Assembly: GCF_004210375.1 (NCBI RefSeq)
Contig: NW_027467782.1
Span: forward strand, 33,841,771-33,905,770
Length of the DNA: 64,000 nt
Direction: 5' to 3'
From: Tachypleus tridentatus
Lineage: Eukaryota; Arthropoda; Merostomata; Xiphosura; Limulidae
The translations under genes and the position numbers were made by a program. Positions 1-64,000 of this stretch are shown piece by piece. The notes under the pieces are model-generated. The model did not search any database and was not told the DNA's origin. It worked only from the letters and a program-made list of their open reading frames with translations. The first letter of the stretch is position 1; every line of letters begins with the position of its first letter.

Positions 1-108
1 TGATTTAGACATATTAGTTCAGATACAGTTTGGTAGAGTTTTACTTTGGGGTAGACAGTAAATATTAGTTAATATCATTGTTTAGAGAGAAGCGTTTAAC
101 CTGATTGG

Positions 109-388
109 AGGGCCCCGGCATGGCCAGGCGGGTTATGGCGTTCGACTCGTAATCTGAGGGTCGCGGGTTCGCATCCCCGTCGTACCAAACATGCTCGCCC
201 TTTCACCCGTGGGGGCGTTATAAAGTGACGGTCAATCCCACTATTCGTTGATAAAAGAGTAGCCCAAGAGTTGGCGGTGGGTGGTGATGACTAGCTGCCT
301 TCCCTCTAGTCTTACGCTGCTAAATTAAGAATAACTAGCGCAGATAGCCCTCGTGTAGCTTTGCGCGAAAATTCAAAACAAGCAAACC
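109..388 (+). mobile_element. tRNA-derived SINE, family 1, nearly full length
   Basis: tRNA-like head ggcatggccaggcgggttat with a B-box-like gggttcgcatcccc, then the body (agagttggcggtgggtggtg, gactagctgccttccctcta) and the tail gcgcgaaaattcaaaacaa. Pol III control boxes are within the head. Confidence 0.85.
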
Positions 389-660
389 TAATTGGAGAAT
401 ATAGCAAAACTTTTCATTTAGTTTCATGAAGGATTACAAAAGAACTTCTGAGCTAACTCCAAGAACACAATAAAATTACTGAGCTATCTATTTCAATCAT
501 TGGTTATTAATATCACGTTTTATGGGAACTGATATTTTAAAAAAGTATTCGTACCCAAGAATTGAAAACGAAACTTTTAATACCATACACACAGGTTGTG
601 CATTTTCACTTCCGTATGGAACATGTCATGGAGTCTAATAATTGTAAAATGTATTAAAAT

Positions 661-938
661 GATGGCGAGGTAGTTAGGGCACGTGGCTCCTTATGTGAAG
701 GTCACGGGCTCCAAATCTTGTCCCAGCCAAACATGCTTGCCCTTTTCAGCCATTATAATGGGGACGCTATAATGTTGTACTCAATTTCATTACTCGTTGG
801 TAAAAAAGTAAGTCAAAGCTGGCGATGGGTAGTGAGAACTATCTACCTTCCGTAGCTGTCTTTCATTGCTAAATTAGGGACAGCTAGCGTAGACAATACT
901 GGCGTAGTTTTGCGCGAAATTCCGAACAAACAAACGTA
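661..938 (+). mobile_element. SINE family 1, diverged
   Basis: Same layout as the element at 109 with many changes: head ggcgaggtagttagggcacg, body aagctggcgatgggtagtga, tail gcgcgaaattccgaacaaac. Confidence 0.75.
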
Positions 939-2893
939 TATTTTAGAATATGACCAGAGTGACTGCTGCCCTCTATCGGAAACTTTTGAAGTTCTCTTAT
1001 TAAGGAAAGTACATTTAGTCTTAGCTTTTGATACCGTATTCTATCTTATTTTATTCCTTGCAATCAAATTGCGAAGAGTTTCAGTATAATATGATTCTGG
1101 AATTGTCTTTCGTTTTTGCGATATTTACGATTTACTAATTTTTGTTTCCATTCGAAAGTGAATAAATGTCTAATTTACAGTGTAGAGAAAGAAACTTGGT
1201 TTCCAAAAATAAAATTTCGATTTTTTAAATATAGAAACTGAAGCTAATTTTAAAGAGGTATAAAATAAAACTCATTTACGCACCACATAGAGTTAAAAAT
1301 GTATTTTATTTTACTTTTTATGAAGCATCATTATTATCGTGTTTGTATTCTCCTTGCGCTTTAGTTCAAATCGATATTGATGAGTTTCGCAGCGCCATCT
1401 CGATGTTAAACTGCTTCCAAACAAATATTAAAATATTCGAATTTTAAGTACAAAGGCACCCATAGATTAAGGACATCTGGTGGAGCTCAGTAATACGGCC
1501 GAAGACTTATAACTCTAAAAGTCTGGTATTAATGTTCTTGGTGAGCAGACACAGATAGTCCGTTTTGATGTTTTCTGATAAAAAAAAACCAACAAAAACA
1601 ACGTAGAGTGAAATTCTCGATAATTGCAGCAACTAAATTAAAATATTCATCACGCAATTTATCATTCTCAAAAGTATAGTTGTTAGTACCAACGTTTTTT
1701 TATTTCAATTTCTTTTTTAGTTTGATTATTTTTGAAATTCTCAATTTTCTAATAACGCTTGTTAGTAATTGTTTACATTTTATTCTGTTTAGTACTAGAA
1801 AAATATGATACTTTCTACAGAGTGTTTCCCCAAAGTAAAGTTGTAAATATTTCGATATGCATAAGATTAACATACCCTTCCCTTTTTACTAATTAGAAAT
1901 CAATTTATAGAGTCAATTAGTGTTGTTCGAAAACGTATTTTAATTGATATCCACTAAATTTATATAGCCCAGTTATCGATAGTTTCGTTGTATTAATTTC
2001 CAAGAGGTAATTTCGATATAATGATAACTAACATCAACCTATCCTGATTCTTGTTATTTTTAGAAAGAAACAAAGGCGAATGTTTTCACCAATAGGAAGG
2101 TCATCCAAAATTGCAATGCCTCAAGTGAAATAACAAACATTATCACAAGTCTGGAAGGATCACATGCCAAATATTTTATACCAACACAGCCTCATAAATA
2201 TAAACCAATTATCTCATATATATCAGAAACTCTGTTAACTGTAAGGAAGAAGGTACCTTCACATTGTAGACGTCACAACAAATTTACGAAATATAAATCA
2301 ATGAGACCTGTTTACTTCAAAGAACTGCGAGATTTGTTTCAGGAAAGTAAATCATCAGAGTCAGAATGTTCAGAGGACTAGAGTAGATAGAAAAATTGAG
2401 AAACGTAAGCTCCTGAAACATATTTAGATCCACAAGAATTTTTTGACTAGTGTTTAACCGAAGTAGAAAGCCAGATGCAAGACAACAACAGAAGAACTTC
2501 TGTGATCGTACGATTTTCTTCACTAATAAGAGACAGTGGAACTCGATTTATATTTTCTTGTCCCGAATTTTCACAAACTTAACATCGATAAAAAATTTAA
2601 AATAAAATGTATGTAAATAGAAAATAAAAGTTATAGAGTATTTAAAATTGCCTGTTTTATCGCTTTAAAATCCACGTTTGTTTCAAAGAAAATGATTATT
2701 TATTACAGAAGCTTTATAAATTATAACTTCACTACAGACACACAAGTTGGGGAAAGAATGATTTCAAATTAGTAATTAATATTTTTGGATATACAAAACT
2801 GTTTAGTTTAAGAGTTATTATTCAATTCATTTGGTGAGTTAATATTTAATGATTTAAAAAAAATAACAGTGATTATTTAAGTTTAGTTGTATG
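938..2893. other. AT-rich DNA, nothing recognised
   Basis: No SINE, splice-bounded frame or repeat that I can support. The short frame at 2317-2523 is not convincing. Confidence 0.5.
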
Positions 2894-3145
2894 ACGTGGC
2901 AAACAAACACACTTACCACGTTGATAGCCCTCGAGTAGCTTTGTGCTAGCCGTCCCTTATTTTAGTAGTGTAAGACGAGAGGGAAGGCAGCTAGTCATCA
3001 CCACCCACCGCCAACTCTTGGGCTACACTTTTATCAATGAATAGTGGGTTTGACCGTCGCATTATAACGCCCCACGACTGAAAGGGCGAGCATGTTTGGC
3101 GCAACGGGGATGCAAACCCGCGACCCTCAGATTACGAATTTTCTC
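2893..3145 (-). mobile_element. SINE family 1
   Basis: Reverse orientation, from aaacaaacacacttacc to aacccgcgaccctcagatta. Head truncated after the B box. Confidence 0.8.
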
Positions 3146-3299
3146 AGATAATTAGTCAATGAGAAAAACGTGAAGTTAGCTCGTGTGAGAATAATTAACC
3201 ATATCTGGCGATATGATAAAGTTAGTTTCAAAGTTTAATAAATATAATAATTTGTATTGTAAAAGGGGATCTATATTAATTGAACCATTCTCTGTGGAT

Positions 3300-3550
3300 T
3301 TTGATGAGAAGTAGACAATTTTCTTAAAGTTATGACACAACTGTTGTAACCCATGGGGTACTTACTGAGTGAATAATTTACTAATAGTACTGTGAGTAAA
3401 AGTAAGTACTGTGTGAAAAATAGTTTATATTGTCAATTATATTCTTAAGTAATTGAATCAGCCCAGGTGGGTATTTGAAAATAAAGATTAATTATTTAGA
3501 GTTTTGGATACAACTGTGATATTTCATGGTGTAAATATTTTTTGTTCATA
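3300..3550 (+). repeat. Dispersed repeat, copy 1
   Basis: Shares the order acaactgttgtaacccatgg, then taattgaatcagcccaggtgg, then gagttttggatacaactgtg with 38215-38430. Inside it, the 'tggatacaactgtg-at-ccatggtgta' motif occurs twice. Confidence 0.6.
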
Positions 3551-3639
3551 CGTTTGTCTCATTTTGAAGAGATTATTATTTAAAACAAAAATTGGTAGTT
3601 GACTAGAAACAGGAGTCTACCAAAGGTTACATGGGGTTA

Positions 3640-5010
3640 ACAGACAAATGGGTAAAGAAATGTTATTTATAAAATATTTAACGTTGCGAAGGAATGGAAG
3701 TCCATAACTAACAAGCAACAGCAGAAATCTCAGTATAAACTTGCTATAGCAACTTCTATAGATGGTGTTGTTAAGAAACTAGAAAGTTTGACTGTCAGCA
3801 TAGATGCTGCTGCCAAAAGAAAGAGAATCAATAAAAGATGCCCGATTTACTATGAGAAGGAAGTACAGTACGACTAACAATCAACTTAAGTTAACAAATG
3901 GATCAACAGTGCCAATAGTGATTGGAGCATGTTAGAGATATTCAGAAGTACCAGCAAATCACAACATGCCAGTGAGGGAAGAATATGTTGGGAACAAAAG
4001 AGTGAAGTGCCTACAAGAAATTGTTTGCAGTAGTGAGAACCAGTCTACTATATTATGACCAAATGAAAGGCAAACTGCACATGTGAGTGTGTGTGTGTAC
4101 TTATTGATGGGACAATGAGAAAGTGTCCAATAAGAAAATAAAGATAAATCATTATATTATGTGGGAGACCTGGAGACAACAGTATAAAACATCCACATTG
4201 GACCAAATTGTTTAAAACATACCAGCTAGTAGAAACTCAGATACTAGACCGAAAGAAGATTGATGAAACATTGGTGGTCACCACTAGTGGTCAAGAAAAG
4301 AAGAACAAGCAAGACATCAAGACGTTACAAGTGTCAAAAGGGAACATCCAGAATGTAGGTTTGTAGGAACTGAAGGAATCATAAAAGAAAGTCCCTCCAT
4401 TGCAGAAACTTTGGGACAATACCTGGGAGAAAATTTAACAGAAGACAAAGGAGATGGTACCAACAGAATAGGGAGTGCTATATCAGACCTATCAAAGACT
4501 AAATGCATGAAAAACATACATATATAAACGAAGAAACACTGGCAGTCACCAATAGAACTCAAGAAAATAAGAGCAAATATAACACGAAAATCTTACAAAG
4601 GTCAAAAGGTGATATCACGAATGTAGGTTTGCAGGAATTGAAGGAAGCGCAAAAGAAACACTTTTCACTGCACAATCTTTGTGACAATATGTGGGGAAAA
4701 ATCGAGCAAAAGACAAAGGGGTAAAGCACTTATAGAGCAGAGTATTAGATGGAATTGCTGTACCAAATCAAACAGAGAACTTATACTGGGGAAGTGTAGC
4801 AAATCATAACAACAGAATTCAGGACTCAACTGATGGAACAAATTCACGAGTTGACTGTGCAAGGACACCAAGAGCAAAGAAGATAGCAGATAGATCCACT
4901 AGTTATGTTCATTGCCCAGGAATCATCAGAGATGTGAGCAGATTTTGCTGTCCATGTACTATCTGCCAGAAGACAGTACCAGGAGGGAGGGTGGTTGAGG
5001 TGTTACTGGG
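3640..5010 (+). mobile_element. Ty3/Gypsy polyprotein remnant, Gmr1-like order
   Basis: Broken pol frame with stops. At about 3967-4055 it reads MPVREEYVGNKRVKCLQE, the lead-in to the aspartic protease, but the D-T-G active site has become E-I-V. At 4270-4790 the pre-integrase segment LQELKEAQKKHFSLHNL occurs twice, about 260 bp apart. At 4905-4995 it reads YCPGIIRDVSRFCCPCTICQ then KTVPGGRV, the H2C2 zinc module of integrase. No reverse transcriptase lies between protease and integrase, which is the order in Gmr1-type elements. No LTRs seen. Confidence 0.7.
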
Positions 5011-5185
5011 GGAAATTTATTAATTAAAGATTAATTAATAATGCGATTAATATATGGTGAAGTGCAAATTCTTAATTAATATCTAAGTAATACTTTATTT
5101 AATTAATATTAATAAAGTAATTAGGTGATGGATATGTATGTGATATGCAAAATTAAATTAATTAATATACAAGTTGGAGTAATAA
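5010..5185. other. ttaattaa-rich AT tract
   Basis: Repeated ttaattaa and attaatata words right after the Gypsy remnant; very low complexity. No coding signal. Confidence 0.6.
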
Positions 5186-5607
5186 CCAAATTTATTATCA
5201 TTTTTTTTTCAAATACTTAATGTGAAACCCATGTTTTTCCAAAAACGAGGATGTTATCAGGCAGCATAACATGATCATGTCACTAATGTCAGAGGGCGAG
5301 CTGCTAGAAGTGATGCCATCACCACAAGTGTCAACATTGATCTTTTCATATTATAACACTAGATTTATAGTTTTCGCTTTTACACTCACTTTAAAAGTAT
5401 CTTCTGATTGAAAACAACAACACACTATGATTTTTGTAAATGTAGTTTTACTCTATTGTAAAATAAGACTTCAGATATATGGCATATTTTACATTTTAAA
5501 TATGTTATGTTTTTTACTTATGTAAAACTCCACTATGTTTTATGCAGGTATATGTTAATATGTGTTACTTAAACAATGACTCAATGGCTTTCACTTCTAT
5601 ATTTCTG

Positions 5608-5715
5608 TGGACTTATAATGCTAGAAAATAAGTTTAGGTAAGCGTGATGGGCAGCCACAGATAGCCCATTGTGTATTTGTGTAGCTAACTTTAAACAAAA
5701 ATAAACAAACAGTTC
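5608..5715 (+). mobile_element. SINE family 2 fragment
   Basis: 3' part of the second tRNA-derived family: gggcagccacagatagccca, then ttgtgtagctaactttaaac and an aaacaaac tail. Confidence 0.6.
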
Positions 5716-5944
5716 TACATTTAATTTGCATGGCATAGTTTTGCATTTATAACGTTTCATAGGTATAACACTTATCGATAACAAATCAGCTTACATTTCT
5801 GTAATTAATATATTGTATAACATATATTTGTAATAAACACAAAAATAAATCCAAACAAAAATCCAAGACGCCGCACCAATCAAAAGGATCCCCAGGATAC
5901 AGGCTATAATGTGATATGTAAACTGTACTCTAGATTTTGAAGGT

Positions 5945-6066
5945 GATTGATGACGTAGAACCTACATTGTGGTTGGAAACACTGACTGATGACGTAGAAA
6001 CCACATTGTGGTTGAAAACACTGACTGATGACGTAGAAACCACACTGTGGTTGGAAACACTGACTG
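5945..6066. repeat. 39-bp minisatellite, 3 copies
   Basis: Unit gatgacgtagaaaccacatt plus gtggttggaaacactgact, three copies with few differences. The period is a multiple of 3 and the + frame stays open (DDVETTLWLETLT), which by itself is not evidence of coding. Confidence 0.85.
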
Positions 6067-6426
6067 TCAGTTTTAACCTCCACTTGCCAGTCTCACATGA
6101 AGAAATTCAAGAGCAATAAAATAATCAAAATCAATTGAAATTAGAAGAGCGAGATGTGGGTGTTTCACATCTCTTTCACCCTTTACTTCCAGCAAACAAT
6201 TGTGGGAAAGTGACTGCTCTCCAAAGTAAAGAAGAAGAAATCAAAATAATAACATATCACCACTTAGGGGTAAGTAAGATAAACTTACCTCCTGAAATTG
6301 GCATTTCAGCCCGAAATATGAAGGTAAGGAACTAATTAGTAGCCTTGCAGACAAGTAATACTAGAGTGAAGGGACCCAACCAGTTATTCAAAATAACTAA
6401 TATAACTCTGAACCACCATCCACTGT

Positions 6427-6625
6427 ATTGTTTGTTTGTTTTGGATTTCGCACAAAACTACTCGAGTCCTATCTTTGGCAGCCGTCCGTAATTTAGCAGT
6501 GTAAGACTAGAGGGAAAGCAGCTAGTCATCACCATCCACCGCCAACTCTTGGGCTACTCTTTTTACCAACGAATAGTGGGATTGACCGTCGAATTATAAC
6601 GCCTCCACGGCTGAAAGCGGATCGG
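6427..6625 (-). mobile_element. SINE family 1, head-truncated
   Basis: From tttgtttgttttggatttcg to cctccacggctgaaagcgg; stops before the tRNA-like head. Confidence 0.8.
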
Positions 6626-6754
6626 GTGCGTTCTGATGAATTAACGATTACAATTTCACAAAAATGTGAACGCTAGCTTGACAATGAATGTGTTTTCAAA
6701 ATCATTAAATTTAAAGCCATTTTAGTATGATCGTCAAATAGTATGAAAAACAGC

Positions 6755-6895
6755 CTTTGTTAGCGCTCCATAGACACGACATATATTTGAAGTTAAGCTA
6801 CAGATGATCTGACCACTACGGGTATCGAAATCTAGATTATAACGTTGTAAGTCTACAGACATATCGCTGTGCCACTGGGGGACGGGGCTCTATGC
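6755..6895 (-). mobile_element. SINE family 2
   Basis: Contains gaagttaagctacagatga, actacgggtatcgaaatct (B-box region, reversed) and cgctgtgccactgggggac. Confidence 0.65.
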
Positions 6896-7184
6896 ACCAA
6901 GTAACAAAATTAATAATGTTATCAACAAGTTCTCGGGTGTATAAAAATAATTTTCTAGATCTTACTAAACTATGTATCAGTGGGAATCAGATAAAATATT
7001 TGAATGAGCTTCCATTGACACAATGATTATTGGCAATCCAAAAAGTTTGTTTTCTACTTATAAAATCTACAAAATAACTAGTTTCGTCACTGACCTACCA
7101 TTAAAGTTATTTATTAAAACATATATATATTTATATATTCTGTTCAATGATGTTATAAAGTTACTGAGTAGAGGGCCTAAATTT

Positions 7185-7378
7185 GTGCGCAAAGCTACAC
7201 GAAGGCTATCTGCGCCAGCCCTCTTTAATTTAACAATGTAAGACTAGAAGAAAGGTAGCTAATCATTACCACCCGCCACCAACTCTTGAGCTACTGTTTT
7301 ACCAAAAGTAGTGGGATTGATTGATAGTTTATATCGTCCCCATAGCAGAAGGAGCGAACATATTTGGCGAACTTTACG
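7185..7378 (-). mobile_element. SINE family 1, diverged
   Basis: Body parts gcgcaaagctacacgaaggc, accacccgccaccaactctt and the head end agcgaacatatttggcgaa are recognisable. Confidence 0.7.
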
Positions 7379-7689
7379 TTATCAGTAGAGCGACATGATG
7401 AACCTGAAATTCTGGTTAGCTTTATAACCTGACCTACATAATATTCGATAACAAAATACTGAACCTAAAACAAAAACTCTTCCGCTTTGTAATCTCTATA
7501 AATGAGTTTATAAGTTGTATTCTATGAAATATACTGAACCTAACAAAATGTAAAAAATCAAACAAATAATAACAATAATAGTTATATTATCTGTGGATAT
7601 AACCAACGTTACTAACCTCATAAGTTTATAATCTTCTGTTAGAGACAACATATTTGTAAAGTTATGAGATTTTGTTGGCTTTTGATCTC

Positions 7690-7830
7690 AGAAATAGCCT
7701 CAGTTTTTCACCGGTAAGTTTGCAGGCTTATAACGCTGAAATTCGGGTTTCGATACCTGTGATTGGCATGATACAGATAGTCTATTGTGTAGTTTTGACC
7801 TTAACAACAATCAAATCACACCTCAAAGAA
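7690..7830 (+). mobile_element. SINE family 2
   Basis: Contains gcaggcttataacgctgaa, cgggtttcgatacctgtgat and cagatagtctattgtgtagt. Confidence 0.65.
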
Positions 7831-7949
7831 AGTTGGGTTAGTTTCAGTTTATACATGTGGCAAATCATTTCTTGGAGTCTATAACGTCAGTGTCCCATTT
7901 CATTTTTATCAATTGCTTTCCTCGCTCACATTTCGTTATGATCATTTGC

Positions 7950-8130
7950 TAGATTGGAGAGCTGAGGTTCCGTGGCTCACGTTCAGATATCATCAAAATC
8001 AAAAACACGCTCCGCACTTTCGAACTTTGGGTGTATTATAAGAGTGACAGTCAGATCCTGCTATACGATCTCAAAGGATTTGTTTGTATGAATTTCACGC
8101 AAAGCTATACGAGGGCTATCTGCGAAAACA
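7950..8130. mobile_element. Two old SINE family 1 fragments in opposite orientation
   Basis: ttcgaactttgggtgtattataagagtgacagtc near 8018-8052 resembles the middle of family 1 on the + strand. Next to it, tttcacgcaaagctatacga near 8093 is a minus-strand 3' piece. Confidence 0.4.
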
Positions 8131-8339
8131 TTCAATAAAATAATTCCATGGTATACAATAATTATATTGATTCGTGAGATGTTCTTTATATTTCTTTGAG
8201 TTTATGAATACAATTATAATTATGACCATCATTCTACTGAAGACTCGATCACACGAGTGACAGATTTAGTACAATTTGATACCATGATGTGTAGAGTCAC
8301 AAGATGCTCACAATCACCCGGAATACTGCTGTAATGCTA

Positions 8340-8489
8340 GAAAGCTGCCAACAGGGGCTGCGATTGGACGAAGTTTCAGGATTCCCACCTTCCTTCTTGG
8401 TGAAATATAAGATCGAATTTGATTTTCTGAGCAGTTCCTCGCGGTCACGAGTCTCGTAACGTTGTTTCTCTTTTCCATCCTTATAAGGT
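8340..8489 (+). promoter_or_regulatory. Possible promoter and non-coding first exon
   Basis: TATA-like atataag at 8405, then a locally CG-rich stretch (ctcgcggtcacgagtctcgt) and ccttataag followed by GTAAGT at 8490. The layout resembles a TATA promoter with a short 5' UTR exon and a strong donor. No downstream coding exon was found on the + strand, so this is tentative. Confidence 0.3.
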
Positions 8490-8876
8490 AAGTTATTTTT
8501 TAATTTAAAAATACAATGGAATAAAAACCTTAAAGGTTTTATTCAACGTTAAGAAAATTATGGTGTCTACAACTGAGGTACATACGAGAAAATTATTAAC
8601 CTCTTGTATTTTTAACTTAGTATATATTCTCCTAGGACAGCAAGTATATATATGCATAAAACTATCTTTATACACTTCGTAGTCTGAGAAATACGTCATG
8701 TTTCCAATGACTTTACGTGTTTTAAGTTTCAACAACATTATATGTTATATTTTTAACAAACTTGTATATTATATTTTCACAAATACAATATAACAAATTT
8801 TTTTTCGATATATGTCTTATGTAAGCAGCATGCATTAGGGTTATTACACAATATGAAGTATTATATATAACTTTAA

Positions 8877-9345
8877 ATGTTACATAAAGATAACATCACT
8901 TATCTACAGCATAACTTTGGATGTTACACAAGAGGTGACAACACTTATCTACAACATAACCTTGAATGTTACACAAGAGATGACATCACTCATCTACGAC
9001 ACAACTTTGGGTGTCACATAAGAGATGACATCACTTATCTACAATATAACTTTAAATGTTAAATAAGAGATGACATCACTTTTCTACGACATAACTTTGA
9101 ATGTTACACAAGAGATGACATCACTTATCTACAACATAACTTTGGATATTACATAAGAGATGACATCACTTATCTACAACATAACTTTAAATGTTAAATA
9201 AGAGATGACATCACTTATCTACGACATAACTTTGAATGTTACATAAGAGATGACATCACTTATCTACGACATAACTTTGAATGTTACATAAGAGATGACA
9301 TCACTTATCTACAACATAGCTTTAATCATTAGCTAACAGGTTGCG
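8877..9345. repeat. 45-bp minisatellite, about 10 copies
   Basis: Unit cttatctacaacataacttt plus gaatgttacataagagatgacatca, spaced exactly 45 bp (for example starts at 8899, 8944, 8989). Units differ by scattered substitutions. Confidence 0.9.
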
Positions 9346-9429
9346 TCACCTATCTAACGCAAAGAATTTTTTCAAGTGCCAATCCACTCAAGTGTTCGTC
9401 TGTGCTGTAGCCACCGCGAGTTTGGAAGC

Positions 9430-9775
9430 CTAGTTTATATTGTTAGGATTCCTCAAGTTTACTACTTTGAAATTTGTCCTAGTTTATATTGTTAGGATTC
9501 CTCAAGTTTACTACTTTGGAATTTGTCCTAGTTTATATTGTTAGGATTCTTCAAGTTTACTACTTTGAAATTTGTCCTAGTTTATATTGTTAGGATTCCT
9601 CAAGTTTACTACTTTGGAATTTGTCCTAGTTTATATTGTTAGGATTCCTCAAGTTTACTACTTTGGAATTTGTCCTAGTTTATATTGTTAGGATTCCTCA
9701 AGTTTACTACTTTGAAATTTGTCTTAGTGTATAGCGTTAGTATTCCTCAAGTTTACTACTTTGAAATTTGTATTC
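9430..9775. repeat. 49-bp minisatellite, 7 copies
   Basis: Unit ctagtttatattgttaggat plus tcctcaagtttactactttgaaatttgtc, starts at 9430, 9479, 9528 and so on. The last copy is diverged. Unrelated in sequence to the 45-bp array 85 bp upstream. Confidence 0.9.
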
Positions 9776-9779
9776 ATGT

Positions 9780-10930
9780 ATGTAAACGAAACAGAAATGA
9801 CAAACGTTTCGTGTTTTCTTTTGCAAATAAATTCGTTTTTTTTTTCAGCGGTAGAACGTGATTCTGAATCAATGAAATAATGTTGAAACATGTTTGTTAA
9901 TCTTACTGAGGTAAGAAGTTATGGACATTTTGAAACACAAGACCTAAAGCTGTATAAACAGCCACACTACGCTCCAAGTGAACAGCTTAATAAGATTTTT
10001 ATTAGTAATTTTAATAATATTTTACTAAAATTTCACTGTTAATTTGGAAGCTTTAAAATAATCTTTAGAAAGATTGCAAAGATGCGTTCTTTAAGTGTTT
10101 TCTAAATTCAATATTAATGAAGGGAGTATATCAAATGTAGTTAAAAAGAATGAAAAGCATCGTTAAACAAAAACTATATTCTTGTCTTTCTATAGATATT
10201 TTCAGAAATCTTTGATTTGAGCTTGGTTCTTGCTGACTAAAACTATTTACATTCATATTAAAAGCTCGATAAATTCTCATTGTCAAAAATTATTAGACAC
10301 AACTCTAACTTAGTAATATTCTTATAATAAAACAGTTGCTGTATACTTCATTACCAGTATCAGTAATATGTCTTTAAACGTTCGGGACTCTTTCAGCAAT
10401 ATTGCTGACACTTGAATATAGCTTATAACCAGAAGAGACTTATCAAAATATCACTTATCAATTATCATATCAAAAGAACCTTCAGTCAAAATCAAAGTAT
10501 TATTCTTCCACATTTTATATATCCAATATACTTATGTCTGTTATTATAGAACACACCACACAATAACAATGTGAAATTACAGGCTTGAGAATAAAACTGA
10601 TACATTTATTGACAAAATGTCTAAATACACTGTTATTCTATAAACACTTTAGTTCATAAAATACCAGATCAACTTTCATTAAACTTTTCTACACTATGTT
10701 TTTATTACGGTTTCAGATAAAGTCTATATTTTATATCTGTATAACAATACGAGAAAATAAACATTGATACATCATACAAAACATGTTTCAATACACAAAT
10801 AAACGAATAATGGATTCAAAATAAACTAAAGATGTAAGATTTCACTTTGTCGGCTCAGAAAATTATTTTACGTTTCATATGTTTTATTCAGATGTAATCG
10901 AGTATCTTCTACTTCATTGAAACATCATCA
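9780..10930. other. AT-rich DNA, nothing recognised
   Basis: Between the 49-bp minisatellite and the duplicated gene. No exon or repeat signal seen. Confidence 0.5.
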
Positions 10931-12044
10931 AATATATTAATAATAAGAGGTGCAACTGAAGTTAGGTTGGTTTTCAATTCTATACTTTGGATTCTGGCAA
11001 AGAAAATCTGTAAGAGTTGTGAGTTTAGAAAGGGTGGATTGAAGTGAAGGAGATTTTGTATCCTGTTCTACAGTTAAGGTATTTGTATTTTTTTTTCAAC
11101 TTTGAATTTAAATTATTTGAGAAATTTCTTAGTGGGTGTTTTGAAGAAGAGGTGCAATTGAAGTTCGGTTGATTTTTAATTCTATACTTTGGATTCTGGC
11201 AAAGAAAATCTGCGAGAGCTGTGAGTTTAGAGAGTGTATATTGAAGTGTAGGAGATTTTGGTTTTGATTCTGCAGATAATGGAAATGTTTTTGAATGATT
11301 CTCATCGACATGTTTAAAGAAATGGTTGGCAATTTCAGTTTTCGGCAATCCATCAATCCATCAATTTCCCTTGAAATTATTGGCTTTTTGTTATCCTTAT
11401 GAAATAAACAAAAATATATTAATAATATATTTGTCTGAAACAAAATCGTTCACGTAAAATAAATAATATCCTTATTTAACGGAAAAACATTCATAATTAA
11501 GTAACTCAAATGTATTAATATTGATGTTAAAAATACATTAAACTCATTTCATTTTTAAATATCAGATGTGTGGTTTTTTAACATTTTCCTCTAGCAATAT
11601 TTAGTGTAAATATTAATCTGTCCTATATATAGATATATAGTGGTTTGTCATTTTAAGAAAATAAAGACATTTCGATCAGTATTGAAATACAGAAAAAGTA
11701 ATTAATGCCAAATTACTTTCAGCGCTTATGATGATTTATCAATATCAGTTTACGTTCATCTTAACTTCACAGCTAACTCACTTTGTGTACGTGACAACCG
11801 AGTAGCAAAACAGTTACAAAACTGGTCCACCAAAACTTGTAATACAGGAAAAACGTAATAGAAACCTTAGCTACTAAGTTATTGTTCATATATCTCAGAC
11901 TGTAAAAGGAATTCATATTATTTATTTATTATTGAAATATTAAAAATATCTTAAATATCATACGGTGATGAACAACTTCTTAAAAGTCGTTTCTTTTTCA
12001 TTTCACCTAAAGACTTCGATGTTAAAATCTATAATGTATCAGTG

Positions 12045-12124
12045 AAAGAATAGAGGGAAGGCACCGAGTTATCACCACCAGCCGTCAACTCTTGGGCTAC
12101 TCTTTTACAAATAAATAGTGAAAA
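12045..12124 (-). mobile_element. SINE family 1 fragment at a deletion edge
   Basis: Shares aatagagggaaggcacc and ccgtcaactcttgggctact with the copy at 15882, then breaks off at 12120, exactly where the proximal duplication unit loses about 1.5 kb. Confidence 0.7.
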
Positions 12125-12983
12125 AGAAATAAAACGAAAATATTAATTGCACATTAAATGAGTTAGCTGGTGAGTTTATATTTCTAACGAATACGGATAA
12201 TTAACACTTGAATCTACATATTTTCACCCACTGTAAGTACTAGTTAAAATTCGAGTTTAATTTCATAGTTGTAAAACTCCACACCTTCCTTATTCGTAAG
12301 CCTATTACATGTTAGAAATATATAATCTGTATAAAACTCATTACCTATAAACTTGAGTGAATTCGATCCCATTGGATGCCTCTGTACCACCTAACAATAA
12401 ACAAATTAAACCAACAAAAATATTATGCTTACCATAATAAAAGTATTAGAAGTGGTATTCCCACCGTGGCAAAAACAAGTGGAGGCGTAAATAACTTTTC
12501 TATGAGGGATGCTGAAATTAAAACAATATTATCATTGTTTAACATTGATATCGTTTATTAATAAATGTTTTCAAGTCGCACCAGTTGGGTAATATTTAAC
12601 CTGCGAAAATATTTAATTTCAACTCATTAACAATTTCAATACCTATAACTAAAGGAAACCAACGGGAATGAAGCACCGAAACCATTTGTTAAAACCTAGT
12701 CGTAACTTAAATTACAGAAGATGTTTTTATTAAGTCAGATATATAGCATTTTTTTTTAAATAAATGTGTCGAAAAGACATCCTTTATATAGAGATCATTG
12801 TACAAACATTTATATAAATACTTATTTATGGAGTTTTAATAAATTTTTTGTCCTAAATCATAGACGTACGAAGAGTGTTTCAGAGGGTGGCTGTACAATT
12901 TTTGTTCCATTGAGTTTATATTTTCTGCTTCAGTTTTGTCTGAATTAAAATGAAAAATCTGTCCAATTAACTGTAGGTATTAC

Positions 12984-13161
12984 AAGCTAGAGGGGCTGTT
13001 CCGATCGTACTCAATTTCATTACCATTATTAGTAGCCGCTGATTGTGTCAGTTTTGACCAGAAACACTTTTCAAATTTTACTCTTCTCTGTATATCGGAT
13101 TCTAATACCAATTTTAAAACGGCTAAATGAATAAATGTCCATTGTATCGTTACACTGTGGA
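12984..13161 (-). pseudogene. Exon-4 equivalent in the proximal copy
   Basis: Encodes the same residues as 18422-18599 without a change, with the same splice-site context. The following exon (exon 5 equivalent) is deleted in this copy, so an mRNA from here would have to skip to the terminal exon out of phase. Confidence 0.42.
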
Positions 13162-14119
13162 CTTTGAAGATATAGTTTGATTCCCACTGTTTCAATCATT
13201 TGCCAAATGAAAACAGTTGCTGATTTGTAAACTTTTAGCCTATAATCCTTTGTTAAGTCAAATTATTGTTTATTACTCTGTAAACAATAGAAATATGTGT
13301 CCAGCTTCATCACAATTATGTTGTTTTTCAATTGTTTTTTCTCTTCAGTAATCATAATAAATGATGAAGTTGTCCAGGATAGATTAGAGCCCCCTATACT
13401 CCTAACTTATCGAATTCTGAAGTTTTTTCTGATTTATTAGAAAACTGAGCCCCCTTTTAAAACATTGTCCTCACTTCTACGTAGTTACCAACCATGACAC
13501 AAGAATATTTTTATTTCGGAATTTTTTTGTAATCATTCGGATATAAGATGCTGAGCATGTGGCCTAATATGCCATAACTTGCAAATACAACAATACGCTA
13601 CTGTATTTTATATTCTGTATTGTGAGAACGTATAATTCAGATCGTTAGAAAAAGAAACGTATTTAAAAAAAAAAAACATGAAAGTCGGAGAAAATTAGGA
13701 ACAAACAGTGATAATAAAAATAACTTAAGTTACATTAAAACTAACAAAAAAGAGAAAATAAAATCTTAAAAGGTAACTGATATAGAACATCGAAACAAAA
13801 ACCAGTCAAACCTCTGTTTCAAACAAAAATCTAATAAAATCAGGAGTACCAAAGAATAAAATCACAACAAAATAATTTGTTTGAATAGTAGAAACAGGTT
13901 ACTTGTCTGAACTTGGTATTAAGTTCATAACGTAAGTTGGTTTATTCACAATATAAGAAGTGGATAATATTAAACTACATAAATAACATGACTTGTTAAT
14001 GATACTGACTAGAATATCTAAAGTTATTTGAAAGTTAAGCATTTGCAGCAATAGAATTTCTAAATATACCTGAAACAAAGTGGTTCTTAGTGCGGTTATA
14101 AGTATGTAATAAAACTTAC

Positions 14120-14278
14120 GTTTACATGCATCTCGTGAAGAGGGTCCGGGGTTCGTAAATCGTCTTCCAGGACAAGCCGAACATTTGTATGATCCAAAAT
14201 AATCACTGTAATGATCCTTGGGACACGGGACACATTCTTCCTGTTTTTTGCTTCTGAACTGTCCAGGAGGGCAGGGAA
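14120..14278 (-). CDS. Ephrin-receptor-like exon, proximal copy (intact)
   Basis: 159 bases with intact AG/GT borders. The frame holds PCPPGQF, ECVPCP, YKCSACPGRRF and ends SSRDACK, giving a full set of Cys for the repeat. It is the open version of the exon at 19557-19714. Its gene context is broken, so translation is doubtful. Confidence 0.5.
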
Positions 14279-14799
14279 CTTAATGAAAGGAATAATTTTT
14301 TAACGTATGTATTTAACCATATCCTAAACACCACGAATTTGACAAAAACAAGGGAATTAAATCATGTAACAGAACCAACACAAGCTCGTTAAACATTTAT
14401 TTTTATAAATAAATATGTTATAGTATTTATAAGTTTTCTGTAAAAGCTGTTTGTTAATATATTTTCCAAAAGAATCGTCAGATACATCGAACGTACAGAA
14501 AAAAATTAGTGAAGATCAATTTAAAATAGTGTTTAGGTGTATATATATGAAAAATATATTTTTATGTATTGCAGATCGATGTATTATTGTTACCTTAAAA
14601 AATACACAAAAATAAATTAAAAATTCTGATTTCGCATCTCAAACGATATTCTACAGTTTTCATAACAATGAAAACACTTTCCAAGATTTTTCATATAAAA
14701 GGTTTATTTGTGTTTTAAATTCACTCTGTGTGAAATTATGAAACATTTAATATGGTTTAATATTTACTAATTAATAAAATAGTTTACATAACTTAGTTT

Positions 14800-14920
14800 G
14801 TGTCCAACAATTTGTTGATTGGTTTGAGACCTGATGTCTTCTTTTCAGTAAATTACATTACCCCTGTAGTCACCCTTATCGAAAGCTTGAACGTTTATAA
14901 TTGTAAGGTGTTTGTATATT
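14800..14920 (-). pseudogene. Decayed Ig-exon fragment
   Basis: Aligns base for base to the 3' half of the Ig exon at about 23160-23290 (shared cgaaagcttgaacgt and cagtaaat). In the matching frame, the Ig Cys of DYNCNV has become Gly (DYRGNV) and the Trp of VIYW has become a stop. The 5' part with the signal peptide is absent. This is a clear relic exon, upstream of the intact Cys-rich exon of the proximal copy. Confidence 0.72.
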
Positions 14921-14990
14921 TTCAACTTCGGTTTTACTTTATATGATAATTTTCTTTGTGGCTCTTTTGAAGAAGAGGTGCAATTGAAGT

Positions 14991-15227
14991 TCAGTTGATG
15001 TTTAATTCTATACTCTGAATTCTGGCAAAGAAAATCTGCGAGAGCTGTGAGTTTAGAGAGTGTATATTGAAGTGTAGGAGGTTTTGTTTTGATTCTGCAG
15101 GTAATGGAAATGTTTTTGAATGATTCTCATCGACAGGTTTAAAGAGTTGGTTGGTAATTTCAGTTTTCGGCAATCCATCAATTTCACTTTTTGTAAGATC
15201 ACTTGAAATCATTGGGGTTTTGTTATC
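14991..15227 (-). CDS. Exon 6, distal copy: terminal exon with frame break
   Basis: Begins after TTTATTTCACAAG in phase 0: DNKTPMISSDLTKSEIDG, then LPKTEITNQLFKPVDENH. The proximal copy has aaaaccaaaatct where this copy has aaaacaaaacct, a net one-base loss near 15093. After it the frame changes and stops at 14991. In the unbroken frame of the other copy this segment continues KLTALADFLCQNP. Exact stop uncertain. Confidence 0.45.
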   Translation of the reverse strand, partial: DNKTPMISSDLTKSEIDGLPKTEITNQLFKPVDENHSKTFPLPAESKQNLLHFNIHSLNSQLSQIFFARIQSIELNIN

Positions 15228-18200
15228 CTTGTGAAATAAACACAAAAATATGTTAATAATATATTTGTCTGAAACAAAATCGGTCATAAAATAAATAATA
15301 TCCTTATTTAACAGAAAAAACATTCGTAATTAAGTAACTCAAATGTATCAATATTGATGTTAAAAATACATTAAACTCGTTTCATTTTTAAATATCAGAT
15401 GTGTGGTTTTTAATATTTTCCTCTAGCAATATTTAGTGTAAATATTAATCTGTCCTATATATAGATATATAGTGGTTTGTCATTTTAAGAAAATAAAGAC
15501 ATTTCGATCAGTATTGAAATACAGAAAAAAGTAATTAATGCCAAATTACTTTCAGCGCTTATGATGATTTATCAATATCAGTTTACGTTCATCTTAACTT
15601 CACAGCTAACTTCACTTTGTGTATGTGACAACCGAGTAGCAAAACAGTTAAAAACTGGCCCACCCAAACTTGTAATGCAGGAAGGACGTAATAGAAACTT
15701 TAGCTACTAAGTTAATGTTCCTATATCTGAGACTGTAAAACGAATTTATATTATTTATTTATTACTGAAATATTAAAAATATCTTAAATATCATACGGTG
15801 ATGAACAACTTCTTAAAGTCGTTTGTTTTTTTATTCCACTTAAAAAACTTCGATGTTAAAATTCTATAATGTAGCAGTGAAAGAATAGAGGGAAGGCACC
15901 TAGTTATTACCACCAGCCGTCAACTCTTGGGCTACTCTTTTATAAACAAATAATGGATTTGACCGTAACATTTTAACATCCCGATAACTAGAAGGAGACG
16001 GGGATTCAAGTCCCTGCCTCTCACATTGCGAGTCGAGTACCTTAATCATCTGGCCATGTCAGGCCTACCTTGAGGTCGTAAAGTCAAACTTCAACCTAAT
16101 TTAATAATAAAATGTAATAAAACAATCTTGAATATCACAAAAAAATACGTTGATGAACTAATTCCTTAAAGTCAAAGAGTCAAACTTGAAGCAAATTTGA
16201 ATCTCATTCAGAACAATGATTTGTCATTCCATAAGAGTGGTCTTGAGTCTGTATATTCAAATTAGAATATAAATTAAATATTTATTAAAGTGTGAGAACA
16301 ATACTTATAAAGTACGTCTTTTCCGGGATTCAGTCCGTTGGCAATGTGTATTTTGTATCAGTAGATTTAGTATTTGATATGGTACATTTTTAGATTATTG
16401 TTTTAGTCAATTTGATATAATCACTTGTCAAATGTGCCTTAGCAGCTAGAATGGGCGCACAGTTCTAAATCCATTACTGCGAATTTACTCTCTAGATTTT
16501 CTGTCTATGAGTGTGTTATAAGGGTGACGATGAAGTCCCATAATTCGATATTAGTAGTTCAAGTATGTGTGACGGCTGGTGTGTTGGCTAGCTGCTTTCA
16601 ATCTAACGACGAGTGATAGAGATAACTTTTGTATCGGTTTTATTGTTTTTTGTTGTTGTTGAATTTTGTACAAGCCTAGGGTTATCTTCGTTATCCGTCC
16701 CTAATTTTAAGTGACAGACAAGACATGTGCTACTATTTATTAATGAACAGTGAAACTGATCGTCACAGTATAATGGCTATAAGGCTGTAATGACAGTCAT
16801 GTTCGATGACGAGATTCGATCTCGCCACTGTATATTTCAAGTTTTTTCTCCAGTACCTCAGTGTCCAATCTGAAGGCTTATAATACTAAAAACCGGATTT
16901 CGTTTGGATGGGCTTATGCTTCACACTAACAAAAAGCAACTTACAGTTTTGTATTCATTGTATAATTACATAATAAGATCTTGAACAAAATTTCTTAACA
17001 CTCACGTCACAAATCTCTGATAAATTTGTCGTTGTAGAACTTCTTGTAGATTTTTCTGCATCTTCCACACGTTCTACACTAGAATCTATAATTGGTGAAT
17101 ATTTTACAAAGTTGAAGTTTCTGTCTTTTCCTGAATTCCTGTCTTGGCAACGCAGTAATACTTTGAGACTCTCTCGTTTACGAATTATAATACTGAAAAA
17201 ATGAACAGTTTAATTTTGATAAACATGTCTGTAGCTATGATTATCAATACACTTGTATCAAAACTAACATGAGCTAACCAATAAGTAGCAGCAATCTTAA
17301 TATAATTTGTACAACTTTAACGTCATTACAATATTTCAATAGAATATTAGTACACTGGCAATTGACACGTTTCATAATAAGATTCTTAATTGCTTTAATC
17401 AACGTCGCAGAGTTCTGTTCTTAGAGAACAATTTTAAATCATATTCTAAATTAGGGAAAGAAATTAAAATGAAAATATTAATTGTATATTAAACGAATTA
17501 GGTGGTGATTAAATATTTCTGACGAATACTGATAATAAGCAGTTAAATCGAAATTGTTTCACCCACTGTAAGTTCTAGTTAAAAATACGAGTTTAATTTC
17601 ATAGTTGTAAAACTCCACACCTTCCTTATTCGTAAGCCTATTACATGTTAGAAATATTTAATCAGTATAAAACTCATAAGTGCCATTTAAAATTTACTTT
17701 ATAAGATATCAATTTCAAAATATTTATAACAAACCATACAGATATTGAAATATATCCAAAATGTTACCCTGCCCAACCAATTAGCTATAAACTTGAGGGA
17801 ATTCGATCCCATTGGATGCTTCTGTACCACCTAAAATAAACAAATTAAACCAACAAAATGTTATGCTTACCATAATAAAAGTATTAGAAGTGGTATTCCC
17901 ACCGTGGCAAAAACAAGTGGAGGCGTAAATAACTTTTCTATGAGGGATGCTGAAATTAAAACAATATTATCATTGTTTAACATTGATATCGTTTATTAAT
18001 AAATGTTTTCAAGTCGCACCAGTTGGGTAATATTTAACCTGCGAAAAATATTTAATTTCAACTCATTAACAATTTCAATACCTATAACTAAAGGAAACCA
18101 ACGGGAATGAAGCACCGAAACCATTTGTTAAAACCTAGTCGTAACTTAAATTACAGAAGATGTTTTTATTAAGTCAGATATATAGCATTTTTTTTTAAAT

Positions 18201-21200
18201 AAATGTGTCGAAAAGACATCCTTTATATAGAGATCATTGTACAAACATTTATATAAATACTTATTTATGGAGTTTTAATAAATTTTTTGTCCTAAATCAT
18301 AGACGTACGAAGAGTGTTTCAGAGGGTGGCTGTACAATTTTGTTCCATTGAGTTTATATTTTCTGCTTCAGTTTTGTCTGAATTAAAATGAAAAATCTGT
18401 CCAATTAACTGTAGGTATTACAAGCTAGAGGGGCTGTTCCGATCGTACTCAATTTCATTACCATTATTAGTAGCCGCTGATTGTGTCAGTTTTGACCAGA
18501 AACACTTTTCAAATTTTACTCTTCTCTGTATATCGGATTCTAATACCAATTTTAAAACGGCTAAATGAATAAATGTCCATTGTATCGTTACACTGTGGAC
18601 TTTGAAGATATAGTTTGATTCCCACTGTTTCAATCATTTGCCAAATGAAAACAGTTGCTGATTTGTAAACTTTTAGCCTATAATCCTTTGTTAAGTCAAA
18701 TTATTGTTTATTACTCTGTAAACAATAGAAATATGTGTCCAGCTTCATCACAATTATGTTGTTTTTCAATTGTTTTTTCTCTTCAGTAATCATAATAAAT
18801 GATGAAGTTGTCCAGGATAGATTAGAGCCCCCTATACTCCTAACTTATCGAATTCTGAAGTTTTTTCTGATTTATTAGAAAACTGAGCCCCCTTTTAAAA
18901 CATTGTCCTCACTTCTACGTAGTTACCAACCATGACACAAGAATATTTTTATTTCGGAATTTTTTTGTAATCATTCGGATATAAGAAGCTGAGCATGTGG
19001 CCTAATATGCCATAACTTGCAAATACAACAATACGCTACTGTATTTTATATTCTGTATTGTGAGAACGTATAATTCAGATCGTTAGAAAAACAAACGTAT
19101 TTAAAAAAAAAAAACATGAAAGTCGGAGAAAATTAGGAACAAACAGTGATAATAAAAATAACTTAAGTTACATTAAAACTAACAAAAAAGAAAAATAAAA
19201 TCTTAAAAGGTAACTGATATAGAACATCGAAACAAAAACCAGTCAAACCTCTGTTTCAAACAAAAATCTAATAAAATCAGGAGTACCAAAGAATAAAATC
19301 TCAACAAAATAATTTGTTTGAATAGTAGAAACAGGTCACTTGTCTGAACTTGGTATTAAGTTCATAACGTAAGTTGGTTTATTCACAATATAAGAAGTGG
19401 ATAATATTAAACTACATAAATAACATGACTTGTTAATGATACTGACTAGAATATCTAAAGTTATTTGAAAGTTAAGCATTTGCAGCAATAGAATTTCTAA
19501 ATATACCTGAGACAAAGTGGTTCTTAGTGCGGTTATAAGTATGTAATAAAACTTACGTTTACATGCATCCCGTGAAGAGGCTCCGGGTTTGTAAATTGTT
19601 TTTCAGGACAAGCCGAACATTTGTATGATCCAAAATAATCACTATAATGATCCTTGGGACACGGGACACATTCTTCCTGTTTTTTGCTTCTGAACTGTCC
19701 AGGAGGGCAGGGAACTTAATGAAAGGAATAATTTTTAACGTATCTATTTAACCATATCCTAAACACCACGAATTTGACAAAAACAAGGGAATTAAATCAC
19801 GTAAGAGAACCAACACAAGCTCGTTAAACATTTGTTTTTATAAATAAATATGTTATAGTATTTATAAGTTTTCTGTAAGAGCTGCTTTGTTAATACATTT
19901 TCCAAAAGAATCGTCAGATACATCGAACGTACAGAAAAAAATTAGTGAAGATCAATTTAAAATAGTGTTTAGGTGTATATATATGAAAAATATATTTTTA
20001 TGTATTGCAGATCGATGTATTCTTGGTACCTTAAAATACACAAAAATAAATTAAAAATTCTGATTTTGTATCTTAATCGATATTCTACAGTTTCCATAAT
20101 AATGAAAACGCTTTCCAAGATTTTTCTTACAAAACGTTAAAATGTATTTTAACTTCACTCTGTGTTAAATTACGAAACATTTAGTATGGTTTAATATTTA
20201 CTAATTAATAAAATAGTTTCCATAACTTAGTCTGTTTATTTGGAATTAAGCACAAAGCTCCACATTAGGCTATCAGTGATCTGATCTCAACGGGTATCGA
20301 AACCCGATTTCTAGCGGTGTGAGTCTTCTGACAAACCGCAGTACCACTGGTGGTTATTTTCATAAAGTAACCTCTTTTTCACAATAATACCACAATTTAA
20401 ATATTTGAAAAATGTTTCTTATGTGGGATATTTTCCGCAATACATTTATTAATGTTTTTGTTAACATTTTGTGGGCATTTGTTGTGTTTTTGTAAACTTA
20501 TTCTGAAGCATGATGCAACGAATAGTTGAAAACAAATGAACCTGGAGCCATTTGAATAGTAGACCGCAACGCTATCCACTAGGAAACCTTGCTATTTTCA
20601 TAACGTATAGTAAGTTGTAGGTCTTATAGAAATTTTACCTAACTGGTAATCTTTTATGTGATAATGTAATTAGCACAGGTATTTTTGTAGTGTGATATTT
20701 CGTTTTAACTGAAAGTCACAAAACGTTTATCACATATATTGTTTACTTCGCATATTATTTTGCGTCTCTGTGTAAAAGAAATTAAAATTCAAGCGATTTT
20801 TCATCATCCTGTCGTGAAAAATATACTTGAAGAAATATACTAACAAAAACACTTTACAAGGTTTCAATAAAACATTTGAGTTGTGATGAATCCAAATGTA
20901 CTTCATGTTTTATCTTTAAATTAATGAAAACACATGAGTCGACGAAACAGAATTTTTCCAGAAAAAAAAAAAAAAAAGTATATCATTATTCACAACTTAC
21001 AGCAATCACTTTTCCCTAACATGTATCCATATGGACAAATGATGTTGTTATCTGGTGGCGAATAAACTGAAATTAAAAATTAAATAAAACTGTTAAAATT
21101 TGCCAAGTTAACCATTTTACTGACATAAGTTAAACAATCTTTTTTTGTATGTTTTAACACGAAGTTTTAATGACGATATGTGAAATTGTCTAGTGAAATT

Positions 21201-23542
21201 TTTTTGTTTATAAACGATTTATAATTTTTTGTAAATTTATAAGTGTAAACCATCAGTTAGTTAAACATCTTAATTTGGAATGTTTATATCACATCAACAT
21301 TCAGTAACACAGATGACTCTTATGTCGGCATGATACTCACAGGCAACATATCTGATGAGTTTGACATTTTAAAGTCAAGATAATGCATAAAACTAGAAAC
21401 TATGTCTAGAGAGTTATGGGAAAATGCTCTAATAGAAAGATTGTGGATCTTTAACATCATTGAAAGTCACTGAAGTAGCTTCGAGCTTTCCATACAAAAA
21501 GACTGTGTCCGCGTATCTTTGGGCAAAGAGAAACAACATTGTTAGCGCTCCTGATCTTCTGTCTATCAAGCTCATTAAGAGTTTGTTAGATCTTAGAACC
21601 CAAATACTCACAGGTAGTCTTACCTGTTTCCCAAACTCGCCAATTGCTCGGCTCATCAGACAGAGAAGGGTCCCCGATGCTGTGCTTGTCAATATACTTT
21701 TGACTTTTCGCATCATTATGGGATCCCCATTTATTGAATTCTCCCGGGGCTTCACAATGATTAAGACCGCCCTTGAAAATACCCACCAAATTAGTTCAGT
21801 ATTGAGTCTTTTATAAACGAAAGTTGAGCTCCAACGGACACGTCATTGCGTAGAAACTTGTTCCCACATAAGTTTATTGTTCAATAATCTTAATTTTTGT
21901 TGATCATAAAGGAGTGCAAAATGTAATAAACTGTCATCTATTCATGATAATTTTCGGGTTATTGTTCTATTACATTTGTATAGTGTTCCCTTTTTTGTCA
22001 GTAGTTATACCTCACGATTATTTTGCTTCATGAACACTCAGAAACTAATCGAAACGGTTATTTCTAGTTTGCCAATGAAAACGAAATGTGTCCCTTTTGA
22101 AAGCTCTCGGATATAAGGTATCGTATTTTTGATTTAGTAGATTTTTGCGAAGTCCACATGAACCATGAGAATATGAAACTTAGAGAGTAGCTTATAGGGT
22201 GCAATAAAAAACACTATTATTATTTTTGAGAAATGAAAATTAAGGAAAATATATTTATGCATACTTGTTTTGGTTTGTTTGTTTTGGAATTTCGCACAAA
22301 GCTACTCGAGGGCTATCTGTGCTAGCCGTCCCTAATTTAGCAGTGTAAGACTAGAGGGAAGGCAGCTAGTCATCACCACCCACCGCCAACTCTTGGGCTA
22401 CTCTTTTACCAACGAATAGTGGGATAGACCGTAACATTATACACCTCCACGGCTGGGAGGGCGAGCATGTTTAGCGCGACGCGGGCGCGAACCCGCGACC
22501 CTCGGATTAGAAGTCGCACGCCTTACGCATTTATGCATACAATACAATAAACTAGAATTGTAATGCTACATATTCATCAAACACAATTTATAATACACGA
22601 ATTACAGATGGTTAAATAAAACAATATGAGTTGGAACGGTGTTTGTTGAATATTTTGATTCGTGTGCGCTTTCGCAGTTAGAAGATTTTTAATGGTAACG
22701 TCAATGTCTGTATATCCATCTGTTACGGTAGTAAAGATCTATGTACATCCGAGTGGCCCAAATGGTGTATCTGTGAAGTTAGAACACTAGAAACTGTGTT
22801 TCGATACCCGTGGTGGGCAAAGCACACATAGCCCATTGTGTCGCTTTGTGCTTAACTTCAAACAAACAAGCGATCTGTGCGGTATCCGTATATATTCCTA
22901 AATTAACTTTCAAACAGCACTTAGTTTGGCCTATGTATGTAACTTTACGGCCACTCACCACACGTGTATTTTTCTATGAGCCTTGAACGTTTTTTGTTGT
23001 ACAAATATCGCATTAGATTCCACGGTAAATTTAAATTGATGTTAACTCTAAATCCCCGTTAATTAGAATACTATGTTAGCGGAAATTATTTTCTAAGTGA
23101 AAGATAAATATTCACATGAAGTTATAAATATTCAGTACAATGATCTACCTTTTAAATAATGGTTCACAACGATTTGTTGTTTGGTTTGTGGCCTGTTGTC
23201 TTCATTCCAGTAAATAACATTACAGTTGTAATCACCCATATCGAAAGCTTGAACGTCTTTAATTATAAGGTCGCCTGTATACTTGTCCATTCTGATTTTG
23301 TTTCCTACAGATCCAATTGTGCCTGTTCGGCTTGTCCATGTGTAGGTAACAACATCGCTAAATAAATATTTTTGTTTGTAACCAGGTGGGATACATTTAA
23401 CTTCAATATCTTTTCCTCGACGGATGTATGTGTACTTAGCTTTTACATGTGTGCTTGGTAAAATAGCTCTTCCAAACACCGTAGTTTGGATTTCCGCAAG
23501 GAAGATAGCTAAGGCAAATAAAATTCGCAATAATAAAGCCAT
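14991..23542 (-). CDS. Secreted Ig + ephrin-receptor-like Cys-rich protein, distal copy (six exons, frame-broken)
   Basis: Proposed exons in minus order: 23542-23149, 21066-21001, 19714-19557, 18599-18422, 17192-17006, 15227-about 14991. All have AG/GT borders and the phases chain 1, 1, 1, 2, 0 if one lost base is restored in exon 3. The start ATG opens a hydrophobic signal peptide (about residues 1-24). An Ig domain follows, with its first Cys in VKCIPPGY, the core Trp in VTYTW and a classic DMGDYNC motif. Exons 2 and 3 are Cys-rich with CPPGQF, CVPCP and CSACP, typical of GCC2/GCC3 ephrin-receptor-like repeats. Exons 4-6 give about 190 residues that I cannot assign, and no convincing membrane segment is visible, so I infer secretion. 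Exon 3 (one base short) and exon 6 (one base short, against the neighbouring copy) are frame-broken, so this is either a recent pseudogene or an assembly-error case. Function unknown; a recognition or adhesion role would be a guess from the domains. Confidence 0.55.
15882..16072 (-). mobile_element. SINE family 1 in the distal duplication unit
   Basis: Runs from the body (agagggaaggcacctagtta) to the tRNA-like head ccttaatcatctggccatgt. Full counterpart of the fragment at 12045. Confidence 0.75.
16505..16950. mobile_element. Nest of old SINE pieces
   Basis: A + family 1 piece (ggctggtgtgttggctagct near 16573), a minus family 1 piece (16640-16832, tccgtccctaattttaagtg to gagattcgatctcgcc) and a + family 2 piece (16845-16950). 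All strongly diverged. Confidence 0.45.
17006..17192 (-). CDS. Exon 5: basic then acidic/Ser-Thr linker, unassigned
   Basis: 187 bases between a strong TTTTTTCAG acceptor and a GTGAGT donor, entered in phase 2 and left in phase 0. It begins IIIRKRESLKVLLRCQDR and ends in a Ser/Thr-rich stretch (STRSSTTTNLSEICD). Apart from the initial III there is no hydrophobic stretch long enough for a membrane anchor. The proximal copy has no equivalent: a block corresponding to about 15950-17450 is absent there. Confidence 0.5.
18422..18599 (-). CDS. Exon 4, distal copy: unassigned domain
   Basis: 178 bases entered in phase 1 (ATCTTCAAAG acceptor) and left in phase 2 (donor GTAATA), encoding about 59 residues. 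Notable pieces are SVTIQWTFIHLAV, LESDIQRRVKFEKCFWSKL and GNEIEYDRNSPSS. The protein is identical in the proximal copy at 12984-13161. The acceptor is weak in pyrimidines, so the exact start is less certain than the end. No family recognised. Confidence 0.42.
19557..19714 (-). CDS. Exon 3, distal copy: ephrin-receptor-like Cys repeat, one base short
   Basis: Reads PCPPGQF, then ECVPCP, then YKCSACP, the spacing of GCC2/GCC3 (ephrin-receptor-like) repeats. It is 158 bases, whereas the phases of its neighbours need 159 and the proximal copy has 159. The missing base lies near 19589 (ccgggtttg here against ccggggttcg in the other copy). It throws the last codons out of frame and loses the final Cys. 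The acceptor (CATTAAG) and donor (GTAAGT) are intact in both copies. Confidence 0.6.
20225..20356 (-). mobile_element. SINE family 2 at the duplication edge
   Basis: ggaattaagcacaaagctcc, acgggtatcgaaacccgatt and agtaccactggtggtt mark the family. The homology between the two duplication units ends where this element starts. Confidence 0.75.
21001..21066 (-). CDS. Exon 2: short Cys exon
   Basis: 66 bases between TTTAATTTCAG and GTAAGT, entered in phase 1 and left in phase 1. It encodes YSPPDNNIICPYGYMLGKSDC, i.e. a C-x-x-G-Y-x(6)-C start of an ephrin-receptor-like or TNFR-like repeat that continues in the next exon (FPCPPGQF). I see no counterpart in the proximal copy. Confidence 0.55.
21429..21816. 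other. Unidentified stretch open in several frames
   Basis: Open for about 110 codons on the + strand and in two minus frames (one with WGSHNDAKSQKYIDKHSIGD). GC is higher than in the surrounding intron of the Ig-domain gene. It may be a fragment of a mobile element or foreign sequence. I do not recognise any of the proteins. Confidence 0.3.
22262..22532 (-). mobile_element. SINE family 1, well preserved
   Basis: From ggtttgtttgttttggaatt through tagccgtccctaatttagca to cgaacccgcgaccctcggat. Close to what I take as the family consensus. Confidence 0.88.
22745..22876 (+). mobile_element. SINE family 2
   Basis: gtgtttcgatacccgtggtg, catagcccattgtgtcgctt and cttcaaacaaacaag. Confidence 0.75.
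23149..23542 (-). CDS. Exon 1: signal peptide and Ig domain
   Basis: 131 codons plus one base, opening with an ATG followed by a Leu/Ala/Ile-rich stretch (LLLRILFALAIFLAE) that reads as a secretion signal. The rest is one Ig-like fold: first Cys in EVKCIPP, Trp in YTWTSR, and D-x-G-D-Y-x-C near residue 107. The exon ends AAAAG before GTAGAT, phase 1. No stop or frame break is present, so this is the best-preserved exon of the gene. A decayed relative of its 3' half lies at about 14800-14920. Confidence 0.72.
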
Positions 23543-24211
23543 TATTCAGGAAATTTCTCTGTCTCTTTGATTTGCGTACGCTATGGACTACTTTTCTCTA
23601 AAGGTTTATGTTGCTAAGATATGTTAATAATCTAAATAACTGTTGAAATTACACAATATATATTGTTGTTGAAGAACTCTTAGTAACTATATTGTGATTG
23701 TCTAAAATAATATTCAGGTAACAATACTTATAAAGTTATATATTAGTATTAAGCCTGTTGTAATGAGTATTGTTTCGCAAAATTGAAAAAAGAAGGGTTC
23801 GATTAATAATAATAAATATCAAATTGGCACGTATAAATGAGAACTTTAGATACGTAAACAATAAAGAAATATATCGTCACGATTAATTATTCAATGGACT
23901 AATGAATTAATTATGAATATTTATCCTCGTCATTAAAATGTGTAATTTCAATGATGAAAAAATTAACTAAAGACTTGTAGGCCTTATCCCAAACAGTAAA
24001 TATGAGCTTGGCAATTGGCGAAAGTAATTTAATGCAGATAAAATAGCGAATCGAGTGCTATTGTTGCTGTGTTTCTTAAGAGCAGGGTTCCACAATTGAT
24101 TCTCTGCGTCCTTTCCATTTTGAGGAATCGAACCTCGGATATCAGTGTTGTTCTGTTCACTGAACATGGTATATAGCGAATCTGATAATAGGTTAGTTCA
24201 CTATTTCTTTT

Positions 24212-24358
24212 CTGGGACCGGCATGGTCAGGTGGTTAAGGCACTCGGCTCGTAAACCGAGGGTCGCGACTTTGAATCCTCGTCACACTAAACATGCTCGC
24301 CCTTTCAGCTGTGGGGTTGTTATAAAGACGGTCAATTTCACTATTCATTGGTAAAGAG
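24212..24358 (+). mobile_element. SINE family 1, 3'-truncated
   Basis: Head gaccggcatggtcaggtggt and B-box region present, body ends after ttcactattcattggtaaag. Confidence 0.75.
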
Positions 24359-24359
24359 A

Positions 24360-26200
24360 AGCGTTTTTTCATTATTATCATTCACTGATTTTAGCATCTT
24401 ACATGTTACTTAATGCATCATTACCTGGTTTGTGTTTACATTATTATTTTGGTCTGAATTACTTAATTTTCAGCCATTTTACAAAAAAAGTGTTCGTGCT
24501 ATTTCTTGAGTGATCATGCCATAAGATGGACATACTTTTCAAGGAATTTCACATTTCTTGCAAACAGCTTTGGATCTTACTTCAATTTTATTATAATTAA
24601 TCAATTTTCACCCCTTTTTTGGCTCTTTTAATGAATATATGACATATACTATGAAAAGGGGTCAACTTTTCTACAGTTAATATGGGTAGCTTGTTAATTG
24701 ATATATTGACTAAACTACTTAAATGTACAAGCTTTTTAGAATGTTCATTGATAAAGTTGTATATCTGTATCCCACAGCTATTACTCATTTCCCAAATAAG
24801 AAAATTACTAAAATTAGACAAATTACCATTTTTTCAGTTTATCAAATATGGATAAACTGGTGTATTTCTTATTTGAAACTGTACATACTCAGTGTTACAG
24901 CATTGAATAGATTTTTCTCTAAAATGAAAGAAAACATTATCTGACAAATTTCAATCTTTGTAGTTTAACAAATAAACTTGATAATGAATAGAAACTTCCA
25001 GTGTACATTATTGCACTTCTGTATTCACATCCTTACAGTAATTCTGAACAAATAGATTCAGAAACAACAAAACAGCTGAAGTGACAATAATTCTTTTAAC
25101 ATAAGAAATGATAAAGTTTGAAGCCTAACTATATTTGTTATTCCCTAATGCTTATTTTTTATTCCCTGACTGATGGGTTTAGATAACAGTTATTGCCTAT
25201 AAGATACACAACTCTTGAATTTGATGCTTTCATTAATAGGTAGGTGTTTACTAGGACCAAATTCAGTGCTATAATAATAATGGTAACTGATATTATTATA
25301 ACTGGTACACTTTGCATATTTGTGATAATTAGAGACAAATGGTGTTACTTTTCAAATGTAATGCTATAAGATATTTCCCAAACCTTTGTTTTCATTCACC
25401 GAGAGCATATTTGGTGTTAAAAAGCCAAAAGACATAATATATTATAGCCAAATAGATAAAGGGTCGTTATTATATTTTTTATATATACAAGTTGTTGTTT
25501 TTTCATGGGAGTTATAAATTAATATTTTCATTAGATTTATTTTAAATTTATTCATCTCTATAGATTGTAACATAAACTTGTAAACTATTTCTTATGATAC
25601 AGAATCATTTTTGTTTTAAAGTTTATTATAAAGATGCAATAAAAACTGACTTGCCTGTTGAGAGTAATTGAATATAACAAAGATATCATAATGATACCTT
25701 TGATTAATCAGCTTCTGATGTTCAGAAGATATATATGTTCAAAAAATCAATGAACAAGAAAAATAAGAAACCACATAATATTGGTATCTTTAAAAGGTAG
25801 ACCTTTCTTTGTTGTAGGAAAATTGGAAATTACTAAATTGAGTGTGAAGAAATGTGTAGTAACATTATAGTTATGAAAAGAAGACTATCATGATACACCA
25901 GAATCGTTTTGATTAGATACTGAAATAATTTGACATATGGGACTAATTTTATTTGTGTTTTATGATTACAAATAAACTATGGAACAACAATTTTTGGTAT
26001 AAAAGAGTATGAAAAGGTATTTAAAACACTTAACTTAAAAGGGAAATTATTATGGGTGTTTATACAGCAAAATAATAATATGACATGAAAAGTGATTAAA
26101 ATATAAATGTTAATAAAAGGGACATAAAGGAATTCAAAAGTAATAAATATTGTTTTATGGATAATAAGTATTAAGAAATATCAGGGATAAAAAAAGTAAC
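24360..26200. other. AT-rich DNA, nothing recognised
   Basis: Short frames only. No SINE or conserved motif. Confidence 0.5.
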
Positions 26201-27289
26201 AAACTTGCACCGTAACTCGACAGCTAATTTTCCAAAATATGGTTTTTCATAAAGACATGCAAACAGATTAGTAAATGACAAGCAATAGTACCCATCTCCA
26301 GTTATGGGAAAAGTTAGTCTTATTTGCTTCTTCCTAATCCTAACCATAAATAATATTTGTTTTATCTTTCCTTGACCAACTGTATTCTTACAAGTTCACA
26401 CCTGTCTGATTCTTATATCTTCAATTTTAATGATTCTGAATTCCTTTTCCTTGATTTCCACAATTGGGATTTATCTTGTTAGGTTTGTTATGGGAGAATG
26501 GGTTCAGATTATTTAGTATTGGTTTCACATTTTAGTTCTCAGTATTTTTGTCTTTACTTGATTCTTCTAACCATACTTTACCTCTCGTCTCTGTGCCAAA
26601 GGCTGAGGTGCTGCACCATGCTCTTTAGAATTTTTGTAGGTGATTATCATTCCCTGTTTCTTTTCTCCACAATTTTTTGTTGTAGTTCTAATTAAATTTA
26701 ATCAGAAGCTAAAATCAATCCTTCATTTTATCCTTAGTTTACACACTGTTGCAAACTGAAACGTCCACCACTATACCTTGCTTTAGTCCCCAATTTCCTG
26801 TGTAAGAATTTCTAATTCACAACTTTCCTTTGTTACCTGTATATGATTCATTGAGGTTGTCAGTCACTACTAAATCCACTTGGGTCACACTTTTATGTAC
26901 ACAGGTGAGGTGGATAATTCTGTATTTTTACCTGTAGTCTTTTACCCAAATTCTCTCTCTCTTCTCCTCCAACCACTCTCTTCTATCTGCAGTATATCGA
27001 AATTGTGGTGTTCATTAATATTTCTGAATTTTTCCTTGCTCACACTCAAGTTTCACTTGAGAGTGTTTCTTAAGCCCTTTCTGAGTTTTGCTCAGCCTTT
27101 TTCCATTTGCCTGTGAGTGACTAGTCACCAAAATCTACACTTGTTCAACTTATAGTTCATGAGAGATAATTTGATGATGGGGACCATGGCTTCACTAAAA
27201 CCAACTAACTCTTTGATCACACACAGACATTTCCATCTTCTCCTCTGAACCTTGCATTCACAGAAGAATTACTCACTGAAATCTTGACG

Positions 27290-27480
27290 AAAATAGTTCA
27301 TATGCCCCCTCCTCCAGCCCAGGATTTATAATGGTGGCTTGCCTCTCTGGCATCACCATCAATGTGCCACTATCTTTATCTAAGATGGATCTGTATCTGT
27401 TCACTGATGCTTCATCTCATCATATGAATGTACTCTAACTTCTGGTAGTCTGTTGGGCTTATTCATTGTTCTTACCCTTC
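27290..27480 (+). mobile_element. DIRS-like RNase H fragment
   Basis: One frame gives WWLASL, the next VPLSLSKMDLYLFTDASSHH, i.e. the WWL and L-F-T-D-A-S signature of the RNase H of DIRS-type retrotransposons, with a frameshift between. The usual GWGA after it is lost. Upstream sequence (26.2-27.3 kb) may be the rest of the same element but I cannot identify it. Confidence 0.5.
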
Positions 27481-28097
27481 CTCAGGGATTGTTTCGAAAA
27501 AAAATACAAGATAAATCTACCATTTTTTTCTTCTAGAATAACTGTAGATTGTTACATAAAATAAGTTATTTATCCTAAATAATCCCAGACTTGTAACAAT
27601 TTAAATTTTGTCTTCATTTAGTTTTGTTGTTTTAATATTTTTTGAACTATGTAAGTATGCACCTATAAACACCTAGTAGACAAATGACTAAAACTGGAGT
27701 AAAATAAACAAACACTAAATTATGTAGCACATGCATTTTACATGCATAGATTCCTGAAAAATTGTTTCACTCATATTTTCTTTTCTATTCTAATAATATT
27801 CTGAGTTTCACATTGTACTCACTTTTGTAACAATAAATGAGAAATATAAAAGCAAGACTTTTAGTACTTACTTGTGGATCTTGTACTTTATTGTAGTAAG
27901 TCTGGATAAAAGTTAACACTTGTTAATACTTTGCTGAATTAAATTAGGAACACAAAATAATAACATGCAAACATTTTATAATATCGTGTAATTAATATTA
28001 TTTAAGTGGCTCTCTGAGTATAAACTATAAGTATATAGAAATACATAAAGAGCTCACAACATGTGAACAAACTGGCAAGTGGTTACTTAGAGGAAAG

Positions 28098-28541
28098 GTG
28101 ATTGTTATTAGTGGTCAGATAAGAGCCAGATGCTCAAAAAGTGCCACGAAAGAGTCAGTTGCAAGTCAAATTACTGTTGAGGATGGTAAACCTTTCCCTG
28201 GATCAACAGTGTTGGCCTTGGTATGCCGCATGCAGGTGATTTCCGTGTCATCTGCTGAACCAGAACATGGATTTTCCCAGATGACAGTTATTAAGGATGA
28301 TTGGTGGTCCAAACTAATAAATGATTCTCTTAATGACTTGATGACAATAAAATTAGCTAAAAATAAGACCTGTGATCTTGCAAGCATAGAATTACTGTGC
28401 AAGTCTGTAGAATCCTGGTGGAAGGACAGTAAAAAAAACAAAAACAACAGACAATTTGTGAGTCCACATGGAACTCACACACGTAAAGACAACAGAGATA
28501 CTGAGTCTACATCAGCTTATGTCTCAGTGCTGGATGACTAA
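28098..28541 (+). mobile_element. hAT transposase C-terminal dimerisation domain, intact 147-codon ORF
   Basis: The middle of the ORF reads ISVSSAEPEHGFSQMTVIKD, then LINDSLNDLMTIKLAK, the signature of the hAT dimerisation region (V-S-S-A-E-x-x-x-G-F-S plus the L-x-x-L-M-x-I-K helix). The DDE catalytic region and zinc finger are absent upstream. The C-terminal tail is Lys/Asn-rich. A TTTAAT/AATAAA-rich region follows (AATAAA at 28624). The lack of stops contrasts with the broken elements nearby. Either a young fragment or a captured domain. Confidence 0.65.
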
Positions 28542-29504
28542 ATCTACCAGTTTAATTGATGTGTCATTTTTAATGGATACAAGGCTTGTTGCCACTTGCT
28601 TTGAAATAATGTTTCAGTGCTATGAATAAAATGATTCTGTTTTATATAATAATTGTCTCTACTTGATTTCTTGTTTTCGGTAATGTCCGGTGAAAATTTT
28701 GAGGTGTCCTGCTGAAAATTTAGAATATTTCTACCCTTGGAGAATTAACTTAAAACGTTAGTATTTCTAAAAGGATATTAAATATCTTTATCAGCAAAAT
28801 GTCAATCTGTAAACAGTGTGAACCAACCAAGTAAAGACATCTTGGTAGCTTAAGCGAGGTATAACAATATCAATTTAGGTGGGATATTGAATGAAGATTT
28901 AAAGGGATGCTGAGTACTTATCTGAGACAATACCTGATTTTGTCAGCAGAATGTTTTGTGGTATCTACTTTATGACTCCTTGATATCCTGAACTTTGAGT
29001 GAAGTATTTTAAATGGCAAAGTGTGGCTGCCAGACTTCATCCAAGAAAAACATAACACACCAGTTTCTTGAGTAAGATTGAAAGTGTAATTGTGACTCCT
29101 TCCTGAGATGAATAATCTATTATTTGTTGCAGTTCTGACTGGATTTCTTTCTTGAACAAATTTGCATGAACAGTATCTGGCATTCTGCTGTATAAGGGAA
29201 ACATCCAGATCAAGAATTTGAGGTTGAAATTTTCTGCACATACAGGGAAGCAAAGAGCTTTTGGCCCTATAGGTGAATATTGTCTTGACTAAGCTGAAAA
29301 TGTTTACCAAATCAGACAAGGGATGAAGATAAATATTTATATGATGAATAATGATCATCCAAAGGCATGGATCTGTAAAGTAAAAAATATTTCTTATTTC
29401 CAAGAGATTCTATGGATAAGAAATAAAATTTTATTTGGATTTAGAAATACTATGTAATTTACTACTATACGTGAACTAGAGTAACATTACCTTCTTTAGA
29501 ACAT

Positions 29505-29640
29505 CATAACTCCATGATGTGAAGAAGGTGATGTTAACTAGTTGTGTTTACCCTAGTTTACAACTGCTAAATTATGGATGGCTACCATACATAACTCTCG
29601 AGAGCAGCTTTACACAAAATTGGGAACAAAAACATTTCCT
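29505..29640 (+). mobile_element. Old SINE family 1 piece
   Basis: tgctaaattatggatggcta and the tail-like gctttacacaaaattggga recall family 1; heavily diverged. Confidence 0.35.
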
Positions 29641-30586
29641 CATGAACCTCCAGTAGACTAACAATGAAGTCTCATCAGAGGATGAAGTATAGAAGTACTA
29701 CTTACTAAATAAGCATGACATGTACAGACGTCACAAACGTTCATATGTGAGAAAGAAAAGCAAGTATCATCTGTGGATCAAGCATTGTGAAAAGGAACAT
29801 CAAAAGTAAACTTCATGAACAGTGTCAAAGATCTCTGCTACATATTCTATTCCTGAAACTAAATTTGTAAATACTAAAAAACAAAATGCAGAGACTCAGC
29901 TGTTGTTATGAGTAACACATCTGTGTGTTTTATAATAGTTACACAAACTGTAAATTTGCATTTGTTTATATTTCAAAAATAAATGCAAGGATCCTAACAT
30001 ACTTTCAATCTACTGCCCACTTCCTTTGAGAAGCTGTCTCTGTAAAATCTTAGGATGGCTAATACTAGTCTTGTTTGTTTCTTTGAATCAAACAACCTCT
30101 AACCCACCCAATGTGGATTTCGATGACAGAGCTTCACTGTGGACCACCTGATTCGACTTGAAACTTCAATCAAGGAAGCCTTTTTCAAGACACATCTTGT
30201 TTCTGTTGTTGTTGTTCTTTACCTTAAGAAAGCTTGTGATATCACGTGGAGATATAGCACTTTGTGAGACTTCCACTCATATAGGTTTTGTGGCTATTTG
30301 AAACACATTACGTTTCCAATACCTAATCACCCATTGATAAAAAAATGGAAATATAACTTTTTTCCAAAACTCAGTCTAATTACCTACTGATAAGTAAAAT
30401 AGAAATAGTAGAAATATAATACTTTATTTTATAGCTAATCACTTGTGATTTATTAATCAACTATAACAAATAACACATTTGTGTCGTATTATATTAATCT
30501 ACTGATATCAATCGTGTATATTTAAATTTTAATATTCACAAGAATTCAAAATCAGCAATAAACACAATTTCATTTTCAACAACAGT

Positions 30587-30840
30587 TCGTTTGTTTGTAG
30601 TTAAGCACAAAGTGTTAAAGGGCTGTCAATGTCCTTCCCACCACGGGTATTTAATCTGCTTTCTAGCATTGTAAATCCGCAGATATAACGCCTTGCCCCA
30701 AGAAAATTTTAGCAAAAGCAAATGAATAAGTTAAAGAAAAATCTTTATTCTCGATCACGTGTATTTTTTTATAGCAAAGACCCTTCAGGTTATCTGCTGT
30801 GTCCTCTGAAGGGAGTTAGTCTTCTACAATTTCAACTAAT
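30587..30840 (-). mobile_element. SINE family 2 and family 3 fragments
   Basis: 30587-30705 has gtagttaagcacaaagtgtt and ccaccacgggtatttaatct (family 2). 30757-30840 has tatagcaaagacccttcagg and ggttatctgctgtgtcctct, a third tRNA-derived type also seen at 61443. Confidence 0.55.
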
Positions 30841-31081
30841 AACACAATTTATCTCCATCTTATATCGTTTGGGCAGTTAACCAAAACTGGAAAGAATAAT
30901 GACTGTAATCAGTGAAAGCTTGCAGAGCTCAATGTTTTACTGTCTTAAAGTTTCTTCCATGAAATTATTTTATAAGATGAATTTAATACCTTGTTTGTAT
31001 CAAATTATAATTATATAATGTAGACAGTACTATAGAAAAGTGTTGAGAAAAAGTGTCAAAAATTAGATTTCAGGCTACTTT

Positions 31082-31368
31082 TAAAAAATAATGGTTTGGT
31101 TTGAATTTTGCACAAAGCTACACGAGGGCTATCTGTGCAAGCCGTCCCTAATTTAGCAGTGTAAGACTAGAGGGAAGGCAGCTAGTCTTCAACACCCATC
31201 GTCAACTGTTGGGCTACTCTTTTACCAACGAATAGTGAGATTGATCCTCACATTATAACATCCCTACCGCTGAAAAGGCGAGCATGTTTGGCGTAACGAG
31301 GATACGAACCCGCGACTCTCAGATAACGATTCGAGTGCCTTAATCACCTGGCCAATAATAATGGAAGG
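31082..31368 (-). mobile_element. SINE family 1, full length
   Basis: From atggtttggtttgaattttg through tagccgtccctaattt-like body to the head ccttaatcacctggcc. Confidence 0.85.
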
Positions 31369-31384
31369 TAAATCACAGGTGAAA

Positions 31385-32560
31385 CATTAAAAGTTTATTC
31401 ACCTGCATATTTAGTATAACAGAAACTCAGTGGAAGTGCTTGAGTTTAGCACAGTTAATATTTTCTATGTCTACCATTTGCACTAATAATTGCAGACAGT
31501 CTGTAAGGCATTTCTGCAACAAGTTTAATCAAACTGTCCTTTGGGACTTTACTCCAAATCCTCTCATACACTCCATAAATTTTCTTCAGAATTAACTTTT
31601 GATTTGTCAAGTTTTTGATCTATAAAATTCCAGATTTGTTCAACTGGGCTGAGATCAGAGCTCTTTGGGGACCATCACTCCAACAGTTTCTTTCTTAGCT
31701 AAGTAATTTTTGCTTAGGTTGGATGAGTGTTTGAAATCATTAACTTCTTGACAGTACAATCCAGTAATATGCAAACCACTGAGTATACTTTGACAGATCA
31801 GTATCTGATGGTAGTTGCACTGGTCCATTGTTTCAGCTATTTTACAAATATCTTTTGTCACCTCAGCACAAAAACACCACCAAACCATCACACTGGTTCC
31901 CCCCCATACATCATGGTAGATGCTCTATATTGAGGTAAATATATTTCACTCTTTTTTTTCTTCTGCTGGATGTATAACCTATGTTATGAACCAAATATTG
32001 CAGACTTTAACTCAACTGTCCATAACACCCCTTTCCAATCATCAACAGTACAGTTTACGTAATTTTTAGCAAATTTCAGTATCTTGACAATACTTGAAAG
32101 ACGAGGTCAAGGTTTTCTTAACTGCTACATGACCAAATACTCCATTCTCATTGAGTTTCCTTGATACTGTAGATCTGGTCACTTTTCTGTTATTTGGTAC
32201 ATGGTCGTTTATCTCATAGTTTGAGATCAACAAAAGTCTTCCTTCTGCTTCAAAGACTGCATAAACAAAGATATTAAAAAAACATCAGTATCATTTAATT
32301 TAGGTGTTCTACTTTTCCTTTCCTATTTTCAAATTTACACATCTCAGTCTCTTGATCTATGGTGTACTTGACAGTGTTTGGGAAGCATTTCAAGTCAGCA
32401 ACAATTTGTCAGAGTCCAACAAACATCTCGTAAAACTTTTACATAATTTCTCTGCTCCACTAACTATGTTCTGTGCTTTTTTGGAAAGTGTAATATTGTT
32501 GTGTATGCTGGTGGGTGTGGCAAGAGGTGTCTGATTTTCTATCTGATAGCTCTGTAACTA
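31385..32560 (-). mobile_element. Tc1/mariner transposase relic
   Basis: On the minus strand, about 31710-31590 reads WSPKSSDLSPVEQIWNFID then QKLDKSKVN, the conserved S-x-D-L-x-P-x-E-x-x-W block around the last catalytic acid of Tc1-type transposases. It is followed by LVAEMPYRLSAIISANG. Several stops and frame changes; no terminal repeats recognised. Confidence 0.7.
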
Positions 32561-34020
32561 AACAAGATACAAAGCTATAAATATTTTGTTTCAGTGATGA
32601 TGGTAATATAGTGAGTAATATATGTTAAATTTTGTACTTATAGTTGTGAATAAATTTGAAAAGGGGACAGTCTATAATAAAAACTGTAACATTTGTCACA
32701 GTAGGAGAAATTTGGGATTTTAAAGAATATTGCTTTATAAAAGTAAGAAACTAAAACTTATACTATTGTAAAATATAGATTTTTAGCTACAATTTTAAGC
32801 TATACTAATTAGTAGAACGTAAAAAATAGTTTAATTAAATCCTGAATGCAAATCACTAAAATCCTCATGACACATGCAGTAAAGGATGTATGTGGACACA
32901 GCTAAATTGTGTATCATTCTCTACATGAGCAAGAACCTAATGAGGTATTCATTTGAACTTAAAGAGTTAATAAAAACTGCAATCATATCAATTGTCATGA
33001 AATTATAAACCTGTTAAAATTAGATATTTTGATTACTTCAATACTTAAAAAATTGAATAATAAATATATGTTTTGTTTGTTATTAAGTACAGAGCTAGAT
33101 AATGGTATATTTTGTGTGTTGAGTTTTAGCTTCATTATTTATTTTTGACTTCAAGATTTTAAGCTTTGGCAATTTGAGAGAGGGAGCTCACAAATCAAGG
33201 ATCTCAAATTTGATTCCAATTAACATCAAAATTGCTCACTATTTGTTTGATATGACAAAACTACAAAGGCTATCTCTGTTGCTGCCACTCATTTTGAGTT
33301 ACTGACTGGAGGAAAGACAAACAGCTAGCAACATGCACTGCCAACTTTTCTGGTTTTACTTGTACATACCATGATTTAAGAACACTGTATTAATTAGTTA
33401 ATGAAGCAAGTCCAGTCTGATTAAAGTATTCATCTTTTCACTTCAGGTTCATGCTTTATATAGCTTACAACATATCTGTATTCCTTCAGCACATATGAAT
33501 ATCTCAACAACAGGATTTCAATGTGAATCTCGTAACTCAGTGACAAAACATTATTGATCATAATTACAGAAGTGACTGGCTATAATGAGCAATTTGCAAT
33601 TCTTATGGTGTGAAGCATAATTATAATTAATTATACTTGTCATACAACAGCAGTATTATACCTTTTGTACTTTTTAATACTAAAATTCCTTATCTAGACC
33701 CTCTAGTGATTTTCAGGAATTAGAAAAGTGTATATCAAAAATATTTCAATAACAACAAAAAATTAAGTTTAAGAACATTCATTTCTGTAACATCTATAGT
33801 AAAACAACGTAATAAATATTCAATATATAAATACGTAACACACTGTCAACAAATGATGTTTCATGCAATGAGTTGATGAAAACACAAATATTTATTTATA
33901 AAAACAATACATAACCTGCATAATTTCTTCTTAAAGAATTTACAAGAATATTACTTTACATGAATAAGACAGAGCAATTTCAGTAAAAACTTGAAAGAAC
34001 TAATTCTTTTTTTTGATACA
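32560..34020. other. Downstream of SMN: AT-rich
   Basis: A possible old SINE at about 33230-33350 and the likely SMN 3' UTR near 33.9-34.02 kb. Nothing else. Confidence 0.4.
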
Positions 34021-34025
34021 ATAAT

Positions 34026-34106
34026 TCATGATGAACAACGAAGACAACATTTTTTATTGCCATGTTCTTGACATTCACAGCTTTCAGTACGCATTTGTCG
34101 TAAGGC
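34026..34106 (-). CDS. SMN1: SMN terminal exon with Cys-rich tail
   Basis: Phase-0 entry after TTCTTCTTGTTCTAG. It encodes ALRQMRTESCECQEHGNKKC and ends CLRCSS before TGA at 34026. The residues after the YG box resemble the start of the vertebrate last coding exon (GFRQNQ), but the tail has five Cys (C-x-C, then CC-x-x-C), against a single Cys in the vertebrate tail. Confidence 0.8.
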   Translation of the reverse strand, partial: ALRQMRTESCECQEHGNKKCCLRCSS

Positions 34107-37100
34107 CTAGAACAAGAAGAATAAAAATAATGTCACTGTCATGTGTTAAAGATTAAGGTTCAAAGTTCACCCTGAAATAATTATGGGTAGAAAAGAAGGA
34201 AAGTAAGTAGCAATTAAGTACATTCATGAGAAAACATTATCCAACAGTAATGTATTATCTAATGCAGGGGTTCACAACCTATTGGCACTCGCGACATGAA
34301 AATGTAATTGATGAAATAAAATAAATGTTATCCCAAGCTACTTCTAACAATGCTACGCGACTCCCCTGGGGGGTGCGACCCACCGTTGGGAACCCCTGAT
34401 TTAATGGTTGAGATAACCTTGTTAAAGAATGCCCGAGATCTTAACATTCAACACGTCGAGAGTTAGGGCATAATTAACATACTAGAAGAGTAAAATGAAA
34501 CCAAAATATATTTAATAAACAAGTGTAATCTATAATGAAATTGATAACACATGCATATAGTTGTTATAAATTATCACATACCTAGACTTTACACATGTAA
34601 AAATACAGATACAATAAGTTACTCAAAGAAATGCAGCTCTGTTTAATCAAGTGATATAACTGAACAATGGAATGTAAGCATTCACATGGATACAAGTTAC
34701 TTATATGCATTAATATTTCTACATATATCATATATAATAAGGCTTAGAAACAGCAAAGTTGTAAAAGTATAAAATAGAGACACTATTAAACTTGTGGTAA
34801 GAAATCTCAATCATGAAGTTATCCTTGGTCTATAGACAGCATTAACTGATTCATGCACGTCTATCAAAAATCATCCAAGAGGAACAGTCCAGTCCTTATT
34901 TAGCAGTAATTCTTGGGATTACCAATAACTTTCATTGAGTTCATATGCATATCAGAATCCAAAACTTCTAAATCACTAAATTATATAAATGCTAGAGTAA
35001 AATTATAGTGAGTCAAACACTGCCAGTCATCATAGCCATGTAATTCTTCCTGCCAACCAAATCTCTGCTTCCCAGTAAGCATTTTCTTTTACTTGGTTTT
35101 ATTTTCTTACAATGATTTTGTTAATCTTTTATTAAAAAATGTTTCAAGTAATGAGAACCAGCAGATGCTTAAAAGTATAAGGTTACTAAAACAAAGTAGA
35201 TAAGGAAGGGTCTGAATACATATTTCATTTATTATTTAAACCTTCACCTCTGTCTCATTTCCTTATTACTGTATAAATCTTCTGGGTTGGTGATTCATAC
35301 ACTTATCACAGACTGCATATCCAGTGATTTAAGTACTACTTGTAACATGGTAATTGCCTCACAATAATGTCTGTTACGATCCTACTAATAACACTGCACA
35401 ACAAAGTTTTTGCTTCTTGAACACTGTTGGGTGTTCCTTATAGGTTTTTGGCTGTTGATCAAAAAATCACATCCAAATTTGCCCATCATGTACCGTTTCA
35501 TCGAAATCTTCAGTTTTGCTACAATGGAAAAATGATATCTGGGCAACTGGAATCCATCAATGCTTGCTGACTACTGTTGGACACTGCAACGTGATGCACG
35601 GACATTGAATACAAACGAAAATCAGGAGCAAAACACTTCTAATTATGTTGAACTTAATAGCATATTAGAAACATAAATGCAATTAAATACGTTATTGCCA
35701 GTAAACAGTTAACTGACTATTTCTCAGAGTTCCAATGTGATGAAGCAAAACCAAAACTATATCTATGCATACCCACCAGGTATCTGCCACAATCAGCAAC
35801 AACTTTTTGGAAAGCAAAACTTTTCAAAAAAATAGTTGTGCAGTGTAATTAATGTAACTTTAATAAATTAACAGAGAATTTATCTTGTTGGTATTGTTTA
35901 GCTATAAACAAAATCCAATATGGAATCATATACTAGTGATAAAACTGCTCAATGTGTTATAAAAAAGAAGATAAGAAATTAGAAAATTTGAATTTTCAAC
36001 TTAAAGATGCACCTTATGTACATAAGGGCTAAACAGCTAAGTCAAACACTTCCTATAACTCAAGTTCTGCTACTCACAATTTCAAGTTATCCACCCTCAC
36101 AACCTGAAATACTAATTATTAGGCCATACAAAAAAGGTAATACTTATGCAGATATTTAAAAAACGAAATTTTCAAGTGTACATACATTAAGAATTAGATG
36201 ACAGAAATCATCAATCCTTAGTAACAGAGTCAAAAACAGTTACTCAGAACTTTTGAACATACTGAAGGATATAATAGTAAAATAGAATGGACAATTTTTT
36301 TGACAAAAAATGTTTGATAACTTCATAAGATTTCTTTATAATGTACCTGATAGTTACTAGTATGGTATCCACTCATATACCATGACATCAGCATTGAAGC
36401 TAGAGCTTCGTCATCTGTGACACCATCATCATCCAGAGGAAAAGGTGGTAGTGGTGGAATATCTGGAATCTTAATTAAGTAAATTAGTAAGTTAGAAGCA
36501 AAAGTATTCATTACAAGTGACAGAAAACATTTAAGATAATCTTTTTTTAAAATTATTTTATGGACTTTAAAAAGGTTAGTTGTGTTGCACTCTTGATTTT
36601 ATTCACTTAGAGTAAAGCTTTGAGCTATTTATGTTACCCAGCATGAAAAGTAACTGCACAGCACTTAAGTCAGGCTAAGAGCTGCTCAATAATAACATAT
36701 AATAAATCAACATTTTTATTATTTATGTTACAATTTTAAAATGTGAATGACAGTGTTATTAATTCTTAATAATTTAGTTTAGAATATCCTGCAAAAAAGA
36801 ACACCTGGTGTCAACATCATTCCTTCTTGTTCTCGCATCACTTCTGAAGTGAATGCTGGTTTTTTGCCTGCATGTGAATGTTGATTTTTGTCTGCATGTG
36901 CAGCTTTCGAATGGGAGACAGATGAACACTGAGGCAGACAATATGGTTCACAATATGTTCAAAGTTAATTTTAAACAGTAGCTTTTGTTTAGCTCATTTA
37001 ACCATTTCTAGACAAAAGCAATGTCACTGATACCTTTTGGTTTTTTACTTCTCAAAGTAGAAACTATTTAATCAAAGTGCACGATATTTAGTACAAACAC

Positions 37101-40100
37101 ACTAAATAGTGGTACCTAGTATTGGCTTAAAATTTTCCTATAATTTGATGAGCATATGTATATGTATGAAACACAGACATCACATGAACACTGTTAAAGG
37201 CTCAATAAAGATACTTTACTATTGTTTTGATTTTTTGTTTAAAATTAAATTTTTACTAATTGAATGATATACTACAGTGTTATTGAGTTGCAATATTTAT
37301 AAGTCTATCATTCAGTGTACGATACGCAGTTAAACATATTCTGACGACTCAGATCTTTACTGGATATTAGTTTCTTGTTAATCCTGTTCAAAGAAAATAA
37401 ATAAATTAACACATTACTGCCTTTATTTGTGATAGAGAAAAATGTTTTCAATTTGCAGAAGACTTAAGATTACTATTTGTTAGGAAAACAAATATAATAT
37501 CAACCTTGTTGTGGTATTTAGTCAATAATGATAATAAATTTGTTAAGTAGGGGATATCTGTAAAACTTACAACAAATTTCTTTCTAGACGAAAGCACATT
37601 TTTTAAGAATATGCAAACAAGAGTATTTGGAAGAGTTTTATCATACAAAATTAAGGGTAATTCAAAACTGTTTAACAAAATCAAAACAATGTGAATAAAA
37701 ACAGGAAGTTTCATATTTTAAAAAAAGAGCATTGCTGAAAAATATTATAAAGACAGCACATAGCCAATTTTTAATTTTTTTTTAATTTGGTTGCATAGAT
37801 TGTAGGGAGCATGCACATATTAATTAATCAAACCTAGCTGATTAATGAGCCTATTAACTAATCAATTAGCAAATGCCATTTATCACACAGACTAGTCATG
37901 TTATCAGGATTTTAATAGCAAAAGAGGGAAGAATTCTTTAAAATAAGCATTTGTGAAAATTTTGAACACAAACTGGGTGGCATTCAATTGACTTTTGAAA
38001 TAATCAAAACAAGTCAAATATATTTACAAAATATTCTTTTCACTATAGGAAATCACAATTTTATTTAAAACTTTAAACTATTTTTTCTTGGATACAACTG
38101 TGGCAATCACCAAACAAAGTTAAGTAAAAGAAATATTTTAAAATTGTTAATAATTGATGTCTTAAAAGGAGTTTTACAGTTTAACTCAGATAACAAGAAA
38201 AATTTGTACTGTTAAGGAGTGTTTATAAAGCCTGATACAACTGTGGTAACCCATAGGGTAATATAAATGAATTATTTGCTGGTACTTTTGTGATAAGAGT
38301 AGAGAAAAATAATTTGTCTTATCAACTGCATTCTAAAGTAATTGAATCAGCCTGTGTGGACTTTGATGAAAGGAAACAATTATTTAAAGCTCTGGATACA
38401 ACTCTGATAACCAACAGTGTAACAAACATTTGTATGTAAAAGTGACTTATTTTAAAATATTTTTAAAAGCAAGTGGATGTGTTCTATTTGTTTACTGTTG
38501 AAATTTATTGCCAACAAGTTACAAACACCTACTGCAAAAAATCCAGTCCATACATACTTAAAACCTGATACATATCTTTTTCATTAAATGAGCAATGAAT
38601 GGAAGAAAGGTAGCCACAAGTTCATATAAATGATGTTTGGAAAAATGACTACTCAAATAAAAGAAAATATTACAATGATACTGTTCACTGATTGTTGGAA
38701 ATTGTGTGCATTATATTGTAAATTCACTAATATATTATTAAGAAAATATTTACAAATTCTGACAAATGTGTGTAAAAAAATGATGTTCACCACAGTGATG
38801 CCATATGTAAATTTCTCTGTTATTTGTCTGAAAACATTTGCAAATTGTGGGATAACCTTGCAAGCTAGTAAACCAAATAACATATTAGCATAAACATATG
38901 TACTCTTTGTTTTTTGAGAAATTATTTAAGAACTGAGAGGTGAGTTTACATTCTTTTAAAGACAAATGAGTGAGTCAGTTCAACATATATGGACTTACAA
39001 AAGATGTAGATGGTCCATGGAGTTGATCAGCATACTGCCAAGCTGGATTGGAACCTTGTACATACAATTGAACAAAACGGTTCAAGCTTATATACATAAG
39101 TAATAAACAGTGACAATCTATATAAAAAAAAGCAATGAAAAAATTACCTTGACTTATAGTTAGCTTTATTACAATAAAAATTCAGTTATACAAATTTAGA
39201 AATATGTTTTTCTTGTTATAATTTTAATTGAGATGTTTTGTATTTTGTGATGTCTATAAATGTTCTAAGTGTTTACAGTTGGAGTGATTTACATGCTGCA
39301 TCTTAAGTTTTTTGAAGACTTGGAAAAAATATATTTTAATATTGAAACATGTATCACATAGTTACTCTGTCACATAATGTGTCAGTTAATTAGTTAGTAA
39401 GTCTGTTACCATGTTCTCAATCACTTACTGAATTAGTGGAGGTTAAACAGCCAGATTTGATTCAGTACCACAGATAGGAAAGTTTATTTATATGTGAGTT
39501 AGACCTATCCCTTAGTTATCGTTAGTTCATGAAATTATGTAAGTTGTAGAGATTTCACCTAAAGAGATAATCACTTTTTTTCCTGTAAGCAGACTGGAAT
39601 TAGTAATATTTTTACTAAGTAATAAAAGAAAACAACACACCAATAGACTGTTGCAATATTAGCATAAGGAATAATAATATTTTAGTGTAAATAAAATAGA
39701 ATCAAGACTTCAAGATGACAGTGTATGTTTGAACCAAGATTAAAAAAATGTTGGAAATCACAAAACAGTGGTAATAACGTGAAGAAAACGAGAACAAATA
39801 GATGTGAAATAAATTAACAGAAATTAGAATAAAGAGAAGAAAAATTAGAAGATCAAAAACACACAAGGTAAAAACAAGAGAATTAATAACAAAAATAAAT
39901 TTCATTGAAGAGAGTATTGGAAATGTGCAGGAGGATAATAAGAACAAAGCTGAAGTCGTAAAATAAAATGAAATAAAAACCACTACAATATGAGCTCTTT
40001 CATAAGGTGGGCTTTTCTTCTTCAGGGGCAAACTGGTGGTGGTGGTGGTGTAATCAAATGAATGATATTTATATACAGAGAGGGAGTTTAGTGATATTAT

Positions 40101-43100
40101 GAAGGTCATCCAGTTTTTCCAGGAAATGTTTATTTGTCTATAAATTATTGTAAGTGTCTCATTTCTTATACAACATAGCCAATGGCAGTGATGTCTGTGG
40201 AAAGGTGTTAGGGATATTTTAATTTAGAAATGGCTAAATATATGTGTATTTAAAACTATGCTTAGGTGTTTAAGTAAAATAAAGGTGACATCTGGAGACT
40301 GATTTAAAAATATATGTCATACTAATTAATTTATAAAAACAGGTATGAAAAGTTATCTTAAACAAACAGCAAATTTTAGAAAATTCAGCTTTCATATTTC
40401 ATAAAAAAATAAGGAAAGAACAGTTATTTTTATTTTTTTGACAGAGATAAAACCAATGAACAGAGATCATCAATTCCAGGAGCTAGATTAATTCTGAAAG
40501 GTTGAACAGTTTAGATTAGCAATCCAATAAGCTTCTTTTATTTCTCTATTTGCTTTAGTTCTGAAAATTCATTATTCGCCAGTAAGTTCACAAGTGACCT
40601 GTAAAGACCATACCTGAAAACCTGTATTACATGCATGAAGTGGCATAAATGATTGGATGTGAAACAGTTTCTTTGCAGGTTGTTTCCAGCCTTTAGAGAT
40701 CCGTACCTGGTTCCAATCCATTCCATACTCTCACTATGGTTCTAAATAATGAATTTAGATGATACAATGTAAATGCAATTCACTTTCAAATGTTAAAACT
40801 TTTCTTACCTGAAAAATGTAATTCAGAGATACCTACTTCTCTGCACCACAAAGAGTGAGTGATTTCCTTCACACACATAGTTATGTAAGTTCTTGCACAT
40901 TCTACAAGCCTTTAACAAAGCTCCCATTTCTACACATGCTAGGCGTTCTGTGCTAGTCTATAATATATAAAACTGTATAATAAATTATGCATAGTAGTTA
41001 TTGAAAGGGAAAAATGAAGTATATTGTAGGTTAAACCACCAATGATAAGATGTTAACTACAGAGAACTATATTTTTAATAATACATACTGATGTGGATAA
41101 AACTGTTGGGTAATACTTTCTTCAGGTACCTTTAGCTGAATAGTAAATGGAAAAGATTACACAATAATATAACAGATAAACACTTATAACAGTGTTTAAA
41201 AATGTTTAAAACAATACAATAAAGAAATTAGACTGTTTTGTACATATAAAACAATATACATGTATATTATAATTTTAAAAATAAAAATCCACAACTGAAA
41301 ATTTTGTAAAAGAAATGAAAAATTAGTTGATGAAAGTTAAAAAAAACATCACTGAAAAAATAATACATGATTAAATAAATGCATAATACTGTATAAAAAT
41401 GTTTAAAAGAAGTTAAAGCAAAGAACAGAAACTTTAAAAAAAGCTAAAGCTTTCATTTATCCTATTAAGATATCTTTGAACATTTTAAAGTAATTATTTT
41501 GCAAACTAGTGTTAAGCCACTGGTTTATCTGTGTTACAGCTTACTGTGACCCCAAAATGTATGAACAATATGTTGGTTTTTCCTATTTATAATTTTCTAC
41601 AACACATGAATATGATGGAATATATGATGCATTTTTATATGTGGTTAAAATGATCCATTTTATTCATAGATTTTTTTCTTATAACTTGTGTTCACTAATT
41701 CTCTATTATACTATTTTAACCATTTGTAATCATTACTGTACACATTTCTTTGTTAAAGTCATATAACCTTTGATGATTTAGAACATTTTCTTTCACAAAT
41801 TTACTGTTCAACTACAGATAACTAAAGAAGGGCACTGCCCAAAGGGCTGTATCTACAATAGTATATATTAAAAAATAAATATATCTGTAGTAAATGTCAT
41901 GTTGTCTTTGGTGGTTTAACTGATGACATACTTCTTTTGTTCTTAAAATGTAATAATAACTAACTATACTTTCACCAATAAGAGAGCAATACATCATCCA
42001 TACTTAGTAATCCATACAAACATCTGCCTCATGAGGCAAACTAAATACACCAAAAGTGAAGGAAGAATGGGAGGTGGTGTATCAATCTGAAATACATTTA
42101 CAGGTAAAATAAATGTTAACTTTAGAAATGTTACTAATCTTTTTTGCATCACTAAGAGCTAAATTCTCACCTTGAAATGGTGGAAAGAAATTACAATGAT
42201 GAACTCTTTTCTGGAAACAGCACCAGGAAGGGAAAGCCCATGGGGTGTGATATCCATAAGGTGGGTAAGTTAATGGGGAGCATTTGTTGAAAGACTATGT
42301 CCATCTCAAGTTGAGAATACTCTTTGCCCAATAGAGGTAGTAGAGCAAAACATAATGCCATAGAAACCTTTTTTCTTTTTTTTTGGATGCCAACATATCA
42401 CTGAGATGGACAGAATGGCAGACTGTTCAACTGTTCATTAACTTGCAGATGGATAGCTGGGCATGAGCATATAGTGTTATTAAAGCTATAATTCAGGCTA
42501 CTCAATACTGGATATCATACAAATGAGGTGTACAAAGAATATCATCCCACAGCTCATTGGTCTGGATCTAACAGTCAAGATTGGCTTGATTCATAATTTA
42601 ATGACATGTCTTGTACTACACAACCAGGTAACACTCTAGCTCTACTTCTGAATACAGGTGTGTGTTCACTTGGTTTTGTATTACAGCAATCACATCACTA
42701 AATGAGAAATTCTCCATATCTACTTCCTCAGCAGCTTGTAACTAATGAAGCAAAGCCACCCCCTCCAAAAGAAACAAAACAAGTGTACTATAAGAAATAG
42801 GGGAAGAGAGAAATTTGCATGGGGAGAATACTGAAGATGTGAATGGACCACTGTCATCAGACACAATCACCTGGAATTATGTCCATTACTTAGAGACAGC
42901 ACAAAGGTTACTACAACTAAAGACACCAGGTGTTTGTGTATAGACACCCCCCTGACTGTCAATTTGTTTTACATTTTTGTCAATTAATGATTGGCTGGTC
43001 TTGTATAAAACTCCATATCAACAGCAGGCAATAAGCAGAGGCAGATGGCTTAACATTTTCCATGCTACCCATTGAATGCATATTTTGGGTAAGTATTTCC

Positions 43101-46100
43101 TGTTACACACCAACTGCTTATTGGTACATCCCACTGTCTGGATAATATATATATATGTTGAATAAGGTAGTTATAAGACCAGAAAAAAACAAACAAGCAG
43201 TCCAGAAGATAGAGAAACCACTGTATGGATAGGTTCCAAATCTGGGAGAGAGTTGTTCTGTGGAGTGGAAACTGACAAAAAGTGGGAGACAAAAGCCAGG
43301 ATACATGAAACGTTACTGTGGTGTATGTGATGGGACACTATTGTATCACATCTTATAGTATCTGAGATTGAAAGTAAAGTGAGTGGAAAGGCAGTAATGA
43401 TAGGAGGTCAAAAGTGAGAGAAAAATCCACTACAAATACCAGAAGATAGAGAAACCACTGTATGTAAAGGTACCAGATCTAGGAGAGAGTTGTTCTTCTA
43501 TCACCTAAGCTTAAGTTTTCAAGACATGATTCATAAGTAACTAAATGTGATGATCATGATCTTATATGAGAAAGACCAGAACCAAGACAAAAGAAGTTCT
43601 GAGAGTGAGTACTTCCACAATGGGGGAGGGAACAACAGATGTTTTTTGAATGGATCACAATAAAAATACCAAACAGATGAGACAGAAAATGAAGGTTAGA
43701 CTGTGAGGAGAGACTAGCTCAAAAATATAGAACCAGAGAAACCTTGCCCTTGGCATCAGAAATGGATCAGCCATCCAGAGCTGTACCTCATTGGAACAGA
43801 AGCAGCTGAAAGGTGTTGTTACAGAACTGGTGGGTGTTAAGCACTAAGTACCACCTACAGTCACCAAAGATACAGAAACTCACATTTATATGCAGAAGGA
43901 GCACACAGTCACTGATCTGAGATCTGAAAGGCTCCAATCATATGCAAGTCTGTATAAATGGGAAAAAAAGGGTATCCAGGGCCATGTGAGATCAACTGAT
44001 ACCTGCATTGACAGGTCATAAACTACTGAAGGAAATGTGTATGGGCAAATCTAAGAGGAACAAAAGATTCAAGAGAAGAGGGAATCCTCCAAAATAACTC
44101 ATGCAGGAAACAAAGGAAACAAGAGTCCTGGTATCAAAAAACCTCCAAGTGACAAAGACAAAAAATGTAGGCTGTGCCTTCTCCACGAATGTAGTTAGAG
44201 GAGGGTTGAGATTGAAATGAGACTACTCCTGAAGGAAAAGGGAAGTCAAAACAAAGTAAGCCACACTCGGTGTGGTAAGTGGAGACCAAGTGTCTATAGA
44301 TTAGTGATATAATAGGCTTCAAGAATATGACCTCGGAGAAAAAAAGTCTGGGCCATAACCAACTTAAAAGGAACTATTGAGAATCAAATATTTGATCACT
44401 GAGGTAAATCAAAGGAAGCAAAAAATATGTAGACAAATCAAGATATGGAAGTTATCCATCATGATGAGAAAACTGACCAAAAGAAAGACCAAAATTGGGT
44501 TAAGTGGGACAGACTAATAGCCTTCTGCCTTCATTGGAATGATAAAAAAATACAGAAGTAGAACTCTAGAATGGAGCAGAGAAATTACCTCACAGCCTAT
44601 TCAATAGGAGAGGTGCAGAGTAAAAGATGGAAGGAAAAACCTCTGAGAAAGAACCTACAGAACTTCATAGGATGTAGCAAAGGGATTCACCAATGGAAAA
44701 GTTTTTTACAGGACTGAAGTCAACAAGTAGCTCCAGGAATGAATTGCCTCCATGGCTTAAGGGAGATAGTTAATAGTAAGAAGAGGACAAGAGAAAGAGG
44801 AGGATCACTCAAAAAAAAAAACAATAAATACAGACACACAAAATAAAAATCTGGTGAATACAAACACTGCTGAAGAACTGCATCATCAGCTAAAGATACC
44901 AACTTAATTAAAAAAAACACAAAAACCCAAACACCATATCACAAGGACCCAAGACAGAAGTCCTGGATAAGGGTTAAACAGAAAATAAAGCAACCTAACA
45001 AGGAGCAGTCCAAAAAAATATCCAACTAAATGGAACAAATGGAAGAAAACCCAGAGCAAAGTGGAAAACAAATATGTGCAAGCTGCCTCACAAAAGCTGG
45101 AAGGGTCATGATGGATAAAAAGGAGCAGAAAAACAAAAAAGAAATTGAAATACGGTGAAAAAGGGTAGATTGAAAGAAAAATGTAAGAAAAATATATCTC
45201 TAGACTCAAAGTATCAGGTGAAAGAGGACCATGCAGGTGTTCAAGATTTAGCAGAAATTAACTGCAGAAAGAGAAAACAAAAGACACATAACTGTAAATC
45301 CCAAGCATAGAAAGACAAAAGTAGAACTTCAATGAGAAGTTAAAGCAAGTGTAGTTAGTATCCTACATCAGAGATAAGAATCAACCCAGCCAAATTGTGC
45401 ACAATGGCAGTAATATCACTGATCATTGTCTGCAGTTGTCATTACAGTATAGTATGACTTCTGTAAAAGAGTTTTAAAAAACCTTGAAGGATATCATTAA
45501 TGTGGGAACATTCAGTTGAAAACATGAAGCTCATATTATGATAGTCCTTTTTCTTAAATCATAAAGAAAGAAAATAACGGCAATAATTAAAAATACACTA
45601 AAACAAGTATGGCAATAGCCATAGATCTAATAATGACCTTGAAGATTACTGGATGAAACTTGTACATTGGATTAAATAACAGTAACAGGTAGTAAGACAT
45701 GTTTCCCCTAACAATAAAAGGTGAATTAAAAGAAAATCAAAATCAACATAATTCAAATGAAAGTTCTAACTGTTAAGTTTAAACTTAGTATTATTCTACT
45801 TGATAATGAAGAAAGGAAAGACTACACTTGTGTTTGTGGTGACTACTACACATAAAAGATGTGTCACCCTCCTACTGCTGGGGGGGCTATGGTATAATAA
45901 TGACGAAACAACAGACTGGTACAATGCACATTAATAGATGTAGGAATGAGAGCTTTGTTAGAGGCCTGCAGCATGCTCAGGAACTTACACTGAAGTGCAC
46001 ACTCAGGTAATAACTCTTTCTGGTGAAAAGATTGTTTTGTTTTTGAATTTCACACAAAGCTACTCGAGGTCTATCTGTGCTAGCCGTCCCTAATTTAGCA

Positions 46101-48202
46101 GTGTAAGATGAGAGAGAAGGCAGCTAGTCATCACCACCCACTGCCAACTCTTGGGCTACTCTTTTACCAATGAATAGTGGGATTGACCGTAACATTATAA
46201 TGCCCCCACGGCTGAAAGGGCGAGCATGTTTGGTGCGATGGGGATGCGAACCCGCAACCCTCAGATTACGAGTCGCATGCCTTAACACGCTTGGCCATGC
46301 CAGGCCCTGGTGAAAAGAACACAATTTTATTTTTAAACTAAAATACCTTTAAAATGAAACTAGAAGTATAATTTTAGCAGTTACCTCTTTGAAAGAATGA
46401 TGTTACTACAAGTAATCTTTAGTATTTGAAATTATAATTCCAATAATTATCATTAATTTTTTATAGATTTCAGTTTTAGAATAATGTTACACATACTTCT
46501 ACCAGCTTTAAGTACAATACTAAATATTTAAACATTTTAACATGCAAGTATTAAGTTATCTGAAGGAAAAAAACTTATTCTGTGCAATAATTAAAAGGAT
46601 TTCTTTCAATTCTTGAAAAAGTATTATTTTGTACAAGATAAAACACACAAAAATAAAAATGTGTGGAGCAACTAGTGACATCAAAGCTGTCTACTTCCAT
46701 TGGCACTAAGACTAAATAGTTGTAAACAAAATGGGAATAAACCTAAAAGAACATAGTCAAAGGTTGACAAATACTACATAAAGTTTAGATACAAAAATCA
46801 CTGTGGCAGAGTTTAGAAACAAAGCATTTTTGTATTTATACTGTTTACAATACCATGCAATACTTTTAAAACATTCACTTATGATATCTTTCATGGACAC
46901 ACATATATTCATTACAATATATTACATAAAAAAATAGCTTGTTCTCAGGCAATTATAATACTACTATAATACTATTTTATGAATTTATGTCATTATGTTT
47001 GGTATCAAATTGTAGATTATACTGTAAATTTTCATATTATACATTATTCAATTTCTTAATTTAAAAATAAATATTAAAAAAACACTTTTAAACATTGATT
47101 TCTGTGTGTCACAAGGTATGTTAAATGCAGCATTGGTTCAGATTGGGTGTCCAAGTACGAAGCTTATTGTTTTGTACAAATTAGGAACTAAAATTACTGA
47201 TACTGAGAAGCTAGAATATGAAATAAGAACCTCCTATCTTTTCTATTTGCTGATATATAATTCATATACTGAATTAAACACAGTGGCTCTACTCACCTCT
47301 TCCCATTTTTGAAAACAGGTCCTTATATGCACTTACATCTTGTGAATAACCAATCAAAAGCTTAAAATATCCCTCAAGTGGTTTTCTCAACCATTTTAAA
47401 GTATTACTTTGTGCTGGTAAGTTGGGTCTTTAGCCCGTTTGAAATTTCATATTCTTTAAGACCCAAATACAGCTTAGTTACTACACTTGATAAATTATAA
47501 TGGTATCAATATAGTAATTTATAAATTTTTGTTATTCAAATGTATATATATAAAACCTTTAAAAATTATTTAATTTCTCATCTTCCACGTGTGAAGTTTC
47601 TTAAATATTAGCAACATAAGGCAAAGAGCAACTGAGTACAAAGGTTGTAACTGGAAGAGATAATTGTTTGCTTTACTTCTTTATTTACAGTTCTATATTT
47701 TACAAAAGAAATAAGTTTAAAAACATATTTGTTAATTGTAGTAATGATAATACATATATAACTGAAAATACTAGCCCACTAAAGCTCAGCCAAGATAGGT
47801 AACTTTGTGATGACTAAAGGTCAGTTTTATGCTCTTGGATACAGTAAGATGGGTGCACATGTGCTGCATCCTTGTAGCTTCTGTGATGTAGGTTAGCAAT
47901 GACTTAAAGGTCAATATAATAAATATATATAAATGTATAATGTTATACAAGTCTTAAATTACTGACTGAGTATGCATATTTTACCTACACATCAATGTTA
48001 TCAGCAAAATAACCTTGGGCTGCAAGTTCCTGCTGTGCTCTTGCATGCTTTCCTTGAGATGCAAGAAGATCTCCAATCCAAACTTCTTCCTCATTACCAT
48101 ACCCAAGAAAGTGAACAACACATGTCCCTTCTTGTTCATTAATACTCATAACACATGCTTCATAGAGAAGTCCATCTTCAGAAAATATTGCCTGACAGTA
48201 GT
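34026..48202 (-). CDS. SMN1: Survival motor neuron protein (SMN), 5' exons not found
   Basis: SMN is the core of the complex that loads Sm proteins onto spliceosomal snRNAs. Proposed exons: 48202-47989 (Tudor), 47338-47297, 39054-38999, 36928-36805, 36462-36347 (YG box), 34106-34026 (stop). From 47297 onward the phases chain exactly (1, 0, 1, 0). The Tudor exon shows GDYCQAIFSEDG and GTCVVHFLGYGNEEEV, close to the aromatic-cage core of SMN. The YG-box exon has IPPLPPFPLDDD, then ALASMLMSWYMSGYHT, the oligomerisation helix of SMN. The linker between them is short on polyproline compared with vertebrate SMN. The N-terminal exons (Gemin2-binding region) should lie above 48.2 kb but I could not find them. 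A possible poly(A) signal (AATAAA) is at 33896-33891. Confidence 0.85.
34265..34398. mobile_element. hAT-type MITE
   Basis: A 134-bp element with inverted ends: caggggttcacaacctattgg at the left and the reverse complement of ccaccgttgggaacccctg at the right. Flanks atctaatg and atttaatg form an 8-bp target duplication with one mismatch, as expected for hAT. GC content is higher than its surroundings. No coding capacity. Confidence 0.75.
34400..36340. other. SMN last intron, AT-rich
   Basis: Between the terminal and YG-box exons. No further exon or element seen except the MITE at 34265. Confidence 0.5.
36347..36462 (-). CDS. SMN1: SMN YG-box exon
   Basis: Encodes DIPPLPPFPLDDDGVTDDEA, then LASMLMSWYMSGYHTSNYQ. 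The S-x-x-x-S-W-Y-x-x-G-Y-H spacing is the SMN YG box that forms glycine-zipper oligomers and is the most diagnostic part of the protein. Acceptor ATTCCAG before 36462, donor GTACAT at 36346. Confidence 0.9.
36805..36928 (-). CDS. SMN1: SMN linker exon, His/Lys-rich
   Basis: 124 bases between TTGTCTGCCTCAG and GTGTTC. It encodes CSSVSHSKAAHADKNQHSHA, then a Lys/Thr/Glu stretch ending EGMMLTP. A Lys/His-rich repeat (ADKNQHSHAGKK) replaces the polyproline usual here. Phase 1 exit joins exactly to the YG-box exon as TPDIPPLPPFP. Confidence 0.6.
38215..38430 (+). repeat. Dispersed repeat, copy 2
   Basis: Contains gatacaactgtggtaaccca, taattgaatcagcctgtgtg and gctctggatacaactctgat in the same order as the copy at 3300. 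Sits in an SMN intron. Confidence 0.6.
38999..39054 (-). CDS. SMN1: SMN linker exon (NPAWQYADQL)
   Basis: 56 bases between ATTGTATGTACAAG and GTAAGT. Only the frame giving SNPAWQYADQLHGPSTSF is open. The P-x-W piece sits where vertebrate SMN has its APWNS segment between the Tudor domain and the proline-rich region. It leaves in phase 0, which fits the next exon. Confidence 0.6.
39060..40700. other. SMN intron, AT-rich
   Basis: Only a ggtggtggtggtgg microsatellite near 40036. The 135-codon minus frame at 39702-40109 is pyrimidine-biased and not supported. Confidence 0.45.
40707..42086 (-). CDS. Unassigned exon chain inside the SMN locus
   Basis: Three splice-bounded open pieces chain in phase: 42086-42051 (IDTPPPILPSLL), 41135-41089 (LKVPEESITQQFYPH) and 40952-40837 (TERLACVEMGALLKACRMCK, then NLHNYVCEGNHSLFVVQR). 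A 27-base piece at 40733-40707 (MRVWNGLEP) also fits, with phase 1 on both sides, and could even join the SMN exon at 39054. Acceptors and donors are good (GTATGT, GTAGGT). I do not recognise the protein. LLKACRMCKNL to SLFVVQRS can be laid without gaps on the end of the SMG5 PIN domain, but only weakly. It may be a nested gene, missed SMG5 exons or chance. Confidence 0.35.
42165..45420. repeat. Long purine-biased repeat-like block in an SMN intron
   Basis: Richer in G than the flanks, and from about 43.2 kb the + strand is strongly A/G-biased. An internal direct repeat of about 60 bp occurs at 43202 and 43441 (ccagaagatagagaaaccac, gggagagagttgttct). The stop-free minus-strand frames here (Phe/Leu/Ser-rich) follow from the pyrimidine bias and are not called as genes. 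Confidence 0.5.
46030..46310 (-). mobile_element. SINE family 1, full length
   Basis: From gttttgtttttgaatttcac to the head gcttggccatgccaggccc; the apparent ORF here is a SINE frame. Confidence 0.88.
47297..47338 (-). CDS. SMN1: SMN short linker exon (candidate)
   Basis: 42 bases between GGTTATTCACAAG and GTGAGT, giving VSAYKDLFSKMGR in the only frame that continues into the next exon. It leaves in phase 1, which fits the entry of the exon at 39054. The link to the Tudor exon is uncertain; an alternative acceptor at 47332 (ATGTAAG) would fit the Tudor donor at 47988. Confidence 0.5.
47989..48202 (-). CDS. SMN1: SMN Tudor-domain exon
   Basis: Reads DYCQAIFSEDGLLYEACV, then TCVVHFLGYGNEEEVW: the strand pattern and aromatic residues of an SMN-type Tudor domain, which binds symmetric dimethyl-arginine in Sm tails. 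The only AG that avoids the upstream TAA in this frame is GGGAG before 48202. At the 3' end the frame meets TAG (47987-47985) directly before the best-looking donor, GTAAAA at 47984. Using GTAGGT at 47988 avoids the stop. The downstream side reads AAQGYFADNID. Confidence 0.85.
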
Positions 48203-48554
48203 CTCCCAATTAATAAAGTAACAGTATATATGTTTACTATCACAATCTTCTTATATATATATCATAAGCTTAATAAAATAGAGAAAATGTATTTCAAACT
48301 TTCTTTAGTGAAGAAAGTTTGAAAATTTTTACCTTACGCTTCTCTCATAAGACATATTTGAACTTTTAACTCAAAACTCAAGCTGAAACCATTTATTATA
48401 ATTTAATTAAAAACTGAACAGCTGTTAGATTATGTAACACAATATGCAATTCTTCACCTTTGTTAGAAATGTTAAAAATTAAACTGCTAACCTTAACATG
48501 AAGATTAAATGTAGGCTATTATATTAAAATATTATTAATATAAATATATAAAGC

Positions 48555-49970
48555 AGAAGTGTGATTCACTTGTATGTCTGTTTATTCTACATACACTTTG
48601 TGCCAGTTTCAACTAAAGTTGGCTTGTATCTATATGCCCCCTCCAGGAACTGCCATAGGAGGATTGTGTTCATCTAATTAAGATGTCAGACACAAACGTA
48701 ACCAACTCATATTTATCATGTTAACCACATCTAAAACCTCCTCGCTGGGTACTGACATTTGCTTAAAGGTAAGGCAAGGATCATCACAGTCATTTCAGGC
48801 CCTAAAATCATGGATGTGAGGTAAACACAGACTCCAGGGCATGATACAGGATTGATCCAGAAATCTGGAAATGTGTCATCCTGTATTTGCTGGAAGCTCA
48901 CTGCAAGCAATAAACTCCTGTCACTGTAGGACTGTGCCAAAACATTCAAAGGTCAGTAACATCCATATCTCATGAGAGAATGAGGAAGTGCCCAAGACAG
49001 AAACAGAAATATACTGCTTACTTTCCATTACCCAATTCACAGAAGGAAGAATCAAGGGAGACAGATGGACAACCCCAAATCTGTGTGAGGACTAAAGTTG
49101 ATTGGCTCTCTTGATATTCAAAAACCAGCCTGCAGGATTCAAACATCTGCATGAGGATAGGATGAGCACATCCAATTGAAGAGGAGAACTGCATTTAGAT
49201 GTTTAATTCTATGATGCCACTCAATTTAAGGGATGGTATACTCTTTACACCATCAGAACACCATTGCTGTATTTTGAACAGAATGGTTATAAATATATAT
49301 ATAACCCATCCATCAGGATGTCTCCATGGTACCTGTGCTCAACCAAGGACCTAGAATAGGACCACTTCACTTTCAGAATTATGAGAAGATAGTGGATCAC
49401 CTTCCATGAACAATAAATGAAATCAACATTGATAAAATAGGATGGCCATGCACTCACCAACCAGATAGCTTTGTGTTAAATCTGAACTGGAATTACAAGT
49501 ACACTCCCATGGAGGCTGGTGCCACTCCTACTTACACTTGGAGAAAACAAAGTATGAAGGCCCCCCCACTTTGCCCTCTTCTCCTAGAGTGGAGAAACAT
49601 GCTCAAACAATCTGAAGGAAAAGCTTTTGTCTGCCACTCCAACAACAGAAAACTGTGGTTGGTACGGACTCCCAAGGATCACTGGTAACGTCTGGGAGAT
49701 AAAAAGCATTGGAGGGACCTGAGGAACAGTACTCTAAAATCTGTGCAATATGTGAACCAAGTTTCCTACATGTCTGAAAGTAAACTGATCCCAGTTTATA
49801 CAACCTGATGATAGGCAGGGACAACCAGGATTTCCTTTAGCTCTACTTGTGATTGTCCATGAGTGGCAGTCCATAATAAGGTGATACCATCCAATATGTG
49901 TCTAGATAGTCTTATGGAACACCTCATTTCAACACAGCCTGTTGCAGCCCATAGTAATTATAATTAAAAT
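48555..49970. other. Unidentified block of higher GC between SMN and SMG5
   Basis: More balanced base composition than the flanking intron-like DNA, similar in style to 42.2-45.4 kb. Short frames on both strands, none convincing. Probably an old interspersed repeat. The SMN first exons and SMG5 last exons were expected in 48.2-51.9 kb but no splice-bounded match was found. Confidence 0.35.
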
Positions 49971-49999
49971 TGTTGTTAGTGTGAAACAGAGAAGGGATC

Positions 50000-51950
50000 C
50001 AGCAAACATACACAAAAACAATTTCTCAGAATTAAAGGAACAGTTATAATTTTTTTTTTATTCAGCCCAAAATTGTCAAGTTTGCATATTCAAATTTCTC
50101 CGTTGAAAAAACAGAATCCAACGTGTTAAAAATGAAAGGCAAAGATCATTGAGACCAAACAGATTATAAACGGGTTTAATAAATATTTTTGTTTAACCTC
50201 TCTTCATGTAAAATGCACACAAGTGGCTTCAATAAATAACCAACAGCTAAATTTGAAAAAAAACAAAAAACAAATTTCCAAAAGTCACTGATAAACCTAT
50301 GAAAGGATGGCAATAGTTGTTAAGGAACTTTGAAAAATGATTCCTGTGTTGTAGTCCTGATATTACAGGGATGTGCACAGGTATTCTTTGCATTAATTTT
50401 CAGAGGTTTAGTTCAAAATAACAATAAAGTTAGAGAAAAAAGTTTTCACATTGATTTGGCAATGCTATACAAAATGTAATAAACTGGTAATTTTTGTGAC
50501 ATAGCTTATAAAAATATATTTATCAAATGGTACTTCTTTTCTAACTATTATTATTAATAGGCAAGCAATAATAATAATCACAATACAGTGTCAAAAAGAA
50601 GTATCCCATTTTGTAGTACATCAGATGTTAAGATGAAATTCCAACCAAAAAATTCTGGGATGGACTGCACTTTGTAAAACTTGTGTATCTGTTGTTGTTA
50701 TTGGCAGTAACATAAAACATTTGAGTACCACTATAACAAAGTATATTCTGTAAAGATGCAAACCTTATCTTTGTTTTGACCAAAAACTTATTTAGCCTAT
50801 TCTTTAAGACTTTTCTATTTATGACTGTTATGATTGTATCAAAAGTGTCTATTTTAAGCCAAACTTATCTCATTTAATAAAACTGCACTACTGACTGTGG
50901 TCTTGTCTTCAAAATTCTCACCACTGCTCTTAGTTTAAACATTCTCGGCCTTGACACCAACCTCTGTCTAGAGGACCAGGATGAGACACTTGTAAGCTCT
51001 GGTCTTCAATCCAAGATTGGTTACTTGAAATTACTCTTTTTTTTAATGAGGTTTTGAAAATATCCTAAACCTAATTATCATTACACTTATACATAGAAAC
51101 AAACTCAACAATATTAGTACCTTTTATACTATCAAACCAATTCAAAACAAGGTTTCCAATTTATTTATTATTATATATTTATATACAGAAATAAACAGAG
51201 GTAGTGTAACCCTAGTTAGATGTTTATAAATGATATGATGGCAAGTAATAACTAAGTCAAAAATATTTGCCTCACAACAATCATTTTCCAGCTGAAAATA
51301 TTAAGAAATAGCAGCAATAGTTTTATTGAATTTAATTTTTTTTTGAAAGATGAAAATTATTACAAGGTGACAAATGGAGTCTGACTTCTGAAAGATAAAG
51401 AATGTTTTTAACTATGCCTAGAATTTTGAAATAACAAGTGCAAGTATAAGAATAGAGATAATTTCCAATTCGTGACATAGGGCATTATTTTTTTTTTTAC
51501 AAGTTGGAAAGAATATTTTCAATTTTCAAGATTGGGAATAAAAACATAGATGAAACTTGCACAGAAAAATTGAAAAAAACAAACAAACAAATAATAATAA
51601 TAACCGATGACAAATTATACTTCCAAACCAAAAAGAGTATGGTAACAGGTTAGTGTTTAAAATCAAACTACACAATGAGCTACCAATCAGTGCTGCGCTC
51701 ATCACAGGTATTAAAACATGGTTTTTAACATTATAAACTATGAATTATTTAACCAAAATAATGGAGGTTACAGAATCAAAGTATTTTTTCCCACACAATA
51801 TGCATATATTACATGTTAGTTTTTAATTTTTTTTAACTGAATATAAAAATATATGGTTGGATAAATATTATACTTTTGCAGACATTTTCTTGTATTCCAA
51901 CACAACATTCTTACTTGTAGGTTATTCAGTAAAAACTAAAAAACGTTACT
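50000..51950. other. Region expected to hold SMG5 3' and SMN 5' exons
   Basis: AT-rich with one SINE fragment. I found no exon I can support here. Confidence 0.4.
51660..51740 (-). mobile_element. SINE family 2 fragment, diverged
   Basis: aactacacaatgagctacca and atcacaggtattaaaacatg follow the family 2 order. Confidence 0.4.
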
Positions 51951-51953
51951 CAC

Positions 51954-52044
51954 CTAGTTCCATGCCTCAGTTCATTTTCCAGCCACCTAATTGCTTCTCT
52001 TGCTCCCACACTTTCTTTCTTACGTTCATCAAGACTAGCTGTCA
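51954..52044 (-). CDS. SMG5: SMG5 PIN-domain exon 2
   Basis: Encodes [20 protein letters not shown], then [10 protein letters not shown], matching the IDGLDLLKKE...GARDGIRYLEAEF part of the SMG5 PIN domain. Entered in phase 1 after CTTGTTATTAG, left in phase 2 at GTGAGT. The next PIN exon should begin with a basic residue-rich piece; I did not find it above 48.2 kb. Confidence 0.85.
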
Positions 52045-55000
52045 CTAATAACAAGTGAGGAAACAAAGAAGTAGTTATAATAAAATCACATTCAAACTAT
52101 CATATCTTACATTTGCCAAACACACAAAAAAAGCACTTATAATTAGGAGAAAAAAAATACTTAATGAATATTGAACTCTGAATTATTGCTTCAAGTCATA
52201 TAGTGGTGTTCAGTGCACATCATAATTTTTACTAAGTTACAGTTAAAATGCAATTAAACAACTTTATTGTCAATGCACGTGAAAATGCTTGGCATCAATA
52301 CATAATTTACAATTCAAGTTTCAATTAGTTTAAAAAAGGATATATTTATGTCAATTTTTAATCTTTATTTCTACATGTCACACAATACCTTTTAGCTCTG
52401 AATTATTTGTTTTAAGCTTTCTTTCTTCCCTTTAAGTGTTACAATATTCCATAATTAGGTACTCTGATTACAGATACTAACAGGCCAGAAATTAAAATAA
52501 GAATGTCTGATCTCTTTCTAAATTATTTATTTACTCATGCTTTCTTGTTAACATTACATATTTATGACCAATAAAAAAGCCATTCTATGACCTACGTGAC
52601 TGTAATGTCTTTGTTTCATTTTAGTAAAAGGATATCAGTATTCCACTAGGTAATGAAATGTTTTAAACCTTTTCATAAGTAGGTAAGTTAGAAAGAAAGA
52701 TAAGTATGAGTAATTCTGGTTTACTCTTTGAACTTTATTTCCAAAATGAGTATTTGAAAATTATACAATTATTTTTGGGACAACCAACTTAGGTTCGATG
52801 AAGATCAGCTTCCAAGATCAAAAAGATCAAGAATTTTTTTCTTTAACATGTTATTTTTTTTTTATAGATGTGTAAACTTTAACCAAAAAGTCCTAAAATG
52901 TACAAATTAAAAATTTAATAGGTTAGATTAAAAAAAAAAGGTAAATGGGAATTTTGTTGCCTTGAGGAATGCACAAAGAATATATGTTGTTAGATGATAG
53001 GTGACGTATCCTAATTGTTTTTAAAATAAAATCCCTGCACTTTGTTACTATAGATTATAATGAAGCATGAATAAAAGAGAAACAAAACAACAAAATTAAA
53101 AACAGAAGTACACTGTTACTAGCTTGTTGCCATTTAGGATAAATAATTGTAATTTTCTGCTGAAATCTGCATTCATCCTAAAAAGAAGGAAAGGATAATT
53201 AAGATATGTTTTGTTGTGTTGGTTAGAAGGCCAGTCAAACAGACAGCACCCATATAGTGTTAAAAATTGAGAAAATAGCAGATGAAATACAAATTTGTAT
53301 TAAAAACTTTCAATACACATTTAGAAGGTTCTAAAAGTAATTATAGTGGAACAACCTCTCTGAGTAAGAAGGGAATAACACAATTTTCTATGTTTGACTT
53401 TCATATTGTGCTGAGTAACTTGACTCAACAAGAGTATCTATAACCTTCAGTTTTATTTATTAATTATGAAGCAAAAACTAATAGTAGAAGTAAACTGTGC
53501 TACTGAATGTACTTACCAACAGATGGCACAACAATAACAAATCTCTTGGATAATCTCAGCTGCTTTGACAATGCCAAATGTTGACAGAAGGAGCTAATGT
53601 CAGGAACCAGATAAGGGGAAAGTTGGGGAAATCCTCCTCCTTTCACTTTAGATTCCAAATCATTCACTTCAGCCTAGATCCACATACCCATATCAGTGAA
53701 ATATTAGACATATGAATCAAAAAAATATTACTGATATGTTTCATCATTTAAAAAATTTGTATACTAAAGGAAAATTCACTAACATTAAAATATTAGTCAA
53801 GTAGAATTTGCAAACAAGAACAAAAAATATATAAAAAATAAATTGACATCATAAACTGATATGCTTTATACAACATAAGACAGTAAACATATATTTATAT
53901 TTGTAATAATACTATAGAGTCATGACAATATATTTTTCACAACATTCCTACCTTCAACCACAGATGAGCCATGTTCCACATCATCTGTTTTCTTTGACCT
54001 ACAGGTTGCTCAACTCCCTGAGAAATATAATTAATTCAAAAGATTAACACTAAAAAATACTCTTGAAAACAACAAAAACCTGAATAAAATTTAACAGGTT
54101 AAATAAAAACAAAGTAATTTATTCTGCTTGTTAAAACCCAGGCACTAAACTAAACAAGTCTCATCTTTGCCTAGAAACTATACACACACACACATTTATA
54201 TATATATATATCATTCAGTAATTAGTGCAAGGTTTCTTCTTGTGTAATGACATAAAACAGAAGTATGAAATTAATTCAATACTTCTCTAAAGTTAATAAA
54301 AAATTCACAATTCAGTTTTTGGAATAATGGTGCATACAAGTCAGACAAAAACTTCCAGTGTTAGTTTTCTTTCTCCAAAACTCTTCTGTTGTTTATGGTT
54401 TCATCAGGAAGTTTCAAACAAATATTCACTTACTCTTTAACTGTCTTATCATAATATTTACACATTTCTTCAGTCGGCATCAAATTCAAATTTTTGGTTT
54501 ATCATTAATGCTTATAACAGAAACAGAAAAAAAGAACAAAAGAGAAGTGTACAAAGAAACAGTTATGAAAAAGAGATGGACACCAGTAACTAGTCAATAA
54601 CACAATAACATTTAGAGATGGACACCAGTAACTAGTCAATAACACAATAACATTTAGAGATGGACACCAGTAACTAGTCAATAACACAATAACATTTAAA
54701 GATGGACACCAGTAACTAGTCAATAACACAATAACATTTAGAGATGGACACCAGTAACTAATCAATAACACAATAACATTTAGAGATGGACACCAGTAAC
54801 TAGTCAATAACACAATAACATTTAGAGATGTACACCAGTAACTAGTCAATAACACAATAACATTTAGAGATGTACACCAGTAACTAGTCAATAACACAAT
54901 AACATTTAGATTGTTATAAACTTACAGCCTCAGTACTTACAGCTCCACTGAAACCTTTTTCTGTGTTACTTGCAGTAAAGCATTCTTTTTCAGAGTTAAA

Positions 55001-58000
55001 ATTGACTCCTGTCTTTGGGAGCCTAGCTAATAACTGGCCAAAATTGTGAAGACACTGTATGCAGAGAAAAACCTAGTAACACCACAAGCAAAAAAACAAA
55101 TGTTTATGTATGCATTTTAGTTCATACACTTGTGTGAAAAAATCAAATCTAGTTTAACACAAAATTCAACTTAACACTTTTGAACAATCTCATTAATATT
55201 GTGTACATTAATTTATAAACTTTTTTTTTCCCTCAAAAAGTCTACATATTAGTAGTATAATATGATATTCCAGAATACATATCCACTGATATCTAACAGG
55301 TAAATAAACATTAATTATTACAACACACAAAATGATTGTAAAAAAGTTAAGAGAACTAATGAAAGCTGGAGAGCAAAAAAAAAATTAAACACAAGCATTT
55401 TATCTAAACTGGCCAGTTTCAGTGTTCTCATGACAAAAGTTTGGATACTGAAGTAACAAAAGTAACTATGTTTACACAGAATGAAGGCAGTAACAACATA
55501 TATATGACATTGTTCAGTTACAATGAATGTTCCAGTGTTATATCCCACAATCTTACATCACTCTCGTTACACAAATTAAATAGACATAAACCACTAGCAT
55601 ATAATGACTTGTAGAAGCCTTTATGCAATCACTAAACTTGAGTACAACGTGTAATTCAGGAAAACAACAACAAAGAAACAGAGCCAAACAACTATAAGTT
55701 ATTACAGAGAGACTGTTGTAATATATCACTTTTACAGGGTTAGTTGTAAGCTTACAGCCTTCCACACATCCCACTTAAGCTACTTACCTGAAGAACATCT
55801 GCAGAAAAATGTTGAAACATTTGCCTGAACAAAAGTACGTTGTTATTTCTAAGTTATGGAAGGATGAAATGTGAGTTGTGACAGGGGTAAGTGCACTAAA
55901 TTATTTGTACAAAAACTTAAGTTTTATCATCCAATAAAGTTTTAATTTACTACACAGTAATATAATTATTTATAATATAAAGATCAACCATGTAATACAA
56001 AAAAAGCTACATATCCAACTGTTTCTAGATGAAATAACAACTGGTTAGTCAGAATTCCACATATAGAACTTCTTTTAAAAAAATTCCAAATAACTACAAC
56101 AAAAAAAAACTAAGCAGAGATAAATATTTATATTGTAGAAGGTTATTATGTCAAAATGTGATAGTTTTCTTCTTTTACTAGATTACTTCTTTTGCATATT
56201 CAGAGTTTTTATTATTATGTGTAAGCAAATAAATCACATAATTTAATTTGACTTAAATCAACAATTACTAACTTCTTCTTTCGAACTAAGTCCATAGGAT
56301 GTATCAAATTCCAACTGAAGGTGAAAATTCTCAAGTGGGGCTAGCCCACGTAGGGTAAAGTCCTCTGGCAAAGGCTGTGTTTGTTTCCATTCTGGTCCAT
56401 TCCAGACAAAACCTTGAACAATTGGAGGACTAGCATCGGAAAATACCAAGCATTAAACTAACAGCAACTTAAAGCAGTCCAGTAAGTTCACAACAACTAC
56501 CAGGTATTGGTCTATCTGTCTATATATATGTAGTAATATTATACTTTTGCTAATTCTTTCACATCAAAGACCTTGCTATCCACCCCCAAACATTTTCAAC
56601 GGGGCTCAGTTTAAGCAAACACGCTGGATGGTCCAAAAGAATCACGTTATTCGCCATGAAACAGTTCTTTGTGCTGTGGGCATTGTGGATTGCAGCATTA
56701 TTCTTGTGAAAGATCCAGTCATTTTCACAAAAGTAAGGGCCTTCAGTCAATAAGGATGCTCTCTCCAACATGCCAATGTAACCAGCTGCTGTTTGATGCC
56801 CCTGTATAATACTGGAAGGAGAAAGTACCCCAGGATATCCTTATCGTGCTAGTAACGTTTGAAGCCACTTGGACCATCCAGGTTAAATTTTTTCTCATCA
56901 GAGAACAAAACCTTCTTCCACTTTTCTAGGTCCCATGTTTGGTGCTTCTCAGCAAAGTTTAACTGAGCTGTTTCATGGTGTGGAAGGAGACATGGCCTTT
57001 GAAGATGTTTACAGTTTTCAAAGCCTTTCTCTCACAGATGCCATCTTATTGTTCTTGATCTACATTCTGCATCAACACTGCTCAACACCGGTGAAATTTT
57101 CTTGGCCCAACCACTTGAAATTCTCATTCCATATCTTTCAGGGTCTTTTAAGAAATTTGCAACATTAAGAGAGACCTTGCTTTTGCAGCTCAACAATTCT
57201 GCCAAGTTCAAACTCTGTCAGCTTTTTAGCCTTTGCCATGTTTTTATCCATTGTAACACAGGAGATGTCAGTGGGAGATGTTGACAACGCTAATGCTTGA
57301 ACACAAATGACTAAATTTCATTACGTGTTTACCGATTAATGCTTCGTTTCTGTATGGTCTTAAACTTTTGACCAGCTAGTATTTAGGCTAATTTCATAGT
57401 GTTCACATTTTCCCTATTAAATGCTAAAAAGTTTTTTATTTTTATTTTCCCTTTTCTTATTTTCATCTTTCGAAGCTCGACTCAAATAAGTGGTTGAGTC
57501 TAACAATGCAAAATGCATATTTGTTCATGTTCACTGGCTTTAAGGTTTTGGCCAGCAGTGCATATCAAAAGTTTGATTCCATATAAAAATTACCATACGA
57601 TATCAAATGATCAAATAGCAATTAGTCATACATATTTATATAAATCAAATGCTAGAACAAATTGGTTATTTAAAGCAAAAATAGTGATATCATATATGAA
57701 GACCACAGTTTAAAATAACTTGTAGTAAGATAATAACACTCCAGAAAAAATTACAATTTAACATAAATATACCAGAATTTAAACAAAGTAACAGCTTTAA
57801 TCACCTCTCCATAAGTTACAATAATGTCACTATTGATGATTAGCCAATCAGCAACAACTTTGATACCTGGCAAAAGTCCTTCTTGGTTGATGATTTTAAT
57901 GACTTCAACCACTGAGGGTGTCAATTCCTGTTCCACTAGAGACCTATATTTAAGATGATATTACTCAAAAAGATATTTTGCTGTTGACTATATCCAAAGA

Positions 58001-61000
58001 CTGACAAAAACATTCATCATATTAAAATATTATACAAAACAAAAATGTTTAAAACTGAAATACCAGACACTTATTTTTATCAATCTGAGCATAAAATAAC
58101 ACTGTGTAACAAAATTTTTACTTTTAATGCTAATACAATCAAGTCCATTTTGCAGAACTGCCTTATTACTAGTCAAATTTTCTTCTAGTCCTCCATTGCA
58201 GTCAACAGCAGTGCTCGTGACACTCTCAACACTAAGTCCACTGTGCTCACCGTAGTCACTCAACTCTTCTTCTTCGACTCCATGCTCAGTTATACTACCA
58301 CTGGTGCAACTAGCTGTGTCACTGCTGTTCTTCTAAGTCTGACTCAGAATCACCTGAATCATTGTTTTCATAACACACAGAAATTAGTTAGCAATTGATA
58401 ATGACAAATTTTTTGTCGTACGTTTATTCGACCAAACACATGAACTGGTTTGAAATGATTAAAAAAGGCCACTGATTTTATACTTTACATAGAACATGAA
58501 TGATAAGAACTTAGAGGTCATAAACAGCACAAGTACGTCGTATATCATACACCTAAATATATCAAAATAATATCAGGATTTCCTAAAGCCTTTTGAGATG
58601 CTGACCCCTTTAGAAATTTATAAAGCAGTCACTGATTCTCAAATTCATAGAACATAAATTAGAAGTGAAACTTCAAAATATAATCAACTTTTATGATGCA
58701 ATCATTAGGAAACATAAAATGTGAAAAAAGAATGAGGTTTTCTCTAAAAGTTGCCTGATGAATATCGGACTGTAGGGTTCAGAGTTTGAGTCTCAAGTCC
58801 CTGAAGTTTCTAACATTACACCTATTTCTCTGTCTCTTCAGAAGTCCAACCATTTACATGACTAATTGCAGTTTTAACAACATACAAACTTGGAGAGTCA
58901 TACAGCAGTTAGATGCATAGGACAACTTTAGCACAGGAGTTATTTCTGTCCTCCTATCAACACTTAAGTCCTTATTCACCCCTTTACAGTCTCACCAAAC
59001 CAAGGGGATCAATATCAACCATTCTGGGAAACCCTAATTTACATGATAAAGAATTTTGACACACATTTGAGAAATTACAAAGTTTTATATTTAAATATCC
59101 ATAACAAAGATATAAATGAAAAATATAAAGTTATTACTGAAATAAACCTCAAAAATGTGACAAGAAAAAACAAAGAAATAATAATATCTGATCTATTAGA
59201 AGTCATAAAAATCAAGAAGATAAATTGGAACTATTTTAAACTGTTCTGGTCATCCTTATGATGAAGTCCAAAACTTGATAAATACCATTAATAACTTTAA
59301 TCCAACATGAGGTTGTTTGACATAATCTATTGCAAAACATAAATTATTTTCAAAGTAAAAAAGTCTCTGTCATAAAGAACGTAATAATATTGAACAATTT
59401 TATACAGAAATAATACAATCTGTTAGACACTTTAAAATATATACTTACAATATTTAAAAATACCATGCAATGCATCCGAGATAAATAATAATGATACGAT
59501 AAAATCTGTGTCACTAAAGTTACTAATGACCAGACAATATTTTTATAGTAAAGATGTATTTTATACAAACAAAATTGAAAATTACCAATCCTGAAATTTT
59601 TTTAAAATAAAAATATCATATTAACATTATTGTGAGATATCTAACCAGTCACAAGTTGAAATGGTGAAATGTATTAAAATCTTGAAGAATATTTATCTGG
59701 GAAATGTAATGTGACATCGTGGTTATCGTTAAGTTTCCACAAAGCTTTGTTAGCATTTAATCACTATGTTGTACAGCATAACTGTCACAGTTTTACATTT
59801 TTAACATAAAGGGTGTTTTACCATTTCACTATGAATAATTTACAATTATAATATTTTAAGTACTTCTGGATATGAAATTTCATTATCTTGACTTCCAAAT
59901 CACTTTTATAGTATTCAGTGCAAACTACAGACAAATACCCAAATTTAAACCTACAGCTTTATATAATTACATTTTCATGTTTACAAAATACAATTTCATG
60001 AAAGTTCTTAAATGGTGTCACATCTGTGCTAAAGTACAAACATTTAAACCTAATGACTCAGAAGAGCTAATTTGACAAATTATAAACTGTGCCCAAGTAC
60101 AACTGGTCACAGTGATGACCCTGTAAATATTTTCTGAAAACTGTGAAAACAGAACAGCTACATTTGTACAGATAGTTGGTGCTTTATTGACACAGTTTTG
60201 CAAGCCTGATAAAAGATATGAATATTCAATCATAATGAAAATAAATACATTTTTTATTGAGATTTGTTATATACCTTCTTCAGTAATTAATACTTTTCAA
60301 ATTTTCTGGCTCTTTCTGTTACAAAGATTTATTCATAACCTACCATCATGAACTTTAACAAAGGTATCACCACCAAAATGGTCAGAGTAGTTAAAAATAT
60401 GTTTGCTAACCATATTCTTAGACTTGACCAATCTATCTTCACAAAATAACACGTTGTTTTACTATTCTTTGATTGTTTGTTTAAACAGAGTGTTTGTGAT
60501 GAAACTTAGTTCAATGGACGATAACTGCTGTAAAATCACAAGTGTAGAGGATGAAATTTTGAAGTCTTCCACTTGAAGACGAGAGGTGGAAGACTTTCCA
60601 AATGTTATCATCTACACTTGTTTTTCTCCAACAGGCAGTTGCCATCTATTCATGTAAGTTTCATCAAGTTATTTTACTTGTGTTATTTACATACAATAAA
60701 CCTAACAAAATAAATAAGGATTTGAATCAAAATAATATATTGGTGTTACCTTCACTACCCTCTAAATTTAACTAATGTCTGGTCGTAAGAGAAACTTTTC
60801 ATAGCTTTCAAACAGATATAATTTAATACAAAAAACACCTTTTAACAATGAGAAACACACCTAAAGAAACTAAAAATAAAAGTATCAGATCTCTAGTTTA
60901 GTTTTATGTTTACTAAACTTTTCACAAGATTCCTCTGTTCATCTCTAAGGACCTCTGCTTAAATATTTTACTTGCTTCACACTGATGGAAACAGTTTATA

Positions 61001-61764
61001 ATATGCTCCATCTAATGGCATTCAAACCTTATTTGTAGCTATATTCTTTATGCTTTTCTTCATTGTAGTTCAGACTACATGCTGTGACATTATAAAAGGG
61101 TGGAATTGAAAAACTGTAATAATAAAAATAAGGAAAGAAACATAAAATGTTTAATTATGTATTTAAAGTATGATAGTTTATTTATCTATAAACCAATGTT
61201 TTGGGATGGAATGAAAATTTGAAAATAATTTAAAGTCGCACCATTTACAAGAGATTCCCCTCAAAGCTGTATGCAAACAAGTTTACATTTTTTAAATTTT
61301 CATTCCAATTTTTATCAAAAAAATGTTACAAAATGAAAAAATAACCAATTCTAAAGTATTTTGAGGTAGAAAATGTTGAATTAGAGTTTTCTATGATAAC
61401 TATATTGGGTAAAATCTTTTACCTTTTACTAATTGAACTGGCGTGTGTGTTTTCTCATAGCAAAGCCACATTGGGCTATCTGCTGAGTCCACCGAGGGGA
61501 ATTGAATCACTAATTTTAACATTGTAAATCTGTAGAGTTACTGCTGTACCAGCGAGGCACTACAGAACTGGTAGTTATCTACTTTTATTTCATGTAATAG
61601 TTAAATTAAAATAAACAAATTTTAACACCTTCACTTAATTCTGAATCTTCCTGACTAGTACTACACCTTCACTTAATTCTGAATCTTCCTGACTAGTACT
61701 ACTTTGTTTTCTTCTCCTAGACACTCAGCGACAAAGATCGTTCCTTGATTTTCTTTAGAAACCT
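51954..61764 (-). CDS. SMG5: SMG5, nonsense-mediated mRNA decay factor (partial, both ends missing)
   Basis: SMG5 pairs with SMG7 to bind phosphorylated UPF1 and trigger decay of mRNAs with premature stops. Proposed exons: 61764-61667, 58353-58122, 57935-57773, 56430-56273, 55824-55788, 55072-54941, 54017-53952, 53673-53517, 52044-51954. Matches in order: acidic Ser-rich region ([21 protein letters not shown]), [71 protein letters not shown], then RFVIVVPSV and [18 protein letters not shown] of the PIN domain. Phases agree from 55072 to 51954 and at 61667/58353; the joins around 56.3-57.8 kb are incomplete and an exon is probably missed there. The 14-3-3-like N-terminus probably lies beyond 64 kb and the last PIN exons were not found. 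Two exons carry single-base frame breaks. Confidence 0.83.
53517..53673 (-). CDS. SMG5: SMG5 PIN-domain exon 1
   Basis: Begins [12 protein letters not shown], then [20 protein letters not shown] and [16 protein letters not shown] is the start of the SMG5 PIN fold and RFVIVVP is its next strand. SMG5's PIN domain is known to lack the full catalytic Asp set of SMG6, so it is read as a non-catalytic fold. Donor GTAAGT, phase 1. Confidence 0.85.
53952..54017 (-). CDS. SMG5: SMG5 exon before the PIN domain
   Basis: 22 codons, phase 0 at both ends, between ATTTCTCAG and [26 protein letters not shown], then LK. It matches the NRLMRDMAQLRLQLE helix that leads into the PIN domain of SMG5. Confidence 0.75.
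54573..54908. repeat. 42-bp minisatellite, 8 copies, next to an SMG5 donor
   Basis: Unit agagatggacaccagtaact plus agtcaataacacaataacattt; starts at 54575, 54617 and so on. On the minus strand it is an open 130-codon frame ([14 protein letters not shown] repeated). It begins within 20-35 bp of the donors of the SMG5 exon, so it is intronic. Confidence 0.9.
54941..55072 (-). CDS. SMG5: SMG5 exon with tandem donors
   Basis: 44 codons after [29 protein letters not shown], then a Ser/Glu-rich piece ending EKGFSGA. It matches the VRICCIRSFGHFIARL region of vertebrate SMG5. Two GTAAGT donors lie 15 bases apart (54940 and 54925); the second would add VSTEA in frame. Confidence 0.68.
55788..55824 (-). 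CDS. SMG5: SMG5 micro-exon (candidate)
   Basis: 37 bases between TTTTGTTCAG and GTAAGT, encoding [12 protein letters not shown] with phase 0 exit into the next exon. Too short to recognise alone; included because of its strong splice sites and phase. Confidence 0.45.
56273..56430 (-). CDS. SMG5: SMG5 exon with LPED motif
   Basis: Reads [18 protein letters not shown], then [18 protein letters not shown], the L-P-E-D-x-x-L-R motif shared by SMG5, SMG7 and EST1 proteins. Acceptor TTTTCCGATGCTAG, donor GTTAGT. Its exit phase does not fit the next recognised exon, so a small exon or another donor is missing. Confidence 0.7.
56540..57560 (-). mobile_element. Tc1/mariner element relic in an SMG5 intron
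   Basis: Minus-strand frames give [11 protein letters not shown] and HDKDILGYF, then [20 protein letters not shown] and [20 protein letters not shown], matching the DPDG, Q-D-N-A-P-x-H and S-P-x-E-N-x-W blocks of Tc1 transposases. Stops interrupt it. Similar ends (ttaaacttttgaccagc near 57360 and ttaaggttttggccagc near 57540) may be parts of the element's terminal sequence. It lies between the SMG5 exons at 56430 and 57773. Confidence 0.75.
57773..57935 (-). CDS. SMG5: SMG5 exon, EST1-like helical region
   Basis: Encodes [20 protein letters not shown], then [19 protein letters not shown], which lines up with the EGLLPAVKVFLDWLRTNPD region of vertebrate SMG5. Three donors are possible (GTAACT after DII, GTGATT after TYGE, GTATAT at 57772). 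The acceptor at 57936 keeps phase with the previous exon; another AG lies 9 bases upstream. Confidence 0.72.
58122..58353 (-). CDS. SMG5: SMG5 acidic Ser-rich exon, frame-broken
   Basis: Begins DSESDLEE, then after a frame break [20 protein letters not shown] and [16 protein letters not shown], ending NGLDCISIK. The composition matches the acidic Ser-rich middle of SMG5. It is 232 bases where the flanking phases need 231, so one base too many is present near 58325 (ttgttcttct on the + strand). Donor GTAAAA. Confidence 0.6.
59000..60490. other. SMG5 intron, AT-rich
   Basis: One minus-strand open piece near 60360-60440 ([17 protein letters not shown]) ends at a possible donor GTAGGT but does not fit the SMG5 phase chain. 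Nothing else seen. Confidence 0.4.
60500..60668. mobile_element. Fold-back (palindromic) element
   Basis: Left arm gatgaaacttagttcaatgg through aaatcacaagtgtaga to gaagtcttccacttgaagac pairs with the right arm read in reverse (gatgaaacttacatg, aacaagtgtagatga, ggaaagtcttccacctc). The two arms fill nearly the whole element, so it can form one long hairpin. Reads as a non-autonomous DNA element. Lies in the SMG5 intron between 58353 and 61667. Confidence 0.65.
61443..61565 (-). mobile_element. SINE family 3
   Basis: ctcatagcaaagccacattg, ctgctgagtccaccgagggg and ctgtaccagcgaggcac; a tRNA-like head with a different body from families 1 and 2. Confidence 0.65.
61626..61701. repeat. 38-bp direct repeat, 2 copies
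   Basis: Unit caccttcacttaattctgaa plus tcttcctgactagtacta, starting at 61626 and 61664. It duplicates the 3' end of the SMG5 acidic-region exon together with its donor. Confidence 0.85.
61667..61764 (-). CDS. SMG5: SMG5 acidic-region exon, frame-broken
   Basis: Follows a strong TTTATTTTTCAG acceptor. One frame gives [14 protein letters not shown], the next gives [18 protein letters not shown], which matches the basic-then-acidic order of SMG5 before its Ser-rich region. The exon is 98 bases where 97 would chain to the next one, so one extra base is present around the SLSLS/RRRK junction. The last 38 bases, including the donor GAAG/GTGT, are tandemly duplicated. Confidence 0.55.
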
Positions 61765-61921
61765 CTGAAAAATAAACAAAGAAGAAGAAAGAAACAAAAT
61801 TATTTTTCAATGGCACGAAAATAACAAAATTTACTAGCAATAAACAAAACAGGTTTTTTTTTTCCAGTATGTCACTGTCCAAAGTTACAAAGTTCCTTTA
61901 AATAAGAGTAAATATGCATAA

Positions 61922-62202
61922 ATTGTGTGTTTGTTTTGAATTTTGTGCAAAGTTACGTGAAGGCCATCTGAAGTAGCAGTCCTAATTTAGCAGTGCAAGA
62001 CTAGATAGAAGGCAGCTAGTCATCACCACCCACTGCCAACTCTCGGGCTTCTATTTTACCAACAAATAGTGGGATTGAGTCTCACATTATAACAACCTCA
62101 TGACTGAAAGGGTGAGCATGTTTGGTGTGACGGGGATTCAAACCCGCGACTCTCGTGTTATGAGTTGAGTGCCTTAACCACCTGGCCATGCCAGACCAAA
62201 TA
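61922..62202 (-). mobile_element. SINE family 1, full length
   Basis: From tgtgtttgttttgaattttg to the head ccacctggccatgccagacc. Confidence 0.85.
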
Positions 62203-62204
62203 TG

Positions 62205-64000
62205 CAAGGGATCTTCAAGTCAATAGACAGGACTTAAGTATTTTATCACAGAATTACACGACCCTGACCATTATATCACACTGATTACAAATATCCCAAA
62301 ACATTTTAACAAGCATCTCAAAATCTTTGGACCATCAGTTTTATTTGGCAGTCTCCACAAGGGGAAGTTTTAAGGTGTTAAACAGTTTTAAGAATTTCCA
62401 AAGACTAACTACCACATAACATTAATTTTTTTAAATGCATGTGACAATCATTCTCTTGTAATTCCATTGTTGGTTAGGGTGGTATTACTTTATTACTTGC
62501 ATTTGAATATCACTCTTATACATTCTAAATTACTTTTTGTGTTACTACTTACTTACACAGGACCTCATGATTATAAAGAGAGCAACATGCCTACCTTAAG
62601 CTACAGGTTCAGTATGAGAAGTTAATTTTTTATTAATGGAAGCTCCTTGAAAAAAGGCATACAAAAGAGATGATGAGTTAATAGTGTGAAACTGTCCTCG
62701 TTTTCTTGTAATGAAATTTTTTATTGGAAGTAAAAAAACTGATATATAAAATATTTTTACAGACTCATCTTGTGTTATCCCTATTACTAACAGTAAACCT
62801 TCTTGAATTTACAATTGAAGGTAAAGAGAGCTTTGAGAACATGGCTGTATCATGCTAAAAATATCCCTGGAAAAATGTTAATTTACTTTATTCAGTGAAC
62901 TTTCTTCAAAGATAATAACAGCTGGGGCAAAATCTTGCTATTTGCCAATCAGCTATTTAAGGGGGAAGATATACATACAAACGTGATCACCAAATGGGAA
63001 TGACTAGGGTTGTAAAATTTGTACAAGGATTATAACATAGGATGGGAAATCAAAAGATGGAATCTCTAACAGAAAAATGTAAAAATGTCTTAACTGAAGA
63101 TAAATAGCAATGTATAAATAAACTTCTGTTTAATCCAGATTGTTAAATCCTCATTCTTCATAATGAACATTATGAAATGATTCAAGCAAATAACTCAAAA
63201 TATTCAAATATCCTGTATCATGTTAAAAATTCAGTAAATTTTCTTTTTCCTTCACAACCACTGTACTTAATATCACATTAGGACATATGATTGCATGAAC
63301 AAAAGAAAGAGGAACACTAAAAAATTTATCAGACAAGGATACATTGCTACAGCTGTACCAAACTATCCTTAAAACATCTCAAACTGAATGTTATGAAATA
63401 AAATATAATGCCACAATAATAATGTATGTTGAATAAAGTTGTGATGTTTACTTCCATAAAAATAATTTTACATCATTATAAGCAGAAGTATCAAATGAGA
63501 GGAACATCTTGATATTGTGTCATAAAAATTGTCTTCTTATTTTAGTTGTTAAAAACAAACAGTAACAAAGGCTGTAGATTATATTCATCACGTTTTTATG
63601 ACCTACAAATGAAATGATGTCTGATAAAAGTACTTGAGGGAGAAGTATATGTATCTAGAGTTGCATAGTAAATGTTACTACAAAGAACTGTGACCATACA
63701 GCAATATCTGTAAGTCACACACATCCTATAATAAAAACAATCTACAAAAAACATTTTGGAAACTATGTACTAGTCATTCTGTTAACAACTGTATTATTAT
63801 TTCTTAACTTAAAAAACAACAACCAACATCTCATTGAAGTATGCTTGTTTGTTATTGGATAAAACAACATAGTTTCATATAATATAGTACTCGTAAATAC
63901 ATACAAATTACTGTTTAAAACATTAAAATTAACACCAGCTAACAAAACGACACTAAGTATACAATTAACTTTTAATGTATTCTATCCATTCATCCATCCA
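62205..64000. other. AT-rich DNA upstream of the SMG5 exons found
   Basis: Probably more SMG5 intron. I found no exon of the 14-3-3-like N-terminal region. Confidence 0.4.

Follow-up and report, generated by a model that had tools for sequence, protein, structure and literature searches.

The question raised by this locus of the horseshoe crab Tachypleus tridentatus is what kind of protein is specified by a chain of minus-strand exons that opens with an immunoglobulin (Ig) domain and a cysteine repeat and closes with a half that a preliminary description of the sequence had left unassigned. We addressed it in a window of 64,000 nucleotides, by which we mean the whole stretch of DNA analyzed, and across matching places in the same genome. 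With moderate confidence, we read it as a gene copy encoding a single-pass surface receptor of type I, in which an Ig domain, a Cys-rich stalk and a transmembrane (TM) helix are followed by an ITIM-like tail that would dampen a cell response or regulate adhesion.

Exon chain and tandem modules of the window copy

The window copy comprises six exons on the minus strand, from 23542 to 14991, with GT/AG at the borders and a reading from ATG to stop. These borders and frames bear out the chain proposed earlier, with phases 1,1,1,2,0 and an exon 3 that is one base off. Exon 1 (23149..23542) starts at the ATG at 23542, encodes a hydrophobic N-terminus and the Ig domain, and ends in phase 1. Exon 2 (21001..21066; 66 nt, YSPPDNNIICPYGYMLGKSDC; phase 1 to 1) has the same length and a similar pattern in L058, a copy of a second subfamily described below. 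Exon 3 (19557..19714) encodes a Cys repeat and contains the one-base frame break that is the sole interruption of the in-frame chain; the break sits within a homopolymer run, a setting prone to assembly errors, and the exon is open in near-identical copies at C19:2.66M and C19:42.94M. Exon 4 (17871..17949; phase 1 to 2) carries the predicted TM helix and has a similar counterpart in L058, exon 5 (17006..17192; phase 2 to 0) encodes RKR and predicted cytoplasmic tail, and exon 6 (14991..15227) encodes the tail end and the stop. For its final 31 residues, exon 6 uses a reading frame shared by neither the tandem copy A nor the copy at C19:34.02M.

As a modest control, the window holds 6 stop-free stretches of at least 130 aa, whereas 20 mononucleotide shuffles average 0.25 and never exceed 1. 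We consider the chain better supported by the plan of a second-subfamily copy at C12:68.88M, which shares the phases (1,1,2), a 66-nt exon 2 and a similar TM exon. None of the family copies read is intact from the ATG to a shared stop.

The duplication claimed in the preliminary description has its counterpart in a tandem partner, which is partial. Self-alignment pairs module B (exons 3-6; 14904..20235, minus strand), the upstream copy, with module A (11075..14801, minus strand) in aligned blocks that are 89-98% identical. Module A retains an open exon 3 (14120..14278), an exon 4 with the TM helix (12433..12511) and an exon 6 homologue (11168..11395), whose best tblastn alignment shows 54% aa identity and whose frame is unlike that of B, while exon 5 is missing. 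Between the modules lies a minus-strand remnant of an Ig exon (14806..14907), corresponding to residues 92-125 at 68% identity with one stop (tblastn E 1.4e-8). On the plus strand, a last-exon fragment of a second-subfamily gene (2064..2381) is 83% identical to a stretch of L058 (E 7e-57), with a DNA match over 1270-3051.

Ectodomain, membrane anchor and tail

The Ig domain named in the preliminary description is upheld by a match of window exon 1 to Pfam Ig_3 (E 2.9e-5), though this lies below the Pfam cut-off, as does the match to Sp38 (PF07354; E 0.011, 16.1 bits against 23.1). An AlphaFold model of exon 1, built with 11 sequences, was poor (pLDDT 50), and therefore the Ig fold rests on sequence. 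The hydrophobic N-terminus is probably a signal peptide. The GCC2/GCC3-like part corresponds, as claimed, to an Ephrin_rec_like repeat (PF07699), with 36.2 bits for exon 3 of module A against a cut-off of 23.1 and 33 bits, also above cut-off, for spliced copy B with an X at the break; TNFR_c6 reached 19.3 bits, under its cut-off of 29.4. The Pfam search of the window copy returned one Ig domain only and no FNIII match, and neither a tyrosine kinase nor any other Eph-receptor domain was found by it, which sets the protein apart from Eph receptors while exon 3 groups with the Ephrin_rec_like proteins. Sequence searches of the PDB gave contactins and the Cys repeats of mastigoneme, ELAPOR1 and thyroglobulin for the window ectodomain, and generic Ig relatives for the second subfamily, with contactins best at 1e-9.

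Exon 4 and the start of exon 5 encode a predicted TM helix, with a 19-residue mean hydropathy that reaches 3.06, followed by RKR. This combination speaks against the designation of the protein as secreted. The statement that the C-terminal half fits no known family holds, as no Pfam family exceeded its cut-off in the tail, but the half is no longer without an assignment, since helix and RKR together read as a membrane anchor plus a cytoplasmic tail.

The tail of the window copy contains one ITIM-like tyrosine motif, VKYSPI, within exon 5 (17090..17107, minus strand). The ITIM consensus, [SIVL]xYxx[IVL], is an easy chance match around a single tyrosine; it is present in 15 of the 16 fetched main-family paralogues, a conservation that is only suggestive because paralogues have common ancestry. 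All 12 second-subfamily copies read (L058, L079-L089) carry the motif as well; the tail of this subfamily has IKYSLV, and [IV]KYS[PL][IV] covers the forms of both subfamilies. The two tails align poorly otherwise, and their best blastp match (E 0.33) begins at the motif. Among individual copies, F replaces the motif Y in L049, a stop stands immediately 3' of the motif in L044, L046, L050 and L051 have a frame break ahead of the motif, and in several copies the tail frame breaks 3' of it.

A dispersed family and selection on its exons

Exons 1 and 3 each have at least 150 matches in the same genome, which its coagulogen marks as that of a horseshoe crab. The expansion proposed earlier for this putatively lineage-specific family is thus confirmed within this genome, and the copies are dispersed over many chromosomes. 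Exon 5 has 68 matches genome-wide, 63 of them without an internal stop (5 with), a count in which frame breaks would not show. The second subfamily combines an Ig domain, an exon 2 of the same size, a similar TM exon and the tail with IKYSLV; in the one copy read, exon 3 was not found, and the 240-aa product consists of Ig, stalk, TM and tail. The chromosome-wide dispersal, the second subfamily, the tail tyrosine motif and the unconstrained exon 1 of the window go beyond the preliminary description.

Purifying selection is evident on exon 1 in 12 similar open copies (15 synonymous and 7 nonsynonymous changes, omega ~0.12, p=1.5e-6) and is weaker across all 15 fetched copies (26:40, omega ~0.39, p=0.0003); the Ig exon of six second-subfamily copies gave 23:43 (omega ~0.48, p=0.004). 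No constraint was detected on exon 1 of the window (2 synonymous to 8 nonsynonymous, p=0.63) or of L071 (3:10) and L072 (7:23). Constraint over the full length of exon 5 is weak, with a median dN/dS of 0.65 (72 usable of 91 pairs). The window copy is perhaps a decaying or a very young duplicate.

Large blocks of the window between position 1 and about 34.7 kb recur on C7, C8, C13 and C19 at about 90-99.7% identity, and for this reason a mobile element or virus was considered as carrier; it was rejected, as block ends differ between copies. The only block end found in more than one copy, at window 10165, is shared by L025 and L027, where it marks a junction with flank common to both loci and thus not an element terminus. 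Blocks end at 500-N gaps on C7 (left) and at C19:2.66M (right). We prefer segmental duplication as the source of the recurring blocks, the less favored possibility being haplotype copies that the assembly has misplaced. A third 500-N gap lies within the C8:50.57M piece L015.

Candidate functions and related systems

The receptor plan draws on the exon chain, the domain matches, the hydrophobic helix, the motif conservation among paralogues, the dispersal and the purifying selection on exon 1 of sister copies. The proposed layout runs from a signal peptide through an Sp38-related Ig and a stalk (exon 2 and one ephrin-receptor-like repeat) to the TM helix and tail. If expressed, the Ig domain would bind a ligand, a Src-family kinase would phosphorylate the tail tyrosine, and this would recruit an SH2 phosphatase of the SHP-2/Corkscrew kind, so that the cell response may be dampened or adhesion regulated. 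An excerpt of PMC8092387 gives Draper-II as an arthropod receptor precedent for ITIM and Corkscrew. The vertebrate LILRB/KIR kind is similar in its Ig, ITIM-like tail tyrosine, multicopy nature and single TM helix, the latter judged here by hydropathy; in contrast to these receptors and Draper-II, the present family has a single motif and an Sp38-like Ig, its phosphatase binding is only putative, and we found no evidence of common descent with either. The family may comprise inhibitory, adhesion or gamete receptors, with the inhibitory sign being putative.

A role in gamete recognition, in which horseshoe-crab relatives of ZPBP (Sp38) on sperm or egg were multiplied by sexual selection or conflict, is possible but doubtful. 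ZPBP proteins consist of an Ig domain and then a Cys-rich part, an order seen here too, and the second-subfamily Ig exceeds the Sp38 cut-off of 23.1 (30.5 and 29.6 bits), which is passed at 36 of the 150 places scored genome-wide; Sp38 is matched at E<=0.05 by each of the 11 aligned members, but each of these matches Ig_3 and I-set too. According to an excerpt of PMC7827414, ZPBP1 is acrosomal in mammals and mice without it are infertile. The window Ig, however, stays under the cut-off, and no Sp38 model among those searched matched the stalk (exons 2-3) at E<=1, where Ephrin_rec_like matched instead. Pfam has a model for the C-terminal Cys domain of ZPBP, and we know of no ZPBP with a membrane helix or a tyrosine-motif tail, both of which are predicted here.

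It is unlikely that the locus is a non-functional passenger, with segmental duplications and repeats spreading decayed copies of a family that is now mostly pseudogenes. The exon 3 break, the loss of exon 5 from module A, the Ig scrap and the 2:8 ratio would fit such decay, as would a 2-base gap in exon 4 at C19:34.02M, a 1-base gap in exon 6 at C8:69.34M, the recurring blocks and the unconstrained exon 1 of L071 and L072, but the purifying selection on exon 1, in the 12 similar copies as in all 15, speaks against it, and so do the mostly stop-free exon-5 matches, within their blindness to frame breaks. Very improbable, in our view, is a secreted protein whose chain ends before the membrane helix, for example through a frame-broken exon 3 or an unspliced intron 3: the module B exon 3 frame closes 7 codons past the splice donor, and 25 of the 150 scored exon-3 matches likewise cover no more than residues 1 to 45-46 and have open frames 51-60 aa long, but both subfamilies carry a TM exon, near-identical copies have an open exon 3, and the break falls in an assembly-error-prone run.

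Horseshoe crabs are textbook animals of innate immunity, and surface receptors with inhibitory-type tails lie, to our knowledge, outside the usual picture of chelicerates. Among the open-licence papers retrieved, no title or abstract opening dealt with such a receptor family. The word "immunoglobulin" is absent from the main text of the mangrove horseshoe crab genome paper (PMC7210998), which describes 230 tandem gene clusters, and "horseshoe" and "Limulus" are absent from the excerpt of an invertebrate IgSF review (PMC11999971). With more than 100 matching places, an Ig type otherwise named after sperm-egg binding, tail tyrosines that are conserved and membrane-tail modules in tandem, such a family would make either invertebrate self/non-self recognition or gamete recognition accessible to direct test.

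Tandem modules recur well beyond the window: 23 of the 33 best Ig-exon loci carry two to nine exon 3-6 modules, mostly spaced ~5.44 kb apart. We think it improbable, short of dismissing it, that these loci act as 3'-cassette genes, in which one Ig exon and exon 2 precede the Cys-TM-tail modules. In such genes a single recognition domain would be combined with a variety of stalks and signaling tails through module choice and through skipping of exon 3, which is symmetric (phase 1-1) and measures 159 nt in its open form. The products would be proteins with the Cys repeat, without it (compare the copy of the second subfamily), or, in modules that have lost exon 5, with a truncated tail. Because the window modules are 89-98% alike, such cassettes would offer little diversity; many exon-3 copies also appear frame-broken, an observation against them. 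An excerpt of PMC5775551 describes sDscam, a shortened chelicerate Dscam with tandem 5' cassettes. Both systems have IgSF membrane receptors and tandem cassettes in chelicerates, but sDscam and Dscam have several Ig and FNIII domains, whereas here one Ig exon of another Ig family, with no FNIII match, precedes the 3' modules, a mirror image of the 5' cassettes of sDscam and vertebrate protocadherin. If true, the cassette loci would give the horseshoe crab a multi-locus receptor system of Sp38-like and ITIM-like character.

Gene structure and predicted membrane topology

Six minus-strand exons, at 23542-23149, 21066-21001, 19714-19557, 17949-17871, 17192-17006 and 15227-14991, have GT/AG borders and chain in phases 1, 1, 1, 2, 0, as the preliminary description had proposed; the phase check held for every exon but exon 3 (19714-19557), whose frame is off by the single base that the description had called for. 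The translated chain comprises 373 residues, with an X placed at the exon 3 break. Hydropathy analysis revealed two strong hydrophobic stretches, one at the N-terminus, taken as a putative signal peptide, and one at residues 218-236 (LVFATVGIPLLILLLCIII, then RKR), and because of these features the product is interpreted as a type I membrane protein rather than the secreted one described before. The C-terminal half said to be unassigned is therefore in part a membrane helix, although the remaining tail of about 137 residues indeed matched no Pfam family above its cut-off. The first exons had been described as Ig and GCC2/GCC3-like: Ephrin_rec_like was detected above its cut-off of 23.1 in exon 3 of copy A, a tandem copy in the window (5.3e-9, 36.2 bits), but the Ig assignment of exon 1 stayed below threshold, with Ig_3 at 2.9e-5 (24.9 bits, cut-off of 30) and V-set (0.001), I-set (0.003) and Sp38, the family of zona-pellucida-binding protein (0.011), all under their cut-offs. 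While the individual domain types are already known, neither the combination of an Sp38-like Ig, an ephrin-receptor-like stalk, a transmembrane (TM) helix and an ITIM-like tail nor the copy number nor the tandem 3' modules turned up in the open-licence literature searched.

Copies, tandem modules and intactness

In the 2.17 Gb assembly, where the window is C19:33841771-33905770, exon 1 and exon 3 each have at least 150 matches (150 of 150 scored, from 253 and 424 candidates, respectively), and exon 5 has 68 among 77 scored, five with internal stops. Five of the best 150 exon 3 matches, on C7, C8 and C19 and including the window's own, are 100% identical. Among the best 150 exon 1 matches, the top 33 show 78-100% identity; next come partial and divergent ones, and after these many of about 28-36% identity whose open frames are near 129 aa. 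DNA at 24400-25000 gave 40 matches from 46 candidates (84-100%); for 10250-10850 and 1300-1900 the best 40 of 122 and of 226 were scored, and comparing coordinates puts many of the latter places some 6 kb away from one of the Ig exons in the ~129-aa group. Extensive stretches of window 1-34.7 kb are repeated, with about 90-99.7% identity, at C7:105.9M, C19:2.66M, C19:42.9M, C8:50.56M, C8:46.38M and C13:275.19M (positions in Mb), scaffold gaps being some of the breaks. At C11:9.02M, four pieces match a Tachypleus-type coagulogen at 74-94%, marking the genome as that of a horseshoe crab.

At least two exon 3 modules lie behind 23 of the 33 best exon 1 loci (two at 19 loci, three at 2, six at one and nine at one), with a single module at seven and none at three; these counts are lower bounds from the best 106 of 150 exon 3 matches. 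Module spacing has a median of 5438 (n = 36, range 4312-5468). Five single-module loci (C11:37.7M, C12:41.37M, C8:91.8M, C8:90.4M and C8:120.4M) are divergent, and their single module may represent the ancestral condition; the other two, C11:26.93M and C10:109.58M, are not divergent. At C3:51.10-51.23M, two loci have a single Ig exon followed by tandem modules, nine in one locus and six in the other, and each of the two Ig exons contains an internal stop.

The exon 3 break site is open in the near-identical copies at C19:2.66M and C19:42.94M and broken at C7:105.9M as in the window; since near-identical copies are open, the break has either arisen very recently or reflects an error within a homopolymer. 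Twenty-five of the 150 exon 3 matches, with sequence examined for the window's and C7's, cover no more than residues 1 to 45-46 and lie in open frames of 51-60 aa, and exon 3 of the upstream module B follows this shortened pattern. An open exon 3 has 159 nt and phase 1-1, so its skipping would preserve the frame and yield the layout of L058, a locus of a second subfamily. Module A is without exon 5, and joining its exons 4 and 6 by hand adds only six residues. At the two sister loci examined exon by exon, exons 1-5 are open at C8:69.34M, where exon 6 has a one-base gap, and exon 4 has a two-base gap at C19:34.02M; no copy intact from ATG to a common stop was found among these and the window. 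The tail is not conserved at its C-terminus.

The second subfamily and the tail tyrosine motif

At L058 (C12:68876001-68884000), one of the places matched by window 1300-1900 near such an Ig exon, an Ig exon, a 66-nt exon 2, a TM exon with a GC instead of GT donor, and a tail exon with KIKYSLV join in phases 1, 1, 2 into a product of 240 residues, and no ephrin-receptor-like exon was found there. This subfamily's tail exon gave 140 matches among 149 scored, some loci being counted twice owing to frame breaks, and a last-exon fragment of such a gene lies on the plus strand at window 2064-2381.

The sole tyrosine of the window tail sits in VKYSPI, which we take to fit the ITIM consensus. The pattern [SIVL]xYxx[IVL] is kept in 15 of the 16 divergent main-family exon 5 copies fetched; in L049 F replaces the Y, in L044 a stop directly follows the motif, and L046, L050 and L051 have a frame break upstream of it. 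IKYSL[VI] occurs in all 12 second-subfamily tails examined (L058, L079-L089), whereas the tails of the two groups align poorly outside the motif, their best blastp match beginning at the motif (E 0.33). The best reading is that of an Ig receptor that would bind a ligand, its tail tyrosine then recruiting an SH2 phosphatase. The rival reading, a gamete-recognition family, rests on the Sp38 match: the L058 Ig (30.5 bits) and a sister copy (29.6 bits) exceed the Sp38 cut-off, which is passed at 36 of 150 scored places genome-wide (best 150 of 175 candidates), and the profile search matched 0 of 14 control genomes. For a phosphatase-recruiting receptor, Draper-II with Corkscrew offers an arthropod precedent of the ITIM type (PMC8092387).

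Substitution patterns and other features of the window

In 12 similar open exon 1 copies (L059-L070, comprising 10 distinct sequences), with the other three of the 15 fetched set apart, we counted 15 derived variants at 79 synonymous sites and 7 at 314 nonsynonymous sites (omega ~0.12, p=1.5e-6); copies in all these tests were picked for similarity and open frames. The full set of 15 copies gave counts of 26 and 40 (p=0.0003, omega ~0.39), which became 26 and 41 once the window was added (p=0.0004). Against the consensus of the 12, synonymous and nonsynonymous counts were 2 and 8 for the window (omega ~1.0, p=0.63), 3 and 10 for L071, 7 and 23 for L072, and 6 and 6 for L073 (p=0.02). The second-subfamily Ig (6 copies) gave 23 and 43 (omega ~0.48, p=0.004). 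In pairwise comparisons, whose pairs are non-independent, 43 of the 44 usable second-subfamily tail pairs (45 pairs, 10 copies, L086 and L087 left out) had a dN lower than dS, as did 66 of 72 over the first ~45 codons of main-family exon 5 (median ratio 0.65; 91 pairs from 14 of 17 copies, L044-L046, L050 and L051 left out).

Survival motor neuron protein (SMN) exons at 47988-48209 and 36326-36598 (minus strand; SMN_Tudor 1.3e-14, SMN_YG-box 1.1e-12) lie to the right of the part repeated in the fetched loci. A gene remnant at 27996-28541 has a fuller form, with a zf-C17orf113 domain (3.7e-14), in the C7 and C19:42.9M copies (L012/L017), and about 3.8 kb present in both is missing from the window at 28046. 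A breakpoint is common to window 10165, L025:5630 and L027:648, left of which the latter two loci share one flank, unlike the window's. On visual inspection, ORFs at 31655-31924 and 56559-57217 resemble relics of Tc1/mariner transposases; the two pieces searched had no Pfam match at 0.01. A SINE-like interspersed repeat of ~260 bp occurs at 111-390, 2930-3137, 6430-6617, 22269-22525, 31079-31354, 46026-46319 and 61922-62197, the copies being roughly 70-91% identical to each other. Minisatellites of 45, 49 and 42 bp occupy 8867-9323, 9429-9771 and 54572-54910, respectively, and the 45-bp array is far longer at C8:50.56M.
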